A stretch of DNA of 64,000 bases, from contig NC_088928.1 in assembly GCF_038396675.1 (NCBI RefSeq), positions 12,143,501-12,207,500 of the forward strand, given 5' to 3'. The number at the start of each line of letters is the position of its first letter. Within the stretch, counting starts at the first letter, position 1. Positions 1-64,000 of the stretch are shown here, piece after piece. Under the pieces are notes generated by a model that saw only the letters and a list, made by a program, of their open reading frames with translations, made no database searches and was not told where the DNA came from. The DNA comes from Hydra vulgaris (lineage: Eukaryota > Cnidaria > Hydrozoa > Anthoathecata > Hydridae). A program made the translations under genes and the position numbers.

Positions 1-509
1 TTCTGCTTGTTATTGATACTATTTAATATTACATAAATATTCTTAATGAAATTTGAAATACGAAAAGCATGATTATCTTTTAACAATTTTTTGGTTTTCT
101 TTTTATATTTCCGTTTTTACTAGAGATTATTATTAGAAAACATTACACCCTACCTAATATAAAAATATATCAATATAAGTAAAAGTGAAAGTTTAATCGG
201 CCTTCAGTTTTTACGGCATTTTGCGCGATGTCAAGGCCTGTTATTATAGAAGTCTACATCATTGAAAAAGTAGGTTTTTACATTTTTGTTTTTGTTTTTT
301 TGTTTAACTACTTATCCTTATTGATCACTTTTTTTCAGGATTCTCCTTATGGGTTCAAGCTCATTACGCATAATATGTGTTCAATAATACGTTAGTCATT
401 GTAAGTAATAAATTATGAAATAATTATTTGTGAAATATTGTAGTCATTAATGACTTCAAACTGGCTAATAATTAAAATTGCTCGACTAATAAGGTTCCTT
501 ATTAAAATT

Positions 510-510
<1 letters not shown>
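1..510. other. AT-rich stretch without a gene
   Basis: No coding or repeat signal that I can support. The sequence is AT-rich spacer leading into a CT microsatellite. Confidence 0.6.
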
Positions 511-513
<3 letters not shown>

Positions 514-588
<75 letters not shown>

Positions 589-590
589 TT
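514..590. repeat. (CT)n microsatellite
   Basis: About 75 bases of CT dinucleotide with two interruptions, followed by a short TA run and a T run. An open frame across it (Ser-Leu repeats) is an artefact of the repeat. Confidence 0.95.
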
Positions 591-861
591 CTATATATAT
601 ATATTTATATATATTTGTATTTATATTTTTTTTTTTTAGAAAATGTTTGAAGAAAGTTAGAAGATACTAAAAACCTTGGTATTATACAAGCCGAAGCGAT
701 TTAATTAATTCAATTGACAAAAAACGGCGTGTAAATCGCAAAAGAAAAAATAATATTTTTAATATTCGTTTTGGATGTATTGATTAATAGCATTTATTTT
801 TAAAAAAATTCATTTTGCAACACGTTTTTTAATTTTATAAAATTTCGTCATAATAGTTTAA

Positions 862-1178
862 GGTAAATCCCACATAGGTTATAGGTGGAAAACATCACAT
901 GTAAAAGATCAAAAATGCTACACGTTTTGAATACCAAACGGGATAAAGTAGTAAATACCAGATTAAGTTAAGCCTCTCTGAAAGCTTCGATGATTAATTT
1001 TAAATTACTATTTAAGTAATTTTTAAATTAAAAGAATTTTAAAAATTATCATAGAAGCATTCGGACTTTCATTTGTCTAGTATTGACTACTTTTATACCA
1101 TTTGGATTAAAATATGTGGCATTTAAGAGCTATAACATGTAGTATTTTCCACCTATATCCCATGTAGGATTTACCACA
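862..1178. mobile_element. Small foldback element (MITE-like)
   Basis: The segment at 862-905 (GGTAAATCCCACATAGG, then a TATAGGTGGAAAA block) recurs inverted at 1134-1178 with few mismatches, giving arms of about 43 bp around a 230-bp centre without coding capacity. This architecture fits a nonautonomous DNA transposon. I see no clear target duplication, so the superfamily is open. Confidence 0.5.
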
Positions 1179-1391
1179 TAAAACCCATGTGGGATTTACC
1201 ATATGAAACCCACATGGGACAAAATAATAATCCCCATATGGGTTACATATGGTAAAAACCCACGCGTATCCCATATGGGATTTACCATATGGAATCCATG
1301 TGGGATTTACCATATGAAATCCACATGGGACAAAATAATAATCCCCACATGGGTTACATGTGGAAAAAATCCACGCGTATCCCATGTGCGC
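1155..1391. repeat. 111-bp tandem duplication rich in CCATATGG/CCACATGG palindromes
   Basis: Two copies of a 111-bp unit are seen: the landmark CAAAATAATAATCCCCA starts at 1220 and again at 1331. Each unit holds several palindromic motifs of the form CCCATATGGG, CCACATGGG and CCATATGG, plus ACGCGT. The block begins in the right arm of the preceding foldback element and shares its GGGATTTACC motif, so it may be an internal amplification of that element. Overlapping frames on both strands are by-products. Confidence 0.7.
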
Positions 1392-1403
1392 TTTTTCACT
1401 GGG

Positions 1404-1434
1404 ATAAACCGAGCCAACTAGCCCCGGTCTCCCC
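1404..1434. mobile_element. Solo right terminus of a TA-flanked MITE
   Basis: The sequence reads AGCCAACTAGCCCCGGTCTC and then CCC, followed by TA. It is the same terminal motif that bounds the complete copy at 16730-17621. No left partner lies upstream, so this is an orphan end, possibly left by deletion or capture. Confidence 0.6.
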
Positions 1435-1436
1435 TA

Positions 1437-2392
1437 TATTTTTCAGTAAAAGGAAGTCTATTTCAAAAGCTGTCAAATTTTACAACATTCAACTGGAAAA
1501 TTTAATAAGTGTTGAATACTAATGAAAAAAAGTCGAACTTAGGATGGCGTCCAGTGTTCGATATTTTGACATTTCGGGGGCTGTAGCCCCTCTTTTTTTT
1601 CCGGATGTCATTCACCCAAATTGTATTATGAAGACCCAAATTAAAAGTATTGTGAACACCCAAAATGTATTGTGAAGAGCAACTATCTCTTTATAAGATA
1701 AAACATTGATATCAATATTTTACGAGTGAGAAATTATTATTTATATAAAACTATGCAAAAATAAGCGTCGAATGCTGGGTGGTTTACCCTATATGTTTTA
1801 AAATCTTAATTTAATAAAATAATTAAAAGTTGTTTCATTTGATTTAATTTACGTTTCTATGAGTACTCTTATACACTCTTATTTTGACGTAGAGCGTCTG
1901 CCAAATCCTTAAACTGATTTATTTAGCTTTGGGCGAAATACATACTGAGCCTAAGTTTAATGGAAAAAAAAAGCTTCACATTTTCAGACGTAAAGGATGC
2001 ACTCAGAATTAGAGTTTGATAAGAGAACGTACCGTTTCAAAATACCATTAGAATAATTCCAGTGTTGATGGTATTAAAAAAAGAGTTTGCGTGTCCTTAT
2101 CGTAATTCTTTGTCTTTAAACAAACGTTGTAGCAATCGAAATTTAGTTCAAACCTAATCGTTGAAAAAAGTAAATGGTCTTTCTTCCTTACATTTTCCAA
2201 AAATCATCTGCTGCTAGGTAACATGCTTCTTTTATTTAAAATATTCATATAAAATGAAAAACAACTATTTATTTTTAACCTATCTTCACCGATAAAAATT
2301 TTACCTAGAAAAATGTAAAAATCTGCATTAAAATAGTAGTCTTATACAAAGCGTAATTATTTGTAACAAATAAAATAACATAGTTATTATAA
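1437..2392. other. AT-rich spacer
   Basis: No gene or structured repeat seen. A short GC-rich patch (GGGGGCTGTAGCCCC, near 1576-1590) is a small palindrome. Confidence 0.5.
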
Positions 2393-2651
<259 letters not shown>

Positions 2652-2949
2652 AATTGTTGTACAATAATTGCAACTCAAATCATCTACCCCAAATTCTAAA
2701 ACAAATTCCAATTTCAACTAATAACACGCTAAACCAAAATTCTGCTGATAAAAATGTATTCAATTCCTTTAACAAATTTTCAAAGATGCCCTTAAAAAAA
2801 TGGATTTCATTTTGAAATGAAATTCGACCTTGAAAAATAAAAAAGCAAAATAGAACTACAAATGTAATTTGCTTCGACCCCCTCCCCCTCCTCCTTCCCC
2901 CATAGAGCAAAAAATTTCCACTAACATTGGAAAAGTGTTTTGAAAATCG

Positions 2950-3300
2950 GTCGCTCTAATAAATTACATAAGATTTTTAATCGAAATTCTATTAAAATTA
3001 GCTATAGCTGCACAAAAAATATGGAAAAAATTATAAAATGTCACAATATTAATTTGCTATGCAAGAAAGAAATCTTAAAAGAAAAACAAAAGAAAATTGT
3101 CATTGTAAACAAAACAAAAAAAAGTTGTCCAATGAGTGTCCAAAAACGTAGTAAATAAATGTGTTAACCCTGATAAACGATATAGCATATAATAAGTATT
3201 CCTTTAAAAATAAAAAGTATTCAAAAGACACCATGCTGTCAAAGTACATATAGGAATTGAAAGATAAAATACTGATGTTTTTTTGTTGAACTGGTCTATC
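2950..3300 (+). pseudogene. Penelope-like retroelement 3' relic (linker and GIY-YIG region)
   Basis: The plus frame at 2967-3062 reads IFNRNSIKISYSCTKNM, then a K-C-H-N stretch. At 3236-3270 another frame gives SKYI-stop-ELKDK. Both patterns are familiar from the C-terminal part of RT proteins with a GIY-YIG endonuclease that are common in cnidarians (Penelope-like elements); this is from memory of the family. A Cys-rich segment (CHCKQNKKKLSNECPK, ~3096-3140) lies between. Frameshifts and stops make it dead. The RT domain itself is absent. Confidence 0.45.
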
Positions 3301-3714
3301 CTTATAACAGCACCTTCATATAATAATATTTCTAAAAAATGCATATTATGCCTACTAGAAAAATTTGAAGTAATGCGAACCAAGAATACTTATTAAACTT
3401 ATTAAACAGTTATTGCTTTCAATCTTGAAGACAATAACAGATTAAAGACTGGAAAGAGCTATTTAGTAATTACTAGTTGTAATGAAAAAAATATATATAC
3501 TATTTTAAGGTATTATTTTTATTTATTTATAAGAAATATTTAAAAATGAGGGAAAAAATTTTCTTTAAGACATACTTAAAACTTAGTCAGACTAATAAAA
3601 CATGTTTCTTTAAAACTTTGAAAATGATAAATCATTTATCTCTTGCAAGTTTTGTAGAAAAAAAGGTCATTTCAAAGACATATATAAAAATCATATGTGC
3701 AAAAAAGAATCAAA

Positions 3715-3900
3715 GACAAGGTGTAAAACATATGACCATTAATTATTCAAGGAGCAATGTTTGTTATGTAAAATTTAAAAACTATGATAAGATGTAAAAC
3801 ATATGACCATTAATTATTCAGAGAGCAATGTATGTTATGTTTGTAAAACTTAAAAACTATGACATGGTATAAAAAAGATGACCATCAATTATTCATAATT
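3715..3900. repeat. ~70-bp degenerate tandem repeat
   Basis: The phrase AAAACATATGACCATTAATT occurs at about 3725 and 3797 and, diverged, near 3872. Each is followed by a GTTATGTAAAA-type block. The last unit runs into a short inverted AATTTTACATAAC / GTTATGTAAAATT pair. Confidence 0.65.
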
Positions 3901-4684
3901 TTACATAACATCGTTTGTTATGTAAAATTATGTTATGTATTGGTGTGTAAATATTTTTAATTATGAATGTATACATGAAATAATATATGCATATGTAATC
4001 AAACATTGAAGAATCCTTTAAACTTGAAAAAACTTAAAATGTTTATTGCTATTAAATTCAAGGAGTTTTAGGATTTTAAGAATTTTAGGAATTTTAGGAC
4101 TTTAAAATGAAAGCAATAAGTAGTTAAAATCAAACAAGCTCCTTACCAAGCTCCTTTGGCATAAATAAACAAACAGCATACTGTTATCAAAAAAATTCTA
4201 AATGTTATTTGAAAGTCAAGGCTGATTAGGGAGGTATCCCCCTCCCTAGTCAGCCCCAGTATTTAATGAACATTCAAAATTATGCGTGTAAGGTTTATTA
4301 TTCACTCTTTTAAAGTTAATGCACTTGACTTTAATATTAAAACATTTAGTTAATATAGATTAAAAGCATTATTTTAAGTTAATGTGATTTTTTTATGTGA
4401 GATTTTCACCAATGAAAACACCAAGAAAATGTACAACTTTTTGTTTGTTTTAATAAAAATTAAAAATTTATATATAAATGATATTTAAAAACATCATCAA
4501 TATATAAGAAAAAGTAGTATATAAGAAAAAGAAGTGATCCAAGACCTTTTGAGAACACCACATGTTATTATTAGAAAATTTGTAGACAATCACACATCAT
4601 TTTGCAAAAAAAAATGCTCAAAATTAACACTTAAAAAAACAAACAAAAGAACATCGATTTGTACTAAATCGCTACCAATTTTTT
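3900..4684. other. AT-rich spacer with one small hairpin
   Basis: No gene seen. At 4210-4246 there is an inverted repeat (GGCTGATTAGGGAGG against CCTCCCTAGTCAGCC), GC-rich relative to its surroundings; it could be the remnant end of a MITE. Confidence 0.45.
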
Positions 4685-5110
4685 TACACTTTTTTTTTCG
4701 CCAAAAATAACAAAAGATTATTACTATTTTTTTATTTTATTTATTTTGTAGAAGTTTTTGTGTTTGCAGTTTCGTTTTGTGGTTTTTGCTTTCATTTTGG
4801 AGTTTTTGTGTTTTGACACTTTGTTTGGGTAAAGTTTTTAATTATTTGTGCTGTTGTTGTTTAATATTTTTATTGTTGTTCGCTGTTTTTCTATTTTACT
4901 AATATTTCTACACCTTTCTTTTTTCACCAAAAATAACCAAAGTTTGTTTTTATTTTTAATTTTCTTTTGTAGAAGTTTTCGTGTTTGCATTTTCGTTTTG
5001 TAGTTTTTGTGTTTTGCCTTTTCGTTTGCGAGAAAGTTTTTTTTTATTTTGCTGATTTGCTAATTATTTTATTTTTGTTTGTTGTTATTAATTGAGTGTT
5101 TTCATATTTT
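4685..5110. repeat. ~225-bp imperfect tandem duplication, T-rich
   Basis: The blocks starting near 4685 and 4909 share, in order, a CACTTTTTTTTCGCC-like start, ATAACAAAAG, TTTTGTAGAAGTTTT and GTGTTTGCAGTTTCGTTTTG. Divergence is considerable, so the duplication is old. Confidence 0.6.
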
Positions 5111-5349
5111 TTGCCTTATTATTTTATGTACCATAACTTTATCATTATTATTATTTTTAAATTAATTTATTTTATTTATTATTATTGCTGTGGATTTTTT
5201 TTTTATTATTATTAAGGTGTCACTCCAATGACTAGTTTTTAACTATATGAGTGACACCTAACCTATTTTTGTAAAAGTATAAAAAACTTGTAATTTTTAA
5301 ATTTTTGGTCGAATAAATGGATTAAAAAATAATAATAGCAATAAAAATG

Positions 5350-6830
5350 TTGTTGACGTATGCTGAAGTCCCTTTGCTCACCCTTTCATTTTGAACAACA
5401 AAGTTCACTACGGACCTCATAATCATAAGTGCCACGTTTAGTCCAAGTCGGGTCAGAAAGTACCGCTGGTTCTAGTACATTACTGTTTGATAGGGCAACA
5501 ATGGCTCGCCAACTTTCAGCTGAAGATACGCTTTGCTAAGATCGATAATTATCGATCTTAGCAAATTAAAAGTAAAGTACCGTCAATTATAATTGACGGT
5601 CTTTTACCAATTTTCATCCGTTGTCTCAATTTTTCCACACAGATATCTGAATTCCTTATAAATGCTTCGATAAATTTGTTATTGTCTCTCCAGTCTAACA
5701 CCGGTCGAACTTTGTTTTTATTCCGTTGAATCACTGCCATCAGTGGAAGCTGACCTTTTGGTGATCCCATTGTTTGTTCGTCATACTTTAATAACCACCC
5801 TAGCTTTGTCCACGCCTGTAGTTTGCTTTTGTACTCTTGCTTAACGTTTTCTGGAATCATATACATAGCCACCATATTTGCAGATACTTCAGGATTGCCT
5901 CCACCTCTCCATATCTATTTTACTTTCTCATCAAACACTGCCTCATGGTCTTGTTTATTGATCTCCACTAGCGTTATACCTTTATTTTCCACTGCGGTGC
6001 ACACGCTTTTAAAGCGCGCTACAGACAGAAAAATGGTAACTCCTCCTAGTAACCGTATTTTTACTCATACTCAACATCCCGACAGCTCCAAAAGGACAAA
6101 AACTTGCTAGCAAACTTGATTGTTTACGTGGACCGATCTAACACATTTTGAATTTTATTTCCAAATGTTGTCACTTTTAAATTTCCTGACTGTTTGAGTT
6201 GGTTACCAGCAATTAGTCTTCGAAACATGATAGTCGTTGAACATCCAGTATCTTTTACAATAACTTTTACGTTTCTTCCATTTACTTTTATTTGAATAAA
6301 AATAAGTGCGCTTACTCTATGGTTTCTGGAGAGCGAGTTAGCGAACAACCCTTTTCTGATCGTTTCCTTGATTCTTGTTGGATTTTACCGCCGCGTACCC
6401 TTGTTCATTACATTTGAACAATTGCAAAGTTTTGTGCTGCACAATTCCTTGCAACGTAGTTAGACTCCTGACAGTTGTAGCACACTACAGATTTTAGCAA
6501 TCTTGTTGTTGCATCTGTTGCATCAACTCAATTTAAAGTGGCTCGCACTTTTGGCAACATCAGATCAATGGTTTCTTTTGTGGTTCGAAATCTCCAGGAT
6601 ACCGCTTTTGGTAATCCAACTACCAATGCCAGCCTCCCCTTTTTTCTTTTCTTTTGTAAAACTTTCATAAACTGCATAAGCAGAACTCCACAGCAGTACA
6701 GGATAAAGCATTGTCAACCCGACACCTTGCATATTTACAATCATCTTGGTTCGTTGTAACCAAATTGCAGCATCCAACGTGCCATCATGTTTTTCAAACA
6801 GATCCGAGAATTTCAAAGATGATTCCATTC
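5350..6830 (-). pseudogene. LTR-type retrotransposon relic (gag, zinc knuckle, protease, RT)
   Basis: Read on the minus strand. A Gag-like N-terminal frame lies at 6828-6565 (FEKHDGTLDAAIWLQRTKM). A zinc knuckle near 6490-6450 (CYNCQESNYVARNC) has Tyr where the CCHC His is expected. An aspartic protease segment at 6348-6124 contains the active-site triad DTG. Reverse transcriptase starts at 5875-5558 (KVRPVLDWRDNNKFI) and resumes near 5550-5350 with IDLSKAYLQLKV and LTRLGLNVA. Stops, frameshifts and a local inverted duplication break the RT. Integrase and LTRs are not visible, so the copy is truncated and inactive. Order and motifs fit a Ty3-like element; the clade is not determined. Confidence 0.7.
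5532..5600. repeat. Two perfect palindromes inside the RT relic
   Basis: 5532-5565 is a loopless perfect palindrome with 17-bp arms around AATT. 5579-5600 is a second one with 11-bp arms (ACCGTCAATTA / TAATTGACGGT). The first consists of the RT codons for IIDLSKA together with their inverted copy, so it looks like a local templated inversion rather than an inserted element. Confidence 0.8.
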
Positions 6831-6884
6831 AGTGCCCGGTTAGCTTGTTGGTTCTTCACGAAATAAAATTATAACAATGTGGAG

Positions 6885-7505
6885 ATTATAACGAAGATTC
6901 TTCAATTACAAAAAATTCTCTATTACAATTGTATATAAATGAACTTTAATTTAACAAACTCCAATGTAAAAAGCTCCAGAAATAAATATACACAAAATCC
7001 AACGTAATAAAATTTAACTCAAAAAATACGTAAATAAACTCTAATAAACTCTTGAACCACAACCAGTATTCTCGTCTTTTTTCTCCTGCCTTTCACATTC
7101 TCTTCGTTCGCATTTATACACTAGATGTTTCTTCTTACCGAATGTTCTTTCGTTTTCCACCACGGACTATTGCGTACGCTCGCGTCGGCTGGTGGGTTTA
7201 CAGAATGTTTTGGATCATTCGACAACGCAGTAACAAAATAGAAACAAAAAAGTCAATACATTTTAAACCAATTTATTGATTATTTTAAATTTTATTTATT
7301 TTCTGTTTATTTACACCAGAATTATTGGCTATGTAAATTCTAAACATTTAAGCATTTTAAGCTCTTTCTCTTTTTTTTTAAACTTTAAAACTGTTGTTTC
7401 TAAACTTTATTTTTGTATATTTTTGTACTTTACAAATTTGTAAAATACGTTATAAATGGGCATCGGTAATAAAACTATTGCCTTTGTGGTCAATCCATTG
7501 GTTTT
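6885..7505. other. AT-rich spacer
   Basis: No gene recognised. Open frames of 60-75 codons here have no family resemblance that I can see. Confidence 0.5.
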
Positions 7506-7506
7506 G

Positions 7507-7509
<3 letters not shown>

Positions 7510-7564
<55 letters not shown>

Positions 7565-7607
7565 TTTTTTTGTTTTTTTGTTTTGTTTTTTTGTTTTGTT
7601 TTGTTTG

Positions 7608-7683
<76 letters not shown>

Positions 7684-7692
7684 TGTGTATGG
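7510..7692. repeat. (TA)n, T/G-rich and (GT)n microsatellites
   Basis: A 49-bp TA run (7510-7558) is followed by TTTTGTTTT repeats and an ~80-bp GT run (7611-7690). On the minus strand the GT run is the (AC)n tail of the adjacent SINE. Confidence 0.95.
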
Positions 7693-7872
7693 GTAATAAG
7701 GCGTTCCCAGAAGTCCCTACGGTCTTATTAAAGAGCTACACGGAAAAGCATTTAACTAGGAAGTTCACGCCTCCTTCCTTTCCAATGACGCTTACTGGGC
7801 TAAAGCCGGCATCGAACTTCTGACCTCTTGGTTGCCTGGAGCCAGAACTCTAACCGCTTATATCCTCAAACG
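7690..7872 (-). mobile_element. tRNA-derived SINE with an (AC)n tail
   Basis: On the minus strand a B box is complementary to 7808-7821 (AGAAGTTCGATGCC) and an A-box-like TATAAGCGGTTAGAG to 7853-7866. The body includes AAGCGTCATTGG and GGAGGCGTGAACTTC, matching the copy at 2393-2501, and continues past the point where that one stops. It ends at the (AC)n microsatellite. The element is nonautonomous and would depend on a partner LINE. Confidence 0.65.
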
Positions 7873-8159
7873 CTAAAAATAGATAAACTTAATTAAACCA
7901 TGTTCCATGTCCTCTGAAACAGCAGCAATGAGGGTTCGTTTGATGTGATGTGAACCAAGGAATGTCTATTTAACTACTTGAACTATGGTTTGTATATTCG
8001 AACATCATTAGTAACCAAAAATTGGATTTTTTTTTTTAACGTTAAATCGATGCTAAAATAACGTTGCGAGTTATCTCGTTTCGACGACGGCACTAGTTTA
8101 ATGTCAGCATTTTAACGTAAATCTAAAGTTAGATTTTTTTTTACAAACTAATCGGGAAC

Positions 8160-8255
8160 AGAACGTTAGTTGGACCTCTTACAGACAACCGACGAATTTG
8201 AGACGTCTTTAAGCGATATATAGACGTCTTATGGACGTCTGTGCCCGCTGGGAAT
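8160..8255. mobile_element. One end of a CCCAGCGGGCAC-type MITE
   Basis: The end reads GACGTCTGTGCCCGCTGGG and is preceded by GACGTCTT repeats. It is the same terminal motif seen on both ends at 22026-22134 and 38957-39097. A matching left end is not evident, so the copy is truncated or degraded. Confidence 0.45.
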
Positions 8256-8259
8256 ACTT

Positions 8260-9105
8260 GAGCTTTATATTAATGTTTGTAAGAGCTGTAATAACGGAAA
8301 TTTTAATTTCATTGGTGTAAATGTATCATATTTTTTTTATCTGTAGTTTTTTTTTTGTAATTGTAGTATCAGTTTGTCTTTTTTATAAAAATTTAACATT
8401 TTAAGAAATTTAGTTTGATAGATAAAATGTTATAAAAATCGCTATATATTAATGGATTAATTCCTTTTGTTTATGTATTTGATTCTAAATTACAAAACAA
8501 TTGAATATTTAAAGATCGTGAAAAGGTCTTGAAATTTGTTCACGTGATCGTTAAAATTGTTATAGTACAAAACAAACCCAAGACCAAGACAATTAAAACA
8601 ATGCTACGAGACCGTCTAGAGACTAGACTATGATCTAGCTTTTGACTATTTAATTGTATTTAAATGTAAATAACCAAAAAGTTTAGCAAATGTATAATTT
8701 ATAATATTATATTGAATATACAATGTGTATTTTACATTAGTAAGGTATTAATGCTGTAAACACCACTATTACGCAAGTCATATTAAAATCCATTTCGCGA
8801 TAATTATACAAAAGTATGTAAACTAAATATTTTCCAACAATTAAAAAATACGACGAATTATAAAATTGAATAAGTACTATTTCTCTTTATAAAACACATT
8901 TTTGAAGTATAATATTATTTAGCAAACACATTTACAAAGATCTCTTACATTACTGAATACATACGTAATAGTTTGTACATTTTTAGATTTTAGTAAATTG
9001 ATTTTAGTCAACTTCCTATGCCAAACCGCTGGAATTTAGACTTATTCGGAAAAAAAACATTAATTACAGATTCCCCGCAAACAAAGAAAAAAAACTTAAA
9101 CTAAA
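8260..9105. other. AT-rich spacer
   Basis: No coding signal or structured repeat seen. Confidence 0.5.
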
Positions 9106-9106
9106 A

Positions 9107-9262
9107 TATTGCAATGATGTTGTTAAAATGATTCCAATGATTTTGTTAAAAAAATGATTGCAACGATGTTGTTAGAAAAATGATTGTAATGATGTTGCTA
9201 AAAAAACGATTCCAATGATGTTGTTAAAAAAATGATTCCAATGATGTGGTTAAAGAATATGC
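9107..9262. repeat. ~30-bp tandem repeat, five copies
   Basis: The unit AATGATGTTGTTAAAAAAAT with GATTCC or GATTGC variants repeats about five times with 10-15 percent divergence. Confidence 0.75.
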
Positions 9263-9299
9263 AGCGTTAAAAAGTGGTGTCGTGTTGTCGAAAAAGGGT

Positions 9300-9481
9300 T
9301 AAGGCGAGTTTCCACTCATCCGTTTTTCAACGGGAACAGGAAAGGAAAGGAAAAAATAATCGCGTAAGCATGCGTAATAAAAGTTTTTATTTGTCCAAAG
9401 GAAAACTGCGCATGCTCACGTGATTATTTTTCCGTTCCCTTTCCCGTTCCCGTCGAAAAACGGATGAGTGGAAACTCACCT
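9300..9481. mobile_element. 182-bp MITE with ~75-bp inverted repeats
   Basis: The left end AAGGCGAGTTTCCACTCATC matches the inverted right end AAGGTGAGTTTCCACTCATC, and similarity continues through CGTTTTTC, ACGGGAAC and GCATGCGC for about 75 bp. Almost the whole element is stem. It is flanked by TTAA on the left and TTTAA on the right, so a TTAA or shorter target duplication is possible but unproven. Confidence 0.75.
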
Positions 9482-10532
9482 TTAAAAGATAAAACCTTTT
9501 AATTATTCATTACTTGAACAATAAATTTAAAAAATCTACAAGTTCTTTTTACTCACAAACTTTTTTATCTTCTATAATATCAAGCAACAAATCGTTTGGT
9601 CATCGTGTTCACCAGCATCATAATCGTTAAACAGCCGTAAACTTCCTCACTAAATACTATTCCGCTCCGTAACTTCACCATAAAGTCAACTTGAAATACA
9701 AGCACACCAAAAGTATTTCACAAAATTTTGTAAATAATTTTAAAAAGATGGTAAACAACAAATGTAAGGGCGAGAGAGTAAACATTAAAACTGTCTTTAT
9801 GTAATAGTTTTATATAATTTTTTTAAATTTTTAACTTTTAACTTTTTTTTAAGGATGAAACTTTTAAACTAATACTTCAACATAATAATTACTTGTCATC
9901 TTTAATATGCATACTAAAGATCACGAATCAGAATAATCCAAATACAGCGTCCTCAACATATGTTATAATAATAACAATGATTCTAATTAAAATTCTGTAC
10001 TGTTATTTATCATGTCAATAAATGATTTAAAGCTTTGATGCTGTTAATAACAGTAATAACATAAATAACGCTGTTCGCTTAACCACGTTGGATAGATAAA
10101 CCTAGGAATTACATCATAAATAAATAGAAAAATGATTTTCTTTGGAAAATTGATTTGAATTTTTTTTGCTACTAGAAAGTAAATTGTAAATTTTTACTTC
10201 TAAAAAGTAAACTATTCTTTTTGTAACTTTTTTTTTACTTATTCTAAAAAATCACGTGATTCATTTTTGGCAAAATTTTGTCTTTATTTACTGGTATCCA
10301 CTACATTACTAATAAAACCAGACAGGTAATAATGACAGGTAGTTACGGGACAATAAATTATGCAATTATAAAATGTCTGGCTTGAACTTAGATAAAAAAA
10401 TTTATTATAAAATGTCTGAACATATAAGATTAAAAAGATGTAAAGTTAGAATCATGAAAACATTCTTATTGTTTATTAAAATTTAGAAAAATAACATTTA
10501 CAATTTTTTTTTTTTGGGTTTTCTCGTTTTAA
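9482..10532. other. AT-rich spacer
   Basis: No gene or repeat seen. Confidence 0.5.
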
Positions 10533-10593
10533 AAGATCAATCTGTCGCTCGTTTACCAATTACTATTTGGTGACCGAGCGACAGATTGATCTT
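10533..10593. repeat. Hairpin with 19-bp perfect arms
   Basis: AAGATCAATCTGTCGCTCG pairs with CGAGCGACAGATTGATCTT across a 23-base loop whose ends also pair partly. No element-like flanks are visible. Confidence 0.8.
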
Positions 10594-11154
10594 CCCCTAA
10601 ATTCAGCCGTGTCATTAAGTCTACTTCTAATTTTATCATAAGTTTTTCTTTTTTTTATCAAATGTTAAATAAAAGAACCATTGATCGAAAGAAAACAAAA
10701 TAAATAAAAAAGTCTTGGCACCATTTTCCAATAATTGAAGTCATATTTCCAATAAATTTTATTATATTATATAAATCTTGACTAATCAATAAATGTCTAA
10801 TAGTTTTTAATGTTCTTATAACACGGTATGAGAACATTAAAAACATTTTACAAACGATAAAATTAACCTGTTAAAAACTATTAAAAAATCAAAATAAACT
10901 ATTAAAAACCAGTCAAGGATTCGAGTGATTTTAGTTTTTATAAAAATACATCATTTTAACATCAGATTTATTGTATTTCAATTATCGAGTATCATTTTTA
11001 TTGACTTCATACGGATTTTTGATTATGAAAGTTAATCATTTGATTATGAAAGTTAATCAATGCGTTTTAAGTATGCATCAGTATGCTTATTACGCAATAA
11101 CTTAAATTAAAAGTGATAAATACTTGGCTTTTTAACAATTTTTACCCTCTTTAA

Positions 11155-14100
11155 CTAATTCATAAATATGCTATCAACTGCAGAATCAATAGTACCACGA
11201 CCAACAGTACATTCTAAAACAACAGATTTCAGTTTTACTCCTACACGAATACGTTTGAGTTCAGTTTCTGTATAAAATTTTGTTTGAAGCATAAACTTTA
11301 ACTGCTTGTAATGTTTAAATTTAATAACACACGGCACGTTTGCTCGGTGACGTCTTTCTGTTGAATTGACCCCGACGGTTGACCATGAAATTTGATATTT
11401 AGACTTGTCTTCGTTATCGCGTTTATTTATGGGCTTAAATGAGCATTCTTTATTTGCAATTTTAATAAAACTAAACAAATGCGAAAAACTATTAATCAAC
11501 AAGAAGTAATAAAAAAGTTAACTATAAATTGTTAAAGTTTCAAAATTACATAAAACAAATAAAAATTGATTATTAAAAAAAATCTAATAAAGCGGCATTT
11601 TAAACTATAATATTTTTTTACAGAGCGTATGTTAACATGGTCAGTTACAATCAGGTTTAATGTTTATAGCAATTTCAAAAAAAATCGTTTGCGGATATGA
11701 ATATTTTGCAGAATATAGACATTTAGTAAAGCAATTGGAATAAAATTTATAAATTTCCATTTTTGTTTAAACGAATTATAATTACTTATTAATTAGATGT
11801 GTCATTCACATCAAATAATGATGTGAAAAACACCCTTAATAATAAGTTCAACATCAGTTTATAAATTTTTTTAAACTGTCGTATATGGTAAAATAAAAAA
11901 ATAACAACCTGAAATTACCATCTACTTAAAGGTTTTACCTTTCACTGAGGAAATTGGCTTCGATTTTAGTTCAAAGTTGAAAGCTCTATTTCACAGAAAA
12001 ATACATTAAAATTTGAAAAGGTTTGTTTTAAGTCAATAAGCAAGTCAAAGCTGAACAAATGTAATTGTGTCATCAGTCATTGCCCCAAAGAAAGGATTAC
12101 TAATTCAAGCAACCAATGGCAAACAATTTTTAGTTACTTGAGGTAAAAGATGTCTCTTTTTCGTTAAAAAATCCCAAGTTTTAATAAGTATTTAATATTA
12201 ATTTATAAAAATTGAAATTTTAAATCATTCTGATTGTAACTAAAGTTACTTTTTATTGTGAATAGACCGTCAAAAGTACGAATTATGATGACCACAGTTA
12301 TCTAAACCCGAGCCATTGTCAATTTTTAGCTTAATAACAGATTTTTTAATACTAATAGAAGCATTTTGGGGTCTGTAAACTGATTGAGTTGAATTTATAC
12401 AAAATAAAAAAATTTCTTGGTAAGGAAACTCTATTTAGAGAGTTTCTTTACTAGGTGAAAAATGACAGTGCACCGTCATCTAATTAAAAAAAGTCCAACT
12501 TTCTAAAGGGAGTTGCAAGTTGTTAGCCATTTTTTATAGCAAGTTTTGTTGACAAGAAGCAAGAGACTGACAAGGCTGAACATTCAGGTAGAGTCAAATT
12601 ACGGTGGACAATTTTTAGAGAATGAGTGCTTAAATTGCTAAAGAATCTTGACATATTCAAAAGAATGAGTAAAAAATTTAGCTTATTTTAAGTTTTTATT
12701 TTAAGTAGGCTTTGTAATGGTTTCCTGGCACTTCAGAGGTGTTTTTAGTTCAGGCACTAGATAAACATAAAATAAAAGGTTTTTAGAAAAATTCTGAATT
12801 GCCTAAAAGTTTTAACGATAAGATATAAATCTTGAATTGCGCAGGATTTTTCACTCATTTATTACACTCATTCATTCTTTGAAATAATGTTTCAACATTC
12901 AGATAGAGCCGTATTACGCCGGTTAATTTTCAGTATTACGCCGGACAATTTTCAGGGAATGAGTAATTTAACCTGTCAAGATTCTTTAACAGGTTTAAGC
13001 ACTCTTTTCCTGAAAATTGACCACCGTAATACGGCTTTACAAATACTCAGCCTTGCATGTCAGTCTCTAGTTATTAAATTAGGTAAATTATAAATTCTTT
13101 AGTTATATCATCAAATAAACTTTCAGATATTTACTAGTAAATGTCAACAACATGATGGAAACTCAGAGAAAACGAAGAAGTAGTCGAGTCACCAGTAATT
13201 TGATTCTATATGTAATGAATATGAAAAACAAAAAGGTTTCAGGAAAGAAAAGCTTTAAGAAGCTTAAAGTAGACTTCTGTCTAAATAAAAAAGTTTACCT
13301 TAGTTTCACGCTGGGTTCAATTTCCATTCTTATATTATATTCAGTAGCTGTTGCTAATTTTATTGTGTGTTTCTCTGTGAAACGATTTCCATCATGTTTA
13401 AAATACACCTCCCGGTTACCAAAAGCACAAATTAATTGAAACGATATGTTTAATTTAAGTTCGTTGATAACGGAAGCATTGCTTGAACCGCTGCTAACAC
13501 TTACCAAACTTTTTCGCTCTAATAAAAAAGAATTTTAAACACTATAGTAGATTGTAAAAGTATAAAATTTAAGATTAAAAGTATAAAAAATAAGTTCCAA
13601 GTATAAAAATAAAAAAATATTAAAAGTATAAAAAAATATATAAAAAGATTAGAATTTTAAAGTTTAAGAATTTACCATGTTTTAAAAATTAATAATTAAA
13701 AAGTTGATAATTAACAAACAGGTAAAATTATAAACTATCAATTTACGGCTTATAATTAGTTACTTAATTATTTAAGCTACAAAATTTATGACGTAAACAA
13801 TTACGATAACTACCTACCTCATACGTAACGGAACAACTTTTTGCGTAAACATATTTTTCTCATATAAAATATAAACTTTCAAAAAATAAGACATTTTAAC
13901 GCTTATTTTAGCAGGTAAAACTTATCGGCTCAGCCAATTGTAAATTACTCATCAAAACTGTTACTTCTCAGAGTACATAGGTAACTAAAAAAAAAAAAAA
14001 AAAAAGGCTTGGGTTCTAAATGTTGCTTTAAATATACACAAAAGAAAAAAAATGAAAAATGACACCATTTTAAGACAAAATGATATAAATATCTATGAAA

Positions 14101-14689
14101 CATTCGTGATTTAAATGATTAGGAAAACTAAATAATTATGTAAATATATAAAAGAGGTTTATTTTTTTTCAAATGCAGTGTTTACAATCTTATTAAATAA
14201 AGGTTAATAAACACTGCTTTTTCTCAGTAAAAAAAAAAACAATTTTTACTAGAAAGTAAACAAATTATTAAAGTAGAATACCTCCACATGGTTACTTGGA
14301 CGTGGTTCCTAGCACGTTTTTGCAGAAAGCTACATAGTTTAACCTTTTTGTAAAATTGTTTAATAAATTTATAGATAAGGTACGCCCCCATCTTACCCAT
14401 ATGTAAAGCGTACACCGCACGCAATCATTATTAGTCACGCATAAAAGCTTGCACCAAAACTTTCAGAAATTTTTTCATTAAAAATACGGAAAGAAAGCTA
14501 TTTCAAAAAGATACTATGTCAATACTGGTTACCTGTTCCAAAACCTGAGCTTCTTCTACGTAGGAGTGATGTTCGTCTTTCTTCAAATCGTTTTGAAGTT
14601 ATGGGTGGTTTTTTTTCTTCCTCATTGACATTATCTTCTGCTGTCATTTTCTTGATTCGGGTAATTAAAGAAGCTCGCACAATCGGCAT
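11155..14689 (-). CDS. CNRIP1: CB1 cannabinoid receptor-interacting protein 1 homologue, three exons
   Basis: Exons on the minus strand: 14689-14533 (157 nt), 13518-13299 (220 nt) and 11470-11155 (316 nt), giving 230 residues. Junctions are GT-AG: GGAACAG|gtaacc to tattag|AGCG (phase 1) and CTAAG|gtaaac to gtttag|TTTT (phase 2), and the frame closes through both. From about residue 73 the protein matches the CRIP family (from memory of the human protein): LKLNISFQLICAFG, VYFKHDGNRF, HTIKLATATEYNI, then YQISWSTVGVNSTERRHR and LQTKFYTETE. In vertebrates this small cytosolic protein binds the CB1 receptor tail. An N-terminal extension of ~70 residues, absent from the human protein as I recall it, contains RRTS and RRRSS, which fit basophilic kinase sites. 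The start is the first ATG in frame of exon 1; no promoter element is evident. Confidence 0.85.
12420..12451. repeat. Small hairpin in CNRIP1 intron 2
   Basis: GTAAGGAAACTCT pairs with AGAGTTTCTTTAC around a 6-base centre; one mismatch. Confidence 0.7.
12530..13075. mobile_element. Foldback element in CNRIP1 intron 2
   Basis: The left arm 12530-12650 (AGAGACTGACAAGGCTGA ... AATTACGGTGGACAATTTT ... GAATCTTGACA) recurs inverted at about 12960-13075. The right half holds a further nested inverted pair (GAGCCGTATTACGCCGG against CCGTAATACGGCTTT). There is no coding capacity; a plus frame of 68 codons here is incidental. It lies between exons 2 and 3 of CNRIP1. Confidence 0.65.
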
Positions 14690-16727
14690 TTTAAAAAGTA
14701 ATGTAACGTTGAAAGTTTGAACACTAAGCTTAATTCAAAACAAATCAAAACCAAATTAAAAAAATATAAAATATGTGTTTCAAAACAAGATGCAAAATAC
14801 TAACATTTTAAAACAAGATAAAGAACACAAACATTTTTAAAAAAAAAGTTCAAAAAGCTCACATTTTAAAACAAGATAAAAAAAAAGACTAACATTTATA
14901 AGTACATAATAAAACTCACACATACTCACAAAGAGAAGAAACTGGAAATACCACGTAGAGATTGTTAATAAAACATGATCATTTGCTGAGGAGCATTTTG
15001 CTCAATTTGCTTTTCCGACATGTTTTTTTTCCATTCAAGTATTATTCTGTTTTTAACAGATCTTTAATTGAAAAACGGAATTTATTATTTATGTTATTGA
15101 AACTTACATTTTAAAATTTAAGAATTACTTTTAACGAAAAATTTTACTCTGGTAGTAGACAATAGTTAAATAACGATTTTAACTTATTTTTAGATTAAAT
15201 TAAATATGCATAAACAATAAATGGGTATAATTAAAAAAAAAAAAATTACCAATAAAAAAAATAAAGAATATTAAAATAGCCGGCACATTAAAATTTGTCG
15301 TCGCACAGTTCACCTGTACTTTTGTTTCACATAAACAGCTTCTAATTTCATTATAAATAGTTAATTTCAACAAAAGAATGCTCAATAATGAACTCAGCTT
15401 GTTCGAAACAAAGACTATCAAGGTTAGAAATTATCTAGGTTAGACGCCATACTAAACAAAACTATAACGTATACATCTGTTGTTGCATAGTAAACAAATC
15501 AAAGTAATGACTATAAAGCTTTAGAAATAAAAAATATATTTTAAAATTTTATTCATATAAATTTTAACGAATAAAAAATCGCCGTCGGTTGTGTGGCGGA
15601 CAGTTTTTTATTTTTCTGCCATCTTTTATAAGTAATTCGTTGTTACAGTAGCCTGTATTTACAGTACAGTATTTCCAAATAGCCAAAATGAGTAAAACAG
15701 AGTTCGTCTATAGAGTTGATTGAAATAAGTAAATAATAATTTTTAAAATTTTTCAACGCAACTGCTCCATAACTATAGGTTATAAAACACCTCGGCTGTT
15801 AATAAACTGGGTTAAGAGTAAACGAAAATAAAAGTGAACGGTATAGCAATTTTATTTCCTTTACATTTATTAAAACTAAAAAATTATTACAAAGGTGTAG
15901 CACCAATGTGGTGGGAAATGAAGACCTCAGGAAATTATGTGTATTGGTTAAAATCAAACATTAGGTGTTAATGATACGTGTTAAAAATTAAATATTTTGC
16001 GTTGAATTTCTCTTAAACTTGAACGATTTTAAGTTTTACGATAACAAAAAAAAAAACAAGTAACTTTAGTTTATGCTTTTTTTACAACATCTTTGTACAT
16101 AGATGAATATAAAAGTGACTGGTTTTTTAAGAGCATCAAATGATCCAGGAAATAATAGAGTCAATTTGATAAATCAAGCTCAAGAAGCTTTCTCAATTAC
16201 TTGTGTCTATAGTGATTTTTCTAAGACCATTATGAGAGAAATAACTCAGATTATCTATTTCATTCGATTGTAAGCATATGAATTTCCTCAAAAGAAATTT
16301 TTTCAATGCTAACGTTCTTGCCAATTATTATAGTTTATTAAACTTAGTGGATTTCCATGGCTCCATTAAAACACTGATACAAACATTATGTGACAGGGGC
16401 GGGTCCAGTATTTTTCGGCCTTTAAGATAGCTAACTTTTAGACAGGAGAAAAACTCCAAACATTTATATGTTTATATTTATTTCAAATAAGGATGCTTTG
16501 CTATGATTGAAGCCTGGGAACAAAAAGTTCCAAATTTTTTGATCAAAATTTAATAAAATGCACTTTTATCAGTAAAAGATTCTGTCACAAAAAAAAAACT
16601 ATTGAGCATTTTAAGGAACATAGAATTTTTGAGTGCTATTAGCCGTATTATATAAAATAAACATTTCTAAATGTTCTGATACTGTTGAAATAGTAAAAAA
16701 ATTTGCGCAGTGTTGTAAAGAAAAGCG
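14690..16727. other. Upstream region of CNRIP1 and AT-rich spacer
   Basis: Presumably holds the CNRIP1 promoter and 5' UTR, but I see no distinctive motif. Short A-rich phrases (AAACAAGATAAAAAA) repeat at 14775-14895. Nothing else supported. Confidence 0.4.
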
Positions 16728-16729
16728 TA

Positions 16730-17621
16730 GGGGAGACCGGGGCTAGTTGGCTCGGTTTTTACTCTATGAGCTCTGTAGCCCGAACAGTACATTTTTTTAA
16801 AAATATTAAAGTGTAGTTTTAAAGAGTATGGATTAGGGTATCTTTTAAATTTGCATTCATTTACAAAAAAAATTGTTGGGGCCTTTCCGACGCCTCAAAA
16901 AAAAAAAAAAATTTGAAAAACTATAAAAATGATTATTAATGCACTATTAAGTGCAAAATTAATAGAAATTTTTTTTAAATTAATTTTTGCAACAATTTTA
17001 TCCCAAAATTCAATATTTCTTTTAGCTGGTACCAAATATTAGTCCGTATAAAAGCCAAACAGTAGCCCACCTTTTATCTGTGGAAAAAAAAACTAAAAAA
17101 AATTTTTTTTAAATTTTTTTGTAAGAATAAATATTTTCAATATTGTTAAAAATAAAAAAAATAAAAAAATAATAATTTTATAAAAATAAATATTTTTTTC
17201 CATAGTAAATGCTATGAGCCAACTTACCCCGTGAAAAATTTGTCAACTTACCCCGAAAGCTTTTTTTTTAATAAACAGTCTATAGATCCTGAAAAACTGC
17301 AGCTTTGAAAAAAAAGTCTCATTGGATATAGTAAACCAATTGTGACTGGAACTTTTACAATAATTTTTTTTTCATACGACTAAATATTTTCTTTGTAAAG
17401 TAAAAAGGAAGCGATGTTCTAAAAGTTACGTTTTTGTCCAAAAAACGCATAAATCTCAATATCTCCCATGCGCATGCGCGAATCCTGACAATACTACAGT
17501 GAATGATGAAATGGTCAATAAGAAAGTTTTTGAGTAATTTTTGTCATTTTCTGATGAAAGGCTCTAAAGATAAACGCAGTTCGTCAACTTACCCCTGCGG
17601 CCAACTAGCCCCGGTCTCTCC
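16730..17621. mobile_element. TA-flanked nonautonomous transposon with GGGGAGACCGGGGCTAGTTGG ends
   Basis: The left end GGGGAGACCGGGGCTAGTTG and the inverted right end GGAGAGACCGGGGCTAGTTG differ by one base, and each is flanked by TA (16728-16729 and 17622-17623), as expected for Tc1/mariner/pogo-type insertion. The interior has no open frame. It repeats the phrase CAACTTACCCC at 17219, 17245 and 17585, and CAACTAGCCCC at the end: subterminal repeats that could be transposase-binding sites. Confidence 0.8.
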
Positions 17622-17623
17622 TA

Positions 17624-18600
17624 TGCATTTTATAAAAATTATTGAATGTGCGCAGTTTTTCGCTCTACATGACATTGCTCTTTAAGGTGATTTAAAAAAT
17701 GATAACTTGACACAATTACCTTTACTATGTATAACAGTTTTCAAACTTGTTAGATGGTTGAAACTTAAAAAACTTATTGTTGATAGCTTCTGAAACATAA
17801 AACGAATTTCACGTAAAGCTTCAACAAAATTCATACCTTTTACATACTGTTTTACCAATCCTAGTTCGAAATGAAGTGTTGGAATCTACTAGAGGCGGCT
17901 TTAAAATACTAAACAATTCTTGCTGTAGTTCCTCTTGTGGGAGCCAATGAAATTTCTCGTAATAATCATTGTCAATTTTGCTGTCTCATAAGCAAAGAAA
18001 ACCAGTCACATTTTTACAAGAACTATAGGTAATTACATAAGTCATAGTAAACTTCAAATTATTTATGTCGTTTCTAATACACAAATGACCATGAGTCTTC
18101 CTCTACTAGATTCCATTTCATCATCCTTGTTAAAAAAAGTTCAGCTCCTGACTTTTTTAAGACCTATATCTCTGTGAGGTTGTAAAAAGTTGTTATTAGT
18201 ACAAAAGCTTCCTTTATGTCTTTGCTATAGTTACTTGCCGACTCTTGAGAATATTCCTTGGATCTTTGTTTTTTCCATAGCTTTGTTTAATAAAGTATAC
18301 AGCCTATGAATTGCAGTTTACATACCTTAAAACTTAGCAACTTTAAAAACTAAAAAGTTACTTAGTTATCAAAAAATACAAAACTCAACCCATCGCAGGC
18401 CTAATAATAATATAATTTTTTGTCAAAACATAGCTCTAGTAATAACTATTTTATCATATGAAAGTGGTGGTTACATCTCTTAAGATACCTTCACAATTAC
18501 AAAGTTTCATGGTCTCTACCCTACTTTGTGAAAAGACTGTTAGTATGTAACGTTGTATTTAAATCACATGTTTATTAAAAAAATCCGTATGCATAATAAC
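17624..18600. other. AT-rich spacer
   Basis: No coding or repeat signal supported. Confidence 0.5.
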
Positions 18601-18604
18601 TCAT

Positions 18605-18772
18605 TCGTAGCCGTATTCACTTCTCCGGAGTCAGAGTTTTCAGTTCCCCGACGTCAGAGAGAAGTGAATAGCCTTATTCAGAAGTGAATACGGCTATTCA
18701 CCTCTCTCCGAACAGAAGTGAATACGGCTATTCACTTCTCTCCGGAGAGAAGTGAATACGGCTATTCTAGCC
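18605..18772. repeat. Cluster of inverted GAAGTGAATACGGCTATTC repeats
   Basis: AGAAGTGAATACGGCTATTC occurs three times in direct orientation between 18680 and 18770 and once inverted at 18608 (GCCGTATTCACTTCT). CTCCGGAG palindromes sit between. The outermost copies form a long imperfect stem, suggesting a decayed MITE or foldback. Confidence 0.65.
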
Positions 18773-18888
18773 CGATTGTTGTCATTTATTAAAACTTTTT
18801 TATGTTTAAATTAATTTGATCAACCAAATAGTTTTACAACAAAAAATCAAAACAAATATCAATCAAAATCTGAGTAAAAATTACAAAT

Positions 18889-19103
18889 GTTCTAAAACAT
18901 TTTAAAATATTCTGAAATGTTTTAAAATACTCTGAAATGTTTTAAGATATTCTGAAATGTTTTAAAATGTTCTGAAACATTTTAAAATATTCTGAAACAT
19001 TTTAAAATATTCTGAAACATTTTAAAATATTCTGAAACATTTTAAAATATTCTGAAACATTTTAAAATATTCTGAAACATTTTAAAATATTCTGAAATAA
19101 TTC
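18889..19103. repeat. 20-bp tandem repeat, ~10.5 copies
   Basis: The unit ATTCTGAAACATTTTAAAAT is nearly identical in the last six copies and more diverged (GAAATGTTTTAAAAT) at the left. That gradient fits expansion from the right side. Confidence 0.9.
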
Positions 19104-19689
19104 AAAATTAAAAATTTTAAAAGTTTTTAGTACCTGAGAATTACGCAATTAATGCTTTGTTGAATATTTATGATTTATCATATTGAAAAGGTTTTCTAAA
19201 ATATAAAGCAATACAGTAAACGATTACAAGTGTCTAATCTAAACATAAACAGCTATAAAACATAACTTTAACAACTATAAACGTCAACAACTAGGCACTA
19301 TAAATATTAAATTCACAAACACTTAGCTCTCAGTAACAAAATTTTTTTCACAGTTTACTAAAAATAAAAAGGTCATCCTGTATTGTGATTTCAGTGTGAT
19401 AGTGCTTTTACAATTAAACAATTAATTAATTAGAAATGTAAATTAAAAAATAAAGCGTTTAAAAATTTAAACAACAGAAACGATGGAAACTAAACGAAAC
19501 TAAGTGCAAACTAAGCTGGAACTAAACAGAAACTAAGCGGAAACAACAATCTTATATTAAGTACCTTTAAAAAAATGCAATAAAACAAAATCAGAATACA
19601 AAAATTACGCAAATTTAAAGAAAGTTAAAAAAAAAAAACCGCTTCAGCTAGTTGTTACCCAACCAACAAATGAGATCAATGTGATATTA

Positions 19690-20080
19690 TTATGATATCA
19701 AAAATATCATGCTTTGATATCACATAATTATCTTATTATGATCTCATTTTGATATCACAACCATAGTTAAATACACTTAATTGTATTTGTGACATCATAA
19801 TTAGGTCATAATGAGATCATTACTTGATAAAAATACATGAAAAACTAGTAATTACATCAAATTAATCTCAATTTTTGACTTAAAATTTTAATTGCTTTTT
19901 TTAGTCAAAAATTGAGATCAATGCGATGTAATTGTGATATCAATAGTTTCTTATGGTTTGTTATCAAGTAATCTTATTATGATCTCATACTGATTTCACA
20001 ACTATAATTAAATAAATTCAATAGTGGTTGTGGCGTAACCACGAAATTATAATGAGATTATTAGTTGATAACAGTTTCAT
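19690..20080. mobile_element. Long imperfect palindrome (foldback) of the GAGATCAATGTGATAT family
   Basis: The core pair is ATTACATCAAATTAATCTC ... TTTTTGACT against AGTCAAAAATTGAGATCAAT ... GATGTAAT (19851-19943). It is surrounded by a looser symmetric region of TTATGATCTCAT and TTGATATCAC motifs. No coding capacity. Related motifs occur at 22893-23290. Confidence 0.6.
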
Positions 20081-20229
20081 CAACATTTCCCGCACCGAAA
20101 CCTAAACGTGAGGGCAACAAGTTTATAAAAGTTTTTTGTATCATTCTTAACTAGACTTACATTCATTGATAAATTTTAAGTTTCATAGTATTATCTCTCA
20201 GCGATCAAAAAAAATGATCATATAAAATT

Positions 20230-20715
20230 TGTAAACCCCTCAAATTGAGAAGGGCTTACATTACAAACACAGCTATAAGAACTCAAAACAGTTCACATTT
20301 CTTACTGACCCTTGTTTTACTGCGACATAGCACTGCACTTATCGATACTCATGTCAAAAAAATTACTGCGACAAAGCACTGCACTTATCGACACTCATGT
20401 CAAAAAAATTACTTACAATTGTATGCAAGTTGTACTGAACCCTACTAAGTGCCCTCTGGTCTCAGTGTCAATGCAGAAGTCTGTGGTAATCGTACTGATA
20501 GGGTAGTCTGAAAACAGCCCTTTTGGGATAACACAATGGGATGCCTTAGAAAGGTATCCTGGTGTAGACCCAGATTGGAACTTCTTTTGGGATACCAGTC
20601 TCGGATGAAAGCTGGAGTTGTTCTTTTGTTCATACTGTACCATAAGGCGCGAATCCATACAGTACTCAAGACGTCCATGACACACTTATATCTATAATGA
20701 ATGTTTACCACTGTA
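20230..20715. other. Unassigned stretch less AT-rich than its surroundings
   Basis: Base composition is clearly less AT-rich than the flanks, and minus-strand frames of 88 and 90 codons overlap here without a recognisable family. A 46-bp tandem duplication (GCGACAAAGCACTGCACTTA units) starts near 20321 and 20367. It may be part of a retroelement or an exonic remnant; I cannot decide. Confidence 0.35.
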
Positions 20716-20719
20716 ACTA

Positions 20720-22025
20720 TACAGAATACATGGTTACTACTTATAAAACGAATAATTCTGCTCCATCATTGATACTGTCTATACATCACACTTACCTTCG
20801 ACACTAACGACAATTTAGTAGCACAACAATTAATCACTCTTACTTTATTCAACTATTGTTTATTGTTCTTGTTTATTTTTACAACATTTTACTTAGATCA
20901 GTTTTTTAGTATTTTTCTACTATGAGGCTTTTTGTTTTCCATTGGTCATCTGTGATTTTGTACTTTTATCTCTGTTATACTCTGCTTATGTTTATACTCT
21001 GCTAAACTCTTCTTAACTTATTATTCATCTCTAAGGCGTTCAATGTTTGGAGTTTGCACCATGCTTTCTCAAACACCAAAAAATGTTGAATCTGTCACTG
21101 ATAGCAAACCATTTGAAACTATCGATATCATAATTATATTACAATGATCTAAATTTTTTACTAAAAATAAAAAGTTTATTTTATTATTATTTTAAAATTG
21201 TCTTTGTAAAACTGTAATTTTTAACTTTCAACTTTTGGTTGCAATTTTTTAATAAAAATTGTACTTTATCTCACTAGTTTGCACAAAGGCTGTATCTCAA
21301 GTTAAAAATAATATTGGTGCAATACTAGCGCAAGATTTAGTAGCATCATATGCGATATTGGTCAGTAATATTTAAGTAATGTTGGCATATTTACATTGGC
21401 AAAAAATAGTCTAGAGGTTTTGGCGTATTATTATATTTGTTAAACACCCACTGGATAAAACAAGTAAGATAAAAAAAAGTTACATTAGTGATGAACGTAT
21501 ATAATCATCTTGGAATTTTTTCTTCAAGAAAATCCTTGAAGATTGCTCTTTTTTAACTTTGAGTTCAAGTACTCAATTTTGAAAATTGAAAACCCTTTCC
21601 AAAAATATATTTTTTAAGACAAAAGTTTTGTTTTATTTTTGTTTTGTTTTGCATTATTTTTATAGTTCATGACTATTGCACAAAACTTTGACACTACTAA
21701 AATAGGTGTGAAGCTGTTTGACTTTGCAACTGTGATTCAACATCGGCTTAGAGATATTTGGTGTAATATTATTTTGCCAGTACTGACATGTTTATACGCA
21801 TGCGTACCTTATCAAATATCAATTATGTCCTTATGCATATTTTAAAATTAACAAGTTTGATATGTACAGCTTAAACAGAGAACAGAGATTTACAAAGCTT
21901 AACATATGATGCAATTGTTTAATTAGTAATTATATTCTCATCAGTTCTAAATATGATAAACACCAATAAAAGAAGGTTAATTAACATATAATGAAAAGCA
22001 TTAAAATACAACTTCCTCGTAACAA
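20720..22025. other. AT-rich spacer
   Basis: No gene, RNA gene or structured repeat seen. Confidence 0.5.
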
Positions 22026-22134
22026 CCCAGCGGGCATGGGACCGAAAAAAGACGTTTTTTGAACGTTCAAAAAATTTCTAAAACGTTCAAAAGACGTTTA
22101 AAAGACATCTTTTTTACGTCCTGTGCCTACTGGG
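22026..22134. mobile_element. 109-bp CCCAGCGGGCA MITE
   Basis: The ends CCCAGCGGGCA and (inverted) CCCAGTAGGCAC enclose repeats of GAACGTTCAAAA and AAGACGTTTAAAAGACATC. It is the same family as 38957-39097 and the solo end at 8255. The tiny size leaves no room for a gene. Confidence 0.65.
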
Positions 22135-22149
22135 AAGGTTTGTTAATTA

Positions 22150-22615
22150 GTGATCGACCAAAATTCTGTTTCGGTATCGGTTCCTGCCGAAATTTCAGTT
22201 TGAACCGATACCGAAATTTCGGGTTCGGTACTTTTTATATATTCGGTAAAAAAAACAAAACTTCGCTTGAAAAACACACCGAAATCCGAAAAATTTGTAA
22301 GATTTTAAATTTTCTATTTTTAAGATTTTGTAAGATTTTTTCTATTTTTTAAAATTTTTTCTATTTTTTAAGATATTTTCTATTTTTTAAGATTATTTAT
22401 ATTTTTTAAGATTTTGTAAGATTTTAAATTTTTTATTTCTAAAAAAATCTAATTTAGAAAAATAGTTCTTTTTCAGAACTTTCACAAATTAATTTTGAGA
22501 ACTCTCACTTAAAGTTTTAAGAATTTTCACAAAATACCTCAAGAAATTCTTGCTTTGCAGTGAAAATCAAAACCAGTTGTTAACTTTCGCTATTAACTTA
22601 TATCGATAATCTGTT
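22150..22615 (-). mobile_element. Truncated copy of a nonautonomous hAT-like element
   Basis: Starts with TAGTGATCGACCAAAATTC and continues through TTCGGTATCGGTTC, ACCGATACCGAAATTTCGG and, near 22560, TTGCAGTGAAAATCAAAACC. The inverse of 39464-39130 follows the same order, so this is one end of the family whose full copy lies at 38734-39464. The second terminus is missing. Confidence 0.6.
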
Positions 22616-22892
22616 AATTAATCCTTTTTTTTTTTTTTGTATATACTATTTTAATTAAATTTTTTATATAATATTTAAATTAATTTGTCTTCGATTAATT
22701 ATAACATATACTGAAATTATAATTACAATGAATATAATTTGTCACATTATAAGTTTATTATATTTTATTAAATACATTTATTGTCATTTTTTAATTATAG
22801 TTACAATATATATGTTATAATCGATCATAGTATAAATTTTTTTTTATAGTTGCATAAAAAAAATAATAGCAATATATTTCTCAATAGAATGT

Positions 22893-23290
22893 CATAGTGT
22901 GATACCAAAATTCGCGTTCGAGTGACATCATTGCGTGATTTCAATTTGGCATTATAGTGATATCATGATTTATTTATTTATTTATTTCGTCATTAAAAAA
23001 ATAATACAATGCTGTTTTATATAAATCAAATTTACATGATCGGGGCGAAAAGAAGACAATATTTGCCTTATCACTACGCCCCGAAATGATCTTCTCAGAG
23101 TAGAATATCACATTCTTAGTAAAAGGTTTGATCATTTTTTTAATATCATATGTTGTTCATGTTATAATATCAAATTTCAACTCAACTTTAGTTAATTGTG
23201 CAATTTCATTTTGATATTATACTACACAGTATATAGATCTCGTAATATGAGATCATTATGATAAAATTGTGATACAATAAACTACTTAAA
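22893..23290. repeat. ATGATATCA-rich repeat split by a LINE tail
   Basis: Motifs such as TAGTGATATCATGAT and ATGAGATCATTATGAT resemble those of the palindrome at 19690-20080. The stretch is interrupted at 22974-23130 by a LINE 3' end. Confidence 0.4.
22974..23130 (-). mobile_element. CR1-like LINE 3' terminus
   Basis: On the minus strand the segment ends in (AAATA)n repeats, typical of CR1/L2-group tails. Inside is an inverted GGGGCG / CGCCCC pair around AAAAGAAGACAA. The same AGAAGACAA phrase with a GC-rich stem occurs in the 3' end of the LINE at 31434-33418. No coding sequence remains. Confidence 0.5.
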
Positions 23291-23767
23291 AAGTGTTCAG
23301 CAGATTCCAAAATAACATATCTCTAAGGTACTTAAGAGAGTTATGCATAGCATATTATAAAAAGAAAATAATTTTATTTATTACAAACAGTTCGTTTTTA
23401 AATAATACATCAACTGAACACGCAATCCTTCACTTGATTTAAAAAATAATAAACTCTTTTGCAAAGGGAGAAGTTACAGTTGGTGTTTTTATATATCTCT
23501 TTAAGCATTTTGATACAGTCAAACACAAAATACTATTATCAGAGTTTAGCATCTATAACATAAAGGGTAAATATAACCTGTTACTTAATGAAACATCCAA
23601 ATGCCATATTTTATTTTGTTTTCTTTAAGAAAACAAAATAAAAGACTATTTTTCGAAAAAAGTATTTTTACTTTTAACTATTATTTTATACTTTTCCTCT
23701 TTGTCAGACAAATTTTTTACTTATAGCTTTTACTTAAAATTTTCACTTATAATGTAATTAATTCACT

Positions 23768-23850
23768 GGCGCCAGGACCCCTTTGAGTGCGGGGCTCCTG
23801 GGTAGTTTCCAGATGGGCCCATTTATTAAGGCAGTACTATCTATAGTCAG
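23768..23850. mobile_element. Probable solo hAT-type terminus
   Basis: A GC-rich island beginning CACTGGCGCCAGGACCCC and ending near AGATGGGCCCATT in an AT-rich background. The terminal CASTGGCGCC resembles hAT ends. No partner terminus or duplication is visible. Confidence 0.3.
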
Positions 23851-23905
23851 TCATTTTCATAAATTGCCTCAACAAGGTGTTATTATAAAATATTCGCAGT
23901 AAGGT

Positions 23906-24200
23906 AAATACAAGAAAATAGAAGCTTATATAATTTTTGATTGTTTTGCGTACTAGTTAGAAATAAATACAAGAAAATAGAAGCTTATATAATTTTTGAT
24001 TGTTTTGCGTACTAGTTAGAAATAAATACAAGAAAATAGAAGCTTATATAATTTTTGATTGTTTTGCGTACTAGTTAGAAATAAATACAAGAAAATAGAA
24101 GCTTATATAATTTTTGATTGTTTTGCGTACTAGTTAGAAATAAATACAAGAAAATAGAAGCTTATATAATTTTTGATTGTTTTGCGTACTAGTTAGAAAT
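23906..24200. repeat. 59-bp minisatellite, five nearly identical copies
   Basis: The landmark AAATACAAG recurs at 23906, 23965, 24024, 24083 and 24142, and a truncated start lies at 24201, giving an exact 59-bp period. I see no differences between full units, so the expansion is recent. There are no unique spacers, which rules out a CRISPR-like array. Confidence 0.95.
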
Positions 24201-24704
24201 AAATACGACTAAAAAGAGTAAAAAAAAGTTAATGAAATAAAGAAAACAGTTTTTTATTGTAAATAAAAAAAAATGAGAAGAATTTTTTTCTTTATTTTCC
24301 GTATGAAGAAAACAAAACAGGCGGTGCACAGCGAGACAAATATTAAGTCATGAAAGACTTGAGTGAACTAAAACGTTAAAAACTAATTTTATTTTTATAC
24401 TAGCACAACAAGTTAATTTACAGTTGGCTGGGGAAGTTAAACAACATCTGATTGGTCTCAATCTTGGCTTGTCGATTGCATAACTCTGGGCATAAAAAGA
24501 TTAGCACAGGGTTTTAAACTATACTTTAAAGGAGTAATGAAAATGAATTACTTGTATTTATTTCATTTAAAACCTTGCACATATTTTTGAAGTTCAAGTC
24601 TTCTTCCATTGAGAATACTAAGTCTGTTTAAAGTTTAATTTATAATTATTTTGAACCAAACTTTTTGAATAGTTAAATAGAACCTAAAATGAGTTTCTTT
24701 ATAG

Positions 24705-24815
24705 GTATATTTGACATCATAAAATATATAACATCATAAAATATATGACATCATAAAATATATTGACATCATAAAATATATGACATCATAAAATTATGAG
24801 TATGACATCATAAAG
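24705..24815. repeat. ~17-bp tandem repeat (GACATCATAAAATATAT)
   Basis: Six or seven units with minor length changes. Confidence 0.85.
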
Positions 24816-25381
24816 CATAATTTATAAAAGTCGATGGAGTTTTGACTTCAAAAGGCTTATATTTTAGTTTTTAGATTCTTTCAACTTTGGATCGGTATCT
24901 CTTAAAAAAAAATAATTAATACTCTCTAGCGAACGTATTGTGGGTACCGATGGTGAGGCATTAAGTAATACATAGGTCAATATAGCAGTCAAGTGAAGTA
25001 GAGTCAATAGTTTAGAGTCAACTGAAGTAGGTCATTAGCAGTCAAGTGAAGGAGAGAAAATGCTCAAATGAGTTACACCATTAAAGTTCATTGTTTCTAA
25101 CTCTTTGTCATAATTTGACTCATCTTGCTCACATTATTTTTAGTATTTTAACTTTAGTTTTGTTGTTGTTGTTGAAACAAAAAATAATAAGCCCTGACGC
25201 AAGAAAAAATTAAAAAGAAAATGTACTTGACGGAAAGAAAATTTCAAAAAAAAAATTTCAAACTATTTATTTGCCGTCAGTTTGCATATAGTCAAGAAAT
25301 TTAGGTAAAACTATTTAAACAAACAGTGATACGAAGACAACAATATTGTACAAATATAAATCTTTGTGTTCATAAATGTTG
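24816..25381. other. AT-rich spacer
   Basis: No gene seen. Short repeats of AGTCAAGTGAAG near 24985-25045. Confidence 0.5.
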
Positions 25382-25389
25382 GTCAACGT

Positions 25390-28300
25390 TAGGGTTGAGC
25401 TTTTACCGAAAATTTACCGGTAAATCGGTAAAATTGTTTTACCGATTTACCGGTAAAATGATGTCGGTAAATTTCGGCAAATATTGTTTTTTTAATAACG
25501 TTGAAGGATGCTTGAAAATGTTTTAGAATGCTTAAAATGGCTCAACCAATAAATTAAAAATTTAATTAATAATTTAATTATCATTTTCCTGTCAACAAAG
25601 CTGTTGTTTGTTATGCTTGAAAAGTGATTTTGTTGGTATAGTTTTGTCTAAACACTTTAAGAAAAACGTTTTTACTTTCTTGTGACTTATTTATCAATCA
25701 ATGTATTTTGGAAAATGATATTACATCCACGGTCATTTACAAATAGTTATAAAACTAATATTAAGTAAATACCTATAAGTTGAGATAAAAAAATATTTTT
25801 TAACACAAATAATAATAAAAACGATGAACAATGAATTAATAATAATGATAACACTATAATCATAAAAAATAATATATTGAGTATAATATTTATAAATTTA
25901 CACTAAATAAAACCAATTAACTAAAATCAACAGAAAGAATTAAATAGTTTTAAATACTTAACATATATAAAAAGTAAAATAAAGAATAAGTACATCCGAG
26001 GAGATTTTTTAGATACAAAAAATTATAATAAACAACAACAACAAAAAAAAAAAAAAAAATAAAGAAAAACTAGACTGAATATAAAAAATAAAAATAATAA
26101 TAATACTAACAACTATAATCAATACTACTAGAATACAACCGTTACAATAATAATCCAAAAAACTTAAAATAAATACGTCACACTCTAATATAAAATAATT
26201 AAAATCTCCAACTAACAGATAGAAATAGATTAGGTGGGTAAAAATGTATAGGAAAAGTCAACAAACGAGAAAATCAGGAGCATTAAAACACAATACAAAC
26301 ACACACACACACACACACACAAAACAAAACATATATCATAATATTAAAAAACATAAAAATAGGGACAAAATCACAGAAAAAATAAAATTACACAACATTT
26401 AAACATAGAAATAAATTTTAAAAAGTATATATTTTTGTTAAACCTTCGACTTTTCGAATTTATAAAAACGTTCCATATTTTTCTTAACTTGCCTTTAACT
26501 TCTTTTTTTTTTCATACATTTTAATTTAAAGATATCTTTTTGTTGTATTTGATTGACATTTTTTTTCTTTTTTTTTATTTTGGCTTAATTTTGTTAATGC
26601 TTTCATTTATTCTTAATGCTTTCATTTATTCTTAATGCTTTCATTTATTCTTAATATATATATTTTTCTTTTATACTTTTAATAGTTTTTGTTTTTTTCT
26701 AAATGATTCTTTTTTCTTTCTTTTTCACCGTTACAAAAAAGCGACCGCCATTTGCAATGTCATTGCAAAGTCTTCATCATTCATATTTATTGTGGTCTTT
26801 ATCACTAAATTTGATTTGCGTTTTGGCAGAAACACTACACCTCAAACAAAGGGAAAACAGTTACTTGCAAAATTTGTGGAAATACAAGTCAATACACAAG
26901 TTCCACAATTGGAATGTGGTATCACTTAGACAAGAAACATGGAATCAAAAAGGTAACACAGGAAAAAGTGACACCAAAAGCTGCATCACAATCAAAAAGG
27001 CCTAAGATTTCAACTTTTTTTCAAAAGCAATCAATAGAAAAAGTGATTTCAAGACTTACAGCATTGGATGGATTTAGTTTCAATGCCATTGTTAACAGCT
27101 CTTTCATTCGATCTGCAATGTCTAAAAAAGGTTATGATTTCCCAAAAAATCACAAACAAGCAATCCAGTCAGTTAAAAAGTTTGCAACTGGCGTAAGGAA
27201 TGACTTTAAAAACACTTTCAATTCTTTAGTGACAATGGGAAAACGCTTTTCAATTACACTGGATGAGTACACTTCTTTGAAAAATCGAAGGTACATAAAT
27301 ATTAATATTCATCAAAAAAACAATCACTGGAATCTTGGCTTGACTCGAATTTCCGGATCTCTGCCGGCTGAAAAAGCTGCAGCTGTTGTCACTGAAAAAG
27401 TGGCAGAATTTGGGTTGAAACTAGGCAACAGCATTGTCTGCTCAGTTACTGATCGAGCTTCCATGATGGTTAAGTTCGGAAAACTGGTTCCAACCGAGCA
27501 TCAAACTTGTTATACCCACGGAATGCACTTGGCCGTTCAAGAAGTGCTATACGAGAAGCCTTCTCAACAAATCCAACAAAACATTTGAAGAAACAAGCGA
27601 CGACGACGAAGTCAGCAGCGACGAATCTGAATCTGACACCGAAGTCAGTTTTCTTGGTGCCGCCATGGATGAAAACATTCCCATTCCGAAAGTGAAAGTT
27701 CACTTGCAGTCTGTCATCACAAAAGTCAGAAAAATTGTCAAGTTATTTCAAAAATCGCCCGTCAAAAATGACGTCCTTCAAGAAGAAATTAAGAAAGAGC
27801 ACGGAAAAGAGGTTTCACTTATCCTTGACAGCAGAACAAGATGAATCAGTCTGCTGTCAATGATTCAACAGTTCCTCAAAGTCAAACATTTAATCAGAAA
27901 AGTATTGAAGGACATTTTTCCACATTTGATTTGCAGTGATGGTGAAGAAGACATTTTATCCGACATTGTTGTTGCTCTTGAACCAGTCAAATTAACAGCA
28001 GAAGCACTTTGCCGACAAAATGCAACTCTTCTTACTGCTGAAGGAATTTTCAAGTTTCTTGTGAACAGACTGAAACAACAAGATTCACCTCTTTACATTG
28101 CGATGAAGAGTGCAATTTTGAGACGTTTTGAAGAGAGAAGGCAGAGCAATCTTGTAAGCTTGTACAGATATCTTTCCAATCCAGAATGCTTGTCCGACAT
28201 TGAAGAGCATAAAGTTTTCAATATGCCTCCGAAGTCTGTACTTCAAAAGACCACCAAAAACTTGCTGTCTAGGCTTTTTCCAACAAATCCATATGACCTG

Positions 28301-28741
28301 GAGTTTATTCAAGAAGTGCATGGCTCAGAAACTCTTGACGAAAATCCACTTTTACTTGATGAGGAACTCAAGGAAGCAATTCAGCATTCGGCCAAAAAAC
28401 AGCGACACATTTCAAACAACGAATTCAAGGCCATTTCAAAAGAAATGTTGGTCTATGAAGCGACCGGAAAGAGAACTGCAAACCTTGAACTTTTGTTCAA
28501 TGCACTAGAAACCATCCCACCCAACAAGTATCGAATCTGAGCGAGCCTTTTCTGCCGCTGGATTATTTGTGACAAAAATTCGATCCAGAATGAGTGACAA
28601 TTTTTTATCCAAAAATAAATCTCAAACTAACATTAATGTCTTTTATTTACTTATTACTGCATTTTATGGTCTTCTGTTTATGCCATTTTATTTTTTACCG
28701 TTTTACCGGTAAATTTAAAAGTCGGTAAAAGCTCAACCCTA
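25390..28741 (+). mobile_element. hAT transposon with a perfect 8-bp target duplication
   Basis: The ends are TAGGGTTGAGCTTTTACC and its inverse, flanked by the identical 8-mer GTCAACGT (25382-25389 and 28742-28749), diagnostic of hAT insertion. Just inside the left end is a run of ACCGGTAAA / TTTACCGGT palindromic motifs; a shorter set lies at the right end. The 3352-bp element carries one transposase gene on the plus strand. A 1.3-kb AT-rich 5' region includes an (AC)n tract at 26298-26320 and a GCTTTCATTTATTCTTAAT tandem repeat at 26595-26655. Confidence 0.92.
26830..28640 (+). pseudogene. hAT transposase, BED zinc finger type, broken
   Basis: A BED finger opens the frame (CKICGNTSQYTSSTIGMWYH, then DKKH; about 26866-26940). 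The catalytic part follows, with FSITLDEYTSLKNRRY and a CSVTDRASMMV segment, and the C-terminal hAT dimerisation motif ESERAFSAAG lies at ~28533-28565. Defects: a frameshift near 27560-27590, an in-frame TGA at 27842 where Trp fits the family, and a one-base shift near 28520. No ATG lies in frame before the BED finger, so the N terminus is lost or lay in an upstream exon. Intact parts run 26914-27588 and 27860-28540. Few lesions and clean flanks suggest a moderately recent insertion. Confidence 0.85.
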
Positions 28742-28749
28742 GTCAACGT

Positions 28750-29447
28750 TATAAATATAATACTTTTTAGTTTCATTTCTTAGGCGAATATTTTTCATCT
28801 AAAACAACTTTTTTTAACACTAAAGTCATTAAAGCTACAAATTTACTTGGGCGAAGAAACTATTTCACATTGGTAAGTTTAGTTTTTACTAGCATTGGGC
28901 CAGTAGTTAGCAGAACTTCCAATAACCGAAAGTAAAAAAACCGAAGGTTTCAAAATTATATTTTTAGCATTAGACTTTCATGTTAGTATGATCATAGACC
29001 AAGAAAACAATTTTTATAAATCTATTTTGTTGGAATTTTCTCAAGTTGAACTTTTTTTCTGTACAATTAAACTTTACAAATAGAATACAGAGGCGTAACT
29101 TCCCCAAAAATTTTTTTCCTGTTACATTTTAAAATGAAATATTTGCTATATCAAGTTGTTAAAACAAGATTAGGTATAAAAAATAATTTTTTTTATAAAT
29201 TAAAAAAAAGATCTCAGAATCTCTGCTCCAAATTATTATAAAAATAAAAAAACATTGAAATTACAATTGAGGGAAACCTTCATATATACCTTCAATATCA
29301 AACTTTACCTCACATATGACTATGACAGAAATTTTAAAGTCATTACAGCTATTCTATATTCATACGTAGTAACTCTTAGAATGCTATCAAGAATAGAAAA
29401 AAAAGTTGAGAAATATCATAAAATTTTTTTTATTTATTCAACTACCA
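28750..29447. other. AT-rich spacer
   Basis: No gene recognised; a 100-codon plus frame at the right edge is the antisense of the hAT fragment. Confidence 0.5.
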
Positions 29448-29770
29448 TTAAATATGAATTTTTGTTGCTTCTTTATTCTCAAATTCCGCAATTACAATAT
29501 CTAATTCTAATGTTTGTACTTTTTCGTTCTCTATTGCCGAAATTCCACAATGTTTGAGACGCTCCTGAGACATGCTATTTCTTAAATATGTTTTGATTAA
29601 CTTTAATTTGCTAAAGGATCTTTCTGCTTTAGCAACTGTCACAGGTATTGTCATCAATAGTAACACTGATAAGTTTACACCTGAAAAACTGGACTCCATA
29701 AAACTGTATTTGATGAGCAGTATGTTGGCTAAACCTTTTATTGTAGTTGTTTCTCTGATATCATGTGATG
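29448..29770 (-). pseudogene. hAT transposase C-terminal fragment
   Basis: The minus frame contains LMTIPVTVAKAERSFSKLKL, then KTYLRNSMSQERL, the conserved hAT C-terminal dimerisation region (ZMYM1-like subgroup as I recall it). It ends with a stop at 29448. Upstream the frame runs into the left inverted repeat of the virus-like element, so the element seems to have inserted here. I find no matching hAT sequence beyond its right end. Confidence 0.75.
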
Positions 29771-29968
29771 ATAGGTGAATGTCACATTTATCGTTCCCGT
29801 CCATCCGTCTGCCTTTTTTTAAAATAATAACGTCGCATAATCCGATAAAAAAAGATCTTAAAAATATTTTGATCTTAAAAAAAAAAATTTTATTTTAAAA
29901 TTTTAAAATGTTTAACGAAGCGTAACCAAAGATATATAAAGGAAAAAAAATTTTTATTAGTCATTTAA

Positions 29969-30124
29969 ATGGAATCGAAAAACAAACCGTTATAACAATT
30001 TGAGACTACTACAAATGTGGCATTGGTAAAACCGCATAATTCATAACCGCCTAAACCAAAACCAGAATATATCCTAGATCCCAATATGAATTATTATCGT
30101 TATTTCGGCAGAATTCGTTACTAA
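29969..30124 (+). pseudogene. Small virus-like gene, two in-frame stops
   Basis: Starts at ATG 29969 and keeps one frame for 52 codons to TAA at 30122, interrupted by two TAA codons. The middle is Lys/Pro-rich (PPKPKPEYILDPNM) and the end is Tyr/Arg-rich (NYYRYFGRIRY). No family recognised. It opens the rightward gene set next to the left terminal repeat. Confidence 0.4.
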
Positions 30125-30135
30125 GGTGAAAAATA

Positions 30136-30297
30136 TTGAATGGTATAGTTATAAAAAAAGTTGGTACGATTATAGCGCTTACACCAATCATTATTATCGT
30201 TGTACTTGGAGGTTATTTATTTGGAGCATTATTAGCTGGGTTTATTATACTTGGAACAATTTTGGGTTTATATTGCAATATATCTGCGAAAAAATAA
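30136..30297 (+). CDS. Small hydrophobic protein, probable membrane protein
   Basis: The frame from a TTG at 30136 encodes 53 residues that are almost wholly hydrophobic: VGTIIALTPIIIIVVLGGYL, then FGALLAGFIILGTILGLY, ending NISAKK. Two membrane segments with a short turn are expected. There is no ATG in frame, so the start is uncertain or lost. Overlapping frames give less natural proteins. Function unknown; small membrane proteins occur in many large DNA viruses and Polintons. Confidence 0.45.
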   Translation: MNGIVIKKVGTIIALTPIIIIVVLGGYLFGALLAGFIILGTILGLYCNISAKK

Positions 30298-30320
30298 TAA
30301 AATTTTGAATATAGAAATAT

Positions 30321-30546
30321 ATGAAACTCGTGTATATAAAAGTTTTGAGAACTTTATATCTTGATATTAAAGTGTATAGCTATACCTTTTATAGGACTTG
30401 GATATAGTTTTTATGGTTTTGTGGTAGAAGTAAAATTATTTAAAATAATATGTGCAGGAATTTTTATATATTTTTATTTTACGTATTTAGTAATTATTGA
30501 AACGATTCATTGTTATAAAAAAGATCGAGAAGAAAAAACATTGTAA
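30321..30546 (+). pseudogene. Small membrane protein, frameshifted start
   Basis: An ATG at 30321 opens MKLVYIKVLRTLYL, but the frame shifts near 30361 to ILKCIAIPFIGLGYSFYG. It then continues through a hydrophobic helix to a charged tail (KKDREEKTL) and a stop at 30544. Two hydrophobic segments. No family recognised. Confidence 0.4.
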
Positions 30547-30583
30547 TACAAATTTTTTTATTATTTTTAATATAATAATACAA

Positions 30584-30799
30584 TTATTTACCAATTCGAT
30601 TGATTTTGTACGATATTCCACCTGAAAAAGCGCCACCCAAAACAGCTTTTTCTATGGTAGGTAAAAGACTTGGTTCAAGACTTGGTAAAAATCGGAATGC
30701 GATTGCTCCCAGTACTGGTAAAAATTCTCCACGTATTCGTCTTGTTCTTCTATAACGTCTTTGTTTTTTATGTCTTTTTCTAATAGTTTTTTTGTACAT
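30584..30799 (-). CDS. PX-like core protein, 71 residues
   Basis: Intact frame from ATG 30799. Residues 3-23 are almost all Arg/Lys (KKTIRKRHKKQRRYRRTRR), followed by IRGEFLPVLGAIAF, a longer hydrophobic stretch and a Gly-rich end. A basic arm and then an RG-x-x-LP hydrophobic segment is the pattern of the adenovirus core protein X (mu) precursor and of PX in adintoviruses and some Polintons, which bind and condense the viral genome. It starts 5 nt after the stop of the 50-residue gene upstream and shares its RG[KE]FLP motif. The match rests on short motifs, so homology is likely rather than shown. Confidence 0.6.
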   Translation of the reverse strand: MYKKTIRKRHKKQRRYRRTRRIRGEFLPVLGAIAFRFLPSLEPSLLPTIEKAVLGGAFSGGISYKINRIGK

Positions 30800-30804
30800 T
30801 TTAA

Positions 30805-30957
30805 TTAACGTGGTATGAGAGAAGATAATAAAGTTGGTGCTACAAGTGCTGCTAACAATGGTAGAAATTTACCGCGCATTCGTCTTCTTAAACGTTTTCT
30901 ACCTGCGCCTTTTAACGGGGGTAAATAAACTCTTCCTCTTCCTCTTTTTTTATGCAT
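30805..30957 (-). CDS. PX-like core protein, 50 residues
   Basis: Intact frame from ATG 30957 to TAA 30805. The N-terminal half is basic (HKKRGRGR and AGRKRLRRRMRGKF), and the C-terminal half is hydrophobic (LPLLAALVAPTLLSSLIPR). It has the same RG-x-FLP-x-L core as its 71-residue neighbour downstream, so the two probably arose by duplication. Expected role: DNA condensation or capsid core, as for adenovirus mu. Both are intact although larger genes in the element are broken; short genes are also smaller targets for mutation. Confidence 0.6.
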   Translation of the reverse strand: MHKKRGRGRVYLPPLKGAGRKRLRRRMRGKFLPLLAALVAPTLLSSLIPR

Positions 30958-31171
30958 TACGATGATTTTGAGTTTAGCTTATGTTTTTTTATATTTTAAA
31001 TACCTAACTCGTTTTTTTAACACATGTAAATTTACTTTTTTGTATTTGTTATTTATGTTAATTTGTTACGTTTACGTTGCGAAATAATTAGGACTTTAGC
31101 GAAAAGTCTGAATTGAGGCAAACTATTGTATAAGTGTACAGTAAAAAGTGTTTTTAGGAAAATATCTAAAT

Positions 31172-31408
31172 CACCTGTACCTCGGGTTCGTTTTTTAAAT
31201 CATTTTCTTGTTTTTCTTTTACACTCGGTACAACAAAATTTTTTCACGCATTACGTTGTTTTTGTAGATAATCGAGCGTGTAACCTCCTATATCTGATTT
31301 AATTAGTCGTTTCGCTAAATTTTTAACTCGAGTTATAAATTTACCTCTACCTCTATGACCACGATGTCTACGACGATGTCCGCTTCTTCTAATACGTCTT
31401 CGAGTCAT
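31172..31408 (-). CDS. Basic core-like protein, 54 residues, possibly truncated by a TGA
   Basis: From ATG 31408 the frame gives an Arg/His/Gly-rich arm (TRRRIRRSGHRRRHRGHRGR), then GKFITRVKNLAKR and GGYTLDYLQKQRNA, with TGA at 31244-31246. The RG-KF at residues 21-24 is shared with the two PX-like proteins. After the TGA the same frame stays open for about 24 more codons with charged residues, to about 31172, so the ancestral product may have been longer. A DNA-binding virion core protein is the likely role. Confidence 0.5.
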
Positions 31409-31433
31409 AAAAATGATTAAATAAAAAAAAAGC

Positions 31434-31637
31434 TTTTTTTTTTTTTTTTAGTTATAAGTTTGCCCCCGCCATATGTATATTTTACCAAAACTCTCGTATT
31501 GGTAAAATATACACATGGCGGGGGCAAGAAGAAGACAAAACATTCTTATTGCCAAGCTCCCAGTAATCCGTAAATAATATAGCTATCAAATCCTGTCATT
31601 AAAAATGTTATCAAATATATAAAGAAAAAAAAGAAAG

Positions 31638-31668
<31 letters not shown>

Positions 31669-33418
31669 CAAACAAACAAACAAAAAAAGACAAAAAAATA
31701 AAGATAATAAATTTTAAAACTTATTTTCAAATATAATTGAACACAAAGCAAAAATAAAAAAGAAACAAACAAACAAAAAAGATATCGAAACTATATTAAA
31801 ATGTTTTTAATTATTGCGATTAAGAATTCTTAATTAGGAAATATAATGAAAAGAATTTAAACTTCTACAGAAAGACCTTTAGTTTTTCATAAAAAGAAAA
31901 TAAAAAATAAGTTTTTTAGTGAACTAAGTTTTTAAACCTTTGCAAATAAAATGAAAATACACGATACAATATTTTAAAGGCCAACAATTAAATATAGCTC
32001 TAGAAGAAGTCCTTCATGTTTTGATTAATTAAAATTATTTCTTTTAGTTTTGATTTAAAAATATTTATGTTTGCAAGCGTTTTGATGTCATTTCAAATTA
32101 CTTTAGTCCATAGTTGTGGGCCTCTAGCTGTGATAGAAAACTTCAAGTGGCTTCAAAGTGATTTTTAGCTTGAACATAATTATTGTTTGCATGTCTAATG
32201 AGGTATTTGTGCTGTATTTTTTTAAATAGCGTTTTAAAAATATTTGGTATCGTATCGTTATTGATTTTATACATAAAAATTAAATGATGATATATATTTA
32301 TTTGGTAAACATTTCAGATTTTTAGATTAATAAATAGTGGTTGTGAATGAGAGAGACGGTCTGCGTTGGATATTATTCTTATGGCATGTTTTTGTTTGTT
32401 AAATAGTTTGTTTAGTTTTTTTTTATTGGTGCTGCACCAAGCAATGTTAGCATAATTGAGATAACAATGAATAAAAGAGAGGTAGATATATTTTAAGCAA
32501 GTTTGATTTAGATAAGGTTTTACCTTATAAAGTATGCCAATATTTTTGGAAATTTTATTGTCGATTAATTTTAAGTGGTTTATCCATGTGATATTTTCGT
32601 CAAGAAGAACACCTAGAAACTTCATTGAGTGTTCTCTTTTTATAAATTGATTCCCGATGCTAATATTTGAGAGCTTTAGAGGAATTTCGTCTCTTTGATA
32701 AAAGCGATGAAAAAAAATATACTTAGTTTTGGTTAAGTTTAATGACAATTTGTTTGTATTAAACCATTCAGTTACTTTTAACAGTTCTTCGTTGACTGTT
32801 TTAAATTGAGTTTTTATGTTACTATGGGAATAAAATAAATTGGTATCGTCAGCAAACAAAACAGAGTCTAAAATATTCGAAGCTCTGCTTAAGTCGTTAA
32901 TATAAATTAAAAATAAAAGCGGTCCTAAAATGGATCCTTGAGAAACTCCACAAGTGATTGTCCTATTGTCAGTTTTACCGCCATCATAAGAAACATACTG
33001 CTTTCTATTAGACAAGTAGCTTTTAAACCAAACTATATTTGCATTCTTAACTCCGTAATTTACTAGTTTTTTTACTAAGATATGGTGGTCAACTGTGTCG
33101 AAAGCTTTGCTAAGGTCTATAAAAATACCTAATGTATACTCTTTTTTTATCAAAAGCTCAAAAAATATCATGAACAAGTTTAAGAATAGCATGATCAGTT
33201 GAATGACATTTTTTGAACCCAAATTGTTTGTCGTATAAAATATTATTTGTTTCTAGAAAAGAGAATAGTCTATTATACATTATTCGTTCCAGTATTTTAG
33301 AAAAGCAAGGAAGAATGGAAATAGGTCTATCATTAGAGACATTAGAAAGATCACCCGATTTGAAAACTCGTATAGTTTGATTTTTTAGGAGTTTTTTTAG
33401 AAATAAATAGTCGTAAGC
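31434..33418 (-). mobile_element. 5'-truncated CR1/Jockey-like LINE inserted in the virus-like element
   Basis: Reverse transcriptase occupies 33350-32314, with RPISILPCFSKILERIM, FIDLSKAFDTVDHHIL, GVSQGSILGPLLFLIYINDL and the catalytic FADD box; the main intact frame is 33222-32314. The 3' end carries a stem at 31463-31529 (28 of 29 bp paired, TTGCCCCCGCC at its foot) and a poly(T) on the plus strand at 31434-31450, i.e. a poly(A) tail. Endonuclease and ORF1 are missing. AAGCTT occurs next to both edges and may be part of a target duplication. The LINE separates the core-protein genes from the large structural gene, so it arrived after the element. Confidence 0.8.
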
Positions 33419-33480
33419 TTATAAAAAATACAGTTCGAACACGGTTAAATTAACCAAAATAAAAATGTCCTATAGTCAAT

Positions 33481-35203
33481 TATGATGATTTAAATTTGTT
33501 AGGAGCATATGCAAAATTTTCGTCTAGTCCTGTTCCAGTTTGTACCAATTGAGCTGGATATTGTAGATACATAGTTAACAAACCTTTATACCGTTCTGTA
33601 AATTGAAAAGTAATTTGAAACGAATTGTTTCCTGCAATAATTGTGGGAGGTTTGTCGTTGACATAATTGCAATCGCTGGTCGTGTCTATGACTAACGTTC
33701 AGTTATATTATCCGTACTAAAATAACTTGACGGACTTTTAATAAAACTATCGTCATCGCTTGTGTATTAATCGGCAAAATTATTAATATTTGATGTAGAA
33801 GGAGTGTTTCCTTTACTCCTCGAAACATAATTTCGCCAAGGAAGTTGTTGATCTTCGACTTTAGTAAGATCAATTTCAACAGTATCGCCTGGAGAATTAA
33901 CAAATGTTCTTCTATAATTATATAAAGAAATTTTTTTTAAAAACTTAAAAGCAATTTTGGCAGCTGTTAAACAATTTTTGTTTAAATGATCGTTTTCTTT
34001 TTTTGATTCTACTGAAAATATAATACAATGAGGTACAATATCTGCTGTTTTTATATTTCCCAAATTAACGGTAACTTAACCTTCTACGTTTGTAATGACA
34101 AGTCCATGATGAGCAAAACGAAGTAAAGTATAAGTTTCGTCTTTTTTACTGTTAATGTATAAAGAATTTTCCAACGGTAAACTCGGTTTTATTCTATACG
34201 TGTTTACGTAAATAGTAGGATTTTTAATAACAAAACCAACGTTGGCAAGAGCTGTAGCGTCGGCGTTAGTATAAACCAATACCGATTCTAAAAGTAGATT
34301 CGTATCATTTTCATTGTAAAATTCAATTTTAAGTTGTTTTCCTTTTCCATATTAGGTTTTGATTCGAAAAAAATTCTTATAATAGACTTAACGAAACTCT
34401 AAACTTGCAACCTTTATCTCCAGTCAAAAGTGCGTTGTATCTAGTTTTCAATTCTGTTTGATAACTGGGAATCGCTCCGTTTATGGCTCTAATTAAATCG
34501 TTAGGGTCGGCTGATTGAATAAGAGCTTTTGTTTCATTAAAAGTTACTCACTATCAGTATCAGTATCATCAACTTCAACAATTTCAACAAATCCTAAATT
34601 TGGATTAATTATTTCTTGGCTAAATCTTTTTAAACAATTTTTTTTTAATGAGTAGAGCTTTAAAACGATCGAAAGCACGATTTGTTGTCGCGTTGTTTGC
34701 GCAATAGTATTATTTTGTTGATAATTAGGATAAACTTTCATATTTTTTATTATATTTTGAACGATGTTTGCTGCTAAACATATTTTTCCTAAAAAAGCTG
34801 TATCGTCGGCTAAAGTGGAAAATTTTGTTTGAGTGTTCAAGTTTTTATAAAGAAAGAAATCAAAATCTAATACATAGCCTTGCAGTCCATTCGTTTAACA
34901 GCATAGTAAAAGTAATTAAATTTGAGAAATCCGAAGTTAGGTTGCACGAAAATCTTTGATAACCAGTAGCTATAACTTCTTGAGGTTGAGCTGTTTGAAA
35001 ACCTGGATATTTTTCGTTTAAAATAGCATTATATTCTGCGCTAATATTACCGCTTGTTGCTTCTTGCAACAAACGATTTTCGTCTTCTGCTTTGCTAAAA
35101 CATTTTCAAGAGTAACATGTTCGTCTGTGTTTGGCGTATAACGGTTTCCGTCGACCGCTCTCATATATTTAGCTGTTGAAGCCATTTTTTAAATTAAATA
35201 AGA
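33481..35203 (-). pseudogene. Large virus-like gene, probable capsid protein, multiply broken
   Basis: From ATG 35203 (MASTAKYMRAVDGNRYTP) a protein of roughly 570 residues can be followed on the minus strand through successive frames to a stop at 33481. I count at least four frameshifts (near 35095, 34845, 34550 and 34380), an in-frame stop near 34077, another near 33768 and a shift near 33690. The open pieces are at 35072-34860, 34840-34544, 34279-34076 and 34063-33767. Their composition (many Asn, Thr, Gln and beta-prone stretches; an acidic DDTDTDSE patch) suits a virion structural protein, and it is the largest gene of the element. No catalytic motif is visible. It may be one gene or two adjacent genes; capsid identity is inference. 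Confidence 0.45.
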
Positions 35204-35264
35204 AAAAATTAAAACCTTTTTTTTAAAACGTTTTTTTTTTTTTCTATTTATTCATCATCTGAGT

Positions 35265-35621
35265 CGGAAGTGTTTTTTTTTTATGGTAATTTTTTGTTTT
35301 TAACCTCTTTTAAAGCTCGAGTGTAACCAAGTTCAATTAAACTTTTTTTATTTAATTTTTTTTCTTTTTTTCACCGCTATTCTCCATAAGTCTACGAGAT
35401 AAAATTGCTCTTTGTTGGATAATGCCATTTCTGCATAAACCGTGAATAACGTCTACTGCGTTAACTTCTTGAAAACATTGAGAGCATACGTGAGACGGAA
35501 CAGTGATTTTATTTTTTGGAGGTTTTTTTTCGATAGTTTCATCTTCTTCTGAACTTTCTTCGCTTTCTTCGTCTGGATATTTTCGTTTCTTACGTTTTGG
35601 TTTTTCATCATGTACTTTTTT
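35265..35621 (-). pseudogene. Small Cys-containing, charged virus-like gene
   Basis: The minus frame 35615-35352 encodes a Lys/Arg patch (KPKRKKRKYPDEE, resembling a nuclear localisation signal), an acidic run (ESEESSEEDE) and a Cys segment, CSQCF ... HGLC, that could hold zinc. A further short frame (LIELGYTRALKEV, ending TSDSDDE) follows across an A-run and may be its displaced C terminus. The start is probably lost to a poly(A) slip near 35620. No family recognised. Confidence 0.4.
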
Positions 35622-35670
35622 TTAAATCATTTTCTTTTTTGAGGTTTTTCTTCTTTGGTTTATTCTTTTT

Positions 35671-35904
35671 TTATTTTTTTAAATATTCGCATTTTTCTTC
35701 CAATTCTGATTTCATGTTTAAAATGTCAGATTTGGTAGAATATTGCGAAAGTTGATTTTGTAGATGATTTACATGATTTTTAATTTGATTAAACTGATCT
35801 TTATGATTTAATTTTGAATCTAAATTGATTAAATTTTTATCGTATCTTCCTTTAGCGCAAAAAAGACTCGTTTTTTTTAATAATAGAAAAAAAAACAAAT
35901 TCAT
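35671..35904 (-). CDS. Small coiled-coil protein of the virus-like element
   Basis: 77 residues. A short hydrophobic start (MNLFFFLLLKK) is followed by a helical, charged region (IKNHVNHLQNQLSQYSTKSD, then MKSELEEKCEYLKK) with heptad-like Leu/Ile spacing. Signal-anchored coiled coils of this kind can be fibre or scaffold proteins, but nothing specific is recognised. Confidence 0.4.
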   Translation of the reverse strand: MNLFFFLLLKKTSLFCAKGRYDKNLINLDSKLNHKDQFNQIKNHVNHLQNQLSQYSTKSDILNMKSELEEKCEYLKK

Positions 35905-36109
35905 TTCTCTTTATATTTTTTATCATAAACAAATATAATAAATCAAATTATTTTATAGTAATCAAATAGGTTTATTTTCTATTTTTATATAACGTTATTT
36001 TAAAAAGTACTTAATTGTAAAACGGTACCATTTGTATTTTCAATGTAGGGTTAAAAAAAACTGTATTACTTAGATTGCTGAAGGTAAGAGGTTCTTTTTT
36101 AGAGTTCAA

Positions 36110-36640
36110 AAAAGACTATTTAGTACATTTCCAATCTTCTACATCGTTAATATCGAAAGTTGTTAATTGTCCTTGAATTTCAGGCTTGCGATTATTAGTG
36201 AAATCGATATTGATTGACATTTGCGTAGGATTGTTAAAATTTGCTAAATCAAAAGCAACAATGCTGGGTTCGTATCTTTTATTCATGAATATTCCGCAAT
36301 TGATGGCTTGAGTGTATCGTGTTGTTGTAGGAAAGTTAAAAATGGCGTTATTAAAATTAGTTATTTGCGTTAAAATGCATCTTAAAAAAACAATTTTTTT
36401 CTTTTGTATTTTAAAATCTTGAGTCATGGCGCTAGCCATATTGTGATCTACTTGCATAGCAAACCTTATATTTTGCAATTAAACTTAAATCGGCTCTCAT
36501 AATTTTATAAATATCGGTAGGTAAATGAGACTTGAAATGGTTTGTCAGAAAGATCAAAAATAACGATTGGCATTTGATAAGGAGAATGTGAATTATCTTT
36601 CATTACAAAGGAACTAGTTTGAAAATTTTTAAAATTTTTT
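36110..36640 (-). pseudogene. Virus-like gene next to the right terminal repeat, frameshifted
   Basis: Pieces in three frames run in order: MKDNSHSPYQMPIVIFDLSD from about 36604, FKSHLPTDIYKIMRADLSLI near 36535-36480, and the open frame 36478-36116 (HNMASAMTQDFKIQKKKIV ... FDINDVEDWKCTK). The product would be about 170 residues. No known domain; beta-rich and Asn-rich like the large gene. It is the first leftward gene, so it may lie directly behind a promoter in the right repeat. Confidence 0.4.
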
Positions 36641-36756
36641 TTTCATGATTAAAATTTTTTTTTAGATCTTTTTTTATCGGATTACGCGACGTCATTATTT
36701 TTAAAAAAGGCAGACGGACGGACGGGAATGATAAATGCAACATTCATCTATCATCA

Positions 36757-37928
36757 ATCGTTTTTAATAAAAATGATAACATTAATTAATTGGCTTGGAA
36801 TATTTTTTTAATTGCTTGGGTTATTCTGTTATTATAATTTTGCTGATTCGATTAAATCATCTTCCGACATTTTTATTAAGTTTTAAGGTTGCATAACATT
36901 AAAAAGTTTTTTACATTTCAGTTAATCTATTAGTTATAATATTTATATACATAAATTCAACTTAATTCATCAAAATGTCTTTTATATTTGAATTCTAAAA
37001 CTTAAAAGTTGGTTTTATTTGCCACTTACTGCAAATAAAAGTAGCATTTAATTTAAATAAATCGCAGTTTGATCTAAATTTCTTTTACGTTGAATTTAAG
37101 ATTACCTAACAACGTTTAGATTTAAGGACTTTTTTTTTTAAGTTTTTGAAGCATAATTAACATTCGTTATTATGTGATGCAGAGTTACTCAAATTAAAAA
37201 CAAATTCAAAGTTTAATGTTTTGTCTCTTAATTTCAGAGCTTTAGTTTGTTCTTCCCTTTTCTAATTTTTAAAGAAACTTCTGTTAAAGTATTAACTAAA
37301 AATAATTAAAATATGGTTAATATGATTAAGATTCTCGTAATTGTAAATCTCAGAAGACTCCCTGAGCTCCAACCCTTACCCCCCCCCCCCCCCACCTTGC
37401 GGGATTGTGCACCCTCTATTTGCGCCACTGATACAATATCATTAAGGCTATCCAGTTTATCTAATCATAGACTAATAAATTAGCAAATTGATGATATGGT
37501 TATGCATGTGAATATGCAGGATTATAATAAACAATATTTACAAAATAAATATCTAAAAAATAATTCTATACAAATGTATAATTATTTTTAGATATATATT
37601 TTGTAAATTTTGTATATCTCAGAAATTTTAGTATCTCAGAGTTTAAACTCTAAGATATGATAAAGTACATAACGTAGATGATATCGAATATAACAATAGA
37701 ACAGTATGAACACATAAATTTTTAGAGAAATATACCTCTGTACATTTCTCATTGAAACTATGTGTAGTTTCAATTAGAAATGTACAGATGTAAACGTATT
37801 TATAGATGTAGACGTTTTTCTATAAGTAGAAAAACATCGACATTTCTAAAGTTGTAAATAAATGTTTCTAAAAGTATTAATTACTATATTATCTCAAAAA
37901 TAATTTTTTGATAAAAAATCTTATATTG
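36757..37928. other. AT-rich spacer
   Basis: No gene. A 15-base poly(C) run at about 37380-37394 borders CCACTG / CAGTGG-like hAT-end sequence (37370-37424). A stem of 22-bp arms with no more than two mismatches lies at 37738-37787. Confidence 0.5.
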
Positions 37929-37930
37929 TA

Positions 37931-38526
37931 GGGGAGAGTGGAGAGAGGTGGGGCACGTTAATTTTTTTTTAGGGTAATTGCAATATTTTTTTTATTAGAT
38001 GTATAAACTGAAACAAACAAGTTTATACAAATAAACTTTCTTTTTAAGCACTGATTCAATCTCCTTAGGTTTCCTGCCAATTATAACTAAGTATATAAAC
38101 TTTTGGTTTTATTTTTCGTGTCATTGGGGTAAAGTGGGACAAGAGTGAGTAGAAGTGAAACAATTAAATTTAAAACAACATTTTAACACAAATTATTTAA
38201 ATAGAAACTGATAAAATCATAAAATCACAAAATCGACATATAAATGTTGAAGAGCTTTCACCAATCGAAATAATCAAATAGCGACGGGAAAAAGTGGGGC
38301 ATAAATATTTCTTTTTTCTGTCCCACATCAACTCAATGTAAACACTTTTTTAAAGTACATTTCAAAATTAAGGCTTCTGGTGCACGCAGGGAAAAAGCGA
38401 TTTCTGCTAAATAGAGGGAAAGAAATTTAGTTGTTTACATTAAATAACAGTGTTTAGGCACCACTCCTAATTAGAAATTTTAGGCTGTCCGACTCCTTCC
38501 GCGCCCTACCTTTCCCCACTTTTCCC
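37931..38526. mobile_element. TA-flanked nonautonomous transposon with GGGGAGAGTGG ends
   Basis: The left GGGGAGAGTGGAGAGAGGTG and the inverted right GGGAAAAGTGGGGAAAGGTA correspond, and each is flanked by TA. The interior has no gene but repeats GTGGG(A/G)CA motifs (38130, 38292), like the subterminal repeats of the 16730-17621 element. The ends look distantly related to that family. Confidence 0.65.
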
Positions 38527-38733
38527 TAATTACTTATGTATATTTTGTGTATTATATGTTTATATGTTGTCATGGAAATCTTGCTCTCTATGATAACATA
38601 TAAACATGTAATACACTTAAAAGAGTCGTTTTTATTTTAGGTGAATCAAAACTATTATTTTAATGTTAAATCAGTTTTTTTGTTTCAAATTTGTAAAGTT
38701 TTCTGTTGCTCGAGTCATATCTATAGTTGTGTT

Positions 38734-39464
38734 TAGTAATCGACCGAAACAGAAAAAAGCTGACACCGAAATAAACCGAAATTTTGGGTACTCTAGTTCG
38801 ATGTCGAAACCGAAATCGACATTTCGGCAAATATTTACCGAAACCAATACCGACATTTCGTTTAGTCAAAATTATTTTCATTAGAAAATTTCATTTTTAA
38901 ATGCAATTTTACATTTGCTGTTTTTTTTTATATGTGTATTACGTTAGAATTGATTACCCAGTGGGCACAATACGTTTTTAAAACGTTCTTTGAACGTTTT
39001 TAATAGGTTTTTATTAGGTTTAAACCTTATAAAAACGTCTAAAAAACGTTTAAAAAACGTCTAAAAAACGTTTTAAAAACGTACCGTGCCCACTGGGTAA
39101 TTTTTACATAAGTTTACAAAGTGAATTTAATACATAAGTTGGCAATATAAGTTAATAGCGAAAGTTAACGACTGGTTTTGATTTTCTCTGCAAAACAAGA
39201 ATTTTTTGAGGTATTTTGTGAAAATTCTTAAAAATTTAGTGCAAAATCCCGAAAATTTTTGTGAAAGTTCTCAAAAATAATTATTTCTCTAAATTAGATA
39301 AAAATTTAAAGTTTTACAAATTTTTCGATTTTCGGTATGTTTTTCAACAGAAATTTTGCTTTTTACCGAATTTATAAAAAGTACCGAAACCAAAATTTCG
39401 GTATCGGTTCAAATTGAAATTTCGGCCGAAACCGACACCGCAACAGAATTTCGGTCTATCACTA
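38734..39464. mobile_element. Nonautonomous hAT-like element with a nested MITE
   Basis: The ends TAGTAATCGACCGAAAC and (inverted) TAGTGATAGACCGAAAT are flanked by 8-mers GTTGTGTT and GTTGTGAT (7 of 8 identical), fitting hAT insertion. Subterminal sequence is dense in CCGAAATTTCGG-like palindromes. Overlapping frames of 60-73 codons on both strands are produced by these repeats. A 141-bp MITE is inserted at 38957. A partial second copy lies at 22150-22615. Confidence 0.75.
38957..39097. mobile_element. 141-bp CCCAGTGGGCAC MITE nested in the hAT-like element
   Basis: Perfect 12-bp ends CCCAGTGGGCAC / GTGCCCACTGGG are flanked by ATTA on the left and TAAT on the right (TA duplication possible). 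Inside, AAAACGT and TAAAAAACGTT units repeat. The partial copy of the host element at 22150 lacks it, confirming insertion. Confidence 0.8.
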
Positions 39465-39529
39465 GTTGTGATCAAAACTAAAAATCGTAACTAACTAAAC
39501 TAAAAAAACTGTAACTAAAACTAGTCTAA

Positions 39530-39800
39530 TAACTTTTTAGTCGAACTAATATTAGTCGACTAACTTTTTAGTTAACCAAAACTTAGTCGATAATTTTTTT
39601 AATCTTAGGAAAATTAGTCGGCTAACTATTTAGTTAACTAAAATCAGTCGACTGACTTTAGTCTAACTAAAATCAGTTGACAAAGTTTGTAGTCTACCTA
39701 AAACTAATCGACTCACTTTTTTTCTTAGTTGACTAACTTTTTAGTTTAACTAAAGTTAGTCGACTAACTTTTTAATCTAACTAAATTTGCTCGACTAATT
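39530..39800. repeat. ~30-bp degenerate repeat (TTAGTCGACTAACTTTTTAG)
   Basis: Eight or so units built around the palindrome TAGTCGACTA separated by ACTTTTTAGTTAACTAAA. Strongly diverged. Confidence 0.7.
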
Positions 39801-40011
39801 TAAAGTATATGTAATTAGGTACAGCCCCTAAATTTGGGCGCTATCCATTAACTACATAAACAAAATAGATGCTCTTTATAAAGAGCATCAATTTAATGTT
39901 TGCTTTTAAGATTTTTGGAGAAAGGGTTTTTAAATTTATAATTGAAGTGAATTGTAAATTATAAAAAACATTTATCTGAAATCAATTTATAAAAAATACA
40001 TGGTTCCATAC

Positions 40012-40247
40012 TTTTTTTTTTGTTATTCACCCCTCAAGGCCGAGAAGGCCACTACAGATGAGGAGGCTAATTAACAGTGGTTATAACCCTCTCTCAACTC
40101 TATAACTCCGAAACACGAACCTTGACAAACAAGGCCGCTGCGCGGAGAAACAAGTTGAACGCGGTACTACCCGGGACGTGGTGGAGATCGAACTCGGAAC
40201 CTCTTGCTCATGAAGCGAGCGCTTTACCACTACACCACTACCGCATG
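40012..40247 (-). mobile_element. tRNA-derived SINE with poly(A) tail
   Basis: On the minus strand the head GCGGTAGTGGTGTAGTGGTA (A box) and GAGTTCGATCTCC (B box) resembles a tRNA gene. It is followed by a GC-rich body (ACGTCCCGGGTAGTACC, GCGCAGCGGCC) and an A10 tail at 40021-40012. The plus frame of 61 codons is incidental. This family differs from the SINEs at 2393 and 7690. Confidence 0.75.
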
Positions 40248-40640
40248 ACTTCCTTTATTTAACACCTCCATTCATTATTTAATGTAATAATTGGTAAATT
40301 ATTTAGTTTTACAATCATAAAATCGTAGATATTTACAATGATGACAATTATATTGTATAAATTAGACATTTAAAGTTTTTTATTATATTTATATTGTTTA
40401 ATTGAATATATATCTTGTTAAACTATCCCTTTTATTTTTCTTTCAAAAGATAAAATAATATTTACTAATTATGTATTCGGTATAAAATATCAGCTGTTTT
40501 TGACTGAGTTATTCTGCTAAAAAACAAGTTGTTATTTAATTCAGAAAAAAAAACTTGGGGAAATCTAGGTACAAACAAAACATTTTTATTACCTAATTGT
40601 CACATATCTATATACTTATTATAAGAAATTGAGTTATTAA
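40246..40640. other. AT-rich spacer
   Basis: Nothing seen. Confidence 0.5.
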
Positions 40641-40643
40641 ATT

Positions 40644-41030
40644 ATGTCAAACAATAATACGTTTTCTGCTATAACACACCACTTCAATATCCAATTTAAA
40701 GAAAAGATTGGGAAAAAGAAAGACCTTAGAAGAACAAAACCCTTTAAAACATAGCAATAGCGAAACCAGTTTAAGTTTTTTATTCGGTCAAAAGGAAATT
40801 GAAACACAGTCTATTGAAGAAACAAAAAAACTACATACTCGATTGAAGAGGAAAAATCAAAATGGGTATGCAAAGAATGTAATAGTAACAGATCTAAAAA
40901 ATACTCAAGTAAAACATTGAAAAGTATACTAGATTACCATCTTGAACATGATCACGATATAATAACGCTGAAAAAGAAACGAAACATGAGGGGCTTGTCG
41001 AAAGAAAACAGCAATAAAATTAATAAATAA
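40644..41030 (+). pseudogene. BED-finger fragment of a hAT-type transposase
   Basis: From MSNNNTFSAITHHFNIQFKE (40644) through a shifted frame to WVCKECNSNRSKKYSS and LDYHLEHDHD (about 40860-40965), spaced as a BED zinc finger (C-x2-C ... H-x4-H). At least two frameshifts. The catalytic part is absent; a LINE remnant follows directly. Confidence 0.5.
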
Positions 41031-41084
41031 CTAATTTTTTAACTCCACTCTTAGATAAGTTAAATATTGGAAAAAAAAAAGGAT

Positions 41085-43523
41085 TTTTCTTATGAGGGAT
41101 TTCAATATGGATATACTAAGATATATTGAATCAAATCCTATATCTAGGTACCTTTACTTGCTTATTTCTTTTTCATTACACCCTGTTATAATTCTACCAA
41201 CACACATAACAGCAAAATCACATACACTTATTGATAACATTTTTTAAACTTCAATTCACATGACCGAATCTCTGGCAATCTTACTATTTCAATATCTACA
41301 TTTCTAGAAAAACTAATCACCTTAAAAAAAGTATATCTTACAGGCGATGCTTCAAGAACTTTAACAAAAATAAATTTATTGAAGATCTTTCCAACATTAA
41401 CTGGGATCTCTATATTAAAAAAGATGATAATGCAAATCAATCTATCAGTTTTCTTTTAAAGATATTTGAAAACATATTAGACCATACAAAAAACTAGCTA
41501 AGCAGCAAATTAAATTTAAATCAAAACCATGGATAACCAATGACATACTTAGATCTATTTCGATTAAAAACAAACTATATAAAAAATGCACAAAATGTAG
41601 AGATATTATTACTAAAAATAAACTGTTTTTTAAATTTAAATTTTGTAGAAACAGAATCAGCAATTTATTAAAAATTAGTAAAAATTTTTATTACACAACC
41701 TATTTTAGTAAAAACCTAAACAATATTAAAAATACTTGGAAAGGGATACAAGAAATCATTAATATAAAACCTTCCTACCATAGTTCAACTCTCAATCTTA
41801 AATTGAAAGAAAATATCATCATAAATCAAACTATTGTATTGAATGTATTGAACAACTTTTTTGTTGCTGTCCAAAAAAACTTCAAAAACAAAATCATTCC
41901 TTTAACATCCAAATTTACTTACTAAATTATGTCAACTCTCTAAATTCTAGTTCGTCCTTTTATGATCCTGTCACAGAGAATGAAATCTCTAATCTTATTA
42001 AAACCACCCTTAGAACTGAAAAAAAGCTTTGGTTTATAGTTTTCCAACATTCCTTCTTAAACTTATTCCAGAGATAATTTCTAAACCTCTCAGTATTGTT
42101 ATAAATAACTCATTTTAAAATGGTTTATTCTGAGATTCTTTCAAAGTTGCTAAAGCCATTCCAATAATCAAAACAAGTTCTACAATGGATATGTCTAACT
42201 ACCGACCTATCTCTCTTAATTCTAACCTAAGAATAACTCTTTGAAAAAGCTATGCATAAGACACTCTATGCATTTTTGAATAAATTAAAATGCTTTTACA
42301 AACACCAGTATTCGTTTTGTGCTAATCATTCTACAACACACTCACTTATTAAAATTACTGAGTAAATTAGAATAGCTCTTGATGATAAAAACTTTGTATG
42401 TGGTGTCTTTGTAGATTTATAAAAAGCTTTTAATACAGTAGATCATTCTACTTTACTCAAGAAATTAGAATGTTATGGAATCAGAGGAATACCTCTTAAA
42501 TGTTTTACTTCCTATCTTCACAATAGATCTCAGTTTATCTCAGTCAATGACTTAAAATCTACTTAAATAAATTGTTCCAACGGTGTCTCTAAAAACTCAG
42601 TACCAGGATCACTACTTTTTCTTCTTTACATTAATGACCCTAGTAATTCAATTAATTTTGCAGCTCCTTATCACTTTGCTGATGATACTAACTTGCTCAT
42701 TATTGACAAATTTTTTAAAAAAATTAACAAATCCATTAATCGTGATTTTGCCTAACTAGTTCAGTGGCTTCGCTCAAATAAGCTTTCTCTCAACTGTAGA
42801 CTGTCTCCTTCTGTAACTGTGTTTCTCAAAACTAAATTTGTCATATTCAAATCTAATAAAACAAAAATCAATAAAAATTTAAACTTTAGATTAAATGGCC
42901 AGAAAATCATTCCCGTAAACTCAAAAATGAAAAGGAATTATAATTGATTCCAACCTATCGTTAAAGACTTCGCTATAAAACTAAGCAGATCAAATGGAAT
43001 ACTGGCTAAGGTTCGCCATTATGTCAATCTGAAAACACTATTAAATGTATATCATGCCATTTTTGGCTCACATATACAATATGCTTGTAAAAGATGGGGA
43101 CAATCTTAACAGCAAGCAGTTTTAAGGATATCCCATCTTTAAAATAATGCTCTAAAAATAATATATATTCAGAGTTACAAACTCAATCCTTATGAGCTTT
43201 ATCTTACTTCTAAAATGCTTAAACTATGTAATCTTGTTCAATTCTTGAATTGCCAGTTTGTCTGGAATCACCAACACAAAAACTTATCTCTTACCTTCGA
43301 TAATTTTTTCCCCAAAAATGCAAATAACCAATACTATGTTCAATCAATTGATAATCTGAACCTAGCAGTTTTAAAACATCGCTCTGTTACATATGGATAT
43401 AAGCCTATAAAAAACCAATGTCTAAAATGTTGGAATAACCGTCTCAATGACCTAAAAGCTCTCCATTCAATTGATATTTTTAGGAGTAATCTATTCCACT
43501 CCTTTCTAATCAAATACAGTTAA
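41085..43523 (+). pseudogene. Decayed CR1/Jockey-like LINE (endonuclease end, RT, C terminus)
   Basis: Begins within the APE endonuclease (MRDFNMDILRYIESN at ~41094, where RDFN stands for the usual GDFN; then PTHITAKSHTLIDNIF). RT motifs follow: FVDL-stop-KAFNTVDHSTLL (~42409) and FADDTNLL (~42671). A C-terminal domain frame at 43215-43523 ends with a stop at 43521. Stops and shifts are spread throughout, so this copy is older than the LINE at 31434. It lacks ORF1. Confidence 0.75.
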
Positions 43524-43666
43524 TAAACCCAAAGATATGTGTATCTGTGTATAAGTGTTTGTGATAAGCGCATGTGAATAAGTGTGAGTATATATGTATG
43601 TATGTGTATATGTATGAATGGATGTGTATGTTAGCATGTGTTTGTTTGTATATATTGGCATGTGTA

Positions 43667-45423
43667 CAGTGGTGGCCAAATTATTAGACTAAATGCAATT
43701 TTTGATGCATTTGTGAAATTTATTCATATATAATGCAACATTTTTATTTCAAAACATTACAAATAATTAGAAAAGTTAAGAAGCGCAATATTTTATTGTA
43801 AAAAAGCACAAAATTGAACCGTTTAAATATAAAAACAATTAAATACAATGCAAAATTAGGACTTGATATTCAAATGCCAAGATGACTTAAAATTCGCATT
43901 AATAAGACTAAGTTAAATACAATAAAAATGCAAAAAGTAACAATTGAAAATAAAATAAATTACAATGGCAATGAAAGTTCAAATACTTGAAACATGTCAG
44001 TTAATATTTTGTATGGTTTCCCTTATTTTTAAGCAGTGCCTGGACCCTTGAAGGCATCCCAAGTTTCGGGCAAAGCTTACGGATTTTGTCATGATGCCAG
44101 GCATTGATCAAAGCTTCGGTCATTTCCATCTTGTTTTTTGGTTTCATCCCTCCTACTCTTCTTTTGACAATCTCCCACAGGTTCTCAATAGGGTCCGTGT
44201 CAGGTGAATTATCTGGCCACTGCAGAAGCCTAATGTGGTTGTCAGCTAAGTATTTCTTGACTGTCTTCGCTGTGTGACAAGGTGCTCCATCTTGCATAAA
44301 AGTGAACGGTCTCCGTCGACACCATTCGCCAAGTTGAGGCAGCAGTTGTGCCTCAAGCAACTTCTTGTATTGAACTTGATTCATGGTGCCTTCAACAATA
44401 TACAGTCGTCCAGTCCCATGAATAGAAATAACTGATCAGGCCATGACATACGTTGGGTGCTTTACTGTCTCTGCAACACAGTCAGGATAAAATTCTTCAC
44501 CGGGTCTCCTACGTACATAGACTGCTTTCTCATCCATGATGTAGGATGATTCATCACTAAAACACACCTGATCCCAATCATTTTCAGTGAAATTCTTGTG
44601 TTGCTTTCCCCTTTTTAAACGTTTCTTGATCATTGCCAGAGTAAGCTTTGGTTTTCTGCGTGACCGTCGAGCTCGAAAACCATTCACAACTTATTATCTT
44701 CTGACTGTTCCGGTACTCACATGTACATTACTTTTTTGTAATTCTTTCTGCAACATCTTGCTTGTTGCTTTACGGTTTCTTATACAGCATTTCATGAGGT
44801 ACCTGTTGTCTCGCACAGACATTGGTTTTTTTCTGCCACAATTGCCAACACGGTTGCCTCGTAATTTTTCACCAGTCTGCATCTTCTTTTTTATTCTCGA
44901 TACCAATTTCCGACTTATTTCAACATTTTTAGCAACCTCCTTTTGCGTGAGTGATGTCTCTCGTAGATAAACCTCAACTCTGGCCAATTTTGTCGGTGAC
45001 AAGTCAGCGGCTTTTCTCATCTATTAAAAGGACATAAAATGCTTTATTAATTAAACATGTTTCTTCATTTTTAATGTAGAAAATAAAAATAAATAAAAGA
45101 TTGAGCTTAATGTAATGTCAAGCAACTCTTATAAATGTACATTTTCCTTTAATTTCTGCTCATAAACATCAAACAAATAAGAAAATTCTGACCTTTAACA
45201 GATAGCAGGTGACCAAATTTTAATATTCAATTTACAGTTAAAATTTTCAATAAAATCTTGAGCAAAAAGAAAAAGAAATTGCACTTTTTATCACTTAAGC
45301 AACATTGGGCTATACATGCAGTAACTATATATACATTAATTTGTGCCAAGGTACATTCTTATTAAGGTACATTCAAAAATAATCTCGGTTTTGTAGTCTA
45401 GTCTAATAATTTGGTCACCACTG
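43667..45423 (-). mobile_element. Tc1-like transposon, TA duplication
   Basis: The ends CAGTGGTGGCCAAATTATTA and (inverted) CAGTGGTGACCAAATTATTA are flanked by TA at 43665-43666 and 45424-45425. The length is 1757 bp. One transposase gene runs on the minus strand. Confidence 0.93.
44001..45020 (-). pseudogene. Tc1 transposase (DD34E) with three premature stops
   Basis: One continuous frame of 339 sense positions from ATG 45020. The N-terminal paired-like HTH is seen (LSPTKLARVEVYLRETSLTQ, KEVAKNVEISRKLVSRI) with a second HTH after it. The catalytic core has FSDES, MQDGAPCHTAK and DPIENLWE, with 34 residues between the second Asp and the Glu. Two adjacent TAA codons (44691-44696) and a TGA at 44436-44438, where Trp fits the family, interrupt it. 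No frameshift is present, so only point changes separate it from an intact gene. It cuts and pastes its own ends; this copy is inactive. Confidence 0.93.
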
Positions 45424-45471
45424 TATGTATACATATGTATGTGTATATATGTATATATACGCATACGTATA

Positions 45472-45516
<45 letters not shown>

Positions 45517-45840
45517 GTATATACACATTTGGGTATATATGTGGGTATGCGTGTATATGCGTGTGTATATATGTATTTATGTTTGTATATGTGTATGTAT
45601 GTATGCGTTTATGTATATGAATGTATATGTACGTGTGTGTATATACGTATATTTGTGTGTATGTATATATGAATCTATATATATGTGTGTGTATTATGTA
45701 TATATGCAATTCAGGGGGATATAATTATATGTGTTTATATGTATTTGTGAAGCTAAGTGTGTTTGTGTGTTTGTACGTATGTCTTTGTATGTTTCTATAT
45801 ATGTATGTGCATGTTTGTGGCTAATACCAAATTACTAATA

Positions 45841-47120
45841 GGTGTATGCATATGAAACCGCTGTTTTTTCTTTGAATTAGAACGTTTGTTTTGGAGATGT
45901 TTTATTTATATTTCTTTGAATGTAATTTCCATTATTTTCTACTACTTTTTGCCAATTTTTTGGTAACTTATGAATTCCATCCCAATAGAATTTCTCAGGT
46001 TTAGAAGCTATCCAATCATTGAGCCATTTTTTGACCTCTTCATAATTCGAGAAGTGCTGATCTGCCAAGCCATGTGACATTGATCGGAATAAATAGTAAT
46101 CTGATATAGCAAGGTCTGGTGAATACGGCGGGTGGCATAAGACTTCCCATCCGATAGTTTTCAACGCTGTTTGAACAACTTTACAAACATGAGGACGAGC
46201 ATTGTCATGTTGAAGAATTATTTTATCGTGTCTCTCAGCATATTCGGGTCGTTTTTCTTCTAATGCTTTTCTTAAACGGAATAATTGGAGTCTGTAAAGT
46301 GGCCCATCAATTGTTTCTTTAGGTTTTAGCAACTCATAGTATACCACACCAATCTGATCCCACCAAATAGACAGCAAAGCCTTATTTCCATGAATATTCC
46401 TCTTTGGTGTTGATTTTACAGGTGCGCCTGGGTCAACATAATGTGTTGTGCGGACTGGATTGTCAAAATAAATCCATTTTTCATCTCCAGTCACTATTCG
46501 ATGCAAAAAAGACTTTCTTTCAAAACGATTCAATAACATTTCGCATGTCACTAAACGCCTTTCAATATCCCGTTCTTTCAATTCATGTGGAACCCATTTT
46601 CCTTCCTTTCTTATTTTACCGAGAGCTTGTAAACGTCTTGAAATTGTTGCCTGATCAACATTCAACTCTTCTGCTAATTGTTCTTGAGATTGAGCATCGT
46701 CTTCGTCCAATAAACTTTGCAATTCTGAATCTTCAAATTTTTTTGGAGGTTTACCACGTTCCTTGTTGTCAAGATCGAAATCGCCACTTTTAAATCTTCT
46801 AAACCAATCTCTGCAAGTTGTTTCAGATAAAGCATGGTCAGAATAAGCTTCTACAAGCAAACGATGACTTTCTGCAGCAGTTTTCTTTAAAATAAAATAG
46901 TGAAGTAATACTTCCCGCAAATGCATATTTGAAGGCACAAAGTTGTTCATTTTGAAAGATGTATAAAATTATCTAGATATGAACAAAATCAAATTAAAAA
47001 CTATGATATTTAAAGCAAATTGAACGTAGTTTCACACACATAATCATCCATACATTAATTTTGTCTTAAAAAGAAAATTAACTTGTCTTATTTTAAACAG
47101 CGGTTTCATATGCATACACC
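45841..47120 (-). mobile_element. mariner transposon with 26-bp identical ends
   Basis: GGTGTATGCATATGAAACCG plus CTGTTT is identical at both ends (inverted), flanked by TA at 45839-45840 and 47121-47122. The length is 1280 bp with one intact gene: all parts expected of an autonomous mariner are present. Confidence 0.95.
45877..46950 (-). CDS. mariner transposase (DD34D), intact, 357 residues
   Basis: The frame is uninterrupted from ATG 46950. N-terminal HTH motifs are followed by the linker WVPHELKERD. The catalytic triad is Asp in TGDEKWIYFDN, Asp in ILQHDNARPH and Asp in YSPDLAISDYYLF, with 34 residues between the last two (DD34D). Length and the WVPHEL and HDNARPH blocks match the irritans/Hsmar1-like mariners as I recall them. 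It ends 36 bp inside the left terminus and begins 170 bp inside the right. Intact frame, identical ends and clean TA flanks mark this as the youngest DNA transposon of the window; it may be active. Mariners move between species, so recent horizontal arrival is possible. Confidence 0.95.
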   Translation of the reverse strand: MNNFVPSNMHLREVLLHYFILKKTAAESHRLLVEAYSDHALSETTCRDWFRRFKSGDFDLDNKERGKPPKKFEDSELQSLLDEDDAQSQEQLAEELNVDQATISRRLQALGKIRKEGKWVPHELKERDIERRLVTCEMLLNRFERKSFLHRIVTGDEKWIYFDNPVRTTHYVDPGAPVKSTPKRNIHGNKALLSIWWDQIGVVYYELLKPKETIDGPLYRLQLFRLRKALEEKRPEYAERHDKIILQHDNARPHVCKVVQTALKTIGWEVLCHPPYSPDLAISDYYLFRSMSHGLADQHFSNYEEVKKWLNDWIASKPEKFYWDGIHKLPKNWQKVVENNGNYIQRNINKTSPKQTF

Positions 47121-48065
47121 TATTATTATTTTTGTTATGATTATTGTAATTATTTTTATTTTTATCATTTTATTTTTATTATCATTTTCTTTTTATGGTT
47201 GTATTGTTATTATTGTTACTACTACCACTTTTATTATTATCTTATCTCTTATTATTATCTTAGATTACTACTTATTATTATCTCTTACAACTTTTAGTGT
47301 TCGTTTTGTTACTGCTGTGGACGATTAATATTACTTTTAGCATTAACGATGTATTTATTATCTTTTATTTGCAAGGTTTGTACTTAAGGTTAGTAGAGTA
47401 AAACCGGATCAAACCGCACACCATATCATTCCGTACACTGATCGAAATTATCAAATAAAAACTAAACCGATATGGCTATGAAAAAAGTAAAAAATAGATT
47501 CAAATACAGAACTATCTCCTCTATTCGAATTGATAAAATTATATGCCGATTCAACTCCATTTTTTTCTTTTTTTATACAACTTTTAACGGAGAGTCAAAA
47601 TTGTTTATATATTTTTTATCGTTGAGAACAAAATAGCGCTTGAACGGAAACTAATATAAGAATAACTTTAGCACTATCTTGTTAGAAATTTAATTTTTAA
47701 TTCTGACAGTATAACTTTTATGCAGCTAGAACAAAAAGTTAAATAAAAAATCAAAAAAGTAAAAAAAACTATTTTTTCTGATAAAACCGCATACTCGATT
47801 AATTACTTAGTTTAGTTTTTCGCAAGTGACTAAGTGCCTATCTTTATCTAATTAACTTAGTTTTGATTCCGGTTCAATTATGAATGAAATATAATGTTAT
47901 TTGTTAATATAATAAACTCTTAATCACAGGGCCGGATTAAAAAAATGTGTGGCCCTGGGGCACTGAAATTTGTGGGGGTCCTCGAGAAAGATTTTCATGC
48001 AAGCATAGCTAACGTTTAGTACCGTTTACCGGTACTAAAATTGTATTGTAATGTAATGTGTTAAG

Positions 48066-48165
48066 ATCTAAAGTAACTCAATTTTCAATTTGAAAATTGA
48101 GTTACTTTAGATTTTAGATCGTTTTTCAAATTGAAATTTTTCAAGTTTCAATTTGAAAAACGATC
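48066..48165. repeat. Two adjacent perfect hairpins at the hAT gene end
   Basis: 48066-48112 has 22-bp perfect arms with a 3-base loop. 48117-48165 has 20-bp perfect arms with a 9-base loop (GATCGTTTTTCAAATTGAAA). They lie at the extreme 3' end of the transposase relic and look like local inverted duplications. Confidence 0.9.
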
Positions 48166-50510
48166 GTTCTCCCAAACAATTAGAGACCATTAGGAATAAG
48201 TACATCCTTAATAGGATTTCTACATTTCGAAAACTTGAGATGAAGTTATTCGCATTTAAAATTTTGTAAAAGAAAAGTTCTTTAGGCACATTTGCATTAG
48301 CATCATATAGTCATCCATATAAAGCTTTAGAAGGGCTGAAAATTGAACAAGCTCATTTCCGAGACTTTCTTCAAGGTCAGGCTTGTACTTGTTAACCAAA
48401 TTGTTCGCAGACATCATTATTTCGTTTGGTTTCAATTCATCAAGGCGATTCAGAAAGCCAAAATACTCACATACATTCTTGTAAGCATTTATTTTCTTTA
48501 AGTGAGACATAAAATTGGTCAATCACTGGGATAAAACTTGTTGTGCGAAACTGATCATTTAGGGATTGCTGAACTTCATCTCCAAATTCATAACCCAATG
48601 GATTGAGACGAACATTTCTATTCCGCTGACGACGTTGAGCTTGGGAATATTCAGTTGAACTAGATAATTTCTTTGCACGTTCTTCATATTGAGCAAAACA
48701 TTCTCGTTTTGATTCCACGAATGCTTACAGTGAAGTAAGGGCATCTACTGCAGACTACAATACCATTTCAGGACTCTGGAGTATCTTGTTTGTGGCATTG
48801 AATCGCTCCAATATCTCATTCCAAAACAATGAATATAGCGCAATTTCGATCTTGCACATTTGCTTGTGAAGCAGCATTGCGAACAATATTCTTTTCCTCC
48901 TTGTTAATTGAAATTTTTTCCAAAGCCACCTTAAACTTGTCATATCCAACAACAAGTGCCTTAACTGCATCATGTCTGCATGACCAACGAGTATCACTCA
49001 ATCCTTTAGGTGTCAGCAGTTTTTTCTTGTTTGTCTTTTCTTGAGAGCTAGACAGTGCTTCTGTTAGGACTTGGTAACATGAAGGTGATGCTGTGAAAAA
49101 GACGTGCACTTCTTGAACAAAGTCAAAGATTTTCACTGCTGCAGAACATGTATTTGCTGCTGCCTTACCAACTAAATTCAGCGAATGTGCACAATATGGG
49201 ACATAAATCCATTTTGTTCCTTTATCAAAGCTTGCATTCCACAATATTTACCACTCATGTTGGCAGCATTGTCATATGATTGACCTCGACAGTCATGTAA
49301 ACTGATTCCATTGGATTCCAGATATTTCAATAATGCCTCTGTCATTTCACGACCAGTGTGACCTGTATTAGGGATAAAAGTTAGGAATCTCTCATTCGGT
49401 ATTAACTTTTCCATATCCATGTAACGAATTATAATAGTTAACTGATCAATATGAGCCTCATCTGGTGTAGAATCGACAGTTACCGAGAAATACTTTGATT
49501 TTTTGATAGAACCGAAAATGTACTTTAAAACTTGTGAGCCCATCAAATTTATAATTTCTTCACAAATAGTGGAAGACAGATAACTGGTATGGCCTCTTCC
49601 TTTATTCGCATGCATCTTAATGTGAGCAGCAAGAAAAGTGTCAAATTCACTTGGCAGTTCTAAAATTCCTAGATAATTCCCATTGTGTGGTGATCCAACA
49701 ATTTCATTATCACCTCGAAAAGCTAACCCTCGTTCTGCAATGAACTATATAGTACTTATTACACGTTGCAGTATTTGATTCCAGTACACACATATTTCAG
49801 ATTTCTGTTTTGCTAGCTCATGGTAAATTTCTCCAGACTTTTTGCCACGCTGTGCCAAAGTTATAATTGCTTCTAGATGGCCTTTAGATGATTCATGTTC
49901 ACTGACACGCACTGAGGCATGTTTCCAATAGCAAAAACCAGAACATGAAAAATTAGTGGTGATACTTTTGGACCCAGTCAATTTGCAAATAAAGCAATTT
50001 TCCTGTGTGTGAGGAAAAGCACAACCAATTACGTTGACATGTTTCACTATTTGTTGTTTTTCGTAGGAACAAATTTGGGGTACATTTCCGAAAAAAGGTT
50101 GAGTCATCAGGTTTTTCCTGTTTCTGTGATATTGAATGTTTCCTTATGGTATCTTGATCACAATTTTGCAACAACGAGGTAGGTCCCTTCTCTGCTCAAA
50201 ATGTTATCATACCCGTTGAAGCTACTTCTGGCCACAAACCAATATCATTCCCAAATCCAAGCATAGAGTCATGTTCATGTTCAATTGTTACAGCTTTTGC
50301 CATCATAGCTACTGTTGCCTGATGTTCATCTGCTTCTGCTATTGTTTAATTGTCACCAATGTCTTGCGATAGAAACTCCTCAACTGGTGGTAGCATAGCT
50401 GAAGTTCCAGGTAGTGACTTCTCCATCTCGTTTACTAAAAAAAGGACTAACTTTTCTTGATTTGGAAAAGACTTCCTATGCTTTTTTCTCTTTTTCTTGA
50501 GCTGACTTAC
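48107..50510 (-). pseudogene. hAT transposase with TTF-type zinc finger, broken
   Basis: From about 50510 down: a charged N terminus (SQLKKKRKKHRKSF), then the TTF-type finger (CFICKLTGSKSITTNFSCSG, then FCYWKHASVRV) at 50000-49880. The DUF4371-type core follows (SKYFSVTVDSTPDEAHIDQL, IRYMDMEKLIPNERFL, LHDCRGQSYDNAANMSGKYC), then YVPYCAHSLNLVGKAAANTC, and a degraded dimerisation tail (SNCLGERSFFKLKLEKF) near 48170. Open pieces are at 50107-49745, 49615-49178, 49244-48816, 48718-48467, 48522-48256 and 48289-48107, in shifting frames. Inactive. This ZMYM-like hAT group is widespread in animals. Confidence 0.85.

Positions 50511-50516
<6 letters not shown>

Positions 50517-50593
<77 letters not shown>
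50517..50593. repeat. (TA)n microsatellite
   Basis: About 77 bases of TA inside the hAT. Confidence 0.95.
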
Positions 50594-50596
<3 letters not shown>

Positions 50597-51190
50597 GGAT
50601 ATGACAATTGCATAACCCTATATGCCCTTTCTGACTCTATCCCTAAACCCTATATGACTTTCAAAGCCGAAGTCTTTTTTTGAGACTCTGTATCACTGTT
50701 TAAAATGTTGATGATTAGCTAATGCTAAAGCTGTTCCTAATGTATATTTGAAAATAAATGCTATCCAATAGAAGTTTGACCCAAATGTTGAACTCTTTAT
50801 ATGGATAATAACTTATAAAAGCTATTAAATGCGTACTAATTTACTAGTTTCTTTGAGCCACAGTACAGATTTCACTTTATTCAAAGATTAGATATTTTTT
50901 GACCTTATATAACTTAAAAAGTAAACAAAAATTTTTGATAAAATAAGTTAAACATTTAATATAAACAAAACCATTTACACTTAAAAAAAGATTTTTCAAA
51001 AATTTAAACCAATTTTTTCTTAACCACTTAAACCACTATTTTTAATAAAATAGATTAACATTTGATACAAACAAAACCATTTACATTGAAACAAATAGAC
51101 CATGCGAAAGTTTGTTGTTATTTATTTGCTACCATTTTTATTTTTTTCCTACAAACCGCGCCATAAGAATTTGGCTAATATACCTAATAT

Positions 51191-52492
51191 CGCTGATCTC
51201 AAAATATAACTGGATAGCTGGTTCTATTGTTTTTTCCGAAAAAAGTTGAAGCTAAAATTGGCCTCCCAAGATGGCGGCGATTTTAGTTCCTAGCGGTGAA
51301 ACCGATATACATTTGAAATGGCTTTATCAAATTATAAAGAAAAATAATTAAATAAGCTTATAAATTTGTTAAAAATAAAAGAAAACAAATGAATTTTATA
51401 AATATTAGAGAAAAAAAGAAATTATTTTCTTGTATAATTGAATTTATTATTAAATGGCATTTACAAATTTAGTTAAGCCTTATGTATAATATATGTATTT
51501 TTTAGTTTTTAGTTCCCAATGCTGTATGCTAGAAGGTTATTAACATAACAGTATGATAAACGGCAATCATTTCTACCCTCTATATTTTCTATAACTATAT
51601 TCTCTACTTTTTGTAGCAAGATGCCATTTTGTACAAATGCTACATGAATTGTTAACTGAGTGCTGTCCGTATACAAAAACTTAGGGGTTCCTTCTAGAAT
51701 TATATTATACTTGAATTCTATTATTGCATAAACTATTTGAATAAAATATTATTAAGTGTCACTTATACTGGTAAAAAAAACCCAGGTCTGAATTATAGTT
51801 ATTAATAACAACTTTTAAAATAAATAAAAAGTAAATAATAATTTCTTATAGTTTGAAGGATTATCTCTCAATACAATTGAAGAAACAAATGTATGTAAAA
51901 ATACATTTGTTTGAAAAAAGTTTATTCATATCTTTATATAAAAATGTTCAAAACATTACCTCCTCTTTGAAATATCTCCTTAACTTTAATTAAATATCCT
52001 GCTTACCTGTTGTTAAGTATTATGGTTATATATTACAGCATGTTGACTTTTTTATATTAATGAACTGTAAATAGCTGTTAAATAATTTTATAAATATGTT
52101 GTTGAGTTTATTTGCATAATAGATTGATTATATGACATTAAATTCAAGAAAATAATTTGATAAAAAATATTATTAGTCTTAAAGAGATTACTGCTACACA
52201 AATGATCTTGTATAATCGAAAAACTGATTTCATTGGATATTTGGCAGCAATTAAATCTGCTCAAGGTATTTGTCGGTGTTTCCAAATTAATTGGTTGTTT
52301 TAATAGATTGCCTCTTTCCAAATGAAATCGGAATTCAAAATGCATTAGCAAATGCTGCTTTAAGATCAGTCGATTTCTTGAAAAAAATGATTGATCTAGC
52401 TCCTCATGTTTGACTCAACTATAAGTGATAGCAATATATTTTCTTTGTTTTAGCTCATTTGGCAGTTTGGTTAACTAAAAAAAATTAACTAA

Positions 52493-52555
<63 letters not shown>

Positions 52556-53335
52556 ATATAAGACACAAATAACTATATAAAAAAAGTCTAGAAGGAACCC
52601 CTGAGTTGTGTGTACTCACAGAGCTCAGCTAATAGTTCATGCAGCATTTGTAAATTTGTGATATCTATTTGAAAAACTAATTTCATAATAGTTTATTTTA
52701 AAAAGATATTTAGCTGCCTACCATGCAGTTATGTTATTAACCTTCTAGCACACAGCATTGGGTAGTTAAGAACTAAAAGGTGCATAAATTGTATTATAAA
52801 CAATATTAAACAAATAATTTATAGTAAAACTAAAATTAAAAGAAAGTAGTTGAATGAAAAATAAACAAAATATGAATAACATTATTTCAGTTTTTCAAAC
52901 TTAAAATAATTATTCGAAAGTTGTTTGGAAATTGTTAACTTGTATAACTACTAGTTTCTTATTTGTTCTAATGTTAAATAACTAATTCTTAATTAAAAAA
53001 ACTGAAAGTTTTTATCTTATTTAATAACATTTACTTATCTTTAAAAAAGCAAGATATTATACAAACTTATTGTTTAGAATATATTTTGTTAAACAATACA
53101 TAATTTAGAAATTTACGTAAATATGTAATATTGCCTTTTTTTTTTAATTATTGTTACGTAAAACCAAAAAATAATATTTGAGGCATGTACATTTCATAAT
53201 ATTTATAAATGTAAATGACATATAAGTTAAATTTCTTCATTTGTAATCAACCGAAACCGTCGCCATCTTGAAAGGCCAAAACTGGCTTCAAAAAATTTGC
53301 CGCATACGCTATCCAGTTATATTTTGAGATCAGTG
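51191..53335. mobile_element. 2.1-kb long-inverted-repeat element with a 9-bp target duplication
   Basis: The ends CGCTGATCTCAAAATATAAC and (inverted) CACTGATCTCAAAATATAAC begin arms of about 500-750 bp: GATGGCGGCGATTTT against GATGGCGACGGTTTC near the tips, and AATGCTGTATGCTAGAAGGT and GGGGTTCCTTCTAGA against their inverses at 52590-52760. The identical 9-mer ACCTAATAT flanks both sides (51182-51190; 53336-53344). Long terminal repeats plus a 9-bp duplication point to a Mutator-like (MULE) nonautonomous element. An 87-codon minus frame at 52351-52088 in the centre has no recognised family. Confidence 0.8.
52497..52551. repeat. (TA)n microsatellite
   Basis: About 55 bases of TA inside the long-inverted-repeat element. 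Confidence 0.95.
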
Positions 53336-53559
53336 ACCTAATATATATAAATTAAATAGAAGTAATCTCTAAAATACAAAGTTTACATAAACTTTATATT
53401 AAATATAATAACTTATAACTCTATTTTTATCGTTACCCTTATTTAAGGCATGTCATTGAATTCTTTTTTTCATAATTTGTGGGGGCCCCCCTTTTGTGGG
53501 GGCCCCGGGCTAATGCCCCGGTTGCACCCCCTCCCCCCCTTTAATCCGGCCCTGCTTGT

Positions 53560-54072
53560 AGCATTCCAGTGTCAACGCTCAAAGGTCGCAAAAGTAACAA
53601 CAACAAAGGCTTCCATGGCTCAGGTACAACAACGTACTCTCAAATGAAACAGAAAGATTGATGGTGCATGCGTTCCAATTACTTGGTGACTGGGGTTATG
53701 GTTTAACCGAAAATGAAATCTTAGAATTTGTATGCGGTTTCCTTAAACGCGAAAATCAATTGCACTTATTCAAAAATGGCAAGCCTGGTAAAGACTGGTT
53801 TTATGCCTTAATAAAAAGATGGTCAAAAGAAATTTTAACAAGAAAATCGAATAACTTAGCATCTAAAAGATGTAAAATACTCAAATACTCAAATGCCTGA
53901 GCATAACAATGCTGAGCAACCTCAGCAAAACAATAATAAAGAACAAGTACCAGCAGCCAAACGATTAAAAGTTGCAAAATGTAAAAAGTGTAGAGTACAG
54001 TTTTACACACAGAAATGTTGCAATGCGAGAATTCGATGTGTCGGGAACGGTTGTGCAAAGAAACATGTTTAC
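53560..54072 (+). pseudogene. psq/CENPB-domain (pogo/Jerky-like) transposase relic
   Basis: Just right of the hAT, IPVSTLKGRKSNNNKGF is the end of a psq-type HTH. After a one-base shift comes the CENPB-type HTH: LGDWGYGLTENEILEFVCGF, LFKNGKPGKDWFYALIKRW and LTRKSNNLASKRC (to the stop at 53898). The DDE core is missing. A following frame (53893 on) has a Cys-rich tail, CKKCRVQFYTQKCCNARIRC, then GNGC, like the C-terminal finger of some pogo-like proteins. The hAT sits upstream within the psq region, and the LINE truncates the 3' side near 54078. This is transposon sequence, not a host gene. Confidence 0.65.
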
Positions 54073-54077
54073 AGAAG

Positions 54078-55310
54078 AAATATTTCAATTGTAAGGATTT
54101 CTTTATCGCCATCAGAAACGCACAAATCATTCCTAACGTTAAGCGCGATATTTTGTTTTACGTAAATCAGAATTCCTCCGCCGCGTTTATTCAATTGTCT
54201 TTCTAGTAAAATTGTTTCAAAACTAGGAAGATGGAAGTTAGAGTTATTATTAAGCTCATTTTGTGAACACCAAGTTTCTGTTAAACAAATAATATCAAAA
54301 TAGTTTTTAGTTTCTTCTATAAAATGTCGAAGATATTCAAAATTTTTGTTCATACTTCTTATATTTATTTGGACAATTTTGATTTTTTTGTTTTTATTGC
54401 CATTTTTAGAATGAAATTCTTTTAAGTCACTAGCGTAATGATAAAAACAATCTATTTTTAAGTCATTAAAATAACATATATCTGGATCTGTGTTTTCATC
54501 CAATGTATTTGTTTCTAAAGTTGAAAATAAGTGATTCATAGTCATCCATTTTATATTTTTTGTTGTTATCATTTTTTGTGTACTAAATAAGATTTAAGAG
54601 AATTTCTTATACTTCTGAGGCGCGCGTTGCAAGTTTGGTATATATAACTTTAGCAAACTTACCCTCAGCTCGAAGTTCTTTTGCTTTTGTAAATAGAAGT
54701 CGTCTTTTTTCGATTGTGTAATTGCTATAGTCTTCGTTTAGATAAATTTTTTCGTTCATAGTTTTCTTTTTTTATATTCATTTAATACGATTTCTCTATC
54801 TTGATAGTTAAGAAACTTTACCACGATAGTTCTTCTTCTTTTTCTAGATTCGTGGTTCTTCCAGTTCTGTGTGCTCTTTCAATTGCAATGTTGTTTTTAA
54901 TTAAGAGTCTCTCTTTTAGAACTCTTTGACCTTCGATTCGCTATCTTTCCAAGTTTCTTCTTTTCTTTTGTCAAAGCCATCAAAACAAAGATTGCTCCGT
55001 CTACTAATTCTGCTAATTTATCTTGAATAATTTCGATGCATTTTAGATTAACGTTGTCTTTGTCATAATTATTGAGTTTTACTTTTAAGTCATTTGATTC
55101 CTTAACAACTTGTTCATAATATTCATTCTAAAAATTCATTGCTTTAGTAACTTCAGCGAGTTCTCTCCTCAGTAAAGCATTTTCGTTTTTTAATTTTTCA
55201 ATTTCGTTATAAAATTTTTTAAATCTCCAAAGGTTTTTAGTGGAGTGCTTTTATGACATACCAAAAATTCCTTTACAATTGTTAAAGATTTTGCCATTTT
55301 CGAATTATTT
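54078..55310 (-). pseudogene. LINE 5' part: ORF1 relic and start of ORF2 endonuclease
   Basis: ORF1 starts at ATG 55297 (MAKSLTIVKEFLVCHKSTP) and runs with frameshifts to a stop at 54607. It contains NNIAIERAHRTGR, then KFLNYQDREIVLNEYKK and YLNEDYSNYTIEKRRLLFTK, features of the L1-type ORF1 RNA-binding domain. ORF2 opens at 54572: KIVQINIRSMNKNFEYLRHF and DIICLTETWC give the Asn and Glu of the APE endonuclease. It breaks off at about 54078, where the pogo relic resumes. Retaining the 5' end but lacking RT is unusual for LINEs and implies a later deletion. Confidence 0.75.
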
Positions 55311-55794
55311 CAAAATATAAAAACTTATTTTAGCAGCAATAAAAACATGTCTTACCTCGTTGAAAGTTTGCGCAAAAAAAAAGTAGTCTTACATTTTTTG
55401 CAACAAAAAAATATGTAGTTAGAACTAAATTTTTTTGGTGTAAAATATGTAAAAACTTTAATATAGTTTCTTAAATATAAGTTGTGTTAAAAAAAATAAT
55501 TATAAAAAAGTTAAAATATAAAAAATTCAATGTTTTCTCAAGTGTGCGGTTTAATAAGAATGTCGCCTTAAACCGCACAATTTTTTTTTCTTTACATTTG
55601 ATATTTTCAATAACTTTATTATTATTTTTTTAACAAATATTTATATTATCTTATCCAGTTTTTTGTTACTTATCTAATAAAAAAAAAATAAAATAAAAAA
55701 AAATTAAAAAAACAAAAAATTAAAAAAACAAAAAATTAAAAAAAAGTTTTTAATTTTTATTGATAAGTGTGGGGTTTGACCCGGTTTTACTCTA

Positions 55795-56203
55795 GATCTA
55801 CTATTTGTAAACTTTCGTGAATGTAACAACTATTGCAGAAATATATTAATTGATTGATTGATGCGTATACAATTACGATGAGAATTTTTTAAAAAACCAA
55901 TTGGTGTTTTAAAATACAAGATATAAACAGTTTCGTTTTCAACCATTTTAAATTATTTTTGGTGAGTTGTTATATGAAAAGCCATCTTGCCCCGTTTTCC
56001 CCGTATGTGGATTTCGGTTTGAGGATCCCAATTCTTTCTATTTAAACTAGTCATGCGCATGAAAAAGACTATAAACCACATACGCGGGAGAAATACGAGT
56101 TTTTGAAATTTTGTTTTAAAAATACTATGGTTTTTTTGATCGAGGAATCCAAATTTATTAAAATTAAATAACTTGGGCTTGTGAATGACATTAGCTCACG
56201 TAC
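55795..56203. other. AT-rich spacer between the pogo-like and Transib elements
   Basis: Contains ATCTTGCCCCGTTTTCCCC at 55984-56002, similar in style to ends of the TA-flanked MITEs, but without a partner. Nothing else. Confidence 0.4.
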
Positions 56204-58729
56204 CACAGTGGAGTATTTGTATGACAAAATCGTTCAAAAGTCAAAAAATCAAGTTTGCATAAAAATCTTATTAACTTTATTATTTTCAAGCTAGATAATT
56301 GCTTCATTAGATTATGTAACAGAAAATTATTCTCGATTTTAACTTTAGTCGTATTTTTGTTCAGAACGTGGCGTTGTTATTTGAAATTTCGTGGGAAGAA
56401 AGAATTCAAAAATTTGTGACATTTGCTATTGCAGCTATTATTATAATATTGTTCAGTTTTGAAAAAATAAACGTCTAATTATGGCAGAGGAAGGTATGAC
56501 CTTTATTTTAAAATAAAATTACATTAAATTTCTGTCGTTATTGTGCATAATATAAAGCGTTTTTATGATGGACTATTTGAGTTTTAACTTTCATATAAAA
56601 TTATACGATAATAATGTTTTTGTTAACAAGTATGGTCTTGTCGAGTAATAACTTTTTAACAAGCAATAACTATAAACTGTAAACAACTTTACATATAGAT
56701 ACTTTTGTAAAATTATCCGCCAACGTCCGCCACTTTTTATTTTAACGCTTTAAAAATAGTGTGTAAACCATTTCGTAATATACACAATCTCGTAAAAAGT
56801 CTTGAAATAGCTGTAAAATAAATTCTTGTTGTCTAATTTTTAAATATTTTTGTACAAACTTAACCAAACTACGTAAATCTTAAATTGTATCTAATATATA
56901 TTAAACTATTAAACTATAAAATCTCAAATAAAAAAATATATTTTATTGGTCGTTCATTAAGGACACACCACTATGTATTACTTATTTTATTATTTATCAT
57001 GTAGATTCGACAGAAGTCAAAAAGTTGTTCACTAGAAGAGAATTATATGAAATAATGAAAGATTGTAAAGGTAAAAAATTTGATGAAAAGCTTTTGTTGT
57101 TAGTAGAACACCTTATAACAGTTATAAAATATCCAATAGATCAAAAAAGTACCATAACAAGAATTTTAAAATTCTTCAAGAGCGATTTCAAGAAAAGATG
57201 GATAGCTGCAAGTTATAAACAAGAAGTTTTTATAAAAAACAATAAAAAATGGCTCAAATCAAACATCGAGCTACCTTATTGGTCAATAAACATTCGACAG
57301 AGACCTGGACGACCATCAAAATCATTTATAGAACTAAGTGATTGCAGCAAGCGTCGAAAAACTATGGATTTGCGCAAACAGGTATCTGTTGATGAATTGA
57401 CGTATGCAGTCAGAATGAGCCAGCACACTTCAGGAAATACTGATGTTTTAAAATTTATTAAAGGAATTACTGCCACGCCAACCAGAGCATAGAAATACCG
57501 AAAAGCATTGAACTCTGCTTTTAAAAAAAATAACTGTCAATAAATTAACACCTCAAGAGGCACTGGCACTGTTTGTAGAAGGCGATTTTACCAGAAAACA
57601 GTGGGAACTTATTCAAAGCAGAAAAAAAATGTCTACCCCTGCTACTCAATAATACAACAAGCCAAAAAAGAATGTTACCCTAATAAGAAATCGATACAAG
57701 TAACCGAAACAACAGAAATTCAACTACAAGCATAACTTGACCACACCACATTACGCTTATATAAAAATGTCTCAGAGGTTGTAGAAAAGTGTTCAATTGA
57801 AGAACAGAAAAATTTGGTTTTAATATCAAAATGGGGCTGTGATGGATTGCAACAAGCAAAATTTAAGCAAAAATTTCAAAACAACACCGACAGTGATGCA
57901 AATATTTTCCAAAGTTCTTTAATACCTCTGAGAATGATTGTTAAAATCGACGGCCAACAGGAAAAAATTATATGGCAAACCCAGTCACCTCATCTCCAAG
58001 GTTCTGCAGGCCCATTCGAATACGTTTCATTAGTGAATCTAAAGACATAACAATGGAGAGCACGTAAAAAACCAAATAAGGAATCTCAGGGAAACAAGGT
58101 TGCCCAATAAAATTGGAAAAATAAAGCATATCTTGCTTTTTACAATAGTAGATGGTAAAGTGTGCAACGCTGCAACTGATACTACATCAACTATGAGGTG
58201 CTACATTTGTGGACAAACATCGAAAGATTTTGTTCATAAAACTGCTAAACTGTATATCAATCTGTATGGTTGGTATCCCATGTCTCCAACCATGCATAAA
58301 GTTTTAATGCATGGTGTCGAAGTTATAACTCATGCAATCCTGCCTATCGGCTAGTTATCCGAGGAGGCAGCTGAAGCCCAAAACAAACACTTTCGGCAGT
58401 ACAAACAAAATTTTAGTCGAAAGTTTTCTCGTATCGACTGCAATACAGACGTATTAAATAGGCTGCTATTGAGTTCAGACCAATACATAAGTAGTTCTAG
58501 ATCAAAACGGCACAAAAAAAGGTTGCGTTTTTCCAAAGAAGCAGTCAATATGATGATCTCAGCATGAAGCTTTGATAAGCGAAGTCTTTTTATTAATAAT
58601 AAATTACTCTTTAAAAAATTTTATTCTTTTAATTTAATTTTAATAAAATTCTGTGTTTTAAACTATTAAAGTGAAAAAAAATCCATAAAATATTTTTGAG
58701 CGGTTTTGTCATACAAATACTCCACTGTG
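56204..58729 (+). mobile_element. Transib transposon with RSS-like ends
   Basis: Both ends read CACAGTG, a 13-base spacer GAGTATTTGTATG, then ACAAAATCG (left) or ACAAAACCG (right, inverted). The 5-mers outside are CGTAC and CGTGC, matching at 4 of 5 positions, fitting the GC-rich 5-bp duplication of Transib. CACAGTG equals the consensus heptamer of V(D)J recombination signals, and the A-rich block sits where the nonamer follows a 12-RSS spacer. The 2526-bp interior carries a decayed RAG1-like transposase. Confidence 0.9.
56481..58566 (+). pseudogene. Transib (RAG1-core-like) transposase, broken
   Basis: A short first exon MAEE (56481-56493, then gtatga) appears to splice to tgtag|ATTCG at 57005 in frame (DSTEVKKLFTRRELYEI). 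The N-terminal part shows RQRPGRPSKSFIELSDCSKR. Catalytic positions known from RAG1/Transib are visible: Asp in WGCDGLQQ (57841-57843), Asp in TIVDGKV (58151-58153) and Glu in SEEAAEAQNKHFRQ (about 58373). A zinc pair, MRCYICGQTSKDF, and HKVLMHG lie between. The frame is broken by a TAG at 57490, shifts near 57515 and 57650, a stop at 58048, and a TAG just before SEEAAE. Inactive, but every landmark of the family is still present. Confidence 0.88.
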
Positions 58730-58831
58730 CGTGCGCTTATTACGCGTCTTACGTACGCCTAAAGTTTCTTTTTTTAAACAAATTTTCTAAACTAAAAAAC
58801 GATATTCCACAAGATATACATTGATGTATTG

Positions 58832-58989
58832 CAGTGACGGATCCAGAAATTTATGGAGAGGAGTGGGGGAGGGGTGGTGAATATTGATACTAAAACTAAA
58901 GAAAAAATTAAATTAAAACTTTTTTTTTAACTCTGTTGGGAGGGAGGGATGCATGCCCTATCCCTCCACTTCCTCTTGATCCGTCACTG
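58832..58989. mobile_element. 158-bp hAT MITE with a perfect 8-bp duplication
   Basis: CAGTGACGGATC ends (inverted at the right) are flanked by ATGTATTG at 58824-58831 and 58990-58997, a perfect 8-bp target duplication. The interior holds GGGGGAGGGG and CCCTCC-type tracts in inverted arrangement. Confidence 0.9.
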
Positions 58990-59067
58990 ATGTATTGCAT
59001 GTCGCATATTTTTATCTGATGGTTATGTAATCTTTGCTATTTTTTTTACCGTTCTGACACACTGTGC

Positions 59068-60866
59068 CAGTGTCGGAATGGCACTAAGGAGCCCGGGGAA
59101 GGTAGACATAAATGGGGTCATTATAGTATTAAAAAATTTGGCAAAAATAAATTAAACTCTTAATCACATGGTGTTTTTGTTACTACGATATTGGAAATTT
59201 CTAATAATGTTTATGCAAACTTCCGTATCTTTGACCACGCACTCCATAAATTTATTCGGCACGTTTAAAAAAATAGATCCTTCTGCAAGGTTTTAAAAAA
59301 TACATTGATTGCAGCGTCGCGCCACTTTAATTTTTGCACATTATTGCCATGTTTTCCTTGAGTTCATTGATTCAATTTTATCAGCTCTACTAACTAATGA
59401 AGAATTAGTTGCAAATATAGCCATCTCTGTGCCGTGTTTCCCTCTGTATACCAGCAAAATTGGTTAAATCATGAAAATATATTCGTATTGTCACGTAAAA
59501 TGAAAAATATAGTCAATATGGTCACTCAATGATGGAAAGATTTGAAGGTCCAGACAAGCAATATCTCTTAAGATACCAACATCATTTGATTTAAAACGGT
59601 TTTGATTGCTGTAGTGGCAGTATCCACAATAGCATAAAATATATTAACCTTAAACCGCCTTACTGAGTCCTGAAATTCTTTCATCATGGTTAGAATCAAC
59701 TTGAATTCCAAACTTTCCAGACTCTTAAACTTCTTTAATAGTAGATTTTTTGATGTTCTGCTTTTTTGAGGTTCTGATGTTCTGATTTTTTGAGGTTCTG
59801 CTAACAGTTATCTTGCTCAAAAAAGTAATCAATGAACCCCAACCTTTCATAACCTTTTTATTCCTACTCTTTCTACTAACTTCTTTTGATGAAAGAATTA
59901 ATCTCCAAAACAATCATTTTATCTCTATCCTCTAAACAATAACTTCTGGAATAATCATTTCTTCTCTATTCGCATAGAGAAGAAATGATTGTTTCACACG
60001 TTATCATGAATGATAACGTGTAAAACAATCAGTTCTTTTCCATACCCAAGGTCCTTAATAATATATGGAAAAGTAACTTCTTGAAGATTTGTCAGTTCAA
60101 TCTCAGCTGCAACAATCAGCTTTCGTAGTATTTCTATGTTCCAATTACCAAATGATAATTTTTTCTGCTTTTGATCTTTTGCAGCATTGGCCAGTTTGGA
60201 TTTTCTCTTATCAGCTTTCTTCTGTGCACCAGACTTTATTTTTTTGACATTAACACAAAATTAAAGATCAAAGATTTTAATTTTAATTTTATAATATAAT
60301 GCATGGCCGACAATACGAGTTTCGCAATAAAAAAATAGTTTCTTTAGAAAAAAAGGGAAGGAGCCATTGCCCCCTTTGTAATGTTGTATATTTTATTACA
60401 ATATAATTTTTTTCAAATTAAATATAAAAAAAGTTTTTTAAAAAAAAAGAGAAATGTTTTAGATTAACCCATTTTACTTTAGCTGAACTCTAATTGTATT
60501 TTACTATATATTTTTTATAAATATATATAAATTATTTATTTATACAAAAAACTGAAATATAATGTTTAATAAGAAGTAATATTATTCTAAATAATAAGAT
60601 CTCCAGCCCCATTAAATATTTTTTAGCTTCTCTGATTGGGAAGCATTAGGCTACATACAATGTCTTTATATATTTTATTAAACATTTCATATTTTAATCG
60701 TAGAATTAACTACCATATTTATTGTATTATTTATTAAAAACTAATGCATATTAACAATAAATAGTTATTATTATTTTGTATTTTTGTGTGTTTTTATTGT
60801 GCATCTTAATTCTTAATGAGGCCCAGGACCTTAAGGCATAGCAGGGGCCAAGCTTGTCCGACCCTG
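59068..60866 (-). mobile_element. Internally deleted hAT element
   Basis: The ends CAGTGTCGGA and (inverted) CAGGGTCGGA are flanked by CACTGTGC and CACTGCGC (7 of 8 identical). Near the right end the minus strand encodes KSGAQKKADKRKSKLANAAK, typical of the N terminus of TTF-type hAT transposases, at about 60235-60180. The catalytic core is not recognisable. Two perfect hairpins lie at 59953-59990 and 59996-60021, between which the former gene seems to be broken. A 62-codon minus frame at 59913-59725 contains repeated NIRTSKKQN units. Confidence 0.8.
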
Positions 60867-60874
60867 CACTGCGC

Positions 60875-61237
60875 TCTGTTGCACAAAAGTAGACTTAAAA
60901 ACAGAAAATTTAAGAAAAAAAAAAATTAAATTCATTATAACACGTGATAAGAACTAAACAACGGCGGATGTGTAAAAGTTTTTAAGCCGTTAACTAAACG
61001 TTGATATGACAAGCATGTGATAAAATGGTGAATTACAATTGGTTGTGAATTGGTTAAACAAACTTTTTTTTATTATCCAAACCTCAAACGGAGGTTTTTT
61101 ACATGGCACTATATTTACGGAAAAGATAATCGTGCAAACCAAGTTGTCTGTTTAATTTTTAACGTTAATTTATTAAACCACTCCCCACTCCCCCACAACA
61201 ATTTTTACTGTTTAAGTGGAGCGTGTAAGATTTGAAG
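60875..61237. promoter_or_regulatory. Putative upstream region of the exon at 61238
   Basis: AT-rich sequence becoming less so near 61180-61240. No TATA box or initiator that I would defend. Named only by position. Confidence 0.25.
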
Positions 61238-61441
61238 ATGGCGGCGGAGTTTATATTTCATAAAGGTTCTCCAACGTATCTACATCCTGAAAATGCTGTA
61301 AATGATGTAATGAGTATTAGCCAGTTTATGGCCCAAAATTTAAGGCAGTCTCAGCCAATACCTCCTCCTCCGAAACATACTTTTGATATATCTGAAGGGG
61401 AAAGTGTTGAAATAGAAAAAATAGTGGCTGCTGAAAAAAAG
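61238..61441 (+). CDS. First coding exon of an unidentified host gene
   Basis: ATG 61238 sits in AAGATGGCGG, a good eukaryotic start context, and opens 68 codons: MAAEFIFHKGSPTYLHPENA, VNDVMSISQFMAQNLRQ, a proline run (PIPPPP) and ESVEIEKIVAAEKK. It stops at a strong donor, AAG|gtaaag, in phase 0; reading on gives a different composition and a stop 84 nt later. Codon use and composition differ from the transposon relics. I do not recognise the family. The following exons are not in the window or are not identifiable; the sequence to 63 kb would be intron. Confidence 0.5.
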
Positions 61442-63019
61442 GTAAAGGCTCTTCTTCCCACACGCTCACTCCCCCACGCTTTAATAATTATATGTCTAAG
61501 GAAAGGAGAGCATTGTCTTCTCTAAAGTAATAAAATATATTCGAATGAAAGAGTATGCTCCAATATGTAATGTTTTTAGTTATTAATTTTTAAACTGTCT
61601 TTTAACCTTGTGGAAAATTAAAAATCTTTTAAGATGTCAATTATTATAACTATTAAACTACTTAACAGGTTTGTTATATCTTGTTTTTTATGTTTGTTTG
61701 TAAATTTGTAAATTATTCTTATATGCTTAATATTCAATTAACAACTACAATAATAACTGTTAACTAATGAGTTAGCATCTGAGAGTTGGATCTGATAGTT
61801 AGCAATAACTAGAAGAACTGAAAGTTGTGAAGTTGTTGCAAATAACTAGACATACTATCATAAGTATACTTTATATAAAATTTACTTTTAATTGTAAATA
61901 TAAATGTTTTTTTTTAAAAAACAAAACAAAAAAAACACATCAATATTGGAAATATTACATATAAATTCTGTAACATTTTATTGTTATAACCTTTCTTTAA
62001 GTCCTTCTTACTATTACATAAGTACTACACATGTGACATGAGTAGTACCTATGTAATAGTAAAAAAGGTTATAACAATAAAAGCAAGGTTTGTTTCTATT
62101 GACATTTTACATATAAATTTTTAGAATATTTATCTGTAAATATTTATATTAATAATTTTTTTTTACATTTTAAGTAAACATTAGTAATAAGAATTTTACA
62201 CAGTAAGTCCTAACTTATTTGTAAAGGATCCTACTTTATTATTTTGAAATGAGGGTTTATCTATTCTTGAGTTAAATGTGTTTACACATTTTATAGAAGT
62301 TTTTATTAATTATGTGTCAAGTAAGTTTTTAAATTTAACATCCATGAATTGGTTTGGACCCAATAGATCCAAATGTGCTAATCACTTGTGTGGTTAACAT
62401 AGTTTTCTATAGTGCCATTTTCTTATTAATGTATGACATTGAAGAGTTAAATATCCCATCTGAATATTTTTTCTGGTGTTCACCATTTTTGCAGATCAGG
62501 ACTGACAAGTCATAATGCGAGTCACATATGACATGAGTAGTACCTATGTAATAGTAAGAATGACTTTAAGAAAGGTTATAACAATAAAAGCAAGGTTTGT
62601 TTCTATTGATATATTTTTGATTAATAAAAAATGTATTTATAGTGATATTTCATTAAACTTATGTTTCAAAATAAAGTGTTAAAATTAAATTTTCAAATCA
62701 ATGTTTTTATTTGACTCCTAGTAATTTATTTGTAGAACAAAAGGTTGTATATTATATGCATTACTTTTTATGCGTTTTTTGCATAGTCCAATAATTTTCT
62801 CTAGACAAAAGAGATTTTAGGCGTTAAAAGAAGATAGTTTTAATAAAGTTTTTCTTTCAGTTATTTTTTTATGTAATAATATAATTTTTAAAATTTATTT
62901 AAATTTCAGTATATTTTTTATAATACTTTTTTTTTATTATTATTTATTTTTATCATTTACACTTAAACCTTACTAGAAACCTTACAAAATGAAAGCATCA
63001 TAGATACATCAATAAATGA
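61442..63019. other. Presumed intron or spacer with a duplicated hairpin repeat
   Basis: An 85-bp segment (GTAGTACCTATGTAATAGTA ... AGGTTATAACAATAAAAGCA ... GGTTTGTTTCTATTGA) occurs at about 62042-62125 and again at 62529-62612. The first copy forms a stem with TACTATTACATAAGTACTAC at 62007-62029. Otherwise AT-rich and featureless. Confidence 0.55.
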
Positions 63020-63660
63020 AAACTATACGGGTGTTGTAGCATATGCTGATGATAGCATTATACTTCTTACCTCTGCCCTTTCAGGCCTACAAATGCTTAT
63101 TAATATCTGTAATACCACAAAAGAAAACTGCATAAAAGTGAATGGTGACAAAACTGAGTTCTTGCTCACCAGAAAAAAGAAAATTAAAAACTGCACAATA
63201 ATACTCAACTATCAATAAATAAAACTTCACGATAAACATAGGTATTACATAGGTTTTACATGGGATATAAAAAGTTCACCTTTTGTCTCACTTAATTGTT
63301 TAATCATTGATTGTCGAATAAACAATTTCCGGGGAATAATCCAAACTTTAACTCAATTAGGAATCCGTTTTGCTAACCCAAACTCCATTGTCCAGTTATA
63401 AAAAACTTTGGCTATTCCAACACTAACTTATGGTCTTGAGCTTTGTGAGCATAAAACATATTTGGCATTTGATTTGAGACCAATCCAACTGCTTTTGAGA
63501 AAAAAATAAAAAGTTTTTAACAAAAGGTTAACCCACGCCAAAAGCCGTTATGAGCATGAGAGTTTTAAGCCAGCCATCTTACTCATCAGGCTTGAACCCA
63601 TTAGGGAAAACACTACAACATTAAGCTGGAAAACATTCATTTTCAAATGAAGCCACATTA
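63020..63660 (+). pseudogene. LINE reverse transcriptase fragment
   Basis: YTGVVAYADDSIILLTSALS, then GLQMLINICN and VNGDKTEFLL, shows the RT active-site YADD box with the usual downstream spacing. After stops and shifts come LNCLIIDCRINNFRGIIQ and TLAIPTLTYGLELCE, the typical C-terminal region after RT. The clade differs from the FADD LINEs at 31434 and 41085. Endonuclease and the N-terminal RT are absent. Confidence 0.75.
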
Positions 63661-64000
63661 TTTAAATCTCTGAAGAAAGAATAAGGTTAAACTCCACCTG
63701 CTTGTGTTTTTTTTTATTTTTTGAATCATAATAAATTTATTATAGAACACATTTGGACTAATATTTTTATTGTAATGCAAAGTAGCCAGAAACTTTAAAA
63801 TATTTAAATGCAGCAATTAATACTGTCCTGCAAATCAAGAACATCTCTATTGCCACCTGTATTGAAGCATGTGCACATGTTAAAAAGTTCACTGTTAAAT
63901 TGCTTTTTTTAAATCTTTTATAGGCACATAAAAAGTTATTATTTATTTTACTCCAGAAGTAAAGCTGACATTTTCAACTTATTGTTGGTCAAATATTTTA
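63661..64000. other. AT-rich spacer at the window end
   Basis: Nothing supported. Confidence 0.5.

What the first reader, a model, noticed from the sequence alone, without database searches (positions are those of the whole stretch)
29766..36756. TIR-bounded virus-like element of about 5 kb with no visible polymerase or integrase
A 7.0-kb segment (about 5.0 kb without its LINE) has ~120-bp inverted ends, divergent gene sets and several virus-like small genes, but none of the replication or packaging genes expected of a Polinton or adintovirus. It could be a deletion derivative, a satellite element mobilised by a full-length relative, or an undescribed small family. This is the best candidate in the window for a new system.
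Basis: partly seen in the sequence, partly recalled or inferred. Interest (0 to 1): 0.88.

Follow-up and report, generated by a model that had tools for sequence, protein, structure and literature searches.

The report
Tiny capsid-only relative of Polintons
An animal chromosome carries the decayed remains of a roughly 5-kilobase, repeat-ended virus-like element that encodes a hexon-like shell protein and core-like peptides but has no room for a polymerase, so it probably depended on a helper virus or a partner segment.

Summary
143-bp inverted ends (86% identical) bound 29766-36756; their alignment score is 182, against at most 54 in 1952 control pairs. Without its LINE the unit is about 5.0 kb. 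Two low-confidence models of that family both give hexon/PRD1-type capsid or scaffold entries in 50 of 50 listed PDB rows. Two small basic proteins have adenovirus core protein X as their only Pfam match, both below threshold. No polymerase, integrase, ATPase or protease was recognised, and a polymerase gene would not fit. The gene sets converge from the two ends; they do not diverge. Best reading: a fossil of a small virion-forming element replicated and integrated in trans, as a satellite or the capsid segment of a multipartite virus. A deletion derivative is not excluded: the host-genome search did not complete (22 calls). New variant of a known kind; its capsid family looks undescribed (2 relatives found).

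The parts
29766..29908 (+). Left terminal inverted repeat
   Evidence: 86% identical to the right end; score 182 against at most 54 in 1952 control pairs
29969..30294 (+). Candidate left-end gene with a hydrophobic C-terminal part (open piece 30130-30294); broken by in-frame stops and a frame change; no homolog found
   Evidence: Sequence and ORF list; Pfam only sub-threshold (DPM3, E 0.037)
30349..30543 (+). Candidate second left-end gene, hydrophobic, 65 aa open
   Evidence: no Pfam family at E up to 10; PHROG membrane-protein match at E 0.082
30587..30799 (-). Basic 71-aa protein, protein-X-like
   Evidence: Only Pfam family at E up to 10 is Adeno_PX, E 0.67, below cut-off; the longer ORF gave no family at E up to 1; no PDB match
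30808..30957 (-). Basic 50-aa protein, protein-X-like
   Evidence: Only Pfam family at E up to 10 is Adeno_PX, E 0.022, below cut-off; best PDB sequence row is PX of 9lr9, E 1
31247..31408 (-). Third Arg/His-rich peptide, 54 aa
   Evidence: only a chance-level Pfam row (Circo_capsid, E 4)
31460..31527 (.). 68-bp palindrome, probably a small later insertion
   Evidence: Arms 94% complementary, 4-nt loop
31530..33425 (-). LINE fragment inserted in the element; ends estimated by eye
   Evidence: RVT_1, E 5.2e-23 and E 2.9e-06
33480..35185 (-). Major capsid protein gene, hexon/PRD1 type; full extent, broken into pieces by stops and frame changes
   Evidence: tblastn of P0002 covers residues 1-493 and 495-565; 8 pieces match P0002 in order at 36-70%; fold rows
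35355..35621 (-). Small gene with charged N-terminal half and a CxxC motif
   Evidence: Open piece; Pfam only sub-threshold (NinF, E 0.12; Eapp_C, E 0.19)
35674..35910 (-). Small gene, helix-rich in appearance
   Evidence: Open piece; six sub-threshold Pfam rows, best E 0.016
36014..36617 (-). Broken gene of about 200 codons upstream of the capsid gene; penton is a guess from size and position only
   Evidence: Open pieces 36508-36642, 36435-36599, 36119-36478, 36014-36115; no Pfam match above cut-off, PDB chance-level only
36618..36756 (-). Right terminal inverted repeat

Best explanation
The segment is the decayed chromosomal copy of a small (about 5.0 kb) virion-forming DNA element from the capsid lineage of adenoviruses and Polintons. 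Shown: matched inverted ends; a capsid gene of full extent from an apparently undescribed family; compact gene sets converging from the ends; no recognised replication, integration or packaging enzyme. Suggested but below threshold: protein-X-like core peptides. Inferred: the ends served as origins for a protein-primed polymerase and as substrates of an integrase, both supplied in trans, with packaging ATPase and protease, by a full-length relative (satellite case) or by a partner segment (multipartite case). The element brought its own shell and core proteins. After integration it decayed and received a LINE.
For: Ends. Capsid gene; fold. Core-like peptides. Absence of enzymes. Room: with the ORFs I assigned no gap exceeds 221 bp, and the largest stretch without an identified gene is about 1.4 kb (35186-36617), too short for a PolB gene. 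Both sets start close to a repeat: candidate ATGs at 29969 and 36603, 60 and 15 bp from the repeats. The sets stop 43 bp apart. Precedent: adenovirus-class virion genes in genomes without recognisable PolB and integrase (PMC11071296, section 16).
Against: Only one copy was seen; the number and length of other copies are unknown. Several assigned genes are ORFs without any homolog, and at least three are broken. The protein-X matches are below the curated cut-off. A single deletion between the converging sets would give the same map. No target-site duplication was found. The structure models have mean pLDDT 38.7 and 46.7 and only the C-terminal half is tested. P0002 is on a 2003-bp contig, so its own genome size and ends are unknown.
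Confidence: 0.5

Rival explanations
1. Internal deletion derivative. A full-length Polinton- or adintovirus-like element (10-20 kb) of the same capsid family lost one block with polymerase, integrase, ATPase and protease, leaving left-end genes joined to the capsid block near 30544-30586. It then spread or was simply fixed as a single defective copy.
For: The two gene sets meet at one point, so one deletion would suffice. The capsid type is that of full-length viruses. Non-autonomous derivatives are usual among DNA transposons (recalled).
Against: No remnant of any lost enzyme was recognised at the join or elsewhere in the element (23 of 99 pieces scanned), nor in 78 of 84 ORFs of 72 aa or more outside it (25 of 28 families shown). 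ATPase and protease are missing too, which asks for a large block or several losses.
Confidence: 0.35
2. A self-sufficient miniature virus whose replication protein is one of the unidentified small genes or which recruits host enzymes, as has been suggested for other viruses without a visible replicase.
For: The left-end genes, the two small genes at 35355-35910 and the 36014-36617 gene have no assigned function. Replicase-free and unknown-replicase options are discussed for anelloviruses and a Betta virus (PMC11071296, section 15).
Against: Most unidentified genes are under 100 codons; the two plus-strand ones are hydrophobic. Inverted ends suggest protein-primed copying, which needs a polymerase (general knowledge).
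Confidence: 0.08
3. The inverted ends belong to an unrelated transposon that happens to enclose viral genes.
For: A hAT C-terminal dimerisation domain lies just outside the left end (29529-29663, E 9.1e-08). No Polinton-type 6-bp duplication was found.
Against: Candidate genes start 60 and 15 bp inside the repeats and fill the interval; the hAT piece is outside the repeat; the repeat has no third copy in the window.
Confidence: 0.07

Closest known systems
Polintons / Mavericks (polintoviruses)
   Same: Inverted ends, chromosomal insertion, double-jelly-roll-type capsid gene in a structural block
   Different: About 5 kb instead of 15-20 kb (size from PMC4028283, passages); no recognised PolB, integrase, ATPase or protease; no 6-bp duplication found
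Adintoviruses and other 'meldviruses' (PMC11071296, sections 15-16 and passages)
   Same: Animal host; adenovirus-class virion genes; some reported genomes lack recognisable PolB and integrase
   Different: Adintoviruses are defined by PolB with an OTU-like domain, an integrase and a hexon recognisable by BLASTp; here no such genes, and the capsid protein has no sequence match in Pfam or PDB
Bidnaviruses
   Same: Linear segments of 6-6.5 kb with non-hairpin inverted ends; Polinton-derived replication (PMC4061559, passages)
   Different: Parvovirus-type single-jelly-roll capsid, encoded on the segment VD1 that also carries PolB; here a hexon-type capsid and no PolB
Virophages
   Same: Satellites with their own double-jelly-roll capsid (general knowledge)
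   Different: Larger genomes with their own ATPase and often replication genes, protist hosts with giant-virus helpers (general knowledge)
Adenovirus
   Same: Fold of the capsid protein and core protein X likeness

Membership tests
Polinton/Maverick | Double-jelly-roll major capsid protein | tested here: met
   50 of 50 listed PDB rows of hexon/PRD1/NCLDV type for each of two models; low pLDDT, C-terminal half only
Polinton/Maverick | Protein-primed PolB | tested here: not met
   No family in 23 distinct ORF pieces; largest stretch without an identified gene about 1.4 kb
Polinton/Maverick | RVE integrase | tested here: not met
   No rve family in the scanned pieces; a badly decayed one cannot be fully excluded
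[quoted passage not shown]
   No such family in the scanned pieces; same caveat
Polinton/Maverick | Penton (single jelly roll) | tested here: inconclusive
   Gene at 36014-36617 fits by size and place only; no match; not folded
Polinton/Maverick | Inverted ends with 6-bp target-site duplication (recalled) | tested here: inconclusive
   Ends present; duplication not visible, best 4 of 6 over 18 offsets
Adintovirus | Hexon recognisable by BLASTp to other adintoviruses | not tested
   No adintovirus hexon set was at hand; P0002 found only P0003 among the 7996 candidates scored
Adintovirus | PolB with OTU-like domain and integrase with chromodomain | tested here: not met
Bidnavirus | Parvovirus-type capsid protein and PolB (split genome) | tested here: not met
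   No PolB; capsid rows are of hexon/PRD1 type
Satellite or segment of a larger virus | A helper or partner genome with the same ends | not tested
   The genome search unanswered in 22 tries; no capsid relative or TIR match in viral contigs

The most novel reading that the evidence does not exclude
A family of about 5-kb, repeat-ended animal viruses or satellites that carry their own double-jelly-roll capsid and core genes but no replication, integration or packaging enzymes: either satellites of Polintons/adintoviruses or the capsid segment of a multipartite double-jelly-roll DNA virus, overlooked because at least one survey dropped elements under 10 kb.
Probability: 0.45. Interest if true: 0.87.

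Novelty: new variant of a known kind. Interest (0 to 1): 0.62.

Why it matters
Double-jelly-roll DNA viruses are usually single molecules of 9-10 kb or more that bring their own replication and packaging genes (sizes recalled). A 5-kb unit with only virion genes would mean trans-complementation in an animal Polinton/adintovirus system: a satellite, or a split genome. A 2025 preprint states that no segmented or multipartite dsDNA element is known (PMC12324425, passage; the segmented DNA packaged by polydnaviruses, recalled, is a partial exception). A Polinton study removed elements shorter than 10 kb as incomplete (PMC4028283, passage), so such units could have been discarded unseen. The capsid family itself looks undescribed: no Pfam or PDB sequence match beyond chance for P0002, and two relatives found in a database of 5.8 billion proteins, within the limits of a word-based search.

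Tried and rejected
Rejected: chance TIR. Rejected: a LINE or hAT origin of the capsid gene; both lie outside it. Rejected: a parvovirus-type capsid, because the fold rows are of hexon/PRD1 type. Not rejected: deletion derivative.

Led nowhere: homolog search with the 102-aa piece alone (2 candidates, none at E <= 1); viral contigs with three window pieces, P0002 and alignment A4 (no relative in any of the 5); the TIR pattern in viral contigs; genome contigs with A4 (none); P0002 in phage records (one chance match, E 9); PHROGs (3 of 10 pieces with rows at E 0.024-0.082, none convincing; P0002 none, P0003 two at E 0.27 and 1.1); Rfam and tRNA scans of the window (nothing). PDB sequence searches of capsid pieces, P0002 and A4 gave chance-level rows. 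The structure search of the second model in the viral library was weak and mixed: 2 rows at E <= 0.001 (a Tupanvirus orfan and a Megaviridae major capsid protein), below them several giant-virus capsid proteins among RNA-virus coat and phage tail proteins. A longer ORF around the first protein-X-like gene showed no Pfam family at E up to 1. Rows dropped before folding: pieces 34547-34894 and 34902-35105, because they misaligned. Literature: the nine answered searches listed no paper whose title or abstract start describes a 5-kb repeat-ended double-jelly-roll element; most listed papers were not opened, and the adintovirus founding paper is not held, so absence from print is not established.

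Full report
Observation. The inverted ends are real: 29766-29908 pairs with 36756-36618 at 86% identity. The local alignment scores 182, while 1952 pairs of 400-bp stretches 6850 bp apart elsewhere in the window score at most 54, median 22. A 28-base pattern from the repeat occurs twice in the window, once per end, and in 0 of 100 shuffles. Inside lie a LINE fragment (RVT_1, E 5.2e-23) of about 1.9 kb by my reading of its ends, and a 68-bp palindrome, so that about 5.0 of the 6991 bp belong to the element proper. The left end has a hAT C-terminal dimerisation domain next to it, at 29529-29663 (E 9.1e-08). No target-site duplication is convincing: over 18 offsets the best 6-bp comparison is 4 of 6.

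Host. A CNRIP1 match at 11158-11517 (E 6.4e-14), next to hAT-type, mariner and LINE sequences, points to an animal genome. No call names the species; Hydra is a guess from base composition and repeats, untested.

The main gene. One open 91-aa piece (34079-34351, minus strand), padded with X so that full-length proteins became candidates, found one protein among 37 word-sharing candidates in a database of 5.8 billion: P0002, 565 aa, 68% identical, E 4e-29. P0002 in turn found only itself and P0003 (314 aa, 50% identical over 56%) among the 7996 candidates that were scored. P0002 matches the window over residues 1-493 and 495-565, from 35185 to 33483. Eight window pieces, compared one by one, match it in order at 36-70% identity. 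The gene is therefore complete in extent, but it is open only in pieces that lie in different frames or are parted by stops. An intact relative exists in public data (source: ENA).

Core-like peptides. Two small open genes, 30587-30799 and 30808-30957 (minus strand), each have Adeno_PX as their only Pfam family at E up to 10 (E 0.67 and 0.022, both below the curated cut-off). The longer ORF around the first gave no family at E up to 1. The second has the PX chain of 9lr9 as its best PDB row (E 1, two unrelated rows at E 3); the first has none. They share a 24-residue stretch. A third Arg/His-rich peptide at 31247-31408 has no meaningful match. The likeness is suggestive, mainly because of its company with a hexon-type capsid gene.

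Layout and what is missing. The minus-strand set runs leftward from the right repeat: a broken gene of about 200 codons (36014-36617), two small genes, the capsid gene, then the basic peptides. The plus-strand set, two small hydrophobic candidates, runs rightward from the left repeat. The sets converge and end 43 bp apart, contrary to 'divergent'. I scanned 23 distinct non-LINE pieces of the element (9, 4 new, 10) out of 99 pieces of 28 aa or more; none gave a polymerase, integrase, ATPase or protease family. Of 84 other ORFs of 72 aa or more in the window (low-complexity ones left out), 78 were scanned: 28 families at E up to 0.01, of which 25 were shown, none of these a Polinton enzyme; the RVT_1, DDE, HTH and other rows belong to other transposons or are weak. 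With the ORFs I assigned, no gap exceeds 221 bp. Even if every gene without an identity is counted as free space, the largest stretch is about 1.4 kb, too short for a PolB gene; a decayed integrase or ATPase is not strictly excluded there.

How it most likely worked. By analogy with protein-primed viruses with inverted ends, the repeats would be copied by a PolB and joined to the chromosome by an integrase, both from another genome with matching ends; the element would bring shell and core proteins. This is inference. Whether the partner is a helper virus (satellite) or another segment (multipartite) cannot be told. The alternative that this copy is a one-step deletion of a 10-20 kb relative stays at about one in three: a single deletion between the convergent sets would give this map. 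I prefer a dedicated small element because no remnant was recognised, the join is tight, candidate genes start right inside both repeats, and ATPase and protease are missing as well. The test that decides it, counting copies in the host assembly, was asked for 22 times and never answered.

Comparison with what is known. Buck and colleagues (PMC11071296; outline, passages, sections 15 and 16) report genomes with adenovirus-class virion genes that lack recognisable PolB and integrase, and discuss multipartite, parasitic and replicase-free explanations for a circular fish virus. Bidnaviruses show that Polinton-like ends and segments of 6-6.5 kb can go together (PMC4061559, passages), with a different capsid. 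A Polinton study removed elements shorter than 10 kb (PMC4028283, passages). A preprint on 4.6-kb marine elements says that no segmented dsDNA element is known (PMC12324425, abstract and passages). The window element meets the capsid criterion of Polintons but fails PolB, integrase, ATPase and protease as tested, so I do not file it as a Polinton or adintovirus. It looks like a member of their capsid lineage that worked as a dependent element.

Verdict. New variant of a known kind; interest 0.62 as it stands, higher if several 5-kb copies or a partner genome are found.

Noticed in passing
window 45880-46968 (-): A 363-aa open mariner-type transposase (Transposase_1 E 6.7e-23, HTH_48 of Mos1 E 1.6e-18); an unbroken frame, so possibly a recent insertion.
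   Followed up: partly
window 26815-28537 (+): Two long open pieces, 257 and 231 aa; the first has a BED zinc finger (E 3.9e-06), the second only a weak row. They read like a BED-type hAT transposase, by eye only.
   Followed up: partly
window 29529-29663 (-): hAT C-terminal dimerisation domain directly outside the left end (E 9.1e-08); the rest of that gene was not found on the right side.
   Followed up: partly
window 31460-31527: 68-bp near-perfect palindrome inside the element, possibly a small later insertion.
   Followed up: no
window 37527-37617 and 37715-37810: Two hairpin-like inverted repeats to the right of the element, arms 91% and 78% complementary.
   Followed up: no
window 44004-44435 (-): DDE_3 transposase piece (E 2.5e-12).
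   Followed up: no
window 49181-49744 (-): DUF4371 piece (E 4e-13), a domain of hAT-like transposases.
   Followed up: no
window 11158-11517 (-): CNRIP1 match (E 6.4e-14), a host gene that marks the genome as animal.
   Followed up: partly
window 56932-57489 (+): 186-aa open piece with a sub-threshold DNase_II match (E 0.0033); identity unclear.
   Followed up: no
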